52,969 nt of DNA from NCBI GenBank assembly GCA_009782175.1, contig WRKR01000019.1, positions 1 to 52,969 on the forward strand. The letters run 5' to 3'. A model generated the notes under the pieces. It searched no databases. It was not told the origin of the DNA and was given only the letters and a program-made list of their open reading frames with translations. Source of the DNA: Cystobacterineae bacterium (GTDB lineage: Bacteria; Myxococcota; Myxococcia; Myxococcales; Myxococcaceae). The position numbers were made by a program, and so were the translations under genes. Shown here piece by piece: positions 1 to 52,969 of this stretch (within the stretch, counting starts at the first letter, position 1; each line of letters starts with the position of its first letter).

Positions 1-997
1 TAACGGTGAAGGTTCTGCTGTTGGCTTCGGTGCTGCTCGCCACTTGGAAACTCAGTCCGGTGACGGGGCCTATGGCCAGCTGCACGCTGTTGGCATCGGC
101 CGCGCTGTCAAAGCCGGACACCACCACACTCACCGTGGTATAGCGCTCGCTATATGCACCGTTAATGAGAGGTGTGAGCGTGGCTCGGTTGGGGTCCACA
201 GCCGCATTCAAACCAATTTCTCCGAGCCCTGTTATCTGCTGACAAGTGTTGTTTGTGGTGTTGCACACTTCTGTTGCATTGTCGCAGCAGTTGTTGCCGC
301 AAAGGGTTTCATTGTTGCCGCAGGTGGGCCCTGTTATCTGCTGACAGGTGTTGTTTGTGGTGTTGCACACCTCTGTTGCATTGTCGCAGCAGTTGTTGCC
401 GCAAAGGGTTTCATTGTTGCCGCAGGTGAGCCCTGTTATCTGCTGACAAGTGTTGTTTGTGGTGTTGCACACCTCTGTTGCATTGTCGCAGCAGTTGTTG
501 CCGCAAAGGGTTTCATTGTTGCCGCAGGTGAGCCCTGTTATGGGCTGACAAGTGTTGTTTGTGGTGTTGCACACCTCTGTTGCATTGTCGCAGCAGTTGT
601 TGCCGCAGAGGGTTTCATTGTTGCCGCACGCGTTGACTGTATTGGGCACACAATTGCCTTCCGCATTGCAGGTGCCGTTGCCATTGTCACAGGCATCACC
701 TTCATTGAGTCCGTCGCACGGCATAGGCGAGGGGGCTATTTGGCAGGAGCGTATGCCGCTTTCTTCTATGCAGCTTTCGCCCTCATTCGCGCAAAAATCC
801 CCGCCATCTTCACAGGCAACCAGCAAAGTTAATGCCCTGCAAGTGCCCTCCTCGCAAATGCCGTTGCCATTGTCGCAGGTGCTGCCTCTGGTTTTTCCTT
901 CGCACTCGGAGGGCTCCACAACAATACCGCCCCCCTTATCACAGGCCATGCCCATGGCCACCACAAGCCCCAAACCCCATAACTTCCATATTTTCAT
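1..997 (-). CDS. Cys-rich repeat lipoprotein, C-terminus cut by window edge
   Basis: Reading starts at the ATG at 997-995, preceded by a GGGAG ribosome site, and stays open to base 1, so the gene is truncated by the window (at least 332 residues). The N-terminus is a lipoprotein signal peptide ending in GMAC, so the mature protein is probably lipid-anchored at the cell surface or in the periplasm. Then come Cys-rich segments (NGNGIC, NGNGTC) and four near-identical 34-residue repeats at 226-633, each with the Cys pattern C-x6-C-x3-CC-x6-C-x6-C. A Cys-free tail follows. The start and early Cys block resemble the 10128-13712 protein, so the two are probably paralogs. Function unknown; adhesion or surface display would be a guess. 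The upstream intergenic region has a G10/A9 homopolymer junction. Confidence 0.85.
   Translation of the reverse strand, partial: MKIWKLWGLGLVVAMGMACDKGGGIVVEPSECEGKTRGSTCDNGNGICEEGTCRALTLLVACEDGGDFCANEGESCIEESGIRSCQIAPSPMPCDGLNEGDACDNGNGTCNAEGNCVPNTVNACGNNETLCGNNCCDNATEVCNTTNNTCQPITGLTCGNNETLCGNNCCDNATEVCNTTNNTCQQITGLTCGNNETLCGNNCCDNATEVCNTTNNTCQQITGPTCGNNETLCGNNCCDNATEVCNTTNNTCQQITGLGEIGLNAAVDPNRATLTPLINGAYSERYTTVSVVVSGFDSAADANSVQLAIGPVTGLSFQVASSTEANSRTFTV
226..633 (-). repeat. Four tandem 102-bp coding repeats
   Basis: Units begin at about 226, 328, 430 and 532 with an exact 102-bp period (34 codons). They differ at only a few bases, such as the ctgctgac/gggctgac variant in the last unit. 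They encode the C-x6-C-x3-CC repeats of the truncated lipoprotein. The high DNA identity suggests recent expansion or ongoing recombination. Confidence 0.9.
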
Positions 998-1120
998 TCT
1001 GTTTTCTCCCTGAAACGCCATTGTTAAGTTTTTTGTCATTGCCATGACGAGGAGGACAGAACATGCTTTTTTTAAATATTGCAAGGGAAAGGGGACATAC
1101 TTTGGGACACACCAGAGCCA

Positions 1121-1139
1121 CCCCCCCCCCAAAAAAAAA
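1121..1139. repeat. C10-A9 homopolymer junction between divergent genes
   Basis: Ten C followed by nine A lie between the lipoprotein (start 997, minus) and lipA (start 1258, plus), about 124 bp upstream of the lipoprotein start. Such tracts are prone to slipped-strand changes. A role in expression is inference only. Confidence 0.6.
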
Positions 1140-1257
1140 CTGTGGAGCTACGACCCTTGCTGTGTACGAGAGGGAGGTGGTCTGGCTTTGGCGCATAGAG
1201 GGTGGAAGAAAGCTGCTTTTGTTTGACGCTCCAGCGCCAAGCCCATAAAGCTTAAGG

Positions 1258-2190
1258 ATGGCTACCTCCCACCGCTTGTCGGCCCCTGCTGCCGGCCCTG
1301 TTGCCGGCCCCAAGCCCCCCTGGCTGAAGGTAGGCCTCCCCCGGGGCGCCACCTATGCCTATGTTAAGGGCTTATTGGCCCAAACCCGTCTGGCCACCGT
1401 ATGCGAAAACTCCCGCTGCCCCAACCTGAGTGAGTGTTGGAGCAGCGGAACCGCCACCGTTTTGTTAATGGGGGAAATATGCACGAGGGCCTGCAAGTTT
1501 TGCCACATCGCCGTAGGCGTGCCGGCCCCTCTGGATGAGGGGGAGCCGGAGGCCTTGGCGCAGGCGGTGAAAGCCTTGTCCCTGCGTTATGTGGTGGTGA
1601 CTTCTGTGGACAGGGATGATCTACCCGATGGTGGGGCGGCCCACTTTGCGCGCGCCATTGGAGCGCTGCGCAAGGAGAGCCCCCACACTTTGGTAGAAGT
1701 ATTAATTCCCGACTTTCAGGGCAACACAGAGCATTTGGCCATGGTGGCGAGGGCCAGGCCGACGGTGGCGGCCCACAACCTGGAAACAGTAGAGCGGCTG
1801 ACGCCCTCCGTGAGGGACAGGCGGGCGGGCTATGGCCAGTCTCTGGAGGTGCTGCGTTTTTTGAAGCAGCAAGGGCTATATACGAAAAGCTCCCTCATGC
1901 TGGGCCTGGGGGAAACAGAGGAGGAAGTGGAGGCGGCCATGGAGGACTTGCGCGCAGCAGGCGTAGACGTGCTGACTTTGGGGCAATATTTGCAGCCTTC
2001 ACCCAGGCACCTGGCGGTGCAGCGCTTTATAACCCCTGAGGCTTTTGAGGGCTATGCACGCTTGGGCAAGGCATTGGGCTTCCTCTATGTGGCCTCAGGC
2101 CCACTGGTACGCTCCAGCTATAAGGCGGCTGAGTTTTTTATGCAGGGCCTTGTAGCCCCACCCCATGAGGCCTGTGATGGTGCCGCCTGA
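1258..2190 (+). CDS. lipA: Lipoyl synthase (radical SAM)
   Basis: LipA inserts two sulfurs into protein-bound octanoyl groups to make the lipoyl cofactor of 2-oxoacid dehydrogenases and the glycine cleavage system. The 310-residue protein shows the auxiliary cluster motif CENSRCPNLSEC, which binds the sacrificial 4Fe-4S cluster, the radical SAM motif CTRACKFC, and the C-terminal RSSY motif (VRSSYKA) typical of the family. Length is normal. The ATG at 1258 follows an AAGG element at close spacing, and the N-terminal 20 residues are Ala/Pro-rich with no clear function. No lipB lies next to it; a 285-bp repeat-containing gap follows. Confidence 0.97.
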   Translation: MATSHRLSAPAAGPVAGPKPPWLKVGLPRGATYAYVKGLLAQTRLATVCENSRCPNLSECWSSGTATVLLMGEICTRACKFCHIAVGVPAPLDEGEPEALAQAVKALSLRYVVVTSVDRDDLPDGGAAHFARAIGALRKESPHTLVEVLIPDFQGNTEHLAMVARARPTVAAHNLETVERLTPSVRDRRAGYGQSLEVLRFLKQQGLYTKSSLMLGLGETEEEVEAAMEDLRAAGVDVLTLGQYLQPSPRHLAVQRFITPEAFEGYARLGKALGFLYVASGPLVRSSYKAAEFFMQGLVAPPHEACDGAA

Positions 2191-2309
2191 AACAACAACA
2201 TTACTCCCTCGATGATGCTTTTGTCATGGGGGTTTGGCCTGTTCCATTCAGAACCAGAAACACTATAGCCGCCTTTGATGGTTATTTCGGCACCTGGCTT
2301 TTGGATATA

Positions 2310-2338
2310 TATAAAACATATAAAACATATAAAACATA
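2310..2338. repeat. Short 10-bp tandem repeat (tataaaacat)
   Basis: About three copies of a 10-bp AT-rich unit lie in the lipA-permease gap. With the next array this fills most of the non-coding stretch. No gene is seen here. Confidence 0.8.
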
Positions 2339-2378
2339 CAGGAATGAAATTTTGTTTTGTGAAATGGGTTTAAAAATG

Positions 2379-2452
2379 TCTATATTTGCCTGAATATGCC
2401 TGAATATGCCTGAATATGCCTGAATATGTCTATATTTGCCTGAACATGCCTA
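2379..2452. repeat. 10-bp tandem repeat array (tgaatatgcc)
   Basis: Four consecutive 10-bp units (tgaatatgcc, last one tgaatatgtc) at 2391-2430 are bracketed by two copies of a tgtctatatttgcctgaa-type sequence. The 10-bp period matches about one helical turn. It lies just downstream of the 3' end of the permease gene (minus strand). Confidence 0.8.
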
Positions 2453-2475
2453 TTGTGCTCAGGGGTTTTGGCGAC

Positions 2476-4413
2476 TCAAAAGGGAAACAACAAGGGCAAG
2501 GCCACCATCATTACCACGCCTAAAACCACCTGTAGAGGCAAGCCCACCTTGACATAGTCAATGAAGCGATAGCGGCCTGCGGACATGACAAGCGCATTGG
2601 GGGGTGTGGAGAAGGAGCTCGCAAAGCACATGCTGGCGGCAATGGTGACGGCAAACATGAAGGGATAGGGGCTGACTTCCATTTTTTGAGCAGAAAGCAT
2701 GGCAATGGGCGCAAACAAGGCAGCCGTTGCCGTATTGCTGATGAAGAAAGTCAACAGAGAAGTCAGCACATAAACACCCGCCAACAGGGCCCGGGGGCCA
2801 TAATCACCCAAAGACGAGGTTAAACCGGTGGCAATAATGGAGGAAATTCCCGTTTTTTCGAGCGCAACAGCCATGGGCAGCATGGAGCCAAAAAGCACCA
2901 CACTTTCCCAGCTGATGGTTTTATAGGCCGCTTCCACGTTGCGAAAGCAACCTGTCAGAATGGTGAGCAAAGCAGCAGCCATCACCGCTGCCACCGTGGG
3001 CACAATGTCAAAAACCATGGCCAACACCATGCCCAGCATGATCAGCGCGGCAATGGGTGCTTTATGGTCCAAGGTCAGCTTGGAGGCCTCTTCTAAAGGT
3101 TGCCCCACCACCACCCACTCGGAGGTTTTTTCGCTCAGGCGTGCAATTTTTCCCCATTCTCCTTGGATCAACAACACATCCCCCGAGTGCATCACCTCAT
3201 CTTTCAAGTCCTGAAGGATATATTTGTTGCCACGCTGTATCCCCAAAATGTTAATGGTATATTTCTCTCTAAATCCTGATTTTTTAACGGGTTGGTTGAT
3301 CAGCTTTGAATTGGAGAGCAGCACCACTTCAGCCATGCCTATGGTGTCAAACCTTAAGTGTCCCGAAAAAGCAGGGGGGGAGGATTGTGCTTCCACCTGC
3401 CCTTCAGTTTGTTGTGCGTCCATCAAACTCAGCTTGTTTTCCTGGACAAAGGCTTGGATGCGATCGAACTCTCCCAAGAGATAGAGGACATCGTTTTCAA
3501 GAATAAGGGTTTTGGCATCCGCTATTTTCTGGTGCACAGGGTTGAGGAAGGATTTTTGGGCCTGAATTCTTCTTCTGATCTCCAGAACATTGAGGGCATA
3601 ACGCTGTGAAATTTCAAGCTCTTGCAAGGTTTTTCCGATAATGAAGGAACCTTTAACTGCGCGAACGCGAAAAAGGTTTTGGGCCAGTTGATATTCATTG
3701 GCCAACTCGCTTAAGGACTTGCCTTTTCTTTTGCCGCCCTCCTCATCTCTTTTTTGAGAGAGGAATTTTCTGCACAAAGGAGGCAACATGAGAATGCCCA
3801 CGGTGACGCAGATCAACCCTATGGGCAGGAATGAGAAAAATGACAGCTCCTTATATTCTGCTTTTTTAAGCGCGTCGTTGATGAGCAGGTTGGGAGGTGT
3901 GCCAATCAACGTCATCATCCCTCCCATGCTGCTGGCAAAAGCCAAAGGCATCAACAAACGGCTGGGGTTGGTATGGGCAGCCATGGCCAAACTCACCACG
4001 ATAGGCAGCATGAGCGCCACAGTCCCCGTGTTGCTGATAAACCCGCCAATGGCGGAGGTGACCAACATCACCAGCAAAAAAAGCTTGTTTTCGCTGCCGC
4101 CTCCCAATTTCAGCAGCTTGCTGCTGATGGCTTTGGCAAGCCCTGTTTGAAAAATAGCCCCCCCCACCACAAAGAGGCCCACTATCATAATAACAACAGA
4201 ATTCGAAAAACCCGAAAAAGCTTCTGCCGGCTCGAGAACGCCGGCTAAAATGAGCGTGAGCAACGCGCAAAGCGCAACCAAATCCGCTCTTATTCTTCCA
4301 CTGACAAAGAAGACAATGGCAACAAAAAGCGTGGCAAGCGTAATATAACGATCGATATTGCTCTGTATAATCTCGTAAATAGCGCTCAGAAAGGATGCCT
4401 CCACTTCCTTCAT
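2476..4413 (-). CDS. SLC13/DASS-family permease with two TrkA-C domains
   Basis: This is an inner-membrane transporter of the CitT/ArsB-like superfamily (SLC13), which moves dicarboxylates, sulfate or similar anions with Na+; the substrate cannot be read from sequence. N-terminal membrane segments include the family signature TLIGTPPN (about residue 170). Two soluble TrkA-C (RCK-C) domains follow (about 230-320 and 335-410), then a second membrane half with an SNTATAALFAPI motif and a closing FSTPPNALV motif. The ATG at 4413 (MKEVEASF) gives 645 residues and avoids overlap with the upstream gene. An in-frame TTG at 4494 would overlap that gene's 3' end and is less likely. It lies 29 bp after the lipoprotein gene on the same strand, so co-transcription is plausible. 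Confidence 0.9.
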   Translation of the reverse strand: MKEVEASFLSAIYEIIQSNIDRYITLATLFVAIVFFVSGRIRADLVALCALLTLILAGVLEPAEAFSGFSNSVVIMIVGLFVVGGAIFQTGLAKAISSKLLKLGGGSENKLFLLVMLVTSAIGGFISNTGTVALMLPIVVSLAMAAHTNPSRLLMPLAFASSMGGMMTLIGTPPNLLINDALKKAEYKELSFFSFLPIGLICVTVGILMLPPLCRKFLSQKRDEEGGKRKGKSLSELANEYQLAQNLFRVRAVKGSFIIGKTLQELEISQRYALNVLEIRRRIQAQKSFLNPVHQKIADAKTLILENDVLYLLGEFDRIQAFVQENKLSLMDAQQTEGQVEAQSSPPAFSGHLRFDTIGMAEVVLLSNSKLINQPVKKSGFREKYTINILGIQRGNKYILQDLKDEVMHSGDVLLIQGEWGKIARLSEKTSEWVVVGQPLEEASKLTLDHKAPIAALIMLGMVLAMVFDIVPTVAAVMAAALLTILTGCFRNVEAAYKTISWESVVLFGSMLPMAVALEKTGISSIIATGLTSSLGDYGPRALLAGVYVLTSLLTFFISNTATAALFAPIAMLSAQKMEVSPYPFMFAVTIAASMCFASSFSTPPNALVMSAGRYRFIDYVKVGLPLQVVLGVVMMVALPLLFPF

Positions 4414-4442
4414 AGATAAGGTCGATATAAAATTCAATGCTC

Positions 4443-5738
4443 TTATGGGTCTGGACAATCCCCTATTTGCTCTAAAATTTTTTCTTCTCTCCAAAGCCCT
4501 TGGGCTCCAGAAAGTTTGATTCCAAGAAATCCAAGATCATAACCAAATGAAGCCATATAGGAGGCTCTCGTTTGTTTGCAAACAGGAAAGGCAGGTGTAA
4601 AATCGCTGCCAATTAAAAAGGAAGTTTGAATCCAAGGAACAAGTATATCGTGAAAAACACCTAATTCAACTCGTGGAAACCCTATTCCATAATTGACTGC
4701 AATGTGAGAAGATGCCCCCACTTCAGATTTGTTTTTTGTGATGCTATATTTTCCTTTATTTCCTTGAACATCAACTGTTTTTCCATCATATTTTATTCCT
4801 GTTTCAGAATCATATTTGAAATTTATTGATGTCTGAGAAGAACCATCATAGGGAACAAGACTGTTGAGCAGAACCAACAATTTCAGTCTCAGGAAAACGG
4901 GGATAGGCCCTATCATTTTGGGAATTTCCATGATAACAAAGGGCAACTCCATCGTTACGCTATCTCTGTTGGAGGCTGCTACCGTGAGAGAAAGTGTGAA
5001 TTCACCTTTCAGGTTTTTGTTTTGATTTGAAAATTCTTTAATCTGTGAGTTATTGTATTCAATTTTATTAGAAGAATCAAACGCAGAAATCCTTCCTTCT
5101 GCCATAAACTTCCCTTTGATCTCACCATTAACTTTTTTCGAAACTTCCAGCGTTATATATGCAGAAGTTTTCTCCATTTTCATTGTCAATTCATATTTAT
5201 ATGTTTCTGTTTCAAATTCAAAATTTACTTTGTTTCCTTTTTGAGACGTTGCTGGATATAGCTTGTCTCCCAGTTGGACTCGAATTTGGTTTCTAGAATG
5301 AAGGGAGGCAAAGTTAAAATTCTCAGGGCTAAAATCAACATAAGTTGTCCATTCTATGCTGCCATCCTCAATGAGTTCATCCAAGGTGGCATCAGAAGTT
5401 TCCACAACAATTGCATTGCCTTCTTCGCGAACTTCAAGGACTTTTCTTAATAGGCCACCCTGGGGTTCTCCTTGGATATAGAGCTCTCCATTCATGAGCA
5501 AAATGCTGTCTTTTTTGAGTTTTTTGGCTTTATCGCTCGTGTTTTTGAATGTATAAACATATCCATCTTCGTCCATGGATATGAGATCATCCGTGGACTC
5601 AAAATGGACAGTTTGTTCCGTAAATGTCGCATCAAAAAACCCTTCTGACTTTCCCAAATAGTTATATTCAGAGGCACTTGAGCAAGACAAAAGAAAACAG
5701 CCTGTGATCATCAATATAAAAAAACAAAAATTTTTCAT
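4443..5738 (-). CDS. Lipoprotein of unknown function
   Basis: The 431-residue protein starts with a lipoprotein signal peptide (lipobox LLSC at about residue 19) after a good AGGAAG ribosome site. The mature part is rich in beta-strand-like alternating patterns, Thr, Ser and charged residues, with no motif I recognise. The C-terminal 100 residues have aromatic/glycine strands (YGIGFPRVELGVF, ASFGYDLGFLGIKL) that could belong to a small barrel. The SLC13-type permease gene follows 29 bp later on the same strand. Codon use is more AT-rich than lipA. Function unknown. Confidence 0.8.
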   Translation of the reverse strand: MKNFCFFILMITGCFLLSCSSASEYNYLGKSEGFFDATFTEQTVHFESTDDLISMDEDGYVYTFKNTSDKAKKLKKDSILLMNGELYIQGEPQGGLLRKVLEVREEGNAIVVETSDATLDELIEDGSIEWTTYVDFSPENFNFASLHSRNQIRVQLGDKLYPATSQKGNKVNFEFETETYKYELTMKMEKTSAYITLEVSKKVNGEIKGKFMAEGRISAFDSSNKIEYNNSQIKEFSNQNKNLKGEFTLSLTVAASNRDSVTMELPFVIMEIPKMIGPIPVFLRLKLLVLLNSLVPYDGSSQTSINFKYDSETGIKYDGKTVDVQGNKGKYSITKNKSEVGASSHIAVNYGIGFPRVELGVFHDILVPWIQTSFLIGSDFTPAFPVCKQTRASYMASFGYDLGFLGIKLSGAQGLWREEKILEQIGDCPDP

Positions 5739-6011
5739 GGTTGCTTCCTGTTGAATACAGGGTGGAAGACACGCTCATTAAAACAAGCCGGAAACTCAAA
5801 ACAAAAAAGGCTTGGCCCCTGGGCCCCATCCTCTATGAGGCGCTCGCGCCAACAAAATGTTACGTGGCCGCTCCATAGGGGCCCGAAAAAGCCCCTCTAA
5901 AAAGGGCGGGAGCCCCCCGCTTTAATAAGCATAATCCGCTTATTTTATTTTGTTTTTCTAAAACAACCGCCTGCAGAGCGCATCCTTGTTGTCGCGTGGG
6001 GAGCGACCCTT
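5739..6011. other. Intergenic region with a GGGCCCC inverted repeat
   Basis: No gene is seen. GGGCCCC at 5821-5827 pairs with GGGGCCC at 5878-5884, enclosing about 50 bp. A smaller CCC/GGG hairpin follows near 5893-5910. These could end transcription of the L,D-transpeptidase gene (minus strand), but no clear U-tract is present. Confidence 0.4.
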
Positions 6012-6635
6012 TTAGGGCAAAATTTCCACTTCGGTGCCCAAGGGAATTTTTTCAAACAGCAGCTTCATATCGGGGTTGTCGAGTGCGACACAGCCGGCTG
6101 TCCAGTCATAGCCCTCGGAAGCGCCTCCTCCGTGGATGAAAATTTCCCCGCCGAGGGGCGTGTTGGAAGGTGGTTTCAGCTTCTGGGCATGTGCCGACAT
6201 GAGTTTGTTATATTGGGCTTTGCTTATCTGCTTTTCAGCGAGGGCTCGCTGAAGGTCGTGTTGCTCCGGATAGCTTAGCCCCAAAGAGAGATAGAATTGG
6301 CTTTTGGAATTTTTGACACGCACATAATAAACCCCTTCGGGCGTTTTGCCGTCCCCTTGGCGCAACTTGGTCCCTTCAGGCTCTGGCCCCAAAACAATTT
6401 TGAAGCCGTGGATTTTTTTCCCATCCGCAAACACCTCCAGCTTGCGTGCCGCCTTGTGGACAAAAATTTTAAACATAGGTGTTTGCACCGAAGCACCTGG
6501 CGAGCGAGTTTGAGTTGTATGCGCTTGAGTTGAGCCCACTTGAGGCGCCGTGGCCTGAGGCTGAGTTAAATGAGCAACCCCCAGCGCCTCTGAGAAAAAA
6601 TACACGCTCAAAAACAGCCACTTTAAAACCCGCAT
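6012..6635 (-). CDS. Periplasmic L,D-transpeptidase (YkuD domain)
   Basis: L,D-transpeptidases form 3-3 cross-links in peptidoglycan or attach proteins to it, using a catalytic Cys. The protein has an N-terminal hydrophobic signal (MRVLKWLFLSVYFF), a Thr/Gln/Ala-rich linker to about residue 50, then the YkuD domain. The active site reads IFIHGGGASEGYDWTAGC, with the conserved His and the nucleophile in TAGC. The 207-residue length fits the short YafK/ErfK type. The ATG at 6635 follows AGAGGA at good spacing; an upstream TTG at 6656 lacks such a site. It diverges from aqpZ. Confidence 0.9.
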   Translation of the reverse strand: MRVLKWLFLSVYFFSEALGVAHLTQPQATAPQVGSTQAHTTQTRSPGASVQTPMFKIFVHKAARKLEVFADGKKIHGFKIVLGPEPEGTKLRQGDGKTPEGVYYVRVKNSKSQFYLSLGLSYPEQHDLQRALAEKQISKAQYNKLMSAHAQKLKPPSNTPLGGEIFIHGGGASEGYDWTAGCVALDNPDMKLLFEKIPLGTEVEILP

Positions 6636-6838
6636 CCGAAATTCCTCTTGAGGCAAACACAGCGCTTATCTACCCCTATAGGCCAGTTTGCCCCTACATG
6701 TATGGTATTTTTTAGAGCGGTTTCCATGGAGGCTCTGGATATTCCCGTTGAGGTTGAGTATTTGTTGGCCTCGTTGGGGGGGAGGAGAGGGGGCTGAGGG
6801 TTCTGCTGAATTTTTACTCGCAGTTCGAGACAACTTTT

Positions 6839-7528
6839 ATGAATATGAGCAAAAAATTGTTTGCTGAGTTTTTGGGTACTTTTTGGCTTGTGTTTGGCGG
6901 TTGTGGAAGCGCTATTTTCGCAGCAACTCACATTGGCTATGTTGGTGTTTCTGCGGCATTCGGCCTCACGGTGCTTTCCATGGCCTATGCGGTGGGCCAT
7001 GTTTCAGGCGGGCACTTCAACCCGGCTGTTACGCTTGGGCTTGTGGCAGGTGGGCGTTTTCGCGCGGCGGAATCCATTCCTTATATTGTTGCTCAGCTGG
7101 TGGGCGCCGTTGTGGCTGGAGGCTGTTTGTGGCTTATTGCCAGCGGAAAGGAAGGGTTCAGCGCCGTTGATGGTTTTGCCTCCAATGGTTATGGCGAGTA
7201 TTCGCCCGGTGGATATGGTTTGCTTGCCGTGTTGCTTGCCGAAGTTGTGCTCACCGCCTTTTTCCTCATTGTCATCCACGGCGCCACCGACAAGCGTGCC
7301 CCGGCCGGCTTTGCCCCCATTGCCATCGGCTTGGTTTTAGCGCTCATTCACCTTATCTCCATTCCCATCAGCAACACCTCTGTCAACCCTGCCCGAAGCA
7401 CCGGTGTCGCCTTCTTTCAAGGAGGTTGGGCTTTGCAACAATTGTGGCTTTTCTGGCTGGCCCCCATTTTGGGCGCCATTTTGGGTGGACTGGCCTATCG
7501 CCTGTTTTTGGAGAAAAAAGAGTCCTAA
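6839..7528 (+). CDS. aqpZ: Aquaporin Z
   Basis: This inner-membrane water channel has both NPA boxes (HFNPAVT and SVNPARS) that form the pore half-helices, six predicted membrane segments and a normal length of 229 residues. The NPARS Arg is the selectivity-filter Arg expected of water-specific channels rather than glycerol facilitators. Start codons at 6839 (MNMSKK) and 6845 (MSKK) are both possible; the upstream SD signal is weak. The gene stands alone, 165 bp before the S46 peptidase on the same strand. Confidence 0.95.
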
Positions 7529-7693
7529 CTCAGCAGGGGGGGCTTTGGGCCCACGCCATTTGGTTTTGGGGTGTGTTCAAAATAAATTGGCATTTTTATG
7601 GTTTTTTGCCATGCATGCAGCTGTCCCATGGCGGGGAAAAGCTCCACGTGGACTGAAGGAAGCTTGCTGCAAAAAATGGAGGAAAAGCTGCGT

Positions 7694-9844
7694 ATGCATA
7701 GCAAACGCTTTGTTGGTTTAGGCTTTGCCCTTGTAGGTTGGCTTGTAGGTTGGCTCGTCAGCGCGTCTGCCTGGGCAGATGAGGGCATGTGGACTTTTGA
7801 CGCTTTGCCCAAAGCCGCGCTGAAGAAGGACTATGGCTTTGAAGCGCCTGAAGCATTTTGGAAACACATGCAAAAGGCCTCCTTGCGTATTGCCGGAGGT
7901 TGCTCCGCCAGCTTTGTTTCGCCTCAAGGCCTTGTGATGACAAACCACCACTGCGTTATTGAGTGCATTGAGCATCTGTCTTCGCGCTCTGTGGACCACG
8001 TTAAAAACGGCTTCTGGGCACAGCAGCCTCGGCAAGAGAAGCGTTGCCCGGAAATGGAGCTGAACCAGCTTGTGGACATTATGGATATTACGCAGCCGGT
8101 GAAAGAGGCCACCCAAAACCTCTATGGGCCCGCATTCAAACACGCTTTCAATGAGATCAGCTCTCAACTGCAAAAAGAATGTCAAAGCGCCCCCCATTTG
8201 CGTTGTGAGGTGGTCAGCCTCTATCGCGGCGGCTTCTATCACCTCTATAAATACCAAAAATATTCAGACGTGCGCTTGGTATTCGCCCCTGAAGTGGCCG
8301 TCGCCTTCTTCGGTGGAGACTTAGACAACTTCACCTATCCCCGATATAACCTGGACGTCAGCTTTCTGCGCGCCTATGGGGCGGATGGCAAACCCCTCTC
8401 TACCCCCTATTATTTCAAATGGAGTTTTGAAGAGCCCAAAGAAGGGGAGTTGGCCTTTGTTTCAGGAAACCCCGGTGGAACCAGTCGCCTGCTCACCACA
8501 GCTCAGCTTCGCTATGTTCGGGACTATGCGTGGCCGCGGCGCATTGCACGCCTTTCTGAGTTGCGCGCCATGCTTCAAGCCTATGGAGAGCGTGGCGCTG
8601 AAGAAAAACGTACCGCAACTACCTGGTTGTTTATGGTTGAAAACTCCCTCAAGGTTATTAAAGGCAGGCACGCAGCCTTGGCCGATAGACATTTTTTCAA
8701 TGCCAAAATGGCCGAAGAGAAGGCACTCCAAAACAAAGTCAACGCCTCTGCGGAGTTGAAAGAGTTTGCTTCGGTGTGGAGCTCCATTGAAAACCTTGTG
8801 GCCAAACAAACACGCTATGCCGCAGAATATGTTGCCATTGAGGATGCTTTTCGGACTTCAACACTTTTTGCTTTTGCCAAAACGCTGGTGCGGGCCGCAG
8901 AAGAGAGGGAAAAACCCAACGCAAGCCGTTTGTCAGAATATATAGATGCCAACTTGCCCAACATTGAAACGTGGTTGACAAGCAATGTACCCCTCTATCC
9001 CAAACTTGAAACCGCCCTCTTGAAATTTGAGCTTGAAAAAATGCGCGAAGCCCTGGGCGTAGATCACCCCTTTGTGAAAAAATTGCTGGGCAAAGAAACG
9101 CCTGCTCGCGTCGCTGCCCGCCTGGTGTCCCAAACCAAGCTGGCCAATGTGAAGGTGCGTGAAAAACTGTGGAAAGAAGGCGTCAAAGGAAGCGCAGATG
9201 CCATGCTTTTGTTTGCCAAGCTGGCTGACTCAAGCAGCCGTGCCATTCGCCAAACCTGGGAAACCGAAGTTGAAACCCCTGCCACCAAAGAAGGCGAGCG
9301 CCTGGCACAACTGCGCTTCCAGTTGTTTGGCACCACCCTCTCTCCGGATGCAACCTTCACGTTGCGCCTCTCTTATGGCCAACTCAAAGGCTATGAAGAA
9401 AATGGCCACCCCATTCCACCTTTGACACGCTTCCAGGGCCTCTTTGAGCGCGCAACCCCCTTTGAGCCTTATGTGCTTCCGGCCAAATGGCTCAAAGCCA
9501 AGCCCAAGTTAAACCTCCTTGCACCTCTTAACATGGTTACTACCCATGACATTATTGGCGGAAACTCAGGCTCCCCCATCCTCAATGCCAAAGGCGAAGT
9601 TATCGGCCTGGTGTTCGATGGCAACATCCAATCCCTGGGCGGTGACTATGTCTTCGAAGCTCAACTCAACCGCACCGTAGCTGTGCAATCCATGGGCATT
9701 GTCGAAGCCCTCGACAAAGTTTATGGCGCCAAACGCTTGTTGACGGAGCTGCATGAGGCTGCAAAAACCATAAACACCCCGGCCACCTCCCCCATACCTC
9801 AGGCGGCACCCCCTGCATTGCAACCATCCAGCGACAAACCTTAA
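7694..9844 (+). CDS. S46 family dipeptidyl-peptidase (DPP7/DPP11 type)
   Basis: S46 enzymes are periplasmic serine exopeptidases that release dipeptides from oligopeptide N-termini. A signal peptide (hydrophobic GWLVGWLV, cleavage near SAWA-DEG) is followed by the His motif VMTNHHC, the Asp-containing GGDLDNFTYPR and the nucleophile motif GGNSGSP. The residue 18 positions after the catalytic Ser is Gly. In characterised S46 enzymes Gly there goes with hydrophobic P1 preference (DPP7) and Arg with acidic preference (DPP11), so DPP7-like specificity is inferred. The ATG at 7694 has GGAGG about 10 bases upstream and gives 716 residues, close to known DPP7 lengths; longer in-frame starts would put over 30 residues before the signal peptide. 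The C-terminal tail is Pro/Ala-rich. Confidence 0.95.
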   Translation: MHSKRFVGLGFALVGWLVGWLVSASAWADEGMWTFDALPKAALKKDYGFEAPEAFWKHMQKASLRIAGGCSASFVSPQGLVMTNHHCVIECIEHLSSRSVDHVKNGFWAQQPRQEKRCPEMELNQLVDIMDITQPVKEATQNLYGPAFKHAFNEISSQLQKECQSAPHLRCEVVSLYRGGFYHLYKYQKYSDVRLVFAPEVAVAFFGGDLDNFTYPRYNLDVSFLRAYGADGKPLSTPYYFKWSFEEPKEGELAFVSGNPGGTSRLLTTAQLRYVRDYAWPRRIARLSELRAMLQAYGERGAEEKRTATTWLFMVENSLKVIKGRHAALADRHFFNAKMAEEKALQNKVNASAELKEFASVWSSIENLVAKQTRYAAEYVAIEDAFRTSTLFAFAKTLVRAAEEREKPNASRLSEYIDANLPNIETWLTSNVPLYPKLETALLKFELEKMREALGVDHPFVKKLLGKETPARVAARLVSQTKLANVKVREKLWKEGVKGSADAMLLFAKLADSSSRAIRQTWETEVETPATKEGERLAQLRFQLFGTTLSPDATFTLRLSYGQLKGYEENGHPIPPLTRFQGLFERATPFEPYVLPAKWLKAKPKLNLLAPLNMVTTHDIIGGNSGSPILNAKGEVIGLVFDGNIQSLGGDYVFEAQLNRTVAVQSMGIVEALDKVYGAKRLLTELHEAAKTINTPATSPIPQAAPPALQPSSDKP

Positions 9845-9875
9845 GCAAAAAAAGAGAGCTTGCCAAAGTGAAACC

Positions 9876-9925
9876 GGTCCATCTCCTTCCTTGTCTGAGG
9901 GGTCCATCTCCTTCCTTGTTTGAGG
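9876..9925. repeat. Two-copy 25-bp tandem repeat
   Basis: The unit beginning ggtccatctccttcc occurs at 9876-9900 and 9901-9925 with one difference. It sits in the gap between two converging genes. Confidence 0.75.
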
Positions 9926-10038
9926 ATGAAATGCAGCGGTTTCCAGGGGGAGTTTTGGGGGGGAATGATATGTTTTCACAGGGAGCCCAAAGCAGTTGAA
10001 AAGGGTTCAACATCAACTCAATGAAAGGAAGAAAAAAA

Positions 10039-10072
10039 GCAGGCCCGGAAAAACCGGACCTGCCTTTGTTTG
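10039..10072. terminator. Bidirectional rho-independent terminator
   Basis: GCAGGCCCGG (10039-10048) and CCGGACCTGC (10054-10063) form a 10-bp stem with one wobble pair and an AAAAA loop. On the minus strand the stem is followed by seven T, on the plus strand by ctttgttt. It lies between the converging S46 peptidase and VWA lipoprotein genes and can serve both. Confidence 0.85.
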
Positions 10073-10127
10073 TTCCTCCCCCCCGGGAAAATGGGGGGGA
10101 AGGGAGCGGCTATTTCAAATAAACCAC

Positions 10128-13100
10128 CTAGTCTGGTGTCCAGGTTTCCCAGGTTTGATAGGAGACGGCCACTTCGCTGTCAGGGTTGGGGCGACAAGCA
10201 CCGAAGAAAGAAATGCTTTGGTACATTCCATCATAGTCAAAGCCATTCGCTCGACTGCGTGGAACGTCGGTTGCGTCACATACATTGCCTTCGGCAGGGT
10301 TCTCCAAGGCCACGCGCAGCGAAGCGCCGATGAAGGGTTTTCGCAGCACAACACCTTGATAGCCAATTTCCCTTTCCACAACAGCCCGCATGACGAGGGG
10401 AACACCGTTTGCATTACGGATGTCTCCTAAAACACCGCCTGTTGCTTCCACAATAGCTTGAATGCGTGTGGGGACAGTGGCGGAAACCGAATCATCACCA
10501 CAGTTTGTGGCGCCTGCCGGACAATAAATGGCATGTACAGGAATGACAGCTCCGGGGCGAACAGGAGGCGTAGCAACATAGGTGATGGTCGAGCCGGTTG
10601 GATTGTTTTTGGCACGCGCGTTGGGGTTTCCCTGGAAGAAGTCAATAAAATTCTGGACTGCTTCCCTGTTGCTGGCTGTCCCAGAGCTTCTCAAACTTGT
10701 GGTTTGGTCATCAGCATCGCTTAAAATAACCACGACAATTTCAGCATCATCTCGAAGACAACGGTTTGGATCATCAGAGCAGTTCAATTGCATAAGCGCC
10801 CAGCGTGCGGCACCCAACATGCCTTCACTGGCAGAGCCGCTGATGCCAATCCAACAACCACCGTTGGTTCCATGGATGGAGTTGGTTCCACCACAGGTGG
10901 GTGCAGGAGTCGCCCACGCGGGGTGGTTGCTTGTTGAGCATGTTCCGGAGGCGTTGAGAATGCAGCCGGGGGTGCATACTCTAGCAGCGTTGCACGTGCT
11001 GTTTCGCCTCAACCAGGCCTGGAGTTGTTGCGGATCCGAAGTGAAGCCGCGAATGATGTTTCGGTTGCTGCCGCCGCCTGAGCTCAGGTGATAGGAAGAG
11101 GTCACCAAAGCCGCACGCCATTCCAGAGCGCTGCTGTTCAGAGAGGTAGCCATGGTAGTTATGGCACTGGCCAGCTGGCTTTGCTTGGTCGACATGGAGG
11201 CAGAGTCGTCAACAACAAAGAGAAAATCCACCCTTCCACTGCTGCTGGCGATGAAGCTGTCGCACTGCTTCATGCTATAGTCGAGATAGCTGGCCAAAGC
11301 AGCGCCACCGGCCACATCCTCCAGGCCGAAAGCCGCGAAACTCCCGGGTGTGTTGTCCAGTGCGACGGCCATCACCACAATGACTGTGCCATTGCTGCGA
11401 AGCACATATTGAGCCTGGACATATTGCGTGGCTGCGCTGGCCGAAGTGTCTGTCAAGCTCTCTGCTCCAGCGCCCAAGAGGGCGGTGGCGATGGCATTGA
11501 CGCGCTCCGGAGGACTCATGTTGCCTGGAATGGAGAAAGTGACTTCCAGTGCATTGGCTTCTGCTGTCGCTGCATCCCAAGAGGTGAAAGCACCCGTAAC
11601 CGCACTTCCACCGATGCTGCTCGCATGGTCGGTGGCCAATTGTCGCAACGCACTGAGGTTGCCCACGGCTGGCCCCATATGCCGCCAAGCCAGGAAGGCA
11701 ACATTTCTTGAGCCGTCAAAGCCCATGAGGCCTCTTGTGGTGCCACGTTGAATGTCTACATAGCTGTTGACAAAACTCATCGGCAACCCCATGGCTATTT
11801 GCGCGGCAAAATTTCGTCGAATGCCAATGGGAAGCGGATTTCTGCAAGCGTTGAGTATCACCGCCTCATCTCGACACCCATAGCTCTGAGTCCTGTTATG
11901 GTATACACAAATTTGCCCTTGTCCGCAGGCAGGCGTGCATGCTTCAGGGGTTGGCCTTCGGCAAATGCCACCCTGGCAGACTCGACCATCAAAACAGTCA
12001 TTGTCCTCCTCGCACAGGCCAGAGCCAGGCGTTTGGCAAGCATTGTCCACGCAAATTTGAGGGTTGTTGCAAGGAGGGTTGCACAAAGCGGGCTCATCCG
12101 GTGTTCGGCAAACGCCATTGATACAGAGCTCGTTTGTGCCGCTACAGTCGCCGTTGCCGACGCATATGGCATGGCAGTGGCGGTTAACACAAGCTTGTCC
12201 AAAGGGGCAGATGGTGCCGCCATCCTCGCACAGCGCATCAGCTACGCATGTGCCGTTGACGCAAACCAGACCTGTAGAGCAGGTGGTGCCGCCATTCTCA
12301 CACAGGTTGGGGTCCGGCACGCAGTTGCGGTTGATGCAGATTTCCCTTGGGGGGCAAATGGTGCCGCCATATCTGCACAACTCAAGGTCCATCAGTTGGC
12401 AAATATTATCCTCGCAGGTTTCGGCTTCTGTACATTGGTTGTTGTCAGTGCAGGTAGCCGGCCACTCTGTTCTGCAGGTGCCGTTGATGCAGACTTGTCC
12501 AGTGCTGCAAGGGGGGGTGCATGTGCCTGTCAGTTGACAGGTGCCATCCACACAAGCTTCAGCTTCTGCACACTCATTGCTGTTGTTGCAGGTGCCCGGT
12601 GACTCTGTTCTGCAGGTGCCGTTGATGCAGACTTGTCCAGCGCTGCAAGCGGGGGTGCATGTGCCTGTCAGTTGACAGGTGTTGTCCACGCAGGCTTCTG
12701 TTTCCGCGCATTGGCTGCTGTCGATGCATTCCGTAGGCCACTGTGTTCTGCAGCTGCCGTTGATGCAGACTTGTTCATTCTCACAAGCGGGGTTGCATGT
12801 GCCCGGCAATTGGCAAGTGCCATCCACACAAACTTCAGCTTCTGCACACTCATTGCTGTTGTTGCAGGTGCCCGGTGACTGTGTTCTGCAGGTGCCGTTG
12901 ATGCAGACTTGTCCAGCGCTGCAAGCGGGGGTGCATGTGCCCGGCAATTGGCAAATGCCATCCACGCAAGCGGTACCCGGTATGGCACTGCAGTCATTGT
13001 TGTTGGTGCACAGGGCAGGCCCCCTTGGTTGGCAGCTGCTATCGACGCAGACTTGCTCATTGTTGCAAGGGGGGGTGCAATTATCATCCGGCACTCGGCA

Positions 13101-13712
13101 AACACCTGCCACGCAAACCGCATCCGCTATGCTGCTGCAGTCACTGTCTTCGATGCACACAATTCGGCAAACATCGCTTATGCAGACTTCATCTCCAGGG
13201 CATAAGGTGCCCCCATTCTCACAGCGCTCAGGGCCCGGCAATTGGCAAATGCCACTCACGCAAATTTCGGCTTCTGCACAGTCATTGCTGTTGGTGCAGG
13301 TGGCCGGTGACTCTGTTCTGCAGGTGCCGTTGATGCAGACTTGTCCATGGGTGCACGTGGGGGTGCATGTGCCCGGCAACTGGCAGATGTTGTCCACGCA
13401 AACTTCGGCTTCTGCACAGTCGCTTCTGCTTGTGCATGGATGAGATGTTATGCAGGCGTTATTCTGGCATTGCCCCGTTGCGCAATAGGTGCCAAGGCCT
13501 GTTTCACAGGGAATTGTCGCAGGGCTTTCACAAACGCTGTTAAAGCAAATACCATTACCATTGTTACACGCGGTGCCATTCGCGGCTCCTACGCATGAGA
13601 GAACAGTTGGATTTTCCCGTGTCTCGGGTGAACCTATTTGAATACCGCCAGTGTCGCAGGCCACCCCTATGAGCAGAAGCATTCCCAAACTCAATAACTT
13701 CCATGGTCTCAT
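10128..13712 (-). CDS. Large Cys-rich repeat lipoprotein with VWA domain
   Basis: The 1194-residue protein starts at the ATG at 13712 after GGAG, with a lipoprotein signal peptide ending IGVAC. Residues about 35-640 are Cys-rich repeats of roughly 45 residues, the commonest unit pairing CSAGQVCINGTC with NECAEAEVCVDGTCQL; about eight recognisable QVCINGTC-type units occur. A linker domain follows. Then comes a von Willebrand A domain with the MIDAS motif DDSAS (VVDDSASM) and a later Asp loop (VVVILSDADDQ). The C-terminus holds several Cys and a GFDYDGMYQ segment. VWA domains bind protein ligands via a metal, so a cell-surface adhesion or scaffold role is inferred. The signal region and first Cys block resemble those of the truncated protein at 1-997. 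It is monocistronic. Confidence 0.9.
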   Translation of the reverse strand: MRPWKLLSLGMLLLIGVACDTGGIQIGSPETRENPTVLSCVGAANGTACNNGNGICFNSVCESPATIPCETGLGTYCATGQCQNNACITSHPCTSRSDCAEAEVCVDNICQLPGTCTPTCTHGQVCINGTCRTESPATCTNSNDCAEAEICVSGICQLPGPERCENGGTLCPGDEVCISDVCRIVCIEDSDCSSIADAVCVAGVCRVPDDNCTPPCNNEQVCVDSSCQPRGPALCTNNNDCSAIPGTACVDGICQLPGTCTPACSAGQVCINGTCRTQSPGTCNNSNECAEAEVCVDGTCQLPGTCNPACENEQVCINGSCRTQWPTECIDSSQCAETEACVDNTCQLTGTCTPACSAGQVCINGTCRTESPGTCNNSNECAEAEACVDGTCQLTGTCTPPCSTGQVCINGTCRTEWPATCTDNNQCTEAETCEDNICQLMDLELCRYGGTICPPREICINRNCVPDPNLCENGGTTCSTGLVCVNGTCVADALCEDGGTICPFGQACVNRHCHAICVGNGDCSGTNELCINGVCRTPDEPALCNPPCNNPQICVDNACQTPGSGLCEEDNDCFDGRVCQGGICRRPTPEACTPACGQGQICVYHNRTQSYGCRDEAVILNACRNPLPIGIRRNFAAQIAMGLPMSFVNSYVDIQRGTTRGLMGFDGSRNVAFLAWRHMGPAVGNLSALRQLATDHASSIGGSAVTGAFTSWDAATAEANALEVTFSIPGNMSPPERVNAIATALLGAGAESLTDTSASAATQYVQAQYVLRSNGTVIVVMAVALDNTPGSFAAFGLEDVAGGAALASYLDYSMKQCDSFIASSSGRVDFLFVVDDSASMSTKQSQLASAITTMATSLNSSALEWRAALVTSSYHLSSGGGSNRNIIRGFTSDPQQLQAWLRRNSTCNAARVCTPGCILNASGTCSTSNHPAWATPAPTCGGTNSIHGTNGGCWIGISGSASEGMLGAARWALMQLNCSDDPNRCLRDDAEIVVVILSDADDQTTSLRSSGTASNREAVQNFIDFFQGNPNARAKNNPTGSTITYVATPPVRPGAVIPVHAIYCPAGATNCGDDSVSATVPTRIQAIVEATGGVLGDIRNANGVPLVMRAVVEREIGYQGVVLRKPFIGASLRVALENPAEGNVCDATDVPRSRANGFDYDGMYQSISFFGACRPNPDSEVAVSYQTWETWTPD
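11858..13440 (-). repeat. Degenerate Cys-rich coding repeat block
   Basis: Many related segments encode GQVCINGTC and CVDGTCQLPGTC units. Several copies are nearly identical in DNA (for example near 12600-12670 and 12890-12950), which points to internal duplication. They give long spurious open frames on the plus strand. Confidence 0.8.
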
Positions 13713-14194
13713 TATTTCTTCTCCTCGAAAGCTCGCTCTTCCTTCTAAGCTTTTCCAAGCTTTCGTATTTTCTCGGCCATCGCCCACTGTATTGTAATTT
13801 TCACGTACTTACAAACAACCCTGCTTTTTGAGGGTCGAAAATAAACACTCCATCTTTTGAGGAATGGCCTCCATGCTCCAACCCCCAGGAAGCACCCACA
13901 AGCTGTTTTAAGGATAAAAGGCTTATATTAAAAGCAAAAATACTCAAGGTTCACGCCTCATGGGGGCCCCGTTTCTGCCTCCCCCCCAAGCCTCTCAAAG
14001 CTGGGCTGCCATTATAAAAACTTTGGAGTGCTGTTAGTTAAGCGTTTCCAGAGGGAAACGCCATTGGATAGCTGGGGGCTTGTTTTGGGCGCGAAGGCGT
14101 GGGCCACGCCATGCCCCATGCCCCATGCCCCATGCCCCATGCCCCATGCTATACCCTTGTATAAAGCATGCCGTTGTGGCTAGAGGTTTTGCCT
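13713..14194. promoter_or_regulatory. Divergent intergenic region with heptamer repeat
   Basis: No gene is seen. It separates the VWA lipoprotein (minus) from Sua5 (plus) and should hold both promoters, though no convincing -35/-10 pair stands out. At 14111-14149 the heptamer atgcccc is repeated five times in a row plus a partial copy, ending about 45 bp before the Sua5 start. Confidence 0.5.
14111..14149. repeat. Heptanucleotide tandem repeat (atgcccc)x5
   Basis: Five perfect copies of a 7-bp unit plus a partial copy lie just upstream of the Sua5 gene. Such short repeats can change copy number by slippage. Confidence 0.9.
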
Positions 14195-15163
14195 ATGGAC
14201 GAGAAAGCGCTCCATGGGGCTGTTGAAAAGGCCGTTGAAGTTTTAAAGCAAGGCGGCCTTGTGGCTTTGCCCACGGAAACTGTTTATGGCTTGGCGGCCG
14301 ACGCCCTTAACTCCGAGGCTGTTGCGAAGGTGTTTGCCGCCAAAGCTCGCCCCCACAAGCACCCCCTGATTGTGCACCTGGGCAGCATGGAGGAGTTAAG
14401 CCAGTGGGCCCACAACATTCCGGAGCTTGCGTGGAAGCTGGCCAAGCAATTTTGGCCGGGGCCTCTCACTTTGTTGCTTCAGCGAAGGCCTGAGGTACCT
14501 GAAGCCATTGTGGGAGGACAAAAAACCATTGCCTTGCGTATACCTTCTCACCCTGTGGCTTTAGCCGTTTTGAAAGCCTTCAAAAGTGGGGTTGTTGCCC
14601 CCTCAGCCAACTCCTTTGGGCACTTAAGCCCCACTTTGGCGGAGCATGTGAGGCAGGGTTTGAAGGAGAAGGTGGACTGGGTTTTGGACGGTGGCCCTTG
14701 TTGCATTGGCATTGAGTCCACCATTGTAGATTTAAGCCGAGAAAGGCCCAGCATTGCCCGCCCGGGAGGCCTTTCGGCGGAGGCTTTGGCGCAGGTGTTG
14801 GGTTTTCTCCCTGAACGGGGCATAAACGCGCAACCTGTACCCGGCTCTGCGCATGCCCACTATGCCCCCCAGACGCGGCTTGTTTTGGCAAAACCTGAGG
14901 CGCTTGAAAGCTGTGCAACACAGCTTTGTGCCGAGGGGAAGAGGGTGGCTGTTTTGCATCCGCAAAAAATGGCCCTCCCTGAAAATGCCCAATGGGTTTG
15001 TATACCCGAGGACTTGCCTCAACTCGCGCATAGGCTTTATGCGGTGCTGCATGAGCTTGACAAACAACGGTTTGACGTTTTGCTGACAAGCCTCCCTCAG
15101 GCCGACGGCCTGGGGAGTGCGCTTTGTGACAGGCTTGTGCGCGCGGCCAATGCTTCTCTTTGA
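14195..15163 (+). CDS. L-threonylcarbamoyladenylate synthase, Sua5 type
   Basis: The enzyme makes threonylcarbamoyl-AMP from Thr, bicarbonate and ATP, the first step to the t6A37 modification of ANN-decoding tRNAs. The YrdC domain (residues about 5-200) shows LPTETVYGLA, the KARPHKHPL substrate motif and APSANSFGHLSPT. The extra C-terminal Sua5 domain (about 215-322, with HYAPQTRLV) marks the longer Sua5 form rather than short TsaC. The ATG at 14195 has AGAGG 8 bases upstream; an ATG at 14168 is in frame but lacks a site. A two-copy repeat of gcttctctttgagg spans the stop codon. Confidence 0.93.
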   Translation: MDEKALHGAVEKAVEVLKQGGLVALPTETVYGLAADALNSEAVAKVFAAKARPHKHPLIVHLGSMEELSQWAHNIPELAWKLAKQFWPGPLTLLLQRRPEVPEAIVGGQKTIALRIPSHPVALAVLKAFKSGVVAPSANSFGHLSPTLAEHVRQGLKEKVDWVLDGGPCCIGIESTIVDLSRERPSIARPGGLSAEALAQVLGFLPERGINAQPVPGSAHAHYAPQTRLVLAKPEALESCATQLCAEGKRVAVLHPQKMALPENAQWVCIPEDLPQLAHRLYAVLHELDKQRFDVLLTSLPQADGLGSALCDRLVRAANASL

Positions 15164-15229
15164 GGTGCTTCTCTTTGAGGGCCTCTCCCTGAGGTTGGTG
15201 GGTGGCGTGGAGCTTATGCGGTGAGGAGT

Positions 15230-16474
15230 TTATTTTTCAGGCTCACCCTCAAACTGCTCCTCCCCCAGGTTGAAGGCATCATGCAAGGTGCGCACGGCCA
15301 ACTCGGCATATTTCTCTTCAATGAGGCAGGAGATTTTAATTTCCGAGGTGCTAATCATCAGAATGTTGATGTTTTCGTGGAAGAGGACGTCGAAGGCCTT
15401 GGCGGCAACGCCGGCGTGGTTGCGCATGCCCACGCCGATGACGGAGACTTTGCAAACGTTGGAGTCATGCATGACTTCCATGCCATTCATGCCGTTGGGT
15501 TTGGTGCTTTCGACAATGCTCAGGGCTTTTTTAAGCTCCTTGCGTGCGACGGTGAAAGTCATGTCGGTGACGCCGTCGCGGCTGGGGTTTTGCACAATCA
15601 TATCCACGGTGACATTGGCCTCGGAGAGGGGGCCGAAAATGCCGGCGGAGACGCCGGGTTTGTCGGGGCAATTGCGCAACGTAATGCGGGCCTGATCTCT
15701 GTCGAGTGCAATTCCGGAGACGAGAACGTGTTCCATTTTTTTATCCTCTTGAATGAGCATGGTACCAGGGGCGTCGCTGAACGTAGAGCGCACGTGCACG
15801 GGCACTTTATATTTTTTGGCGAATTCGACGGAGCGGATTTCGAGCACTTTGGAGCCCATGCTGGCCATTTCCAGCATTTCGTCATAAGTAATGCGGTTCA
15901 GTTTTCGTGCATTGGAGGCGATGTTGGGGTCCGTCGTATAAACCCCATCCACATCCGTATATATGTCACACCGAAAGGCATCCAGCGCGGCGGCGAGGGC
16001 GACAGCGGAGGTATCAGAGCCGCCGCGTCCCAGAGTGCTGATGCGTCCTGAAGGGGAGATGCCCTGGAAGCCGGCGATGACGAGCACCTCATATTCAGCG
16101 AGCAGCCTATGGAGTTGGGTTTTGTCGATGGAGGAGATGCGGGCTTTGCCATAGGCGTCGTTGGTGGTTATGGGCACTTGAAAGCCCAGCACAGAGCGGG
16201 CCTTTATGCCGTCGTCTTTGAGGAGCATGGTGAAGAGGGCGGTGGAGACTTGCTCGCCGGTGGAGACGAGGGAGTCGCACTCAGCCGCGTCGGGGTTTGG
16301 CGAATATTCATTGCAGAGGGCCAAGAGGCGGTTGGTATCCCCTGCGCGAGCGGAGAGGATGACCACCATTTTAAAGCCCTCGTGCAGGCCTTTTTTGACT
16401 TTTTCCAGCACCTGCTTCATGCAAGCCAAGTCTTTGACGGAGGTACCCCCAAATTTTTGCACAAGAATACGCAC
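15230..16474 (-). CDS. lysC: Aspartate kinase
   Basis: This enzyme phosphorylates aspartate at the head of the Lys/Thr/Met/diaminopimelate pathway. The 414-residue monofunctional protein has the N-terminal KFGGTSV motif, a catalytic core with GRGGSDTSA and TDVDGVYTTDP, and two C-terminal ACT domains (about 265-340 and 345-405) that usually bind lysine and/or threonine for feedback control. The start is GTG at 16474, with AAGGA about 8 bases upstream; no ATG is close. It diverges from sppA. Confidence 0.95.
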   Translation of the reverse strand: MRILVQKFGGTSVKDLACMKQVLEKVKKGLHEGFKMVVILSARAGDTNRLLALCNEYSPNPDAAECDSLVSTGEQVSTALFTMLLKDDGIKARSVLGFQVPITTNDAYGKARISSIDKTQLHRLLAEYEVLVIAGFQGISPSGRISTLGRGGSDTSAVALAAALDAFRCDIYTDVDGVYTTDPNIASNARKLNRITYDEMLEMASMGSKVLEIRSVEFAKKYKVPVHVRSTFSDAPGTMLIQEDKKMEHVLVSGIALDRDQARITLRNCPDKPGVSAGIFGPLSEANVTVDMIVQNPSRDGVTDMTFTVARKELKKALSIVESTKPNGMNGMEVMHDSNVCKVSVIGVGMRNHAGVAAKAFDVLFHENINILMISTSEIKISCLIEEKYAELAVRTLHDAFNLGEEQFEGEPEK

Positions 16475-16645
16475 GTAGACGTCCTTTTCTACAGCTTCAG
16501 CAGCCGACTCAAAAAGCAGCTTTTTTTATAACTCAAACAAGGCCTTTGCAACTTATTTTCAAAGGAGGTTGGATGTTGATTTTTTATTGAAGTTGTCCTT
16601 TATGGGTGTGCTTTGGAAGCAAGCACTCTGGAAACGAGAAAGCAT

Positions 16646-17587
16646 ATGAGTCAAAGTTCAGGTTGGAAGTGGATGTTAAGCATTGCCATTATTATTGCCG
16701 GGTTTTGTGCATTGGGCACTTCTTGTTTTTGGTTTTTGGGGAAAAGCACTGCTGCGTCGACGGGCAGCACGCGAATAAGCAAAGGGGACAAGAGGGAGAA
16801 AATTGGCATTATTGAAGTTTCCGGAGGGATAGAGAGCTCCAAGGAGTTGTTGGAAGACATTCGTGAGGTTTATGAAGAGGCTTCATTCAAAGCGGTTATT
16901 ATCCGCATTGAGTCGCCTGGGGGCGCGGTGGGAGCCTCTCAGGAAATTTATGAAGCTTTAATGCGTTTGCGCGAGAAGAAGCCGGTGGTTGCCTCCATGG
17001 GGAATATAGCGGCTTCTGGAGGCTATTATATTGCTTCGGCTGCGGACACCATTTTTGCCAACCCGGGGACATTGACCGCTTCTATTGGTGTTATTATTCA
17101 AACGCCTGACGTTTCCAAACTCATGCAGTGGGCGAAAGTTGACATGAATGTGTTGACGGCAGGCGATCGCAAGGATGTGTTAAGCCCCTTTCGTCCCATG
17201 AGAGACAATGAGCGAGCGGACATTAAAGAAACGCTGGGTGACATTCACGAAGGTTTTATAGAAGCTGTTGCGAAGGGGAGGAAGAAGCCTGAGGAAGAAA
17301 TTCGTCCTTGGGCGGACGGGCGTATTTTAACGGGGCGGCAAGCCAAAGAGGTGGGGTTGGTTGACGAGTTGGGTGGTTTTGAGCAGGCCATTGTGCACAC
17401 GGCTGAAAAAATTGGCATGAAGGGCAAGCCCCGGCTTGCCTATGTGAGGCGGGAGAAGGGGGTGTTTGAAATATTGTTTGGCCCCACGCCTGGGCAGGGG
17501 ACGCAATTGTTGGTGCGTGAAGCTGTGAAGGGGGCGCTGAGTGCAGCGGCAGAGGAAATGCAGGAGGGGCCCAAGCTCAAATATTAG
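16646..17587 (+). CDS. sppA: Signal peptide peptidase SppA (S49)
   Basis: SppA cleaves leftover signal peptides in the membrane. The 313-residue short form has one N-terminal membrane anchor (about residues 7-30), then an S49 domain with SPGGAVGASQEIYEAL, the nucleophile Ser in NIAASGGYYIAS and the general-base Lys in AGDRKDVLSPFRPM. The second half reads DGRILTGRQAKEVGLVDELGG, typical of the family. The ATG at 16646 was chosen because it places the anchor at the N-terminus; an upstream TTG at 16613 is also in frame. It is 92 bp before the SPOR gene, so the two may share a transcript. Confidence 0.94.
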   Translation: MSQSSGWKWMLSIAIIIAGFCALGTSCFWFLGKSTAASTGSTRISKGDKREKIGIIEVSGGIESSKELLEDIREVYEEASFKAVIIRIESPGGAVGASQEIYEALMRLREKKPVVASMGNIAASGGYYIASAADTIFANPGTLTASIGVIIQTPDVSKLMQWAKVDMNVLTAGDRKDVLSPFRPMRDNERADIKETLGDIHEGFIEAVAKGRKKPEEEIRPWADGRILTGRQAKEVGLVDELGGFEQAIVHTAEKIGMKGKPRLAYVRREKGVFEILFGPTPGQGTQLLVREAVKGALSAAAEEMQEGPKLKY

Positions 17588-17679
17588 CTTTGGGCATTTT
17601 TTGAGCAGGCCAAAAAGTTGACCTGGGTTGAGTACACGCTACCTTGAGGCATGCAGTTGTGGCCTAAAGGAAGTGTATT

Positions 17680-18456
17680 ATGCGCGAGAATATGAAGCGG
17701 GTTGCGAAAAGCCCGACGACAGGGAAGCAAGTTTTAGGTTTTGCCTTGCTGGGGTTGTTGCTTTCTGGGGCAACTTTTGCATTGGGCATCAACACAGGGC
17801 GGCGCATAACACAGGCGGGGGTGGTTACATGCGAGAACAACCCTCTTGTCGCTTCGGACCAGAAGACAGAGGCGCTTGCACAAATACAGCAGAAACAACA
17901 GCAGCAACAACAGCAGCAACAGCAAGCGCAGCTGGAAACCTCACTTAGCTTTCAAGAAGAGTTGCTCAAACCCATTCCTGTTGCTGTTGCAGCGCCCTCG
18001 CCAGGGGCCGTTGTTTCTGCACCGGCGTTGGTGGCAGCTGCGCCCAAGCCAGCCCAGGAGAGCTCAGCGTCGGCAGAGCCTTCTGCGCAGGCGGCGGTTG
18101 CACGCCAGGGAAGCCTCAAGAAAGCCTTTTTGGAGCTTGAGCATGAAGGCAAAGAAGTTTCGAAGAAAGAGGTTTTAAAGCCTGTGGTTGCATTGAAGGA
18201 GGCTCAGGGTGTTTTGAAGGAGTGGACTTTGCAGATTTCTTCTCACAAGGGGCAAGAGGAGGCGGAGCGTGTTGCCGACGCGTTGAATGGCAAAGGTTAT
18301 GTGGCTTATGTGGTGTCCGCAGAGCTTGGGGAAAAAGGCACATGGCACCGTGTACGCATTGGGCCGTTTGCGAGCAAGCAAGAGGCAGAAATGCTGGCCG
18401 ACAAGCTTGTGGGCGACATGCACATGCCCAGCCCATTGGTTGTGAGCCTTCGCTAA
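17680..18456 (+). CDS. Membrane-anchored SPOR-domain protein
   Basis: SPOR domains bind glycan strands stripped of stem peptides at division sites. The protein has a short cytoplasmic N-terminus, one membrane segment (about residues 18-37), a glutamine run encoded by cag/caa repeats (about 67-85), an Ala/Pro/Ser-rich periplasmic linker, and a C-terminal SPOR domain (about 180-258) with WTLQISSHKGQEEAERVADALNG split by a loop and VRIGPFASKQEAEMLADKL. The ATG at 17680 follows AAGGAAG. This is the FtsN/DamX/DedD architecture but not enough to name it. tRNA-Leu follows. Confidence 0.9.
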   Translation: MRENMKRVAKSPTTGKQVLGFALLGLLLSGATFALGINTGRRITQAGVVTCENNPLVASDQKTEALAQIQQKQQQQQQQQQQAQLETSLSFQEELLKPIPVAVAAPSPGAVVSAPALVAAAPKPAQESSASAEPSAQAAVARQGSLKKAFLELEHEGKEVSKKEVLKPVVALKEAQGVLKEWTLQISSHKGQEEAERVADALNGKGYVAYVVSAELGEKGTWHRVRIGPFASKQEAEMLADKLVGDMHMPSPLVVSLR

Positions 18457-18472
18457 AAGAGGTACTCCCGAA

Positions 18473-18499
18473 TTGACATTGCAGGGGAACACGTATAAA
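18473..18499 (+). promoter_or_regulatory. Likely sigma70-type promoter of tRNA-Leu
   Basis: TTGACA at 18473-18478 and TATAAA at 18494-18499 are 15 bp apart, and the tRNA begins 12 bp after the -10 element. The spacer is shorter than the usual 16-18 bp. Confidence 0.6.
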
Positions 18500-18511
18500 G
18501 GGTAGCGCCTC

Positions 18512-18595
18512 GCCCAGGTGGTGGAATTGGTAGACACGCTAGACTCAGGATCTAGAGGTGGAAACACCGTGGAGGTTCGAGTCCTCTCCTGGGCA
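18512..18595 (+). tRNA. tRNA-Leu (anticodon CAG)
   Basis: Acceptor strands GCCCAGG and CCTGGGC pair perfectly, followed by discriminator A; CCA is not encoded. The anticodon stem ctaga/tctag holds loop CTCAGGA, giving anticodon CAG. A type II variable arm (ggtggaaacacc) and the T-arm ggaggTTCGAGtcctc complete an 84-nt class II tRNA. Its 3' part is the left attachment site of the downstream mobile element. Confidence 0.96.
18576..18591 (+). repeat. Left attachment repeat (attL core) in tRNA-Leu
   Basis: TTCGAGTCCTCTCCTG in the T-arm and acceptor stem recurs exactly at 28355-28370. Together with the adjacent integrase this marks site-specific integration at the tRNA 3' end. Confidence 0.88.
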
Positions 18596-18613
18596 AGAAG
18601 AAGTGGTTTCAAA

Positions 18614-18657
18614 AAGTCCCACAAAGTCCATAACGCTTTGTGGGACTTCAGTTTTTT
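18614..18657 (+). terminator. Terminator after tRNA-Leu, inside element left end
   Basis: AAGTCCCACAAAG (18614-18626) pairs perfectly over 13 bp with CTTTGTGGGACTT (18636-18648), and six T follow at 18652-18657. The core CCCACAAAG/CTTTGTGGG is shared with the terminator at the right end of the element. Confidence 0.9.
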
Positions 18658-18697
18658 ATAGTTAGTGCTCCCGGGTGCTCCCGCAAGCTCTGTGGAC

Positions 18698-18759
18698 ATA
18701 CCAGCGTTTTGTTGGTATTTCTGTTGGTATCTTAAGCTTGGAAAAACTCGATACCAGCA
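18698..18759. promoter_or_regulatory. Putative integrase arm-type sites, left
   Basis: Four copies of an 8-9-bp motif occur: ATACCAGC (18698), TGTTGGTAT (18710), TGTTGGTAT (18722) and ATACCAGCA (18750). The middle pair is spaced exactly 12 bp, the same phasing as the pair at the right end (28284 and 28296). They lie between the tRNA and the integrase start, where arm-type or integrase/excisionase sites are expected. Confidence 0.6.
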
Positions 18760-18790
18760 AAATGAGGCCGGCAAAGCTCCCGGAGGCCGC

Positions 18791-19981
18791 ATGAAATTGA
18801 CAGACAGCTTTCTGCGCAACCTAAAGACAACAAGCAAGGTGCGGAAATTTTCAGACGGTGGGGGGTTATACCTGCATCTTTCCAAGGCTGGGGGGAAGCT
18901 CTGGAGGATGGGCTATCGCTTTGAAGGGAAACAAAAGACTCTGAGCTTTGGCGCATACCCTGCCGTGAGTCTCAAGGCTGCCAGGCAAAAACGCGAAGAG
19001 GCCAAAGAGCTGCTTGCCCAGGCTATTGACCCTTGTGCTCACAAGCAAGCCGTCAAGGCCACTGCACGAGCTGAAGTTGAAAACAGTTTTGAAGTAGTGG
19101 CTCGAGAATGGCATGACAAACGCAAAGACTCTTGGACAGAAGGCCACAAAGACAAAATTCTCTCTCGGCTTGAAAAAGACATTTTCCCCTGCGTTGGTGC
19201 AACCCCCGTGGATGGTGTGCCTGCGAAGGAGCTGTTGGTTGCCCTGCGGCAGATTGAGGCCAGGGGGGCCACGGAACTTGCAAGAAAAACTTTGCAGTAT
19301 TGCAGCCAAATTTTCCGCTATGCCATCGCAACAGGACGCGCAGAACACGACACTGCCGCCAATTTACGCGGCGCTCTTGTCCCGGTCAAATCAACGAGCT
19401 TTGCCAGTGTCAAAGAGCCCAAAGCCATAGGCGTATTGCTGCAGGACATTGACGCATATACGGGCAATCTCATTGTGAGAGCCGCGCTACGTATGGCCCC
19501 TTATGTTTTTGTCAGGCCCGGAGAGCTTCGCCAGGCAGAGTGGGCGGAGTTCAACCTTGAGGGCGCTGAGTGGCGCATCCCCGCTGAGAAAATGAAAATG
19601 CGGCAGATGCATATTGTTCCCCTTGCCCGGCAAGTGCTGGCCATTCTTTCGGAGCTCCGACAATACACTGGCAGCGGACGTTTTTTGTTTCCCTCTATGC
19701 GCGCCAACAGCGCACCCATCTCCAATATGACTTTGCTGGCCGGACTTCGCCGCTTGGGCTACGACAAAGACACCATGACAGTTCACGGCTTCCGCTCCAT
19801 GGCATCCACCCGACTGAACGAAATGGGCTATAACCGAGATTGGATAGAGCGCCAGCTTGCACACGGGGAACGGGACGCCATTCGCGCCGCCTACAATTAT
19901 GCCGAGCACCTGCCGGAGCGCCGTCGTATGATGCAAGAATGGGCGGACTATCTCGACAAGCTGAGAGTTGAAACCACGTAG
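18791..19981 (+). CDS. int: Tyrosine-recombinase integrase, P4 type
   Basis: This enzyme integrates and excises the element at tRNA-Leu. The 396-residue protein has an N-terminal arm-binding domain (DUF4102 type, about 1-90, with FSDGGGLYLHL and LSFGAYPAVSLKAAR), a central SAM-like core-binding domain (about 95-190) and a C-terminal catalytic domain with Arg in RPGEL, HGFR, His in LAHGERD and the nucleophile Tyr in AYNYAEHLPERR. The ATG at 18791 has GGAGG five to six bases upstream; an in-frame upstream start would run through the putative arm-type sites. It lies beside the tRNA in the same orientation, as is usual for this family. Confidence 0.96.
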   Translation: MKLTDSFLRNLKTTSKVRKFSDGGGLYLHLSKAGGKLWRMGYRFEGKQKTLSFGAYPAVSLKAARQKREEAKELLAQAIDPCAHKQAVKATARAEVENSFEVVAREWHDKRKDSWTEGHKDKILSRLEKDIFPCVGATPVDGVPAKELLVALRQIEARGATELARKTLQYCSQIFRYAIATGRAEHDTAANLRGALVPVKSTSFASVKEPKAIGVLLQDIDAYTGNLIVRAALRMAPYVFVRPGELRQAEWAEFNLEGAEWRIPAEKMKMRQMHIVPLARQVLAILSELRQYTGSGRFLFPSMRANSAPISNMTLLAGLRRLGYDKDTMTVHGFRSMASTRLNEMGYNRDWIERQLAHGERDAIRAAYNYAEHLPERRRMMQEWADYLDKLRVETT

Positions 19982-20053
19982 TCTATGCAAGTCTATTGAC
20001 ATCTTGACAGCACCTGGTTTTTGCTTAGCCTGTTCACAGGAATAACGAGTTTT

Positions 20054-20121
20054 CCCCGGCTAGGAGCGGAATAGCTAACCGCACTGAAAAGCTGGCCTGA
20101 AAGCCTGCCGGGGTTTTTATT
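20054..20121 (+). ncRNA. Candidate structured leader RNA ending in a terminator
   Basis: CCCCGGC (20054-20060) pairs with GCCGGGG (20107-20113), followed by tttttatt. Inside, gcgg/ccgc (20066-20069 with 20079-20082) and ggc/gcc (20094-20096 with 20103-20105) form two small hairpins, giving a three-way junction. It ends about 30 bases before the GTG of the next gene, so it could be a small RNA or an attenuator of the element operon. I do not recognise a named family. Confidence 0.5.
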
Positions 20122-20148
20122 CAGGGGAGCCGCGTCAGGAGGGCAAGA

Positions 20149-21063
20149 GTGAACCTAAACGGACCTATAGAGGCTTGGCGAGTCATTGAGGCGTACGGCC
20201 TGGAGAGGAAACGCTCTTGTGACTTGCATGGCTACCTGGAGCAACGCTTTTATGACTTGTATAATCACCTGGGAAGAATAGGCGCCATTGTAATTCATCC
20301 TGTGTGGGAGACGGTCAACGATATAGCATTTTCCTCCTTAAGGAGCCGAGACGGCTCCCCCGTGAACGTGCTTGCTGGGTACAACCCGCTGAGAGACAGC
20401 AACTTTTTTTTTCGCGACATCAGAAGGCGCTTTCTGTATTACTTCAGGGTGTTGGCGTGTCAGAACACCTCTGGAGAGGAGGCAGTTACTTGTATTAGAC
20501 ACGCCACCTGGGACATATATGACGACCCAGAACAGCGCAGGGAGCATGTGTCTCTTTTTGCTTCTCTGCTTCTGAAACAAGGAGAAGCCGAACAAGAGAC
20601 TGCCGAAAGCATTTTCAAGCGACTTTTTATAGACTCTATACTTCTTAATACGGACGAGGTTGTTCGATTTTCCCAGCTGCACGAGTGGCCTCTTGTTCGG
20701 GAGATTCCAGGGTTAACTAGAGCTGTTCACGACAGCATTTTGGCTTCCACAGGGCCCGTTGAGAAAGCATCCTCAAAAAGCAACGCGAAACTCCGTGTCA
20801 CCGTTAACATCAATGACTTGAAAGGGAGGACACCACAGGCGATTTTTGACGCGCTGAAAGGCAAGTATGGGGAGCCAGTCATTGCGGCAGCCATTGAATA
20901 CTGCTGCCCCGACGCAACGGACACTGCTCAGGGTTTCCCGTTTTTACCAGGCGATGGTAGCGACGGCCGATCGCGACGCGAAAAGCGAAAAAAACTGTTG
21001 GAGAAAGCCAAAGGAAATTTCGTTATCGAATTCATCGAAGGGGATAAAAAAGGGACATTCTAG
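20149..21063 (+). CDS. Hypothetical protein of the mobile element
   Basis: The GTG start is preceded by AGGAGG. The 304-residue protein is soluble, with no signal peptide or membrane segment and mixed charge. The N-terminal half is aromatic and Arg-rich (HLGRIGAIVIHPVW, FFFRDIRRRFLYYFRV). Residues about 215-260 (RVTVNINDLKGRTPQAIFDAL) look like a separate small domain, and the C-terminus is Lys/Arg-rich (RREKRKKLLEK). I recognise no family. Its place between integrase and the AlpA-like regulator is typical of unknown satellite genes. Confidence 0.75.
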   Translation: MNLNGPIEAWRVIEAYGLERKRSCDLHGYLEQRFYDLYNHLGRIGAIVIHPVWETVNDIAFSSLRSRDGSPVNVLAGYNPLRDSNFFFRDIRRRFLYYFRVLACQNTSGEEAVTCIRHATWDIYDDPEQRREHVSLFASLLLKQGEAEQETAESIFKRLFIDSILLNTDEVVRFSQLHEWPLVREIPGLTRAVHDSILASTGPVEKASSKSNAKLRVTVNINDLKGRTPQAIFDALKGKYGEPVIAAAIEYCCPDATDTAQGFPFLPGDGSDGRSRREKRKKLLEKAKGNFVIEFIEGDKKGTF

Positions 21064-21157
21064 GGACATCCCTTTTTGGTCCTCACACTCAAACACCTGC
21101 GTCCTCCAAGGTTGTGGCTGTCCAATTTTGGGCAACCAATCCTCGAGAGGAGCAAGA

Positions 21158-21367
21158 ATGTCGCAGTTGATTTCCCCGGAATACGTTCGAGTAAAGGTCT
21201 TGGCCGAATTGTTGGACTGTGGCGAGTCCACAATTTGGGCAAAAGTTAAAAATGGCCAACTCCCGCCACCCGCAGTGAAGCTTGGGCTGAGAACAACCCT
21301 GTGGCATTGGCCTTCTGTTCAACAATTTCTTCGAGCCAACAGCGCGCAAGCCACCAGCGAGAAGTGA
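21158..21367 (+). CDS. AlpA-like / excisionase-type small DNA-binding protein
   Basis: The 69-residue protein has the MerR/AlpA-like winged helix pattern: YVRVKVLAELLDCGESTIWAKVKNG, then PPPAVKLGLRTTLWHW. AlpA-type proteins in P4-like satellites act as transcription activators or excisionases. The ATG at 21158 follows AGAGGAG at good spacing. It lies between the unknown 304-residue gene and the DUF3987 gene on the same strand. A direct role in integrase control is inference. Confidence 0.85.
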   Translation: MSQLISPEYVRVKVLAELLDCGESTIWAKVKNGQLPPPAVKLGLRTTLWHWPSVQQFLRANSAQATSEK

Positions 21368-21410
21368 GGCGGCCCGCCATGAAAACGCAAAACCAGTGCA
21401 GGGGTGGCCT

Positions 21411-23420
21411 ATGAACGCCGTCCGTGAGCGCTGTTTAGACCTTCAGGAGCGGTTGTCCAGCACACGACAGGAGAACCGTGACAGCGTCCTGCGCGCCGCA
21501 TCCTTCGAATTCGGACAACTGGTTGTCGACGGCGCTCTTCCTGAAAGCAAGGCACGAGAGCTGCTTCTTAAAGGCGCGCAGGCCTGTGGCCTTGTGGAAG
21601 AAGACGGAGAGCACACCGCTGAAGAAGTCATTTCAAGCAACCTGGAGAGTGGAAAACAAAACCCACGCCAAACACTGGATCAGCTCGTTGGTGAGGAGAT
21701 TTCAAAGGGTGGCAACCAACACCTCCCTCCACCGCCACCTGTGCCTCTGAAGGCATTTCCGCCTCGAATAGCTGCTTTGCTGAACGAGGCCTCAGAGGCT
21801 TTCACCGTGCAACTGCAAATCCCCGCCGCTTGTCTCCTTGGCATGCTGTCGTGCCTCGTTGGAGGCACACGCCTTATCAGCCTAAGGCCCTCGTGGAAAG
21901 AGCCGGGCAACATTTGGATTGCCACGGTGGCTGCCTCCGGCATCGGCAAGACGCCATGCACGGCGGCATTTTTCAGGCCGATAAAAAACCTCGAGCATGA
22001 AGCACACAAGGCCTGGAAGGAGGGATATGCCGACTATGAAACAGAGCTTGAGCTGTGCAAAAAGCAACGCGCCAACGCCAAAAGCAGAGAAGACATGCCA
22101 GACAAGCCGACAGCCCCAAAGCAGCGGCAAGCCTGTGTTGATGACGCCACGGTGGAGGCCCTGGGCGAAGCGCTGGCAGACAACCCACGCGGCATTATGT
22201 GGCGGAAGGATGAGCTGTCCGGGTTGGTTTCTGACATGGACAAATACGCCGGTTCCGGCAGCGTGGGAGGCACACGCGCCAGGCTGCTTTCCTCCTATGA
22301 CGGCCAGGAGTGGAAGACAAGCCGCACCAGCAACCCTGCCCGCAATCTCTACATTCCGCATGCTTATGTTGGAATTTTCGGAGGCATTCAGCCCGTCATG
22401 TTGGCCAAAGTTTTTGAGACAGGCGCCACCGGGGTTGATGAGGCGTCCGGGTTTCTTCAGCGCTTCATGCTGATTCGTGCCGAGCGTGACAAGCCTTCCT
22501 ATTGGACAGAAAAAAGCCTGACTCAAAACTCCAAAGAGCTGCTTGAGTTTGTGTCGCGTGCTTTGTGGGCTTGGGACATTGAGCACGACGAAAATGACCG
22601 GCCTATTGAGAAAGTGGTTCTTGTTTCAGGCCAGGCAAAGGCGGCCTTTGTTGAGTGGTTCGATGGCATCGCCAAAGAAGAGTTCCTCTCACAAAATGCC
22701 GCACTGCTTTCCAAGCTGAAGGGGCAGGCACAACGGCTCTGCCTTTTGTTGCACTGCCTGGACGCGGCGCTTGCCGGCAACGACGGCATGCACCCAGTGA
22801 CTGAAGACACCATGCGCCGGGCCTTGCTTTTGGCCAACTGGATAAAAGAGCACCAGACACAATGTTGGCGGCTTTTCAGCCCAGGCAGGGCAAAGCAGGT
22901 TGACCCAGTGGAACGCGCCATCATGGCCGTTGTGGTGGACGAGGCTGTCAATATTGAGGCGGATGGGTGGCGCATAGAGTCGGCGCGCTTGCATGCCTTG
23001 GTGGAGCAGCAACTTGGCATGTCGGGGACACCCAAGGACACTGTGGCAAAGGCGGCCTCAAGGTTGGGCCTGGCTTCTTGCTGGATGAACAAGGGGCGGG
23101 CGCGAAAAGTTCCGCGTGATAAAATAGAATCCTTCAAAACAGCTGTAGTAGCTGTTGTTGCTGTTGTTGACCCAAGTAACAAAAGGGGAAAACCGACAAT
23201 GCCAGCTGTTGCACAGGTGTTGTCGGGTGTTGTTGCTTCAGCATGCACAACACCCAACGACAACAGCAACAACACCTCGACTACACCTGCTGTTGCCGAA
23301 AAAAATCTTAAAATTCAAGAGCAAACTACAGCAACAACAGCAACAACACCTGTTTCTAGGCTCAATTCTGAATTCAAGATCCCAGTCAAAAACAACTTAC
23401 CTGACCAGGTGGTGCTATGA
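21411..23420 (+). CDS. DUF3987-domain protein, probable element replication protein
   Basis: The 669-residue protein carries a DUF3987 region (about residues 100-500), common in phages, satellites and plasmids and often the C-terminal helicase-like part of primase-helicases. It has a P-loop-like motif AASGIGKTPCT, an acidic segment WRKDELSGLVSDMDKY resembling Walker B/sensor regions, and FGGIQP. No primase zinc finger or TOPRIM motif is visible. The N-terminal 70 residues and the Val/Thr-rich C-terminal tail (about 575-669) look non-conserved; the tail is encoded by gtt/aca triplet repeats. ATG 21411 follows AGGGGTGG. The next gene overlaps it by ATGA. A role in element DNA replication is inferred. 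Confidence 0.85.
   Translation: MNAVRERCLDLQERLSSTRQENRDSVLRAASFEFGQLVVDGALPESKARELLLKGAQACGLVEEDGEHTAEEVISSNLESGKQNPRQTLDQLVGEEISKGGNQHLPPPPPVPLKAFPPRIAALLNEASEAFTVQLQIPAACLLGMLSCLVGGTRLISLRPSWKEPGNIWIATVAASGIGKTPCTAAFFRPIKNLEHEAHKAWKEGYADYETELELCKKQRANAKSREDMPDKPTAPKQRQACVDDATVEALGEALADNPRGIMWRKDELSGLVSDMDKYAGSGSVGGTRARLLSSYDGQEWKTSRTSNPARNLYIPHAYVGIFGGIQPVMLAKVFETGATGVDEASGFLQRFMLIRAERDKPSYWTEKSLTQNSKELLEFVSRALWAWDIEHDENDRPIEKVVLVSGQAKAAFVEWFDGIAKEEFLSQNAALLSKLKGQAQRLCLLLHCLDAALAGNDGMHPVTEDTMRRALLLANWIKEHQTQCWRLFSPGRAKQVDPVERAIMAVVVDEAVNIEADGWRIESARLHALVEQQLGMSGTPKDTVAKAASRLGLASCWMNKGRARKVPRDKIESFKTAVVAVVAVVDPSNKRGKPTMPAVAQVLSGVVASACTTPNDNSNNTSTTPAVAEKNLKIQEQTTATTATTPVSRLNSEFKIPVKNNLPDQVVL
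23154..23347 (+). repeat. Complementary 16-nt triplet repeats in the DUF3987 tail
   Basis: GTTGTTGCTGTTGTTG at 23154-23169 is the exact reverse complement of CAACAACAGCAACAAC at 23332-23347, with other CAACAGCAACAAC copies near 23260. Transcripts could fold back here. It may simply reflect Val- and Thr-codon repeats. Confidence 0.7.
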
Positions 23421-23758
23421 GCGCGGCAACTCGCCTTGCAGGCATGGGGCTTGTCTTGAGTGTCTCCGGAGACAGGCGGGGGTTGGTCATTGAGGGCCTG
23501 CAGCAGCTGACTTATGAGGCCAGGGCTCGTGCCTTGCGTATAGCTAAAGAAAACAGGCTTCTCATTTTGGCAAAGTTAGGGAGGTGCGGTGGCGTGTTTT
23601 CAAACCCAGTGGTTTTACACTATCGCGCCAACTGCGAGCACTACCCGATGGGCTGCGAGGTTTGCCCGGACGCCAACCTTTCAAAATTAGACTTTTGCGG
23701 GCGCCATTCCGCGCCGAAGGTGGAGGAGGTTTTTGGTGAAGATTATTGTCGATTCTAG
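23417..23758 (+). CDS. Small Cys-rich hypothetical protein
   Basis: The 113-residue protein overlaps the previous stop codon (ATGA), so translation is probably coupled. The C-terminal half has clustered metal-ligand candidates: CEHYPMGCEVCP followed by DFCGRH, which could bind zinc. The N-terminal half is helical and Arg/Leu-rich. Its end overlaps the start of the ERCC4 nuclease gene by 23 bp. No family recognised; a nucleic-acid or nuclease partner role is possible from context only. Confidence 0.7.
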   Translation: MSAATRLAGMGLVLSVSGDRRGLVIEGLQQLTYEARARALRIAKENRLLILAKLGRCGGVFSNPVVLHYRANCEHYPMGCEVCPDANLSKLDFCGRHSAPKVEEVFGEDYCRF

Positions 23759-24257
23759 AGAGCAACTCGCATTCACATTTTCAGGGCGAAGGTATGCCGA
23801 GACAGCAATTGAAGTTGGCACCTTAGACACGGGGGACTATTCCCTTGCCGGACTCACCGACAAGGTAGCGGTAGAGAGGAAGAGCCTCGCTGACCTGGTG
23901 GCCTGCCTTGGCCATGGCCGGGAGCGCTTCGAGAAGGAGTTGCAAAGGGCGGCAGCCCTGGAGTCCTTCGCAGTGGTGGTGGAGGAGGCCTGGGCTGATT
24001 TGGCCATGGGGAATTACCGCTCACAGCTGAACCCCCACAGCGCTTGTCAAAGTGTCTTGGCCCTTATGGCGCGTCACCGCATTCCGTTTCTGTTCGCAGG
24101 AAGCCGGAGCCTGGCTGAGTACGCCACATGGGGGTTGCTGAAACAGTATTTGGAAGGTGCCCACAAACGACTGAACAACATCGTCAAGGCGCATGGGGAA
24201 GCCTGTAAACAACAGGGATTAAACAGAAAACCGAACGAAGCAGCAGTTGAGTTGTGA
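23736..24257 (+). CDS. ERCC4-domain nuclease
   Basis: The protein shows the XPF/Mus81-type nuclease signature spread over its first 55 residues: IIVDSREQ, then GDYSLAG, then VERKSLADLVACL (the GDX(n)ERKX3D motif). This fold cuts branched or flap DNA. At 173 residues it is a stand-alone nuclease domain without helicase or helix-hairpin-helix parts. GTG at 23736 has GGAGGAGG six to seven bases upstream, better than an adjacent TTG at 23733. Such small ERCC4 proteins occur in prophages; here it may process replication or recombination intermediates. Confidence 0.88.
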   Translation: MKIIVDSREQLAFTFSGRRYAETAIEVGTLDTGDYSLAGLTDKVAVERKSLADLVACLGHGRERFEKELQRAAALESFAVVVEEAWADLAMGNYRSQLNPHSACQSVLALMARHRIPFLFAGSRSLAEYATWGLLKQYLEGAHKRLNNIVKAHGEACKQQGLNRKPNEAAVEL

Positions 24258-24282
24258 ACCTATTTTTAAAGGAGATGTGACA

Positions 24283-25086
24283 ATGGCTGATTATAGCTGT
24301 CCGACCGAGGCCCAGGTGTTTGAGCTGCAATTCGAGAGGCTGCTTTCGCGTATGCGCTTCATTCTTCCAGGCATAGTGATGGCATTTAGCACGGACGACA
24401 AACGCCCCCGTTGCTCTGTCATGCCGGCCACAAAATATAAGCAAACCTTGGGCGAGAAGGTTACGTATTACGCCTTCCCTGAGCTGCAAAACGTCCCCGT
24501 GTGCGTGCCTTGCGTGCCGGGGGTTGGGCTTCTTACCTTGCCTATTAAACCAGGCACCAAGGGTATTCTGGTTTTCTCTGACCGCTCTATTGAGGAGTTT
24601 GTGCAGACGGGTAGGCCTGGGCTGCCTGACCCCCCTGGAGGGGACTTCACCATAACACCTCGGCAGCACTTCCTAAGCGACGCCATTTTCATTCCTGGAA
24701 TTATTACCAACGTAGATACCGTGCCCGACTGGCACCCGGACAATATTGAGTTGAGGGACTACAAGAGGCAGCATTATTTGAGCATAGGTGCAGACGGCAT
24801 CACCATGAGCGATGGGCAGGCGACGTGGAAAATGAGTGGAGGGGGAGTGACGCTGGAGGCTCCTTCTGGCATTAAACAAACCGACGGAGCCGCAACTTGG
24901 GGCTTATCTGGCGGGGCCTCTTCGTTAAGCTCGTCAAATGCGACTATTTCAGCTGCTGGAATAACAACTACTGGCAATGTTGCTGCTACCGGGGGCACCG
25001 TCAGTCTTTCGGCGCATGTGCATACCCATGTTACGCCTGGAAGCGAGGAGCAGGTTTCTGGCCCTCCTCTAACGCCGGGAGGTTAA
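24283..25086 (+). CDS. Gp138/gpV-like phage spike protein
   Basis: The 267-residue protein resembles baseplate spike proteins of contractile-tailed phages (Gp138 N-terminal OB-fold, gpV group): an N-terminal OB-like domain (about 1-130; LPGIVMAFSTDDKRPRCSVMPA, then PCVPGVGLLTLPIKPGTKGILVFSDRSI), a Gly/Ser/Thr repeat stretch consistent with a beta-helical stalk, and the His-rich tip AHVHTHVTPGSEEQVSGPP seen in gpV-type spikes. ATG 24283 has AAGGAG upstream. It is the only recognisable virion gene in the element, which is odd for a full prophage. Confidence 0.85.
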   Translation: MADYSCPTEAQVFELQFERLLSRMRFILPGIVMAFSTDDKRPRCSVMPATKYKQTLGEKVTYYAFPELQNVPVCVPCVPGVGLLTLPIKPGTKGILVFSDRSIEEFVQTGRPGLPDPPGGDFTITPRQHFLSDAIFIPGIITNVDTVPDWHPDNIELRDYKRQHYLSIGADGITMSDGQATWKMSGGGVTLEAPSGIKQTDGAATWGLSGGASSLSSSNATISAAGITTTGNVAATGGTVSLSAHVHTHVTPGSEEQVSGPPLTPGG

Positions 25087-25091
25087 CGGGC

Positions 25092-25592
25092 ATGCCAAGG
25101 TTTAAACCAGGCCAGAGCGGCAACCCTGCCGGCAGGAGAAAGGGAAGCATCAACCGCCAACTTGCAGCGCTCAGGGAGGTATCTGACAAGGTTCTTCCTT
25201 TGGTGACGAAGAAGGCTCTGGCTGGAGACTTCGATGCTCAAAAGCTGATTTTGGAGCGAGCTTTGCCGCGCATGAAGGCATTGAGCCCTCCTGAGGCTTT
25301 CAGCTTGCCTGAAGGGGACTTGCTCAGTCAGGTGCAGGCGGTGCTTCGGCAGGTGGCGGCGGGGGAGCTTTCTCCAACTGTTGCTGCCGAGGTAGCCAGC
25401 GTGGCTGCATCCATTGCCCGAGTGAAGGAGGTAGACATTCAAGCGCGACAGCCGCAAATGACACAGGCAGACTGCGAGAGGTTCGCAAGGGAAAGGCTGG
25501 CAGAGCTTCGGGCGAGGAGAAAGGCAGAGGAAGAAGAAGCAAAGAAACGAGAGGATGAGGAGGACGGAGGAATAAATGTCGATATTGAATAG
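25092..25592 (+). CDS. DUF5681-domain protein
   Basis: The N-terminus KPGQSGNPAGRRKGSINR is the hallmark of DUF5681, found in many phage genomes next to terminase genes. Residues about 40-110 are helical (VLRQVAAGELSPTVAAEVA), and the C-terminus is a highly charged coil (ARRKAEEEEAKKREDEEDG). At 166 residues it may be a DNA-packaging or small-terminase-like accessory; this is inference from neighbourhood in other phages. GGGAGG lies about nine bases before ATG 25092. It overlaps the next gene by 17 bp. Confidence 0.8.
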   Translation: MPRFKPGQSGNPAGRRKGSINRQLAALREVSDKVLPLVTKKALAGDFDAQKLILERALPRMKALSPPEAFSLPEGDLLSQVQAVLRQVAAGELSPTVAAEVASVAASIARVKEVDIQARQPQMTQADCERFARERLAELRARRKAEEEEAKKREDEEDGGINVDIE

Positions 25593-25869
25593 AGCTAAAA
25601 AAGAAACAGAGTCATGGATGGAGTATGCGACTGAGCAGGTGTCATATATAGCCTCAATGCGCTTTCTGCTGGATGAGGGGAAGCCCAGGCAGTTTGCCTG
25701 GGTGTTGGCCGTTGAGGCCCTTAACAGAGAAACTGGGGCCTCTTGTCTGGTTTCGGCAGATGATTGGGTTGACGGTAAGGTTAAGGAAGCCAGGAAAAAA
25801 AACCTCAACTTCACGGAAGAGCTTATTTTTCTGCGGGATGCTTGGAGGTGCTACTCCCGCCCCATTTAA
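25576..25869 (+). CDS. Small hypothetical protein
   Basis: The 97-residue protein starts at an ATG with GGAGG eight bases upstream, inside the 3' end of the DUF5681 gene. It is soluble, with Trp/Tyr-rich helices (ESWMEYATEQVSYIASMRFLL, then ADDWVDGKVKEARKK). No family recognised. It ends the first plus-strand operon of the element; the next gene is on the opposite strand. Confidence 0.7.
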   Translation: MSILNRAKKETESWMEYATEQVSYIASMRFLLDEGKPRQFAWVLAVEALNRETGASCLVSADDWVDGKVKEARKKNLNFTEELIFLRDAWRCYSRPI

Positions 25870-25896
25870 GGCGCAAGAGCAGTTCCGGCCACTTCA

Positions 25897-25920
25897 ACCG
25901 GTGACAAATTGTTGCCGGTT
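25897..25920. promoter_or_regulatory. Palindrome between the converging satellite operon and BRO gene
   Basis: AACCGG-TGACA-aat-TGTTG-CCGGTT forms an 11-bp stem with two G-T pairs. Its core GGTGACA-N3-TGTTGCC resembles the perfect GGTGACA-N3-TGTCACC at 26624-26640 within the BRO gene. No T-run follows on either strand, so it looks more like a binding site than a terminator. Unproven. Confidence 0.4.
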
Positions 25921-26006
25921 GACTGCCTCCTCCCTTAGGCGCCATGCCAACATGCATATGCATCGCATGTGCACTACTTCCCCCCTCCCTTTGTGGCTCC
26001 ATGGAG

Positions 26007-26825
26007 CTATTCGTCCAGGGATGGCAAGCTTTTTCCTGTCACCACCTTCTGCCCGGTGCGTTGCTCCAACTCTTCCCGGGCCTTAAGGGCAATGCCGCCG
26101 CCCGCTTTGCCGGCTTCTGCATTCTCTTCAAGCCCGGTGGCATTCACGCTTTGCGCTATTTGCCGAGTAGAAAGCTCCGCCAGGGCCGTGAAAATCAGCT
26201 CTGCTTCGGACATATGGTCTCTCAGGTTTTGGGTGTTCAGCTCCTTCAACGCTTTGTGCTCTTTGACGCTTAGGCCTGTCCATTCTTCGTGGATGAGGTT
26301 GGTGAGAATGGCATATTCTAGGCCCTCTTTCACGCCGTGCTCTTTCCAGTAGTCCGTCAGCTTGTTCCGGGTTTCCTGGCCAAGCATGCGCTGCTCTATC
26401 CACTTCTCTGAGCGGCCGTGCTTTTGCCACAACTCGCGAGAGCGGTTTAAGGCGATTTCGGGGTCAGCCATTTCCTTCATGCGCTCATGGCCAACCTTGG
26501 CGAGCCAAAGCTTGATGGGCTCAGCCTTGGGGCTCGGCACAGACTGCACCAGGCGCAAGAGGGTTGGGGCGTCGGCGACGTCGGTGAAATATTTCTTGCC
26601 ATCTCCGGCAGTTAGCTTCAGTCGGTGACAGTTTGTCACCACCTCGCTCCCCTCTTTTTTCAGGCGCTCTTTCAGCTTGTTCCAATATTTGCGAGCCGCC
26701 TGGAAGTCCAGTTGCCCCGTCAACACCTGCACAATGTCCACCACGGAGAAAAACCAAGTTTCTGTCTTCTCGTCATAGACGCGGCGAATATTCTTTCCTT
26801 CAAAAACAGCCATGCCTTTTTTCAT
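26007..26825 (-). CDS. BRO-N domain protein, antirepressor/DinD-like
   Basis: The 272-residue protein starts with a BRO-N domain (about residues 5-105; NIRRVYDEKTETWFFSVVDIVQVLT, then YFTDVADAPTLLRLVQSVPSPKAEPIKLWLA split by a loop). BRO domains are DNA-binding modules of phage antirepressors and of DinD-like DNA-damage-inducible proteins. The second half (AMILTNLIHEEWTG-type region and AELSTRQIAQ) matches the DinD-like chromosomal group. AGGAGG six bases before ATG 26825 sets the start. It runs opposite to the rest of the element and diverges from the c4-like RNA region, placing it at the genetic switch. Confidence 0.88.
   Translation of the reverse strand: MKKGMAVFEGKNIRRVYDEKTETWFFSVVDIVQVLTGQLDFQAARKYWNKLKERLKKEGSEVVTNCHRLKLTAGDGKKYFTDVADAPTLLRLVQSVPSPKAEPIKLWLAKVGHERMKEMADPEIALNRSRELWQKHGRSEKWIEQRMLGQETRNKLTDYWKEHGVKEGLEYAILTNLIHEEWTGLSVKEHKALKELNTQNLRDHMSEAELIFTALAELSTRQIAQSVNATGLEENAEAGKAGGGIALKAREELEQRTGQKVVTGKSLPSLDE
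26624..26640. promoter_or_regulatory. Perfect GGTGACA-N3-TGTCACC palindrome inside the BRO gene
   Basis: A 17-bp perfect dyad lies within coding sequence for VVTNCHRL. It could be an operator-like site related to the imperfect copy at 25900-25916, or chance. Confidence 0.3.
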
Positions 26826-26984
26826 GTGCTTCCTCCTTTTGGCGTGGCCCCTTTGTCCAAGCACCCCTGCCATGCTCGGGGCACTCTAATGGTTGGCACA
26901 CAACACCACAACAGACGAATAACCAACTTGTTTTGTTCACGTTGAACCCCTCATTGCCAACCTCAGCCAGTTTTGTTAGAATGT

Positions 26985-27047
26985 TTGCAGGTGCTCGAAA
27001 CACCTAACAGCGGTTCTCCACGCTCCCGCTAGACGTGGATTTTTTGT
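26985..27047 (+). ncRNA. c4-type antisense RNA
   Basis: Two hairpins lie in a 367-bp gap: AGGTG-ctcgaaa-CACCT (26989-27005) and CCACG-loop-CGTGG (27018-27038) followed by attttttg. The first region (26987-27010) is complementary to 27116-27140 over about 20 of 24 positions. The second (CCACGCTCCC, 27018-27027) is complementary at 9 of 10 to GGGAGGGTGG at 27152-27161. Two antisense boxes upstream of their own targets on the same strand are the defining layout of phage P1/P7 c4 RNA, which blocks translation of the downstream icd-ant operon. Family assignment is by layout and hairpin look, not by a covariance search. Confidence 0.75.
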
Positions 27048-27085
27048 GCCATTTTTATGGCCGGGTAGCGCGTGAGCTGAAAAAC

Positions 27086-27099
27086 AGCCCTTCGGGGCT
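27086..27099 (+). other. UUCG tetraloop hairpin between c4-like RNA and target
   Basis: AGCCC-TTCG-GGGCT is a perfect very stable tetraloop hairpin. It may define an end of processing of the c4-like RNA or insulate it from its target. Confidence 0.7.
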
Positions 27100-27115
27100 A
27101 AGGCCATGGGCCGTT

Positions 27116-27176
27116 CTGTTAGCGGTTTCGAAGTACCTGGCCACCTTCGTTGGGAGGGTGGTTTTCCATAACCGCC
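27116..27176 (+). promoter_or_regulatory. c4 target leader (a' and b' sites) before the small-gene operon
   Basis: Site a' (27116-27140) and b' (27152-27161) match the antisense boxes. b' overlaps a hairpin GGTGGTT/AACCGCC (27157-27163 with 27170-27176) that ends just before the AAGGAGG ribosome site of the 22-codon ORF. Pairing here could block initiation or promote early termination. Confidence 0.7.
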
Positions 27177-27192
27177 AGAAGGAGGCACGAAG

Positions 27193-27261
27193 ATGGGCAA
27201 TTCGGACTCGTTGAGCAAGCTCAGAGAGACAGTCAAAACCCGAGGAGACATAAATGGATGA
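27193..27261 (+). CDS. 22-codon ORF downstream of the c4 target
   Basis: An ATG with AAGGAGG about 7-8 bases upstream opens a 22-residue reading frame rich in Ser, Lys and Arg (MGNSDSLSKLRETVK). Its TGA overlaps the ATG of the first paralog gene (27254), so it may couple translation of the operon to the c4-controlled ribosome site. It occupies the position of icd in P1 but is too short to compare. Confidence 0.6.
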   Translation: MGNSDSLSKLRETVKTRGDING

Positions 27262-27559
27262 CAAAAACACTGCCGAAAAAGGCTTCAAACGCCTTCAAAG
27301 GGCTATTTACGAAATAGACGGCCTTGCCGAAGAAGGCCTCTCCGAAATTATAACCGTCGCCACGCTTACCCTAAAGTGGTTTGAGAACCCAGACGAGCCC
27401 GGCTATTCGGGTGTTATGGAACGAGCCATAAAAATCATTCGGAACAGAGCCGACATGCTTGCGGACGACGTCAGAAGAGTTGCTGAATGTGCGGATGACG
27501 ACTTCACCCCGCGATTCTTTTCAGACGAAAACAGAGCCAAGGAAGCCACAAATGAGTAA
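27254..27559 (+). CDS. Tandem paralog 1, small acidic protein
   Basis: The 101-residue protein shares a core with the next two genes: LQRAIYEIDGLAEEGLSEI, then VATLTLKWFENPDEPG and a helical II.NRAD segment. It is acidic, without membrane segments or Cys. The ATG overlaps the stop of the 22-codon ORF. GAGGAG lies just upstream. It is the most divergent of the three. Function unknown; position under a c4-like RNA suggests a product that must stay off in the integrated state. Confidence 0.75.
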   Translation: MDDKNTAEKGFKRLQRAIYEIDGLAEEGLSEIITVATLTLKWFENPDEPGYSGVMERAIKIIRNRADMLADDVRRVAECADDDFTPRFFSDENRAKEATNE

Positions 27560-27890
27560 CGAGCGCACTAAGGAGGAAGACCCACAAAAACTTCAAGTCA
27601 CTATTGAGGAGATGAGTGCCATGGCACGGCAGGGTTTTTCGGCCATTGGTGCTGTCTCAAAGCTTCTGGGAAAGTGGCTGGAGTCTCCAGAGTCTCGCGG
27701 GAGCCATGGCGATGTTGTGGTTCCTGCAGTCCAAATAATACTTGAGCGGGCCGAGGGCACTCTAAGCAGCATAGACGGGGCAGCATGGGCCGTTGTTGCC
27801 TTCCCTCAGAGGGAAACACCGAACCAGCGGTACACACTCACAACCCAAAGGAGTCTGCAAAATGAATCCAAAAACCACCGTAGAGAATAA
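27552..27890 (+). CDS. Tandem paralog 2
   Basis: The 112-residue protein has the same core: KLQVTIEEMSAMARQGFSAIGAVSKLLGKWLESPESRG across residues 12-49, then a helical VQIILERAEGTLSS segment. Start overlaps the previous gene by eight bases. Its C-terminal 35 residues differ from the other paralogs and run into the start of the third gene by 29 bp, which looks like a frame extension after duplication. Confidence 0.75.
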   Translation: MSNERTKEEDPQKLQVTIEEMSAMARQGFSAIGAVSKLLGKWLESPESRGSHGDVVVPAVQIILERAEGTLSSIDGAAWAVVAFPQRETPNQRYTLTTQRSLQNESKNHRRE

Positions 27891-28194
27891 GCACGACAAA
27901 GAGACTGACGTCAAAAAACTTCAAGACACCGTTGAATCCATGGACAATCTTTCTCAGGATGGCTTTTCTGAAATAGAAGCCATCGCTATGCTTGCAGAGC
28001 AATGGCTTGAAAGCCCAGATAGCCACAAACACCTAAATATTGTGTCCACCGCTCTGCGTGCCATTTGGGGAAAGGCCCAGGACATTCAAAATTGCATTAA
28101 CTCTGAAGCTGAGAACGTTGGATGTCATTACGTTCCCGAGGATAGAGAACGGCGCTGGTTGGAGAGAAAAGTAAGGGAAGCCTTGCAAGAATAG
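27862..28194 (+). CDS. Tandem paralog 3
   Basis: The 110-residue protein repeats the core KLQDTVESMDNLSQDGFSEI then AIAMLAEQWLESPDS, and keeps the longer C-terminus with VGCHYVPEDRERRWLE. AAAGGAG precedes the ATG. It is the last gene before the right end of the element. Shared motif across the three: LQxTxExM...GFSxIxA...WLESP. Confidence 0.78.
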   Translation: MNPKTTVENKHDKETDVKKLQDTVESMDNLSQDGFSEIEAIAMLAEQWLESPDSHKHLNIVSTALRAIWGKAQDIQNCINSEAENVGCHYVPEDRERRWLERKVREALQE

Positions 28195-28283
28195 GCCTTC
28201 TTGTGTGGATGTCACCCCCACGCAGAGCTGCCAAACGAGTTGACGGATGGGAGCTGGCTTTTATAGGGCAGCATTTAAAAATG

Positions 28284-28305
28284 CTGGTATTTTTGCTGGT
28301 ATCAC
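28284..28305. promoter_or_regulatory. Putative integrase arm-type sites, right
   Basis: TGCTGGTAT occurs at 28284 and 28296, 12 bp apart, matching the motif and phasing of the left-end sites. A perfect AGCATTT-AA-AAATGCT dyad (28272-28287) overlaps the first copy. Confidence 0.6.
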
Positions 28306-28354
28306 AAAAGTGCCGCCTTAAAATTGATTGTAAAAACACGATGTTATGATCGAT

Positions 28355-28370
28355 TTCGAGTCCTCTCCTG
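28355..28370 (+). repeat. Right attachment repeat (attR core)
   Basis: Exact 16-bp copy of the tRNA-Leu T-arm segment at 18576-18591. The following bases (TCAAAA) do not continue the acceptor stem, so either the core ends here or the site has decayed. Confidence 0.85.
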
Positions 28371-28374
28371 TCAA

Positions 28375-28416
28375 AAAACCCCACAAAGCCTAAAAAACTT
28401 TGTGGGGTTTTTGTTT
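28375..28416 (+). terminator. Terminator just outside the right attachment site
   Basis: AAAACCCCACAAAG (28375-28388) pairs with CTTTGTGGGGTTTT (28398-28411), followed by tgttttt. This is probably the original tRNA-Leu terminator displaced by integration; the element carries a look-alike at its left end. Confidence 0.9.
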
Positions 28417-28588
28417 TTCAGGGCGTTTTCTTGCTTCAACTTGCTGCAGGTTGCCCCCATGGAGAGCACCAACACGTTTGGGGCAAAAATGGGGCAAATG
28501 AAGGCACTGCCCATGGAAATCAGCGTCCAGCACGGGTTCGCCTCAGGCTGATATAGACAGAGAGGCCGCCCATCAACGCAAAGGGTTT

Positions 28589-28978
28589 TCAGAGGCCTGT
28601 GCAACGTTTGTCTTTGCAAAGCCCATTGCCGTTGCATTCAGAGCTAAAGTTGCAATGGCCGCATTTATGGTCCTTGCAAAGCCCATTGCCATTGCAGTCA
28701 GAGCTAAAGTTGCAATGGCCACATTCGTGGTCCTTGCAAAGCCCATTGCCGTTGCATTCAGAGCTAAAGTTGCAATGGCCGCATTTATGGTCCTTGCAAA
28801 GCCCCCTGCCATTGCATTCAGAGCTAAAGTTGCAATGGCCACATTTGTGGTCCTTGCAAAGCCCATTGCCGCCACAGTCCGAGCTAAAGTTACAGGCATA
28901 GGCTGTCCACGAGAATGCGCCTCCCACAAGCGCAAAAGCCAACGCAGCAACTCGACAAAAGCCAAATATATTTCTCAT
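28589..28978 (-). CDS. Secreted Cys-rich micro-repeat protein
   Basis: The 129-residue protein has a Sec signal peptide (AALAFALVGGAF, cleavage near AYA) and then five tandem 20-residue repeats with pattern CNFSSxCxGxGLCKDHKCGH, giving Cys spacing C-x5-C-x5-C-x4-C-x2. The repeats are nearly identical in DNA (60-bp period). Four Cys per unit suggests two disulfides each in an oxidising compartment; metal binding by Cys/His is an alternative. It may export a small rigid rod. No SD stronger than GAG is seen. It ends about 220 bp outside the mobile element. Confidence 0.8.
   Translation of the reverse strand: MRNIFGFCRVAALAFALVGGAFSWTAYACNFSSDCGGNGLCKDHKCGHCNFSSECNGRGLCKDHKCGHCNFSSECNGNGLCKDHECGHCNFSSDCNGNGLCKDHKCGHCNFSSECNGNGLCKDKRCTGL
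28611..28900 (-). repeat. Five 60-bp coding repeats
   Basis: Near-perfect 60-bp units containing ttgcaatggccgcattta or close variants. They encode the micro-repeat protein. A CRISPR array is excluded because the whole 60 bp is conserved and in frame. Confidence 0.9.
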
Positions 28979-29440
28979 TGTTTTTCTCGTTTGTGTTTGT
29001 GTGTTTTTGAAATTTCGTCATCGAAGCAGAGTCTTTCTAAAGCCCACATCAACTCCTGTGCAACCTGCATTTTTTTTGTGGATGTTTTGAAGTTTGAGAG
29101 CATGGGTAGCACCTGTCAAGCCCGTGTTAACCCCAGCCAAACGCTTTGCGATGGAGAGGGAGGAGAGAAGGCATTGGAAATGGATTTTTCTGCCATAACC
29201 TGCTGATTTCATAAATGATACAGGCGGGGAATGGATGGTTTGGCGGCAATCTCCTTAGCTCTACCCGCCTTGTCCATTGGTCCAGGAATGGTATGTCCAG
29301 TGAACACATCTGTGTACTTTCTAATTGAGAAAATGCCAAAAATTTGAAACAGTGCATTGAGTGTTAAAACTTTTGCAGGGATTTTAGAGCAATTTTCGAT
29401 CGAAGGGCAAAAACTCTCCAGCCCCCAAGGTGACAGTTAG
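28979..29440. other. Intergenic region, no gene seen
   Basis: 462 bp between divergent genes. It must hold promoters for both sides, but no clear -35/-10 pair, RNA or repeat stands out. Confidence 0.5.
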
Positions 29441-30208
29441 ATGAGAAAGCTAAATATTCTTTTTTTATTAACGGCGGGCATTTTTTCCGCAAGGGCAGAA
29501 GACTTCGTTGCCTTGAAAAACGAGAATGCAACCAAAGCAAATGTGGCGAAAATAACTTTGTCAGAAAAGTTTGAACCCTCGGAAAACCCTGCCGAAACTG
29601 TTGAAAGTCAGGATATTGTTTCAAATGGCACAGCTGAGGTTATTCATCCAGAAACAACTGCGCCGACGGTGCAAGCAGAAAAGACAAACGGTTCGCCAGA
29701 CAATGATGCAGATGGGAAGAACAAAAAAACCCTTCCAATAAACATAAGCTATTTTGGTGAAACATTGGTTCATCCGGGGATGGAAATAGGTTATGAGAAT
29801 AATTTTTTTAGATCTTTCTTTTATACAGCTTCGATAGGTGTTTATTTCCATCAACGAAATCATACCGGTTTGTTTTTGAGCGGCGGATTGAACTGGCGGC
29901 ACACCTTTTCTTTTGGCTATAGTCCTGAATTTGGAATAGCTCTTGGATATCTGCACACTTGGGAAGCCGGAGGCCCAACCTATATTGTTGACAAGGACGG
30001 CAAAGTGTCCCAAAAAACAAAATGGGGGCGCCCCCATGTTATGCCTTCCATTAAACTCGGACTGCTTGGATGGGATTTGAGGAAAAAAACGAACATTCCA
30101 TTAAGGATTAACGCCGATGTCATTGTTTTTGGGCGATATCCTTTTAACAATCTCATGCTGCCTCATTTTGCATTAAAAATCGGCGCCACCTATTATTTCG
30201 CTCTTTAG
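29441..30208 (+). CDS. Probable outer-membrane beta-barrel protein
   Basis: The 255-residue protein has a signal peptide (cleavage near ARA-EDF), a polar Thr/Glu/Asn linker to about residue 95, then alternating aromatic/glycine strands (MEIGYENNFFRSFFYTASIG, LFLSGGLNWRHTFSFGY) and a C-terminal strand ending TYYFAL with a terminal hydrophobic/aromatic pattern typical of barrels. It is immediately followed by the hydrolase lipoprotein, 11 bp away, so they are likely co-transcribed. Ligand unknown. Confidence 0.7.
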   Translation: MRKLNILFLLTAGIFSARAEDFVALKNENATKANVAKITLSEKFEPSENPAETVESQDIVSNGTAEVIHPETTAPTVQAEKTNGSPDNDADGKNKKTLPINISYFGETLVHPGMEIGYENNFFRSFFYTASIGVYFHQRNHTGLFLSGGLNWRHTFSFGYSPEFGIALGYLHTWEAGGPTYIVDKDGKVSQKTKWGRPHVMPSIKLGLLGWDLRKKTNIPLRINADVIVFGRYPFNNLMLPHFALKIGATYYFAL

Positions 30209-30219
30209 GAGTGTTTCAA

Positions 30220-31254
30220 ATGAAACAAGGGAAAGTTGTTATTATTCTATTTGCGATTACTCTGTTTTTATCGTCTTGTGGCGACTTCCTGTTAAATGAT
30301 GAATTCAAAGGCGGAGATTGGTTCTATCTTGAAAATGCCGGAGCCATCATGCCGGTATGGGTAAAGGGGAATAAATCATCCAACACATTTGTTATTTTTC
30401 TGCATGGCGGGCCTGGAGACACGGCAATGACAGTTGAGCCCGCATTCAAAACATTAGAAAAGGATTATGCTTTTGTATATTATGACCAAAGAGGTTCAGG
30501 CATAGCACAGGGGAACGCAAAGCCTGAAAGTTTTACCATTGAACAATTTGTGGAAGACTTGCTGAAACTGGTTCATTTAATCAGGCATAAATACAACAAT
30601 CCGACCCTTTTTCTAATGGGACACAGCTGGGGTGGCGCGCTTGGAACGGCTTATTTGGTGGACGCACAAAATCAACAATATATATCTGGCTGGATAGAAA
30701 TAGACGGCGCTTCTAATTTCAAAGTGGGATTAGAACGGTCTGTTGATTGGGTAACAAATAAAGCGAAAGAGAAAATAGAAGCCGGCGAAGATGTTAAACA
30801 CTGGAAGAAGGAGTTGGGGTGGTATGGCAAATCGGTGGTTTTTGATAATTATAAAGTCATATCGAGACATGTTAGCAATGTGGACAAACTGAATGGTTAT
30901 GTTTTTGACCCTTCAAAAAAACCTCACTATGGCATTTCAGACTATTTGAATTCACCTTTGTCTCTTTCTGTTTATTTGAACAGTTTTAATATGCTCTCAA
31001 ACCATAATTTGAATTTAAATGAATTCAATCTGACACCTGAAATGCATAAAATAACAGTGCCCTCCCTGGTGCTTTGGGGCAACCATGATGGTATCCTTCC
31101 TGTGGAGTTGGCATATAATTCATATAATAACTTGGGCACCCACACTAATGACAAATATTTGAATATATTTGAATATAGCGCGCACAGCCCCCAGCTTGAA
31201 GAACCGGAACTCTTTGTTGAAAAAGTGAAAGAATTTGTTGAAAAATATAAATGA
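30220..31254 (+). CDS. Alpha/beta hydrolase lipoprotein, proline-iminopeptidase-like
   Basis: A lipoprotein signal peptide (LFLSSC) anchors an alpha/beta hydrolase. The oxyanion motif HGGPGD, nucleophile elbow GHSWGG, Asp in GNHDGILP and His near SAHSPQLEEP form the expected catalytic set. HGGPG is typical of proline iminopeptidases and related amidases. The ATG at 30220 has AGGAG eight bases upstream; a GTG at 30211 is less fit. Codons are AT-rich relative to the trp region. It probably acts in the periplasm; substrate unknown. Confidence 0.88.
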   Translation: MKQGKVVIILFAITLFLSSCGDFLLNDEFKGGDWFYLENAGAIMPVWVKGNKSSNTFVIFLHGGPGDTAMTVEPAFKTLEKDYAFVYYDQRGSGIAQGNAKPESFTIEQFVEDLLKLVHLIRHKYNNPTLFLMGHSWGGALGTAYLVDAQNQQYISGWIEIDGASNFKVGLERSVDWVTNKAKEKIEAGEDVKHWKKELGWYGKSVVFDNYKVISRHVSNVDKLNGYVFDPSKKPHYGISDYLNSPLSLSVYLNSFNMLSNHNLNLNEFNLTPEMHKITVPSLVLWGNHDGILPVELAYNSYNNLGTHTNDKYLNIFEYSAHSPQLEEPELFVEKVKEFVEKYK

Positions 31255-31464
31255 GAACATGCAACCCCCTTCTCACAAGGCGGCGGTATGCCACCCCATG
31301 CCGGGACTGAACACTCAACAAAGCGCCAGACAAGGTGGAAACAAAAATCTGTTTCCAGCCAATGGGTCCGACAAGAAGATTGAGAGCGAGCTCAGAAATG
31401 CGTATGCGTATGCGAATACAACCCCTCAACGAATAGAGACTGCTTTTTTAAAGGGCGGCATATA

Positions 31465-31950
31465 ATGCTTAGTTTAGTTATAAACCCGGATTCGTTTGAA
31501 ATATCAGAAAGCGAAACGGGGAAAAGCACTCAAATATTCGCTGAAATATATTTCCAGATGGGGGATGAATTTTTCCCAGAGGAGGCATGGAATGATTTTG
31601 TAGCAATCGTTTTAAACTGGTGGATTGACAATGCTTTGAATATGCTCAACAACAACAGCAAAAATTCCCGAAGTGATTTTATGGATGGCCCATACTATTT
31701 CGACATGGAATTATACGGCGATAAATTATTAATACATTTTATTGATGATAGCTGTGATGATAAAAAAGCCGTCCATTGTGAAGAAGTCTATGTTGTGGAT
31801 TTTTTGGAAATGCTGAGAAAAAGCGCGAATTTGGTTTTAAGCTTAGCGAAAGACCATCCTAGACCCCTTTTGGAATTGACCAGGCTTAAAGCCAATGAGG
31901 ACAGAATTTCTCATTTTCTGTCTCATGAAACATCCAACAAACAGGCTTGA
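31465..31950 (+). CDS. Hypothetical protein, immunity-like feel
   Basis: The 161-residue soluble acidic protein has no signal peptide. It contains FAEIYFQMGDEFFPEEAWNDFVAIVLNWW and a later YYFDMELYGDKLLIHFIDDS pattern of alternating strands, reminiscent of small cytosolic immunity or SMI1-like proteins, but no family is certain. AAGGGCGG precedes the ATG. Upstream is the hydrolase operon, with a 210-bp gap. No toxin gene is seen next to it. Confidence 0.65.
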   Translation: MLSLVINPDSFEISESETGKSTQIFAEIYFQMGDEFFPEEAWNDFVAIVLNWWIDNALNMLNNNSKNSRSDFMDGPYYFDMELYGDKLLIHFIDDSCDDKKAVHCEEVYVVDFLEMLRKSANLVLSLAKDHPRPLLELTRLKANEDRISHFLSHETSNKQA

Positions 31951-32473
31951 AGCACATTTTTCGCTTGTGCGGGCGCTTGGTTTGCCCAGGCTGGCCGTTG
32001 TTGCTCAAAACGAGAGGCAGGGCAGGGGAGGGGTGAGGCACCCCAACGCGGTTTTCCTGCACCTGACAGCGTGGCTTTTTTGTCGCTCCACACGCACCAA
32101 GAAAGGCCCCAATAACACCTGCCGCCCTAGGTCTTGTTCACACTACCCGGCATACCCCTCTTATTTTCCGCAATAGCTCTTTGCTCGTCGGTTGAATATC
32201 GACACATATGAGGCTCGCGCTTTGGCTCGCCTGACTTCGTCCCGCCCTCCACCTCCCTCCACGGCAGGTTTGTCCACCGGACAAACCTCTCTTCGCGCCT
32301 TGTCTTGCGAATTGTTATTTAAAACCTGGGGTGTTAACAGGCCCTCGCCCCCCGCGTCGGCTTTGCGCTGGGCCCGTGTCTGCTTAAGCGCCTTGAGACG
32401 AGACTCGGGAGCAAGTTATAGACGCTGGGGAGCTGCTGAAATTTCTGTTGTGCACGTGAAATGGATAATTCCC
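31951..32473. other. Gene-poor region with dyad repeats
   Basis: No convincing gene. GGGGTG-agg-CACCCC (32030-32044) and AGGTTTGTCC-acc-GGACAAACCT (32266-32288) are perfect hairpins without T-runs. The stretch has decayed-looking short frames and may be remnants of repeat elements. Confidence 0.5.
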
Positions 32474-34159
32474 CTAAAAATGCTCTATGCTTAAATTTAT
32501 ATTGCTGTTGACAAGAACACAATCGTCAAGCGCAAAAGCCGAGCCATCCCATCCACAGCCTCTCAATCCATTGCCCCAGTTTTCGTCTGTGGTGTTGACA
32601 GGAGAAGAGCCATAGCCGCTTGCATCCGTCGGAATTCTCACCCTCACTGTTTTGGGTGAAATAACTTCGCTGAAAATATCTGCCCCCAATGTTGGTGCAT
32701 TGCTCCCCAAAATAAGGGTTAAGGGAGCCGTTCCTGTTAATTCAAAAACATTATTGCCGATGCTCGTCGCCTTAGGGAAGCTTGCCTGGGTGAGCTTTGT
32801 AGATGCAAAAGCATTATGGTCTATGGTGGTTACTTCAGGGAAGCTGGCATGTGCAAGGCCGCTGAGTTGAAAAGCACCGTATTCAATATGGGTTGCAACA
32901 GGGAAATAAAGGTCGGCAAGGCTGGTGCAGCCTGCAAAGGCATCTTGCGTAATGGTGTTGAGCTTTGGGAGATGGACGCTGCGAAGTTTGCTGCAACCAT
33001 TGAACACTTCTATTTCCATATCGCTGAGCTCTGGAAAGCGGATGTCGCTGAGGTTGGTGCAGTTTTGAAAAGCTGCTTGGCCTATATGGCTTAGCTTTGG
33101 AAAGTTTATGTTTTCAAGGTTTTCACAATTGATGAAGGCCCAAAAGCCAATGTGGGTGACTTGAGGAAAGTATAGGCTGTTAAGGCGGCTATTTCCGTTG
33201 GTGTCCCAAACAGCGAAAGCAGCAATGCCGATGTTTTTACAATTTTCGGCTTCAATGGATTTAAGGTTGATAAAATAGCGAAAAACAGGGGTTGTGGTGA
33301 AGTTTTCCCAAACAGCATCCACAATGCTTTCTGTTTTCAGGGGCAAAACAAGAGAGACAATAAAAGCTTTGCCTGTTTGCATGCCGGAGATCGGATCAAA
33401 AGCCCCATCAGAGCGCAAGCCACCGCCTGTATCGCTTTCTGAGCTGTCGACATGGGAGAGATCCAAACTTAAATATTTTTTAGAATTATCAATGGCTTGC
33501 AATAAACTTGTCCAATTTTCTTCGCTCAGCTGAATTTTCACAGGCAATGCCACAGGCTTGTCTTCTTCATCTCCAGCCGATTGTGCCGCAAGGTGGGTTT
33601 CTACACCGTCTAAAGTCCTTATATATTTCCATTGTGCATAGAGGGTGGTATCAGCGGTGATGGGTGTTGCAAAGTCAAATGGCCTGCCTCCTGTGGGGTG
33701 TGTAAACCAACCGACAAATGCATAGAACTCCCGGAGGGCGGGTATTTGGCTTTCATGCAGCGTGTTGCCACGAATAACCTTGAGCTTGTTGTCTGCGCTG
33801 TCTGCCCAAACCGCCGTTTGAGGGTCAAAGCTCATATGGAACAATTCTACCCATTTCGCTTTAAGCCTCATGTTGCCAGTGATAACGGTGTCAAAGTTCC
33901 ATTCAGTGTCATTGTCTATATTAAACCAATGAACGAAATGAAACCCGTCTTTGCTTGGATCCGGCGTGGGCTTGATGGCCTTGCCGCCTTTGACAATGTT
34001 TTGGATGGTTTCTGCAGTGCCGTTGTCTGCATCAAAAGTGAGGGTGAAGCTTATGCGCTGGCTGTCCCCTGACGCGTCCCCTGCCGCGCCCTTCTCGCAG
34101 GAAATGATCAAAAATCCAATAATTGCAATAAGCAGACGCCATTTGCTTTTGGTTTTCAT
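32474..34159 (-). CDS. Lipoprotein with InlB-type and BspA leucine-rich repeats
   Basis: A lipoprotein signal peptide (FLIISC) leads to two InlB B-repeat (Listeria-Bacteroides) domains: residues about 35-95 (FDADNGTAETIQNIVKGGKAI, GFHFVHWF) and about 100-175 (FYAFVGWFTHPTGG, TLYAQW). A spacer follows, then a BspA-type leucine-rich repeat array (about 300-510) with repeats such as LPKLNTITQDAFAGCTSLADL. Such proteins are surface adhesion or binding scaffolds. ATG 34159 follows GGAG. It is 561 residues and monocistronic. A second InlB-like domain occurs in the PHP lipoprotein at 50849-52468. Confidence 0.88.
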   Translation of the reverse strand: MKTKSKWRLLIAIIGFLIISCEKGAAGDASGDSQRISFTLTFDADNGTAETIQNIVKGGKAIKPTPDPSKDGFHFVHWFNIDNDTEWNFDTVITGNMRLKAKWVELFHMSFDPQTAVWADSADNKLKVIRGNTLHESQIPALREFYAFVGWFTHPTGGRPFDFATPITADTTLYAQWKYIRTLDGVETHLAAQSAGDEEDKPVALPVKIQLSEENWTSLLQAIDNSKKYLSLDLSHVDSSESDTGGGLRSDGAFDPISGMQTGKAFIVSLVLPLKTESIVDAVWENFTTTPVFRYFINLKSIEAENCKNIGIAAFAVWDTNGNSRLNSLYFPQVTHIGFWAFINCENLENINFPKLSHIGQAAFQNCTNLSDIRFPELSDMEIEVFNGCSKLRSVHLPKLNTITQDAFAGCTSLADLYFPVATHIEYGAFQLSGLAHASFPEVTTIDHNAFASTKLTQASFPKATSIGNNVFELTGTAPLTLILGSNAPTLGADIFSEVISPKTVRVRIPTDASGYGSSPVNTTDENWGNGLRGCGWDGSAFALDDCVLVNSNINLSIEHF

Positions 34160-34340
34160 GATAAACTCTCCACAGTGCAAAACTCATGCCCAAGCTCAAA
34201 TTATGGCCGGAGAGCTGAGGTCTATAGCGCCTTAATATTGTGGTTTTATTGAATTTTCCTAAAGCGAATGCCTTCAGAGCTCATCGTTGTTTTGGCGCAG
34301 TGAGCGACTCAAGATGAGACGCTCTAGGGGATAGAGCCAT

Positions 34341-34847
34341 TTAAAAAATGAGTACACGCTCAAATTCTTTTCGCCACATGTCAAGCTTTTGGGCATAGGA
34401 GCGGCTTGCATGGGCAGGGCTCGTGGAAGGAAGACGCACATAAGACAAAGAAGAGGGCTTCAGTTTTTTCAAGACATGTCTTTTGAAACAGCTTTCAGCT
34501 TTGTTTCCATTGAAAAAAACATGGTGAATGTTGGGGTGGGACTCAAAAAAAAGCTGAAAATTGTTTGCTTTTTCTGAGGATGCCTCAATGTGTGCATCCA
34601 AACTTCCTTTTCGGGTGCAAGAGTGAAGCACATCCCACAAGGCAATATGAGAGGTTTTCAGGGCCTGAATTTTGATAGCATAAGGGGCATTTTTTTCAAA
34701 CCCAAGCAACTCTGAAACAATGGGCCAGAAGGCATTGTGTGGATGTGCATAATATTGGTTTGCCGCAAGAGAGGCTTTTCCTGGCATGCTTCCAAGAATC
34801 AACAGTCGGGCATGTTTGTCTTCAATGGGCTCAAAGCAGGAGATCAT
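34341..34847 (-). CDS. Hypoxanthine-DNA glycosylase (UDG family 6)
   Basis: The 168-residue enzyme excises deaminated adenine (hypoxanthine) from DNA. The N-terminal motif LILGSMPGKASLAANQYYAHPHNAFW is broken here as GSMPGKASL and QYYAHPHNAFW; it matches the HDG group, with the Asn before QYY as catalytic candidate. The C-terminal motif LPSTSPAHAS corresponds to the family's SPA(N/H) loop. Length is normal. No clear SD precedes the ATG. The gene stands alone in AT-rich DNA. Confidence 0.9.
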   Translation of the reverse strand: MISCFEPIEDKHARLLILGSMPGKASLAANQYYAHPHNAFWPIVSELLGFEKNAPYAIKIQALKTSHIALWDVLHSCTRKGSLDAHIEASSEKANNFQLFFESHPNIHHVFFNGNKAESCFKRHVLKKLKPSSLSYVRLPSTSPAHASRSYAQKLDMWRKEFERVLIF

Positions 34848-34974
34848 ATTTTTTTAAAAAACAAATAACAAAGAAATGGCAAAATTCAAAAAAACGCTGA
34901 TGTCCTAGAGCGTTTTCAGGTTGAAATCATCTGATTCTCCAAACGGGTTTCAATGCAGGCAAGCTAAAGCTTAG

Positions 34975-35106
34975 CTGCACTACGCTCCATAAATGAGAAG
35001 AGAGACGGGTTCTCTCCTCATTCACTCCGCTTCGTTGGGGCTCCGGTTTCGCGAAGGGCAGAATGCGAGAGCGAAGCTTTCGCATTCTGCCCGGAGCGTA
35101 GTGCAG
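34975..35106. repeat. Nested inverted-repeat element (MITE-like)
   Basis: Outer arms CTGCACTACGCTCC (34975-34988) and GGAGCGTAGTGCAG (35093-35106) are perfect. They enclose a hairpin AATGAGAAGAGA/TCTCTCCTCATT (34992-35022) and a 17-bp hairpin starting GGGCAGAATGCGA (35056-35092). The segment GGGGCTCCGGTTTCGCGAAGGG (35037-35058, 22 bp) recurs at 49658-49679, so this is a dispersed repeat family. No coding frame. Confidence 0.8.
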
Positions 35107-35232
35107 GCGAGTGCCACGAGCCTCAATTAAAACCGGTTTTTAAAATCAAAGTAGAAACGGCCCAGCTTGTCTTAGCAGATAAACCATGTTAGGTTGAGGC
35201 AATTTTTCGAGGTTTTGTGGGGGCATAAAAAA

Positions 35233-36288
35233 ATGGTTGATAACGCGACTTCTATTAAAAAGCTAAAAATATTTTATTTTTCTGGAACTGGAAATGCAAA
35301 ACAAATTTCATCATGGTTTTCTGAAATAGCCATAAAAAAAGGAATTGAAGCTCAGCTGTTTAATATAGGAAAAATGAAAAAAGATGAAATAGACACCCTT
35401 GCTGCTGGCTTTTCTGATGAATTGATTGTCATTATTTCACCTGTGCATGGCTTTAGCTTCCCCAGAATAATGTTGAAATTTATTGAACATTTCCCAAAAG
35501 GAAGCAACAACATTGTCCTCATGAACACCCGAGGGGGGCTGAGGATTGGGCGTTGGGTCACACCGGGACTCTCAGGAGCGGCATTTTTGTTGTCTTCGTG
35601 GGTGTTGCGAAGAAAAGGATATAAAATTGTTGGACAAATTCCTTTTGACATGCCATCCAATTGGATTTCTTTTCACCCTGCGCTGACGGACAAAGCATCA
35701 AAATTTATATGTGAAAAAAACCACAAAAAGGTTGAAAAGCACGCTGAAAAAATATTTTCAGGCCAAGTCGATTTTCTTGCTTATCGAGACCTTGTCCAAG
35801 ACATCCTTGTTTTGCCGATAGCCTTTCTCTATTATTATGTGGGGCGGTTTTTTATTGCAAAAACTTTTTATGCAACAAAAGCATGTGACCATTGTGGAGT
35901 TTGCGAGAGGGAATGCCCTGTGCGAGCAATTAAAAACAGCAAAAGCTTGCCGTTTTGGACATTCAAATGTGAAAGTTGCATGAGGTGTATGAATATTTGT
36001 CCCAAACGAGCTATTGAAAACAACACGTGGCTTTTAGGTGTTTTGACATATGTTTTTCTTAGCTTTTTCTCGGCGGTGTTTTTTTATTTTGTGAGAGAAA
36101 GCACTCTTTCAACAGGGGTCGAACTTTTATTTTCAAGCATTATATTTTTTGTGTTGTTGTTTTTGTTTTATAGGGCACAATATTTTCTCCTTAAGAATAA
36201 ATTTTTTGGAAAGTTAATCGCTTTGACTACATTGACATATTATAAATTTTGGGGGCGATATTATTTTAATAAAAAAAGCAGAAGGTGA
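35233..36288 (+). CDS. EFR1-type ferrodoxin: flavodoxin-like plus 2x[4Fe-4S] membrane protein
   Basis: The N-terminal flavodoxin-like domain starts KIFYFSGTGNAKQ, an FMN-phosphate loop. Then two ferredoxin clusters CDHCGVCERECP and CESCMRCMNICP (about residues 220-265), followed by two membrane segments (about 275-295 and 305-325) and a basic tail. This is the EFR1-family layout often seen in anaerobes; it probably shuttles electrons between a flavin and membrane carriers. ATG 35233 has GGGGG about 10 bases upstream; the upstream in-frame TTG lacks support. DNA is AT-rich, unlike the trp region. Confidence 0.88.
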   Translation: MVDNATSIKKLKIFYFSGTGNAKQISSWFSEIAIKKGIEAQLFNIGKMKKDEIDTLAAGFSDELIVIISPVHGFSFPRIMLKFIEHFPKGSNNIVLMNTRGGLRIGRWVTPGLSGAAFLLSSWVLRRKGYKIVGQIPFDMPSNWISFHPALTDKASKFICEKNHKKVEKHAEKIFSGQVDFLAYRDLVQDILVLPIAFLYYYVGRFFIAKTFYATKACDHCGVCERECPVRAIKNSKSLPFWTFKCESCMRCMNICPKRAIENNTWLLGVLTYVFLSFFSAVFFYFVRESTLSTGVELLFSSIIFFVLLFLFYRAQYFLLKNKFFGKLIALTTLTYYKFWGRYYFNKKSRR

Positions 36289-36305
36289 AGGCAATAGAAA
36301 GCAAA

Positions 36306-36343
36306 CTTCAAGCAGTTTTCATGGCTTCAAGCAGTTTTCATGG
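36306..36343 (+). repeat. 19-bp tandem duplication carrying a start codon
   Basis: cttcaagcagttttcatgg occurs twice in tandem. Each copy ends in an ATG; the second is the methyltransferase start (36340) and the first (36321) opens an 8-codon frame that stops at 36345-36347. Confidence 0.85.
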
Positions 36344-36972
36344 CTGAGAAAAAAATGAAATCCGTTTTAAAATATATCGCCGGGCAATTTGGAAATCCAA
36401 GCGGACTTGGAGGGGGAATTTCAACCACCATCATGAATTTTCTGAACCAAAAACAATATAAAACAGTTGTTGAAAATATAGACATTCAGTCCACAGACAC
36501 AGTCTTGGATGTCGGTTTTGGAAATGGATATTTAATGCGAAAATTGCTGAAAAAAAATCCGAAAAAAATATATGGAATAGAAATTTCACCAGACATGTTG
36601 GATAGAGCAACAAAAAAGAACCCAAAAGAAATTGAGCAGGGAAAAATGCAGTTGCTCTTGGCCAATGTTCAAAAATTGCCTTTGGAGAACGCTTCCATTG
36701 ACAAAGTATATACCGTTAACACGGTTTATTTTTGGAGCGACATGTGTCAGGGGTTTTCAGAAATAAGGCGAATATTGAAGCCCGGCGGAATATTTTTGAA
36801 TGTTATATATTTGAAAGAATGGCTGGATAAATTGCCGGTGACTCAATATGGGTTTTCCAAATATAGTCTTGAAGAAATTGAAAAAACAACCCGTGAGTCC
36901 GGATTGAAAATAGAGCGCATTCTTGAAATTCAGCCCGGAAAATCAAGCTGTGTTGTTTCAAGAAAGGAATGA
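36340..36972 (+). CDS. Class I SAM-dependent methyltransferase
   Basis: The 210-residue protein has motif I VLDVGFGNGY, motif II IYGIEISPDML, and the later LPLENASIDKVYTVNTVYFW and RRILKPGG blocks of ubiquinone/arsenite-type small-molecule methyltransferases (Methyltransf_11). Substrate unknown. It follows the EFR1 gene by 51 bp on the same strand and shares its AT-rich codons, so they may form a transferred two-gene unit. No good SD is seen because the start lies in a tandem duplication. Confidence 0.88.
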   Translation: MAEKKMKSVLKYIAGQFGNPSGLGGGISTTIMNFLNQKQYKTVVENIDIQSTDTVLDVGFGNGYLMRKLLKKNPKKIYGIEISPDMLDRATKKNPKEIEQGKMQLLLANVQKLPLENASIDKVYTVNTVYFWSDMCQGFSEIRRILKPGGIFLNVIYLKEWLDKLPVTQYGFSKYSLEEIEKTTRESGLKIERILEIQPGKSSCVVSRKE

Positions 36973-37146
36973 GGGGCATAAGCTTTTTCCAGGCCACTTT
37001 CATGTTGTTGGCGAGACACACAGTTTTCGCGAGGCTTTGGAGAGGGGAGTCTGCTTAAGCTTAAGCCAAAGCCACAGGGCGGCAAAAGTGGGGCCCTGCT
37101 AAAATGTGTTGACAGTCAGCGGCAAAGCTGCTTGGGTGCTGCCAGA
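36973..37146 (+). promoter_or_regulatory. Upstream region of the trp operon
   Basis: TTGACA at 37109-37114 is a possible -35 element but no good -10 follows at 16-18 bp. No TrpR operator is recognised. No gene is seen here. Confidence 0.3.
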
Positions 37147-37236
37147 ATGAATTCTTATTTGTCCATTTCTCTTAACGCAAGCCAAGCTTGGTGGTGGCGC
37201 TCTGTCTTTGAAGGCGGGTGCCTATACGCATGCTAA
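37147..37236 (+). CDS. trpL: trp leader peptide (three tandem Trp codons)
   Basis: A 29-codon frame (MNSYLSISLNASQA, then WWW at codons 15-17) lies just upstream of a terminator and trpE. Stalling at the tgg triplets (37189-37197) during tryptophan shortage would favour the antiterminator. Layout and length match attenuation leaders of proteobacterial trp operons. The SD is weak. Confidence 0.9.
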   Translation: MNSYLSISLNASQAWWWRSVFEGGCLYAC

Positions 37237-37290
37237 AGTTGCTGAATTGAAGTGACAAATGCCAAAGGCCCGCCGAGAGCGGGCTTTTTT
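37213..37290 (+). terminator. trp attenuator with antiterminator pairing
   Basis: GCCCGC (37268-37273) pairs with GCGGGC (37279-37284), followed by six T: the attenuator. GGCGGG (37213-37218) inside the leader can instead pair with CCCGCC (37269-37274) to form an antiterminator. A 1:2-type pairing GGCGC/GUGCC near 37196-37222 is possible. Confidence 0.88.
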
Positions 37291-37338
37291 GTGGTCCGCG
37301 CCTGACGGGAAACAAGTTGCCCCATGACGAGGAACACA

Positions 37339-38979
37339 ATGAAGACGACACAACCCATAGCCCCTTTAGAAACGACGCCCCCGCCCATTCCCCGGAAAAC
37401 CGTGCATGCTGCCTTAAGGCCATTAAGCCGCGTGCCTGAGCCTTTGTCGCTGTTTGCGCGGTTGAGCGATGACGGCCGACGGCCATATATGGTTTTGCTG
37501 GAGTCGGCGGAAGCCTCAAGTCGGAAAACCCAGAAAAGTCTGCTGGTGGTTTCCAGCGCTTTGTCGGTGGAGTGTAGAGGAGCGGAGGTGGTGTTAAGAG
37601 CGTTAAATGCGCAAGGAGAAGCGCTGCTGCCCATGCTTGAGGCGCATTTTGAGCGTTTTTCTCCACGCCTTGAAGGGCAGCTTTTGCGTCTGCGCGTGCC
37701 CGTCTATGGGGCAGCGGAGAAGACGACATCCGAAGAGGAGCGTTTGAAGGCGGATTCCTCGCTGACGGTGCTGCGTGAATTGGCGGCGCTGCTTCGTACG
37801 GCCTTGCCATCCATGCCGGAGGCGGTGTTTCTCTGCGGCATGTTTTCCTATGACTTGGTGGAGCAATTTGAGCCGCTGCCAAAAGCTGCGCAGGAGAATT
37901 GCTTTCCCGACTATTTTTTCTATTTGGCTGACCGGATGATTGAGGTTGACCACTTGAGCTCTTCTGGCCACATGTTGGCCTGCACGTTTGCGGCAGAAAA
38001 TGACCAGCGGGCGATAGAGGAAACCGAGGTGGCGCTTGCGGAGATGGAAAAAGCCATATCCATTTCTGAAGGAGAATTGTTGGTGGGTATAGGCGAAGAA
38101 GCAACACTTGACGCAGTCAAAACGGATATGGACGATGCTGTTTTTGCTGCGCAAGTGGACACTTTGAAAAAGCACATTGTTTGCGGAGATGTATTTCAAA
38201 TTGTCCTCTCGCGGACATTTTCCATGCCCTGCACGCATCCATTTAAGGCCTATCGCGCATTGCGCAAGCTGAACCCGAGCCCCTATCTCTTCTATCTGCG
38301 GCACAATGACTTTGCTTTGTTTGGCGCATCGCCGGAGTCTTCGGTGAAAGTGGATGGCACAACACGCCGCGTTGAAATTTCACCCATTGCTGGAACTCGC
38401 CGCCGCGGCTTTCGTGAGGACGGCAGCATAGACTTCGACTTCGATAGCCGCATTGAAGCCGAATTGCGGCTTGATGAAAAAGAAAACGCTGAGCATATGA
38501 TGTTGGTAGACTTGGCGCGAAATGACGTGGCGCGCGTATCCAAACCGGGGACACGCCATGTCACCAATTTATTGCGCACCGAGCGCTATTCGCACGTGAT
38601 GCATTTGGTGTCGCGCGTATGCGGTGAATTGAAAGACGAGTTTGACGCGCTGCATGCCTACCAGGCGAGCATGAATATGGGAACGTTGACGGGGGCGCCC
38701 AAAATTAAGGCGATGCAGTTGTTGCGTCACTATGAAGGCGGGCGGCGGGGGCACTATGGAGGGGCCATCGGCTATTTTCGAGGTGACGGCAGTTTTGACA
38801 CAGCGATCGTCATTCGGGCGGCACTGGTGCAAAACGGTGTTGCGCATATTCGCGCGGGAGCCGGCGTTGTGAATGACTCGGTGGCGCTTTTGGAGGCGGA
38901 TGAAACCCGGAGGAAGGCGGAGGCCGTATTAAGGGCAATAGCATTGGCGGAAGCAAACCAGGAGGAAACCCATGTTTAA
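37339..38979 (+). CDS. trpE: Anthranilate synthase component I
   Basis: TrpE turns chorismate and ammonia into anthranilate, first step of tryptophan synthesis. The 546-residue protein keeps the tryptophan feedback site VLLES plus the downstream SSA/LLVVSS region near residue 50-80, and the chorismate-binding core: DVFQIVLSR, FGASPES, ISPIAGTRRRG, DLARNDV, SGAPK-like MNMGTLTGAPKIKAM and IRAGAGVVNDS. ATG 37339 has GAGGAA upstream; an ATG at 37324 is also in frame. It overlaps trpG by 8 bp, implying translational coupling. Confidence 0.97.
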   Translation: MKTTQPIAPLETTPPPIPRKTVHAALRPLSRVPEPLSLFARLSDDGRRPYMVLLESAEASSRKTQKSLLVVSSALSVECRGAEVVLRALNAQGEALLPMLEAHFERFSPRLEGQLLRLRVPVYGAAEKTTSEEERLKADSSLTVLRELAALLRTALPSMPEAVFLCGMFSYDLVEQFEPLPKAAQENCFPDYFFYLADRMIEVDHLSSSGHMLACTFAAENDQRAIEETEVALAEMEKAISISEGELLVGIGEEATLDAVKTDMDDAVFAAQVDTLKKHIVCGDVFQIVLSRTFSMPCTHPFKAYRALRKLNPSPYLFYLRHNDFALFGASPESSVKVDGTTRRVEISPIAGTRRRGFREDGSIDFDFDSRIEAELRLDEKENAEHMMLVDLARNDVARVSKPGTRHVTNLLRTERYSHVMHLVSRVCGELKDEFDALHAYQASMNMGTLTGAPKIKAMQLLRHYEGGRRGHYGGAIGYFRGDGSFDTAIVIRAALVQNGVAHIRAGAGVVNDSVALLEADETRRKAEAVLRAIALAEANQEETHV

Positions 38980-39580
38980 GCCGCACATTCTCTTCATTGA
39001 CAATTTTGACTCCTTCACCTTCAACCTTGTCGACGCCCTCTCCCTGCTTGGCGCCGAAGTTGACGTATACCGAAACGACATGAATGCTGAGGCGCTGCTG
39101 GACATTGCGCTGAAAAAGCATTCGGCGCTGATTGTGTTGTCACCAGGGCCTGGGGCGCCGCGCGAAGCCGGCTGCATGCTCAAGTTAATTCAGAAAGCGG
39201 CGGGGAAGGTGCCCCTGTTTGGCGTATGTTTGGGGCACCAGGCAATTGCGGAGGCCTTCGGTGGAAGTGTCGGCGCTGCGAAAGAAATAGTGCATGGAAA
39301 AAAGTCTCGCATAAAGCATTTCGGGCACCCGTTGTTTTCGGGGCTTTCGAAGAGTTTCGACGTCGGTCGCTACCACTCCTTGGCGGTGCAAGCATTGCCG
39401 GAGGCCTTCGAGGTTATTGCGCGTGGCGTTGAAGACGAGGGGTTAATCATGGCCTTGGCGCACCGCTCTTTGCCGATTTATGGCGTTCAATTCCACCCCG
39501 AGTCCATTTTGACAACCTATGGACAAATTATTTTGAACAATGTTTTTCAGTTGGCGCTGGAAGCGGAAGTGAGGAAATAA
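38972..39580 (+). CDS. trpG: Anthranilate synthase component II (glutamine amidotransferase)
   Basis: TrpG supplies ammonia from glutamine to TrpE. The 202-residue class I amidotransferase has the nucleophile Cys in GVCLGHQAI, the HGKKSRI segment, and His/Glu of the triad in QFHPESILT. AGGAGG precedes the ATG. It is not fused to trpD or trpE. Overlaps trpE and lies four bases before trpD. Confidence 0.96.
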   Translation: MFKPHILFIDNFDSFTFNLVDALSLLGAEVDVYRNDMNAEALLDIALKKHSALIVLSPGPGAPREAGCMLKLIQKAAGKVPLFGVCLGHQAIAEAFGGSVGAAKEIVHGKKSRIKHFGHPLFSGLSKSFDVGRYHSLAVQALPEAFEVIARGVEDEGLIMALAHRSLPIYGVQFHPESILTTYGQIILNNVFQLALEAEVRK

Positions 39581-39584
39581 GAAA

Positions 39585-40631
39585 ATGGTGAACCGCATTT
39601 TAAGCAAGCTATTAACCGGAGGGCGGATGGAGCGGGAGGAGAGCCGCGTGCTTTTCGACGCCGTCATCCGCGGGGAGCTTGGCGACGTAGAAATGACAGC
39701 CTTGTTGGTGGCGCTGAAGCTGCGCGGCGAAACCGCCGAAGAAATTGCCGGCGCAGCCCAGGCTTTGCGCGAAGGCGCGCGCGAGTTTCCACGTCCCGAC
39801 TATGCTTTCGCCGACATTGTCGGCACCGGCGGCGACGGTGCCAACACCATTAATATTTCGACGGCGGTTACTTTTGTGGCAGCAGAGGCGGGGTTGCCGG
39901 TTGCCAAGCACGGCAACCGTGCGGCCTCGTCACGTTGCGGCGCTGCGGATTTGCTCGAGCGTTTTGGCGTCAAACTTGACATGGAGCCGGCAACGGCGCG
40001 GCGTTTGCTCGACGACATTGGTGTGACTTTTCTCTATGCGCCGCACTACCACAAAGGCATCCGCCATGCCATGCCTGTGCGCAAGGTGCTGGCCACGCGG
40101 ACAATGTTTAATTTGTTGGGGCCACTGGTGAACCCTTCCAGGCCTCCCATTATGCTGGTTGGCGTCTATGACTATATGCTGTGCACATTGGTGGCGGAGA
40201 CGTTGAAGCTTTTGGGTTGTGAGCGCGCCCTGGTGGTGAATGGTTTGGGCCTTGACGAAATTGCGGTGCACGGTGAAACCAATGCCGCCGAATTGCGTGA
40301 CGGAGAAATTCGGACGCACCGCTTCACCCCCAGCGACTTTGGCGTACGCGAATTCCCCTTGTCCTCCATTGTTGGCGGCAGCCCGGAGGAAAACGAGCAG
40401 GCCATTCGTTCCACATTAGGCGGGGGAGGAGATGAAGCCCACGCGGCGGCAATAGCCGTCAACGCGGGGGCCCTTTTGGCACTGGGCGGGAAGGTGAATT
40501 CCTTCAAGCAGGGTTTTGAGATGGCAATGGCCATTTTGGAAAGCGGCAAAGCCCTTAAAAAATTGGAGGCGATGGTGAAGTTGTCCAAGCAATGCGAGGA
40601 AACGGAGGGCAGGCATGTCGCTGCTTTCTGA
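39585..40631 (+). CDS. trpD: Anthranilate phosphoribosyltransferase
   Basis: This enzyme joins anthranilate to PRPP. The 348-residue protein shows the PRPP-binding GTGGDGANTINIST, KHGNRAASS, and the family's ATRTMFNLLGPLVNP block and GLDEIAVHG. Usual length. The SD lies in the end of trpG. It overlaps trpCF by 17 bp. Confidence 0.97.
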   Translation: MVNRILSKLLTGGRMEREESRVLFDAVIRGELGDVEMTALLVALKLRGETAEEIAGAAQALREGAREFPRPDYAFADIVGTGGDGANTINISTAVTFVAAEAGLPVAKHGNRAASSRCGAADLLERFGVKLDMEPATARRLLDDIGVTFLYAPHYHKGIRHAMPVRKVLATRTMFNLLGPLVNPSRPPIMLVGVYDYMLCTLVAETLKLLGCERALVVNGLGLDEIAVHGETNAAELRDGEIRTHRFTPSDFGVREFPLSSIVGGSPEENEQAIRSTLGGGGDEAHAAAIAVNAGALLALGGKVNSFKQGFEMAMAILESGKALKKLEAMVKLSKQCEETEGRHVAAF

Positions 40632-42006
40632 AATTGTTCAGCGCAAACGAAAGGACGTTGCCACGCGCATTGCGCAAACGCCGTTTGACGTATTAAAAAA
40701 ACAAGCAAAGCCCACAACGCGTCGCTTGAGTGAAGCGCTCAAAAAACCTGGGCTTCGCTTCATTCTCGAATGCAAAAAAGCCTCTCCTTCAGAGGGACTT
40801 CTCCGCGCAGACTTTGACGCAAAAAAAATTGCAAAAAGCTATGCCGGTTTTGCCGATGCTGTTTCTGTGCTCACCGACACGCCCTATTTCCAAGGCAGCT
40901 TTGAAAATTTGGAAACGGTGCGCGACGCACTCTCTCAGCCCATTTTGTGCAAAGACTTTATTGTGGAGCCATACCAAATATTCGAAGCGCGCATTCACGG
41001 TGCCGATGCGGTGCTTCTCATGTTGTCCGTCCTCGACAACGCAAGCTATCGCCTTTGCGCGCAGGCAGCGGAGGCGCTTTCCATGGAGGTGTTGACAGAA
41101 ATCCACGACGAGGAGGAGTTGTCCAGGGCCCTGGCGCTGGGTGCGAACATAATTGGCATCAACAACCGAAACTTGAAAACCATGCAGATAGACTTATCCA
41201 CAACGCAGCATTTGGCGCCCAAAATTCCCAAAGACAAAGTGCTGGTGTGCGAATCCGGAATAAAAAGCCGCGCTGACATTGACGCGCTTAGCGGCTTTGT
41301 CGATGCTTTTTTGGTTGGAAGTTGTCTCATGAAAGAAGCGCGGCTTGACTTGGCGGTGCGCTCGTTAATTTTTGGCCACGTCAAAATATGTGGACTGACG
41401 ACGGCGGAGGCGGCGCGTGCGGCCTATGAAGCAGGGGCCTCTTTTGGCGGGCTGATTTTCGCACCAGAGTCTTTGCGCCTTGTGAGCGAAGCGAAGGCGC
41501 ACGAAATTGCCAACGCTTCGCCTTTGCCGATGGTGGGCGTTTTTGTCAACGAGGCGCCAGAGCGTATTGTGCGCCTTTCACGGGAGTTGAGCCTTGCGGC
41601 CATTCAGCTGCACGGCGAAGAGACGCAAAGCGATGTACACAACTTGCGAGAAAAGCTTCCCAAAGGAACAGAAATTTGGAAGGCCCTTCGTATAAAAGGG
41701 GAGGCCCCTCCCACGGAGGCGGCGCTGGCGCAGACGGGGGCGGATTGTTTTTTGTTGGATGCCTTCCACCCTTTGGCGCGTGGTGGCACAGGAGAGTGTT
41801 TTGACTGGGGGTTGCTTGGACAACTTCCGAAGCCATTGCTGTCTCGCATAATAATTGCTGGCGGCATAACTTTGGAGAATGTGCAGGAGGCGCAGCGTTT
41901 GGGGGCCTATGCGGTGGACGTCAATTCCGGCCTGGAGTTGGTGCCGGGGAAGAAGGACTTGGCGGCCATACAAGGTTTGTTTTCTCGTTTGAGAGGAATG
42001 CTATGA
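40615..42006 (+). CDS. trpCF: Bifunctional indole-3-glycerol-phosphate synthase / phosphoribosylanthranilate isomerase
   Basis: One 463-residue chain carries two TIM barrels. TrpC (about 1-253) has [32 protein letters not shown] and GINNRNLKT. TrpF (about 254-463) starts [12 protein letters not shown] with the catalytic Cys and has QLHGEE and the Asp in LLDAFHPL. The order of isomerase and synthase activities is TrpF then TrpC in the pathway. Fused trpCF is typical of enterics but sporadic elsewhere. Overlaps trpB by ATGA. Confidence 0.96.
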
Positions 42007-43208
42007 GCACAGTTTTTTTCACACCAGAGCCATTAAATATTGAAGAGGGCGCCTTCGGCCCATTTGGCGGCATGTTTGTGCCGGAAATTTTGGTGCCCAC
42101 CTTGAAAGAGTTGGCGCGCGCTTTTGAAGAAGCCCAAAAAGACGCTGCATTCCAGCAGGAGCTTAAGGCGCTGCTCAAAGAATATGCCGGCCGTGAAACG
42201 CCGCTTTATTGTTGCCGCAACCTGGCAGCGGGGACGAGGGCGACAATATATTTGAAGCGGGAGGACTTGTTGCATGGCGGCGCGCACAAGACAAACCAAG
42301 TGTTGGCTCAGGCCCTGTTGGCAAAGCGTATGGGGAAGAGGCGGCTTATAGCCGAGACAGGCGCAGGGCAACATGGCGTAGCAACGGCGCTGGCGGGGGC
42401 TTTGTTTAAAATGGAAACGCGCATTTATATGGGCGAAAAGGACATGAAGCGCCAGGCGTTGAATGTGTTTAGAATGCGTCTCATGGGTGCCGAGGTGGTG
42501 CCCGTGCAAACGGGCAGCGGCACCTTGAAAGACGCCGTCAACGAAGCCTTGCGCGACTGGTCCGCAAGCTATGAGAGCACCCACTACCTCCTGGGGACTG
42601 CCGCGGGTCCGCACCCTTTCCCCACCATTATACGCGAATTTCAGCGCGTCATCGGCCGCGAGGCAAAAGCGCAAATTCTGGAGAGGGAAGGGCGGCTGCC
42701 CGACGCGGCCATTGCCTGCGTTGGCGGCGGCTCCAACGCCATTGGTTTATTCGCCGACTTCATTGACAACCCGGAAGTGCGTCTCATTGGCGTCGAAGCG
42801 GCGGGGCACGGGCTGCACACGGGAAAACATGGCGCCACTTTGCAGAAGGGACGCCCTGGCATTTTGCATGGCAGCTATAGCTATGTCTTGCAAGACGCGC
42901 ACGGGCAAATAGCAGAGTCTCACTCCATTTCCGCCGGCCTTGACTACCCGGGCGTTGGCGCCCAGCACGCCCACCTCTATACCACCGGCCGCGCCGAATA
43001 TGTAGGAGTGAGCGACGAGGAAGCACTCGAAGCCTTCCAACATTTGGCGCGTGAAGAGGGAATTATTCCGGCATTGGAGTCTGCACATGCCATTGCCCAT
43101 GCGTTGAAGCTGGCAAAAGCCAGCACGCAGCCGCAAGTGTTGTTGGTTTGCTTGTCCGGGCGCGGCGACAAAGACGTGGAGCATATAACGCAGCACATAC
43201 GTTTTTAG
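42003..43208 (+). CDS. trpB: Tryptophan synthase beta chain
   Basis: The PLP enzyme condenses indole with serine. Lys96 in GGAHKTNQ binds PLP; the phosphate loop is GGGSNAIG and the family signature [15 protein letters not shown] is present in pieces. The 401-residue length is normal for TrpB1. The ATG overlaps the trpCF stop. It channels indole from TrpA encoded 14 bp downstream. Confidence 0.98.
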
Positions 43209-43222
43209 AGAGGGAGAATTCG

Positions 43223-44050
43223 ATGGAAGACAATTTAAAGCAGAAGGCCACGCGTTATGAGGCAATGTTTTCCCGCTTAAGCGAGAGAGGGGAGGGCGCC
43301 TTCATTCCTTTCGTCATGTTGGGGGATCCAAGCCTCGATACGAGCATGGAAATAATGGACACACTCATAGAGAGTGGCGCCGACGCCTTGGAGTTAGGCA
43401 TTCCGTTTTCGGACGCTGTTGCCGACGGCCCCGTCATTCAGAAGGCAAGTTTTCGCGCCCTGGAGGCGGGGGTGACGCCAGCGCACTGTTTTGGGTTGCT
43501 AAGGCGCATTCGGGAGAAGCACCCAAAGTTGCCGCTGGGGCTGCTCATTTATGCCAACCTCATTCTGGCCAAAGGCATAAAGGCATTTTATGCGGAGGCG
43601 GCCGAAGCGGGGGCGGACTCCATATTGGTGGCGGACATACCGGTGGGGGCGGCGGGGCCGTTTATAGAGGCGGCAAAGGCAGCAGGGGTGGCCCCCGTAT
43701 TTGTGGTGCCGCCCAATGCGGACGAGGCCACAGTCCGTGAAATTGCGAGGCATGGGCGTGGCTATAGCTATTTCCTCGGCCGCTCCGGCGTCACCGGCGC
43801 CGACAGAGAGATGCAGACGCCGTTGCCCGCGCGCTTTAAGGCTTTGCAGGAAGCGGGGGCAGCTCCAGCGGTTGTAGGCTTTGGCATTTCAACACCCAAA
43901 CACATTCGCACGGCGCTTGAGGCCGGTGCGGCCGGAGCCATTGCCGGCTCCGCGACGGTAGCCATTATAGAGAAGCACATAGGCAACAAAGCCGCCATGC
44001 ATGAAGCACTGGCGGCTTTTGTGAAGGAGATGAAAGCGGCGACGCGCTGA
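43223..44050 (+). CDS. trpA: Tryptophan synthase alpha chain
   Basis: TrpA cleaves indole-3-glycerol phosphate. The catalytic Glu lies in ALELGIPFSD and the Asp in AVADGP, and the phosphate site includes GRSGVTGA and VGFGIS. The 275-residue length is normal. ATG 43223 has GAGGGAG upstream. It ends the operon and converges on ilvA with a 137-bp gap full of TGACA/TGTCA dyads. Confidence 0.97.
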   Translation: MEDNLKQKATRYEAMFSRLSERGEGAFIPFVMLGDPSLDTSMEIMDTLIESGADALELGIPFSDAVADGPVIQKASFRALEAGVTPAHCFGLLRRIREKHPKLPLGLLIYANLILAKGIKAFYAEAAEAGADSILVADIPVGAAGPFIEAAKAAGVAPVFVVPPNADEATVREIARHGRGYSYFLGRSGVTGADREMQTPLPARFKALQEAGAAPAVVGFGISTPKHIRTALEAGAAGAIAGSATVAIIEKHIGNKAAMHEALAAFVKEMKAATR

Positions 44051-44065
44051 GGGCGGAAGCCTCTG

Positions 44066-44174
44066 AATGTCAATAAAGCCTGACATTATGTCAAGTTTTG
44101 AACAACATAGTGTCGGAAATTCACAACATTATATCAACCTTTAAATTGACACAATGTCAACAAAGCCTGACATT
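44066..44174. promoter_or_regulatory. TGACA/TGTCA dyad cluster between trpA and ilvA
   Basis: Two 22-bp copies differing by one base begin AATGTCAA and end CCTGACATT (44066-44087 and 44153-44174); each has 7-bp inverted ends. TTGACA-caa-TGTCAA (44146-44160) and TGACAT-TATGTCA (44081-44093) overlap them. No T-run follows. They could be binding sites or transcript-end hairpins for the converging genes. Confidence 0.5.
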
Positions 44175-44187
44175 CCCATTTTCACCT

Positions 44188-45702
44188 TCACCCCTGTCCC
44201 AAAAAAAGCCTATAGGCGGGGTTTAAAGTTTCTTCGACATATTCATAGCCAATATGGCGAAGGCATTTTGCAAAAAGGGCTGCATCGCCCGGTGGCACCT
44301 GCATGCCGACGAGCACGCGCCCGAAGTCCGCGCCATGGTTTCTATAGTGGAAGAGGCTGATGTTCCAGTCTGCGCGCAGCTGAGAGAGAAACCCAAGCAG
44401 TGCGCCGGGGCGCTCTGGAAAAATGAAGCGATAGAGCACTTCGTTTTTGGCGTTTGGCGCGTGGCCGCCAACCATATAGCGTATATGCGTCTTCGCCATT
44501 TCATTGTCGGTGAAGTCCATGGCGGGGAGTTGGTGGCACTCAAGCAGTTGCACAAGCGCGGCGGCTTCGGCGCGGTTTTGAATGCTGACGCCGACAAAAA
44601 TCTGCGCCTTTTTGGCATCGGCATAGCGATAATTGAATTCCGTAATGCTGCGGTTGCCAAGGAGCTGGCAGAATTTTCGAAATGAGCCTGGTTGCTCAGG
44701 GATGGCTACGGCCAGCACCGCTTCGCGCTGCTCACCCAACTCAGCGCGCTCGGCGACAAAGCGCAAGCGGTCAAAATTCATGTTCGCCCCGGAGGCGACG
44801 GCGACGAGGTTTTGGTCGCGGAGTGCATGGCGGCGCGCATAGGCCTTGGCGCCGGCCACGGCGAGCGCTCCCGAAGGCTCGAGGATGGAGCGGCTATCCT
44901 CGAAGACGTCTTTAATGGAGGCGCAAATAGCGTCATTGTCGACTTCAATAACCTCATCCACATATTGCTGGCACAGGCGAAAACTCTCATCGCCCACGCG
45001 TTTGACGGCGGTCCCATCGGCGAAGAGGCCGACGTGCTGCAGCGTCACCGGATGTCCGGCGGCGAGCGACTGCGCCATGGCATTGGCGTCGACGGTTTCA
45101 ACGCCCACCATTCGGGTTTCCGGGCGCAAACGTTTGACATAGGCTGCAACCCCTGCGATGAGGCCGCCGCCGCCAATGGCGCAGAATACGGCGTGAATGG
45201 GTTGCGAATGGGCGCGCAGAATTTCCATGCCGATGGTGCCCTGTCCGGCGATGACATCCACGTCGTCATAGGGGTGGACGAAACTCAGGCGCTCGCTTTT
45301 TTCAAGCGCGAGGGCGTGCTCGTGGGCCTCGGAATAGGACTCGCCCGCCAGAATAACTTCGCCGCCGCGCGCGCGCACCGCGTCTATTTTTATATGCGGC
45401 GTGGTTTTGGGCATAACAACGACGGCCCGCGTGCCGAGTTTTTGCGCCGACAGCGCCACGCCCTGGGCATGGTTGCCTGCGGAAGCGCAGATGACGCCGC
45501 GCCCCAGCGCCTTTGGCGAAAGCTTTGCCATTTTATTATAGGCCCCGCGCAACTTGAAGCTGAATGTCGGCTGCATGTCTTCGCGCTTTAAGAGAATGCG
45601 GTTGTGCGTCCTCAAGGAGAGGCCGGCGGCGAGCTCCAGCGGCGTTTCTATGGCAACGTCATATACCCGGGCGTTGAGGATGCGTTCCAAATAGTCAGTC
45701 AT
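44188..45702 (-). CDS. ilvA: Threonine ammonia-lyase, biosynthetic
   Basis: IlvA deaminates threonine to 2-oxobutanoate, committing carbon to isoleucine. The 504-residue protein has Lys50 in PTFSFKLRGAYN for PLP, the SAGNHAQGVA motif, the glycine loop AIGGGGLIAG, and two C-terminal ACT-like regulatory domains (about 325-400 and 420-500; IPEQPGSFRKFCQL, FPERPGALLGFLSQL), the form inhibited by isoleucine. ATG 45702 with GGAGAG upstream was chosen; an open frame continues about 100 codons further up without homology. Confidence 0.96.
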   Translation of the reverse strand: MTDYLERILNARVYDVAIETPLELAAGLSLRTHNRILLKREDMQPTFSFKLRGAYNKMAKLSPKALGRGVICASAGNHAQGVALSAQKLGTRAVVVMPKTTPHIKIDAVRARGGEVILAGESYSEAHEHALALEKSERLSFVHPYDDVDVIAGQGTIGMEILRAHSQPIHAVFCAIGGGGLIAGVAAYVKRLRPETRMVGVETVDANAMAQSLAAGHPVTLQHVGLFADGTAVKRVGDESFRLCQQYVDEVIEVDNDAICASIKDVFEDSRSILEPSGALAVAGAKAYARRHALRDQNLVAVASGANMNFDRLRFVAERAELGEQREAVLAVAIPEQPGSFRKFCQLLGNRSITEFNYRYADAKKAQIFVGVSIQNRAEAAALVQLLECHQLPAMDFTDNEMAKTHIRYMVGGHAPNAKNEVLYRFIFPERPGALLGFLSQLRADWNISLFHYRNHGADFGRVLVGMQVPPGDAALFAKCLRHIGYEYVEETLNPAYRLFLGQG

Positions 45703-46053
45703 GGGTTTTCTTCTCTCCGAAGGTGGCGGGGCGAGGGTCTGCCTTATACATGCTGGCGTTGCAGCTGTTGTTGCGAGCATATAGAGACGAAGCTTCGCCA
45801 AAAATGTATACAAATGCCTACTCACAAACCCACCAAGGCCTATTTTGGCCAACCCAACTCCTCCGCGCCCAGCCAGAGCTGCCCGGATAACCGAATTGGG
45901 CTTTGATGCGGCGGGCAAGCTGACGGAACAGACGCGACCCGACGAGATGCACGATGACGGCGCGAATTGGCTCACGGCACTGGCACGAACGAAGCCAGAC
46001 GGCACGAAACGCGAAGCTTTTGCGGTTGCGCTACCTCATTGGAAGCGTTTTCA
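45703..46053. other. Region upstream of ilvA, no confident gene
   Basis: 351 bp with open frames on both strands. A plus-strand frame at 45845-46096 starts with TTG, has no good SD and no recognisable motif. The stretch should hold the ilvA promoter. I see no leader peptide with Ile/Leu/Val codon runs. Confidence 0.45.
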
Positions 46054-46644
46054 TTATAATTTTCTGCCCAAACCATATAGTTTTTTCAGCCATTGAGAAC
46101 GCTTTTCAGGCGTGCTGCTCAGCATCGAAAAAATAGAAAAATGTTGCACTTTTTTAAATCCGCAGCTCCTGAGTATTTGCTTTTTGAGAACCCAACCATA
46201 ATCATGTATGATAAAAGGCAAAAAGCGAACAATTCCAGGGGCATCTTGCATGTTGACAATCCAGGCAGTTTTGTTTTTTAACAGCCCTGTCATTTTTGAG
46301 CTGCCAGCATATTCATAGGCAAAACCTTTGGCAAATACTCTGTCTATAAAACCTTTCAATATTGCCGGCATCCCCGACCACCAAATGGGAAAAACAAATA
46401 CCAAATGCTCAGCCCACAATATGGCTTCACGATAAGCCTGCACCTCTGGATCATGCTGCAAATTTCGCCTGAGCTTATTCTCATTAAACACAAGAACAGG
46501 ATTGAAATTTTCTTGATATAAATCAGAAATTCTTATTTCATGCCCGGCCGCTTCCAGGCCTTTCTTCAAGCTTTCAAACGCAGCATAACAAAACCCCTCT
46601 TTGTTTGGATAAGCTAAAACCATATATACTTTTTTGGCATTCAT
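46054..46644 (-). CDS. NAD(P)H quinone oxidoreductase-like flavoprotein
   Basis: The 196-residue flavodoxin-2 fold protein belongs to the MdaB/KefF/YwrO group. It has an N-terminal VYMVLAYPNKEGF loop for the FMN phosphate and the FVFPIWWSGMPAILKGFIDRVF motif that binds FMN and the quinone. Such enzymes carry out two-electron quinone reduction. The C-terminus (about 150-196) is basic. SD is weak. Upstream lies a pair of 18-bp repeats. Confidence 0.9.
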   Translation of the reverse strand: MNAKKVYMVLAYPNKEGFCYAAFESLKKGLEAAGHEIRISDLYQENFNPVLVFNENKLRRNLQHDPEVQAYREAILWAEHLVFVFPIWWSGMPAILKGFIDRVFAKGFAYEYAGSSKMTGLLKNKTAWIVNMQDAPGIVRFLPFIIHDYGWVLKKQILRSCGFKKVQHFSIFSMLSSTPEKRSQWLKKLYGLGRKL

Positions 46645-46666
46645 TTTTTACCCATCTGTCATTTTT

Positions 46667-46706
46667 GGCAGTTGTTTTAAGCCCAGCCGGCAGTTGTTTT
46701 AAGCCC
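46667..46706. repeat. Two 18-bp direct repeats upstream of the oxidoreductase
   Basis: GGCAGTTGTTTTAAGCCC at 46667-46684 and 46689-46706, 22 bp apart (about two helical turns), just upstream of the minus-strand start at 46644. They could bind a regulator. The rest of 46645-46924 shows no gene. Confidence 0.6.
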
Positions 46707-46924
46707 GACACTGAGGCTTGAGTGAAAGCAAGGGATATAGCAACTGGCCCTGAAGACGGAGAGGTTTTTGCTTTTTATCTTCGTGTAAACTTGGGTGGGC
46801 AAGGTTAAAGCGGTCTATGGCCACATTCTGTTTGTCAAAGCAGATAGGAGACTGAGCGCAGATGGCTGCAGCATTTGTCCTTTTCCTTTGAAGAACATTT
46901 TGAAGAACATATAGTGCAGATGAA

Positions 46925-47485
46925 ATGAATGTTCAAATTCGCCCGTGGAAAACAGAGGATGCCTCAGACTTGGTTGAGGTTATCAACAATAAAAAAATTC
47001 AGGACAATCTCCGAGACGGCATTCCATATCCTTATATGCACAAAGACGCGGAAGATTTTATTCGCACCACATTGGGCGCTGACAAGGATAAGTCATATGC
47101 GTTTGCCATAGAATATGACTTTAAAGCCATTGGATGTATTGGGATTTTGCGACAAGGCAACATCCACCGTCTCAGCGGTGAGCTGGGTTATTATATTGCC
47201 GAGCCTTATTGGGGCAAGGGGCTGATGACCGAGGCGATTGGGCAAATGTGTGCCTATATTTTTGAGCATACGGATATTATTCGCATTTTCGCGCAACCTT
47301 TTGACTTAAACCATGCTTCATGCCGTGTTCTGGAAAAAACAGGGTTTCAACTTGAAGGCATTTTGCGCAAAAACGCCATTAAAAACGGGGAAGTGGTGGA
47401 TATGAGGAGCTATGCTTTGATTCGGCCTTCCATGAAAACGGCAGGGCGAGAAAAGAGGCTTGCCTCTGGGGAAAAACCCTGCTAG
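46925..47485 (+). CDS. GNAT acetyltransferase (RimJ/RimL type)
   Basis: The 186-residue protein has the GNAT fold: IRPWKTEDASDLVEVINN at the start, ELGYYIAEPYWGKGLMTEAI with the acetyl-CoA pyrophosphate loop (WGKGLM), and the closing ASCRVLEKTGFQLEGILRKN block typical of RimJ/RimL and ribosomal or small-molecule acetyltransferases. Substrate unknown. The ATG is in a weak SD context. A hairpin terminator follows the stop. It precedes rplC, but no link is shown. Confidence 0.9.
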   Translation: MNVQIRPWKTEDASDLVEVINNKKIQDNLRDGIPYPYMHKDAEDFIRTTLGADKDKSYAFAIEYDFKAIGCIGILRQGNIHRLSGELGYYIAEPYWGKGLMTEAIGQMCAYIFEHTDIIRIFAQPFDLNHASCRVLEKTGFQLEGILRKNAIKNGEVVDMRSYALIRPSMKTAGREKRLASGEKPC

Positions 47486-47493
47486 GTGGCCTG

Positions 47494-47516
47494 CTCCTTC
47501 TGCAGAAGGAGTTTTA
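47494..47516 (+). terminator. Hairpin terminator after the acetyltransferase
   Basis: CTCCTTCTGCAGAAGGAG is a perfect 18-bp palindrome followed by tttt. The T-run is short, so efficiency may be modest. Confidence 0.6.
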
Positions 47517-47602
47517 AAATAGCCCGGCAGAATGCTGCCCGCACCTCCAGCCTTGCGCTGTGTGCGTTTGAAGAAGGCTTTGGCCTTCAAAGGAAGAGAA
47601 AC

Positions 47603-48268
47603 ATGAAGGGCCTTGTGGCAAAAAAAGTAGGAATGACACAGGTGTTTGACGCCAATGGCATACGCATTCCCGTAACCGTGTTGGATGCCAGCAGCTGCAT
47701 GGTAGTGGGCAAACGCACCCTCGAGAGGGATGGCTATAGCGCTGTTATTCTGGGCTTTGGAGAAATTCGAGAAAAACTGCTCAACGGGCCACGCAAAGGC
47801 CTTTTTAAAAAGGCGGGTGTTTCCCCCAGGCGCACCCTGCGCGAGTTTCGCATAAGCCCGGAGGAAGCAGCCAGCATGGAAATAGGAAAGCCCGTTTCCA
47901 TAGAAATGTTTGCCCAGGGAGACTGGGTGGATGTGTCAGGTGTCAGCAAAGGCCGCGGCATGCAAGGCGTTGTGCGGCGCTGGCATTTTGCCGGCTTCTG
48001 CCAAACACACGGCACCCACGAATACCGCCGCCACCCCGGTGCCATTGGCCAACGCAAAACCCCAGGCCGCGTCCACCCCAATAAAAAACAACCCGGCCAC
48101 ATGGGCGCCACCCACATAACCACCCAAAACCTCAAAGTGGTTGAAATAATAGCCGATCGCAACCTCATTTTGCTCAAAGGCGCCGTCCCCGGACACACCA
48201 ACGGCCTGGTGTGCCTGCGCCCCTCCATTAAGCTTGCACAAAAACAGGCAAGGGCCTCAAAACGCTAA
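47603..48268 (+). CDS. rplC: 50S ribosomal protein L3
   Basis: L3 binds near the 3' end of 23S rRNA and helps shape the peptidyl-transferase centre. The 221-residue protein starts MKGLVAKKVGMTQVFD and has the central loop THGTHEYRRHPGAIGQRKTPGRV (quoted in parts), followed by GHMGATHITTQNLKVVEI and ILLKGAVPGHTNGLV. The Gln in GAIGQ corresponds to the site methylated by PrmB in other bacteria. ATG 47603 has AAGGAAGAG upstream. Unusually it is alone: rpsJ and rplD, normally its neighbours, are absent here. Confidence 0.95.
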   Translation: MKGLVAKKVGMTQVFDANGIRIPVTVLDASSCMVVGKRTLERDGYSAVILGFGEIREKLLNGPRKGLFKKAGVSPRRTLREFRISPEEAASMEIGKPVSIEMFAQGDWVDVSGVSKGRGMQGVVRRWHFAGFCQTHGTHEYRRHPGAIGQRKTPGRVHPNKKQPGHMGATHITTQNLKVVEIIADRNLILLKGAVPGHTNGLVCLRPSIKLAQKQARASKR

Positions 48269-48486
48269 ACCCCCCTCCCGCCGCCCCTATGAGCTCAAAA
48301 GAGTAGCCCCCGCACCTCCAGTCTAGACCGCTTTTAAAAGAGTTGGAATGTTAACCCTGTTGCCAACATCTTTGGGGCGGGGGCCCATGGAGCAAAGCCC
48401 TTTCTTATACTCAAGGTGTACTCCACAGTCTTCACTTTTTTCGGCATGTAAAAAAACTTAAAAAAAGAGCAACTTTTGGGAGCTGT

Positions 48487-48515
48487 TTGACGATAATAAG
48501 GCACATACGACATAT
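48487..48515 (+). promoter_or_regulatory. Possible promoter of the C39-like gene
   Basis: TTGACG (48487-48492), a 17-bp spacer and ACATAT (48510-48515) lie 55 bp before the next start codon. The rest of 48269-48569 shows no gene. Confidence 0.4.
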
Positions 48516-48569
48516 ACGTTGTTTTCACTACATCTAATCTGTTAAAACAGCGTACAACAAGGAGAATTT

Positions 48570-49328
48570 ATGAGTGAAATGAAAGTTACAGCTTCACCCC
48601 AGCCGTTTACTTCAGGGGATCGAGCAAAGGCTGCTGGTGAGAAGCCCCTCTCTGTAGAAGTTTTAAAAGGCTTGAACAAACCCCAGGCTACGGAACAGTC
48701 CAATCAGATAAAAGACGTATTTGAGTCAGGCAACACACAAGGGGCCAAAGAGGCAGGGCTTAACAACGGCAAGCAATATCAGTTTTCCAGCAACGGTACC
48801 CCCTGCTATTCCAAGGAAGACATTTCCTTGGGCAATAAAATGGGCTCGGACAAGAGCAGTGACAGGCTTGGAACCGGAACCTCCGCCGCGGCCATGGCAC
48901 TGAGTAAAATTTCCGGGCAGCTCATTGAGCCCGACCAGGTTTTGGAGAAACTGGGGAGCAACTCAAAGGTAGACTTTAACAAGGCGGCGGGGATGGTGGG
49001 GATGCAAGCGCACTCTTCTGACAACATGGATTGGTCGGCCATGGATAAGGAGTTGGCTGCCGGACGCCCGGTGGTTCTCGGTGGAGATTTCAACGACAAC
49101 GGCGACTCAGACTATTATGTCACCGTGACGCGCAGAGAAGGCACCACCTATTTTGCGAATGATCCTTTGACGGGCAAAGAAATGAAAATGACGGAGAACG
49201 ACAGCAATAGGCTGGAGGGCAAAACCGCTGACGGCAAAACCCTTACTGCCGGCAACGAACTCATTCGCTTCTCCGGCGGCAACCCCAACCCCGGGAATAC
49301 GCCGCCCTCTAGGCCCTATGGGCAATAG
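48570..49328 (+). CDS. C39-like peptidase fold lacking catalytic residues
   Basis: The 252-residue protein has a polar N-terminus (about 1-70) and a domain resembling peptidase C39_2 (about 75-225). Where active members read GCGPTSAAMAL, this one has GTGTSAAAMAL, so the Cys is replaced by Thr. Where they have a His before the VVVTG strand, this one has DSDYYVTVTRREGTTYFANDPLTG, without His. One Cys (NGTPCYS) lies about 20 residues earlier and is not in the motif position. It is therefore probably a non-catalytic binding protein. No signal peptide. AAGGAG precedes the ATG. C-terminus Pro/Gly-rich. Confidence 0.75.
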   Translation: MSEMKVTASPQPFTSGDRAKAAGEKPLSVEVLKGLNKPQATEQSNQIKDVFESGNTQGAKEAGLNNGKQYQFSSNGTPCYSKEDISLGNKMGSDKSSDRLGTGTSAAAMALSKISGQLIEPDQVLEKLGSNSKVDFNKAAGMVGMQAHSSDNMDWSAMDKELAAGRPVVLGGDFNDNGDSDYYVTVTRREGTTYFANDPLTGKEMKMTENDSNRLEGKTADGKTLTAGNELIRFSGGNPNPGNTPPSRPYGQ

Positions 49329-49620
49329 GCCACCCCAAGCGTGGGGGCTGTGTTAGCATACAACAGCTCCCACTTTGAGCCCGGCAAAAACCTAAGCCCT
49401 CCTGTCAACCTGCCACCCATCTGGACTGTTTTCACATTGCTGCTTTCGAGCTTTAAGACCGGTTTTCATGGGGCATGAAATAAAGACAGGCAAGGCTTTT
49501 GCGAGGAAAAAGCTCCACCAGAGCCTTGATGGCAGAAGGGTGGTGGATGGGAGCGCACCCCGGGGCAGTTTCCACTTTGGCATGCTCTCTGCGTGGACTC
49601 GCTTCGCTCCGGGAATTATT

Positions 49621-49791
49621 TGAGAAAGCCTGCTTTGCCCTCCGCTCCGTGAGAGGGGGGGCTCCGGTTTCGCGAAGGGATTGCACTGAAGTGCGCTCCT
49701 TTCGCGCCTGACCCTCGGGACTTAGGCTTCGCCTGCCTCAAGCTCATGCCCAAGCGGAGCGGAGGGAATAAAGAAAAAGCAGGCTCTCTCA
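49621..49791. repeat. 171-bp MITE-like element
   Basis: Terminal segments TGAGAAAGCCTGCTTT (49621-49636) and AAAGCAGGCTCTCTCA (49776-49791) are inverted with one mismatch, and next inward CCCTCCGCTCCG (49638-49649) mirrors CGGAGCGGAGGG (49755-49766). The interior carries the 22-bp segment at 49658-49679 shared with the element near 35 kb. No coding frame. No target duplication is evident. The remaining 49329-49620 is gene-free. Confidence 0.82.
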
Positions 49792-49805
49792 CATGTTGGA
49801 ATGCC

Positions 49806-50522
49806 TCAATGGTTTCCGAGCAAAAATTCAGTCGTCATTTCTATTTTTTTAGGAATCATTTTCCAAGCATCCTCTTTGACAAAATAAAAGGTTTCAGTGT
49901 GAGTGGTTCCATTTTTAAGCTCCAACACTGCACTGGCGATAATGCTGTATTTCTTTTGTTCCCTTATCTGCGTTTTAACCGAGCTTAACCCTTTTCCTTT
50001 TTTAATAATTAAATGCTGCTCGCGCATAAAGTTTTGCATGTTAACCATCAGCTTCCCCCTGCGCGCTGCCATTTTTATCAGCTCATCTTCAGGCCCAGTT
50101 GAACGACTGAACATGCTGTGCCTGCTGGGCATTAGAAAGTCATGCTCTCGGATGGATTTAAAGTCGTCAAGCTCATAAACAAACGAAAAAAATGAAAAGA
50201 CATCAATGTCGTCGTCATCTTTAGAGACTGCAACATAAGGAGTTCCCTCCAAAGTCTTTTTCATGGTTTCTTCAAGTATTGCTTTTGATAATTTGCAAGA
50301 ATTGAATTTATCATCACACCCGATAGTTATTGTTTTATAAAAATTTTCAATGATATTCTCTATCACAACAGAGAAGTCTTCCTTGGGTTCAGCTTTTGAT
50401 GGTGTTTTTGAAGAAGGTTTGGGTGAAAAATCGCAACTGGTCAAAGCAAACAAAAAAGCAACACCAGCAACACCCAAAATGGTGGGCAAATTCCTGTTGA
50501 GAAAACCAACATATCGCATCAT
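49806..50522 (-). CDS. Lipoprotein of unknown function
   Basis: The 238-residue protein begins MMRYVGF and has a signal peptide ending ALTSC, followed by a Pro/Ser/Lys linker and a soluble domain with an acidic run (DDDDID) and aromatic patch (FSFFSFVYELDDF). The C-terminal half alternates charged and hydrophobic residues as in a DUF4019-like or sensor fold, but no family is claimed. The ATG pair at 50522/50519 was chosen because an upstream ATG at 50591 would put the lipobox Cys beyond residue 50. Confidence 0.75.
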   Translation of the reverse strand: MMRYVGFLNRNLPTILGVAGVAFLFALTSCDFSPKPSSKTPSKAEPKEDFSVVIENIIENFYKTITIGCDDKFNSCKLSKAILEETMKKTLEGTPYVAVSKDDDDIDVFSFFSFVYELDDFKSIREHDFLMPSRHSMFSRSTGPEDELIKMAARRGKLMVNMQNFMREQHLIIKKGKGLSSVKTQIREQKKYSIIASAVLELKNGTTHTETFYFVKEDAWKMIPKKIEMTTEFLLGNH

Positions 50523-50792
50523 AAATTTCTCGCTAGATAAAAAAATAGTTTTATCATACAATGCAGCACCATCAGAAATAAATTTTTTCATTTGCCTATA
50601 TTATCCATCTCCGCCTTGCGTGGTTGCCGGAAATGGATTGAAATGCAGGGGGGCGTTCAGAAAAAATTCAATAAAACCAGGGCATTGGCGTTCTGAAAAC
50701 GAGGCGCATGGGTTTTGCGCGGCCAAGCTGTTTTCGTCAGTCTGCCCCTTTGCTGATGTTTTGCCCAATAAACAACTCAAGAGGGCATAAAA

Positions 50793-50824
50793 AACGAGGA
50801 GGCCAGCTTGGGGGCCTCCTCGTT
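50793..50824 (-). terminator. Terminator of the PHP lipoprotein gene
   Basis: AACGAGGAGGCC (50793-50804) and GGCCTCCTCGTT (50813-50824) form a perfect 12-bp stem, followed on the minus strand by tttt. Confidence 0.85.
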
Positions 50825-50848
50825 GGACTTCTTGTTGGACTTTGGATT

Positions 50849-52468
50849 TTAGTTCGAACCTTTAACTTCGGCAAACTTGGGGAACAACACCAGATCTGCG
50901 TGAATGGGCGCATGGGGCTCCCAAAGTGGGTTGCCGTTGAGATCGTCGCACCAGAATTCCAAGCCCTCCAGGGATTTTGGATAGTGGGCCGCAACCGCCT
51001 CCCAGTCGATGGACTCGCCCTCTTTGACCTGCTGCACATATCCAATGGAATAATATCCATCAAACACGCGGAAGCTGACCGTATAATAGAGCTCTTCCTT
51101 GTCGTCTTTTTTGTCGTCTCCCTTATCGTCTTCCTTGTCGTCCTCTTTGTCGTCTTTTTTGTCGTCTTTTTTGTCATCCTCTTTGTCGTCTTTTTTGTCA
51201 TCCTCTTTGTCGTCTTTTTTGTCATCCTCTTTGTCGTCTTTTTTGACAGCTTCTTTAATCCCAAAAGGCTGCGTAAAAGCAATGCCGGTGCTGCTTTTCA
51301 GCTGTGCACGGACATAGCTGTTTATGTGCTCTTCATGCTCGCTGATTTTAAGGAGGCTGCCTGTGGCAATAACAACACCGTCGGCAATCCACTCAATGCT
51401 GTCATAGTCCGCGCCAGCAATGTGGATGGTGCTGCTGAGTTGATCTACGACAATGCTGGAAATGCTGGGGGTAGGCTGCTCCAGCAGATAGAGGGTGGAG
51501 GAGGTTCCGCTTCCGGGCATGTTGCTGCCATTGGGCAAAGTGGCGTTGATCTCATCCAAGCGCGAGACGCGGCTGATGGCATAGAAAGCGCCGGTTTCCA
51601 TGGCCGTTCTCGTTGCCGCCTGCGTCAGCTCAGGCAAAAGCATGACGTTCCAGGAATAGCCGGTGGCATTGAGGCTGTGCGTATCGTCGTTTGAGAAGCC
51701 CCACACGGGACGGCCTTCGGGCATGGTTAGCTTCAAAATGTTGTCCCACAAAATCCGGTCGCTCTTGGACTCGTTGTCAATTTTGTTGACAATTTCCATG
51801 CCGACGCAAGAGGGATAGGACATGAAGAGATCCACATATTTTTGAATGTTTGTTGGGTTGTTGGAAGCGGCGATGGAGGTAGCGTCGTTGCTGTTTGCGC
51901 CGCCCGTATACCTGCCTGGGTGGTTGATATGGGTGATGCCGCCCAGGGTTTCGACGGTTGCAATGGTGCTGGCCATGGTTGCGCCGCTGGCATTATTAAA
52001 GGTGGCGAAGAAGGAGTTGATGTGATCCGTAGCGGATTGCTCATTGGCGTTATCCACGTCAATCATCCCTCTTCCACCGCGGTCCACGCCGGCTTCTATT
52101 TCTGCTTTTCTTTGTGGAGAGAGGCCTGCTGTGGCTCTATCCCAGTTGATGGTGAGATAGTTGTGGTCCGTCATCGACAGAATGTCGAAGCCTTTGGCAT
52201 AATGGTCTTCCACCATTTGCGCGGTGGTATTGCTGCCATCCGAGTTGATTGAGTGCGCGTGGAAATTGGCTTTATATTGTCCATGGACAGCCCAATCCAC
52301 CCCCTCATAGGGGTTGCTGATAACATAAGACTTTGCAGGAGGCTTTATGGGCGGAAGCTCTTCAGGTATTTCTATTTCAGGCAGATATTCACATGAGCCA
52401 AACCCCAAAACACCTATAGAGAGAACAAAAGCAAGCCAGAGTGTTGCAAGTTTCGAATGCGTTTTCAT
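50849..52468 (-). CDS. PHP-domain phosphoesterase lipoprotein with InlB-like tail
   Basis: A lipoprotein signal peptide (GFGSC) leads to a PHP phosphoesterase domain (about residues 60-300): NFHAHSINSDGS, then LSMTDHN, THINHPGRY and GFSNDDTHSL supply the metal-binding His/Asp set. A beta domain follows, then a highly charged linker of KDDKEDD units (about 410-460), then a C-terminal InlB B-repeat-like domain (VSFRVFDGYYSIGYVQQV, LVLFPKF). ATG 52468 follows AAGGAG. The PHP part probably hydrolyses a phosphoester in the periplasm or at the surface; the tail may bind a partner. The linker is encoded by 24-bp repeats at about 51100-51250. Confidence 0.9.
   Translation of the reverse strand: MKTHSKLATLWLAFVLSIGVLGFGSCEYLPEIEIPEELPPIKPPAKSYVISNPYEGVDWAVHGQYKANFHAHSINSDGSNTTAQMVEDHYAKGFDILSMTDHNYLTINWDRATAGLSPQRKAEIEAGVDRGGRGMIDVDNANEQSATDHINSFFATFNNASGATMASTIATVETLGGITHINHPGRYTGGANSNDATSIAASNNPTNIQKYVDLFMSYPSCVGMEIVNKIDNESKSDRILWDNILKLTMPEGRPVWGFSNDDTHSLNATGYSWNVMLLPELTQAATRTAMETGAFYAISRVSRLDEINATLPNGSNMPGSGTSSTLYLLEQPTPSISSIVVDQLSSTIHIAGADYDSIEWIADGVVIATGSLLKISEHEEHINSYVRAQLKSSTGIAFTQPFGIKEAVKKDDKEDDKKDDKEDDKKDDKEDDKKDDKKDDKEDDKEDDKGDDKKDDKEELYYTVSFRVFDGYYSIGYVQQVKEGESIDWEAVAAHYPKSLEGLEFWCDDLNGNPLWEPHAPIHADLVLFPKFAEVKGSN
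51100..51250 (-). repeat. Short coding repeats for the KDDKEDD linker
   Basis: Tandem units of tcgtctttttt and tcctctttg alternate with near 24-bp periodicity. They encode the charged hinge between the PHP and InlB-like domains. Confidence 0.85.
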
Positions 52469-52559
52469 AATGCTCCTTTTGGGTTTTTGTTGCACGCATA
52501 CCGTCGCAACCTCATGTGAAGTTTAAAATACGAATGAGCAAAATAACGGCGAAGCTTTT

Positions 52560-52860
52560 GTGACATTTTTTGTTTTTGTTTTTATTTTTATTTTTTCCCT
52601 CCGGGGGGGGGAGAGTCGCTTTCAGCGAAGGGTTTTTTTGCCCTCCCGGGCAGGGTTTGTTTTGCAGAGGGGGCCTGCGGCCCGGCTATTTTCAAATGAA
52701 AAAGTTTTTTGTAGGGGGTGTTTTTATTTTTTCCCCTCCGGGGAGGGGAGTGTCGCCTCCGGCGAAAGGTTTTTTCGCCCTGCGGGCGCACTTTGCCTTC
52801 GGCAAGTCACTTTTTTTGTCTGAACAAAAAAAGTAACCAAAAAAAATCACCCTGCCGGGG
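52560..52860. repeat. GC-clamp / T-tract repeat block
   Basis: Two related blocks at about 52580-52655 and 52718-52795 each have a T-rich run, a ccctccggggg box, a gcgaagg or gcgaaagg box, a t6 tract and a gccctncgggc box. ACTTTTTTTGT-ctga-ACAAAAAAAGT (52808-52833) is a perfect hairpin. Open frames here are spurious. The region 52469-52969 has no gene. Confidence 0.7.
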
Positions 52861-52871
52861 GCTTACGAGCG

Positions 52872-52953
52872 GCCCCAGGAAGGTTTTAATACGAGCAACC
52901 GCCGGCGCACTAAACTCTCTGAGCGCAACTCGGAATTAAAACCTCCCTGGGGC
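52872..52953. repeat. 82-bp inverted-repeat element
   Basis: GCCCCAGGAAGGTTTTAAT (52872-52890) mirrors ATTAAAACCTCCCTGGGGC (52935-52953) with one mismatch. It may continue past the window edge. No TSD or coding content. Confidence 0.75.
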
Positions 52954-52969
52954 TTGCAGACTTCGAAGC

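What the first reader, a model, noticed from the sequence alone, without database searches (positions are those of the whole stretch)
47603..48268. Stand-alone rplC outside the S10 operon
L3 is nearly always flanked by rpsJ and rplD. Here it lies between an acetyltransferase and a C39-like gene, with its own SD. It is either a relocated single copy or a second copy (paralog, possibly altered ribosomes).
Basis: partly seen in the sequence, partly recalled or inferred. Interest (0 to 1): 0.52.

Follow-up and report, generated by a model that had tools for sequence, protein, structure and literature searches.

The report
Lone L3 gene with candidate RNA leader
The gene for ribosomal protein L3 left its ancient operon long ago in the myxobacteria and their relatives, and in many of them, this one included, it now follows a small conserved RNA hairpin that may let L3 control its own production.

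Summary
Confirmed: window 47603-48268 (+) is a complete bacterial L3 gene (TIGR03625, 253.5 bits) with no ribosomal neighbours. It is the only L3 in a 99.95%-complete assembly. On another contig the S10 operon runs rpsJ-rplD-rplW-rplB with a 6-nt rpsJ-rplD gap and no rplC.

This is no oddity of one genome. Of Myxococcota loci read here, 113 of 113 rplC loci with adequate flanks lack S10-operon neighbours and 57 of 57 S10 clusters have rpsJ next to rplD; 62 of 62 other bacterial loci keep rpsJ-rplC-rplD.

More novel is the leader. A hairpin at 47540-47566 (outer stem, CNC bulge, inner stem) covaries. Its covariance model, run on 60 whole genomes, gives 15 strongest hits that all lie just upstream of rplC, 7 in genomes not used to build it. 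Rfam and the searched papers show no L3 leader. I read it as a candidate autoregulatory L3 leader. Binding by L3 is inferred, not shown; resemblance to 23S helix H96 is only suggestive. Several clades lack a recognisable copy.

The parts
47603..48268 (+). rplC, ribosomal protein L3 (uL3), 221 aa, only copy in the genome
47540..47566 (+). candidate L3 leader hairpin: CGCAC-CUC-[CAGC-cuugc-GCUG]-U-GUGCG (outer stem, CNC bulge, inner stem, single pyrimidine, outer stem)
   Evidence: present in the minimum-energy fold of 47520-47610
47538..47573 (+). match of covariance model R1, 44 bits, E 9.7e-9 in the own genome (a training sequence); next best in the genome E 0.15
47591..47596 (+). Shine-Dalgarno-like AGGAAG
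   Evidence: sequence
47460..47488 (+). tentative promoter TTGCCT-N17-TAGGTG; the pattern cTTGnC...TGCTA lines up with the same-genus and Myxococcaceae rplC upstream regions
   Evidence: alignment; NOT found by the sigma-70 consensus scan, so tentative
46925..47485 (+). upstream neighbour: GNAT acetyltransferase (not part of the system)
48570..49328 (+). downstream neighbour: 252-aa protein, no Pfam or NCBIfam match (not part of the system)

Best explanation
rplC left the S10 operon before the sampled Myxococcota lineages diverged, most simply once, and has since been a stand-alone single-copy gene whose surroundings change from clade to clade; in this genus it lies between a GNAT gene and an unknown gene. 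Cut off from control of the S10 operon, it is regulated on its own: in many clades its upstream region carries a conserved hairpin (outer stem closed by C-G, a CNC bulge, an inner stem, one unpaired base on the 3' side) that ends roughly 10-50 nt before the start codon. Most likely free L3 binds this hairpin and blocks translation initiation on its own mRNA, as other ribosomal-protein leaders do. Shown: the location, single copy, lineage-wide displacement, the hairpin's covariation and its position ahead of rplC. Inferred: one displacement event, transcription from its own promoter, L3 as ligand, repression of translation.
For: Displacement: 113 of 113 Myxococcota rplC loci with >=300 bp on both sides have no S10/L4/L23/L2 within 3 kb (6 of 119 loci set aside for short flanks; some loci come from the same genome); 57 of 57 S10-L4 pairs have a gap <150 nt; 62 of 62 Clostridia/Actinobacteria/E. 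coli loci are in the order S10-L3-L4. Shared new neighbourhood across classes: TPR1 in 30 loci and TPR2 in 26 loci of the 205 searched, all same strand and downstream of rplC. L3 tree: 44 Myxococcota rows on one side of a branch, 89/90 support, the window with Myxococcaceae. Leader: 41 of 101 distinct upstream regions fit a descriptor vs shuffle mean 4.75, max 10 in 40 shuffles, and 2 of 61 in-operon controls; with A also allowed at the 3' single base 53 of 101 vs mean 6.85; later-fetched regions 18 of 31 vs mean 2.59, max 7 in 100 shuffles. Covariation in 8 sequences: 98.6% cells paired, 6 of 9 pairs with double changes, 0 of 500 shuffles. Model R1 on 60 genomes: the 15 best hits (E<=6.1e-5) all sit 16-36 nt before the L3 match on its strand, 7 in genomes not used for the model (against coordinates). 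Model R2 on 40 later-fetched 0.6-kb regions: 9 hits, the best 8 at the expected place.
Against: No experiment or transcript data. The hairpin is not universal: 48 of 101 and 13 of 31 regions do not fit; the Myxococcus/Corallococcus clade and family f11 have no convincing copy, so an ancestral leader in the whole lineage is unproven. Sequences in A3 and A4 were picked by eye or descriptor, so their pairing percentage is partly circular. The sigma-70 promoter scan finds nothing ahead of rplC. Resemblance to 23S H96 is weak statistically: summed longest shared words 100 vs shuffle mean 87.7, maximum of 200 shuffles 100. The window's leader folds only slightly better than shuffles (z -1.59). The closest outside phyla were not sampled, so the age of the displacement is open. 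Five of 156 genomes gave no L3 and four gave two matches.
Confidence: 0.68

Rival explanations
1. The hairpin is a real rplC-specific regulatory element, but its ligand is not L3: another ribosomal protein, a small RNA, or folding alone (mRNA stability, thermosensor) sets rplC expression.
For: Nothing here tests the ligand. The H96 resemblance is weak.
Against: No other S10-operon gene lies near rplC in the loci read, and Eckert & Weinberg state that in all known r-leaders the ligand is encoded by a regulated gene (PMC7247131, section 7).
Confidence: 0.22
2. The hairpin is a chance or compositional feature of GC-rich intergenic DNA and rplC simply has a constitutive promoter.
For: About half the upstream regions lack it; GC-rich DNA forms hairpins easily; part of the alignment selection is circular.
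Against: 15 of 15 top hits in 60 genomes lie ahead of rplC, 7 of them held out; 14 weaker hits are scattered; real counts exceed every shuffle; 0 of 500 column shuffles reach the covariation score.
Confidence: 0.04
3. Xenologous displacement: the native rplC in the S10 operon was lost and replaced by a foreign L3 gene elsewhere.
For: The first non-Myxococcaceae rows were Clostridium (about 52% identity); displacement by transfer would explain loss from the operon without an intermediate.
Against: In the tree the 44 Myxococcota L3s form one side of a branch (89/90) with deep splits and do not nest in Clostridia or Actinobacteria. An ancient donor outside the 17 outgroup rows cannot be excluded.
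Confidence: 0.12
4. A second, paralogous rplC, or a chimeric contig.
For: None found.
Against: One L3 in the genome, rpsJ-rplD gap 6 nt, same arrangement in separately assembled relatives.
Confidence: 0.01

Closest known systems
Ribosomal-protein leaders (r-leaders), e.g. the 20 leaders of Eckert & Weinberg 2020 (PMC7247131); the L4 leader of the E. coli S10 operon is recalled
   Same: Structured, covarying element found consistently ahead of a ribosomal protein gene; a single downstream r-protein gene, so the ligand can be guessed by the 'Only' rule of that paper.
   Different: Table 1 of that paper has no leader with L3 as ligand; its only entry listing rplC is the archaeal L4 leader. No Rfam match.
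Standard bacterial S10 operon (rpsJ-rplC-rplD-rplW-rplB...)
   Same: The other genes of its 5' part are present in order.
   Different: rplC is absent from it and lies elsewhere in all Myxococcota loci read.
nfs (necessary for sporulation) locus of Myxococcus xanthus, Mxan_3371-3378 (PMC2875238, passages)
   Same: In Myxococcaceae the genes after rplC include beta-barrel-like genes, a TPR protein and a large second TPR protein on the same strand, which fits the order and sizes of nfsA-D in Table 3 of that paper.
   Different: Identity with nfs is inferred from order, size and type; the DK1622 nfs sequences were not compared. The window's genus lacks these neighbours.

Membership tests
bacterial ribosomal protein L3 (TIGR03625) | score over curated cut-off across the full model | tested here: met
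   253.5 bits, cut-off 142.9, model 1-202 of 202
S10-operon rplC | located between rpsJ and rplD | tested here: not met
   own rpsJ-rplD gap 6 nt, rplC on another contig
ribosomal-protein leader | conserved secondary structure supported by covariation | tested here: met
   6 of 9 pairs with double changes, 0/500 shuffles; (selection partly circular)
ribosomal-protein leader | consistently upstream of ribosomal protein genes and rarely elsewhere | tested here: met
   15 of 15 strongest hits in 60 genomes ahead of rplC; later-fetched regions
ribosomal-protein leader | lies within the transcribed 5' UTR | not testable with these tools
   no transcript data; promoter scan negative, conserved promoter-like pattern upstream
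ribosomal-protein leader | bound by the r-protein and represses its mRNA | not testable with these tools
   needs binding and reporter assays
r-leader that mimics rRNA (L3 / 23S H96) | resembles the protein's rRNA site | tested here: inconclusive
   the 23S hairpin after the sarcin-ricin loop has a CNCUG or CNCUA loop in most genomes read; shared-word test borderline. That L3 touches H96 is recalled; passages read place yeast Rpl3 on H95 and domain VI
previously described RNA family (Rfam 15) | match to a family model | tested here: not met
   only a chance-level REN-SRE (E 1.5) and a His_leader-like hit at E 0.13 in L228 at 1767-1867, not at the hairpin

The most novel reading that the evidence does not exclude
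A previously undescribed L3-binding r-leader, a partial copy of the apical loop of 23S helix H96, arose when rplC left the S10 operon in the ancestor of the Myxococcota and took over control of rplC there; the displaced gene plus its own feedback leader is an inherited rewiring of ribosome synthesis in a whole phylum.
Probability: 0.4. Interest if true: 0.75.

Novelty: new member of a known kind. Interest (0 to 1): 0.6.

Why it matters
The S10 operon is one of the most conserved gene orders in bacteria. A lineage-wide loss of rplC from it gives a natural test of how coordinated ribosomal-protein synthesis survives the break-up of an operon. The hairpin gives a concrete answer to test: an L3 feedback leader, a ligand that the r-leader table I read does not list. 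It also warns that pipelines that assume rpsJ-rplC-rplD linkage fail in myxobacteria.

Tried and rejected
Second copy of L3: rejected, one match in the genome. Chimeric contig: rejected. Peculiarity of a reduced genome: rejected, large Myxococcus-type genomes show the same. Recent transfer from Clostridia: not supported by the tree. Descriptor without the closing C-G rule: 37 of 108 vs shuffle mean 14.4, too loose; I tightened it after seeing these data, before the counts I cite, so only the later-fetched regions are a fresh test of it. Known Rfam leader: none. rRNA mimicry as proof of the ligand: kept only as suggestive, because the shared-word test was borderline and several genomes (f10, f29, most f11) show no excess; the word CCNCTG within 70 nt of the start occurs in 36 of 132 Myxococcota regions (shuffle mean 13.6) but also in 18 of 61 controls, so the bare word is no evidence. 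Alignments A1 and A2 misplaced the f3 rows and were not used for models. A terminator or attenuator ahead of rplC: the scan gives nothing on the + strand there. Rows dropped: loci with short flanks (6 of 119); upstream regions shorter than 70 nt or without a recognised start; 9 of 40 regions without a recognised start, which I then read by eye (several show related but variant hairpins, not counted). Genome rows of R1 with filters: over 40 genomes the tool uses stricter filters, so weak true copies may be lost (for example L023 of G003 scores 27.8 bits but is not listed).

Full report
OBSERVATION. Window 47603-48268 (+) encodes a full-length L3 (221 aa) that passes the NCBIfam model TIGR03625 with 253.5 bits. 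It starts with ATG behind AGGAAG. The window is the complete contig C19 of a 2.70-Mb, 65-contig assembly rated 99.95% complete.

COPY NUMBER AND S10 OPERON. A whole-genome search finds one L3. The S10 operon lies on contig C21 and reads rpsJ, rplD, rplW, rplB, rpsS, rplV, rpsC; rpsJ and rplD are 6 nt apart. The second genome of the genus, G002, also carries rplC alone on its own contig with different neighbours and its rpsJ and rplD are 6 nt apart. The third, G001 (94% complete, 230 contigs), has the same 6-nt rpsJ-rplD gap but no L3 was found in it; an assembly gap is my guess.

HOW WIDE. The rplC contig of G002 is, by length and match, the record 'Cystobacterineae bacterium isolate Emb289P3bin65'; the next relatives are recorded as Corallococcus, Pyxidicoccus, Myxococcus and Hyalangium, with one row labelled Comamonas. 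That such bins come from termite guts is recalled, not from a call. I compared rplC and rplD coordinates in relatives and in 156 genomes of the phylum. 151 of 156 have an L3; five have none; four have two matches, of which one pair (G011) is two pieces of one gene and the second matches of the other three were not listed. I then read loci: of 119 Myxococcota rplC loci (some from the same genome), 113 have at least 300 bp on both sides, and none of these 113 has S10, L4, L23 or L2 within 3 kb; all 57 S10-L4 pairs read have gaps under 150 nt; all 62 control loci from Clostridia, Actinobacteria and E. coli keep S10-L3-L4. The nearest case is G160, where rplC lies about 5 kb from the S10 operon on the other strand. 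Among relatives of G167 (the 'uncultured proteobacterium' of L129), all 30 loci returned have L3 alone; the tool does not tell whether G167 belongs to the same phylum, and I count these loci under Myxococcota only as likely relatives.

WHERE IT WENT. Downstream of rplC, on the same strand, 46 loci have a beta-barrel-like gene, 30 a TPR gene and 26 a second large TPR gene, among 205 loci searched (PF13505 and TPR by Pfam). These loci come from Myxococcaceae, from other families of the order and class, and from families f11, f17 and f18 elsewhere in the phylum, which points to one shared new site. In M. xanthus the order and sizes fit nfsA-D, whose upstream gene is Mxan_3370 with a different expression pattern (PMC2875238, passages); that Mxan_3370 is rplC is my inference. 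The window's genus and several families have other neighbours, so the gene moved again or its surroundings changed.

INHERITANCE. In a tree of 61 L3 proteins the 44 Myxococcota rows form one side of a branch (89/90) and the window groups with G002 (100/99) next to Myxococcaceae. This speaks against recent transfer from Clostridia or Actinobacteria; an older donor outside the 17 outgroup rows is not excluded.

THE LEADER. Aligning upstream regions showed a hairpin before rplC: outer stem closed by C-G, bulge CNC, inner stem that begins with a pyrimidine-purine pair, loop, one unpaired base, outer stem. In the window it is CGCAC-CUC-[CAGC-cuugc-GCUG]-U-GUGCG at 47540-47566 and is part of the minimum-energy fold. 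Descriptor test: 41 of 101 distinct Myxococcota regions fit against a shuffle mean of 4.75 (maximum 10 in 40 shuffles) and 2 of 61 in-operon controls; with A allowed at the 3' unpaired base 53 of 101 against 6.85. Of 40 regions fetched afterwards, 31 had a recognised start and 18 of these fit, against 2.59 (maximum 7 in 100 shuffles); six of the 40 came from genomes in which model R1 had already found the element. Covariation in eight family f1 sequences: 98.6% of cells paired, 6 of 9 pairs with changes on both sides, no shuffle of 500 as high; in 21 sequences of several clades 99.5% and 50 double-change cells, no shuffle of 500 as high on those measures, though the number of pairs with any double change (7) was reached by 168 of 500. 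These rows were chosen because they fit, so I lean on the next test instead.

SPECIFICITY. A covariance model of the eight sequences (R1) run on 60 whole genomes gave 29 hits up to E 0.01. The 15 best (E 1.8e-9 to 6.1e-5) all end 16-36 nt before the L3 match on the same strand; 8 are training genomes and 7 are not (G004, G006, G011, G018, G023, G027, G033). The other 14 (E 6.6e-4 to 9.6e-3) lie elsewhere (coordinates of rplC). In the own genome the second-best hit has E 0.15. On 100 loci R1 also finds L023 (G003, not in training) ahead of rplC at E 1.2e-4; weaker hits there are scattered. A broader model (R2) on the 40 later-fetched regions gave 9 hits, the best 8 at the expected position and strand; 5 of those 8 genomes had R1 hits before.

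WHAT IT MAY COPY. The 23S hairpin that follows the sarcin-ricin loop (E. coli 2677-2691, H96 by recall) has the loop CNCUG or CNCUA; in 23 of 32 sequences (31 from the phylum and E. coli) my script found a stem of at least 3 pairs around such a loop, one of them (L316) at another place. Leaders share words with it, for example CGCACCTC in G020 and ACCGCTG in G043, but summed over 17 genomes the shared words (100) only equal the maximum of 200 shuffles (mean 87.7), and several genomes show no excess. Passages of two yeast papers place Rpl3 on H95 and domain VI (PMC9508819; PMC4671574). I treat mimicry as a lead.

KNOWN OR NEW. I read sections 3, 5 and 7 of Eckert & Weinberg 2020: none of their 20 leaders has L3 as ligand; I did not see their supplementary list of 35 earlier leaders. 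In PMC11109978 I saw only passages by search term; its main text does not name rplC. Searches for an L3 or rplC leader returned nothing beyond the Eckert paper and its citers, and searches aimed at rplC displacement in myxobacteria returned no paper on it in their listings. The library lacks most subscription journals. Rfam 15 has no match at the hairpin.

MECHANISM. Most likely L3, when in excess over rRNA, binds the hairpin and hinders initiation at the nearby ribosome-binding site. That is one way r-leaders work in general (PMC7247131, section 3), but nothing here tests binding. Limits: about half of the upstream regions have no recognisable copy, including the Myxococcus/Corallococcus clade and family f11; a promoter is only suggested by an alignment and not by the consensus scan.

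Noticed in passing
window 37324-44050: A trp-like run of ORFs (identities recalled from their sequences: trpE, trpG, trpD, a 463-aa trpC-trpF-like fusion, trpB, trpA), followed on the other strand by a threonine-dehydratase-like gene; not checked with a tool.
   Followed up: no
window 18665-26873: An integrase-like ORF (18665-19981) followed by DNA-handling and phage-type ORFs; looks like an integrated element. Not checked with a tool.
   Followed up: no
window 10128-13787 and 44-832: A long Cys-rich repeat protein on the minus strand and a repetitive ORF at the contig start; repeats may explain the contig end.
   Followed up: no
L174 (G160) 3049-9519: Only locus where rplC lies close (about 5 kb, opposite strand) to the S10 operon; G160 was also scored with two L3 matches, the second not listed.
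   Followed up: partly
L174-L180 (families f24-f29): A variant hairpin before rplC (GGGAC-CAAC or CUAC ... UGY-GUCCC) that the descriptor does not count; FHA and TonB-domain genes lie near rplC in several of them.
   Followed up: partly
L287-L294 (family f5): Strongly conserved block GGCACGTCCTCC...CGGCGGACCAATGCGAGGT between a TTGAC-type promoter pattern and rplC; a possible further leader form.
   Followed up: partly
L066-L082, L006-L020 (Myxococcus/Corallococcus clade): A different conserved upstream block (TTGCGCCGCTTCC..., CATTGGGTTTT, then a GCGC hairpin and GTGAGGACGAC before a GTG start).
   Followed up: no
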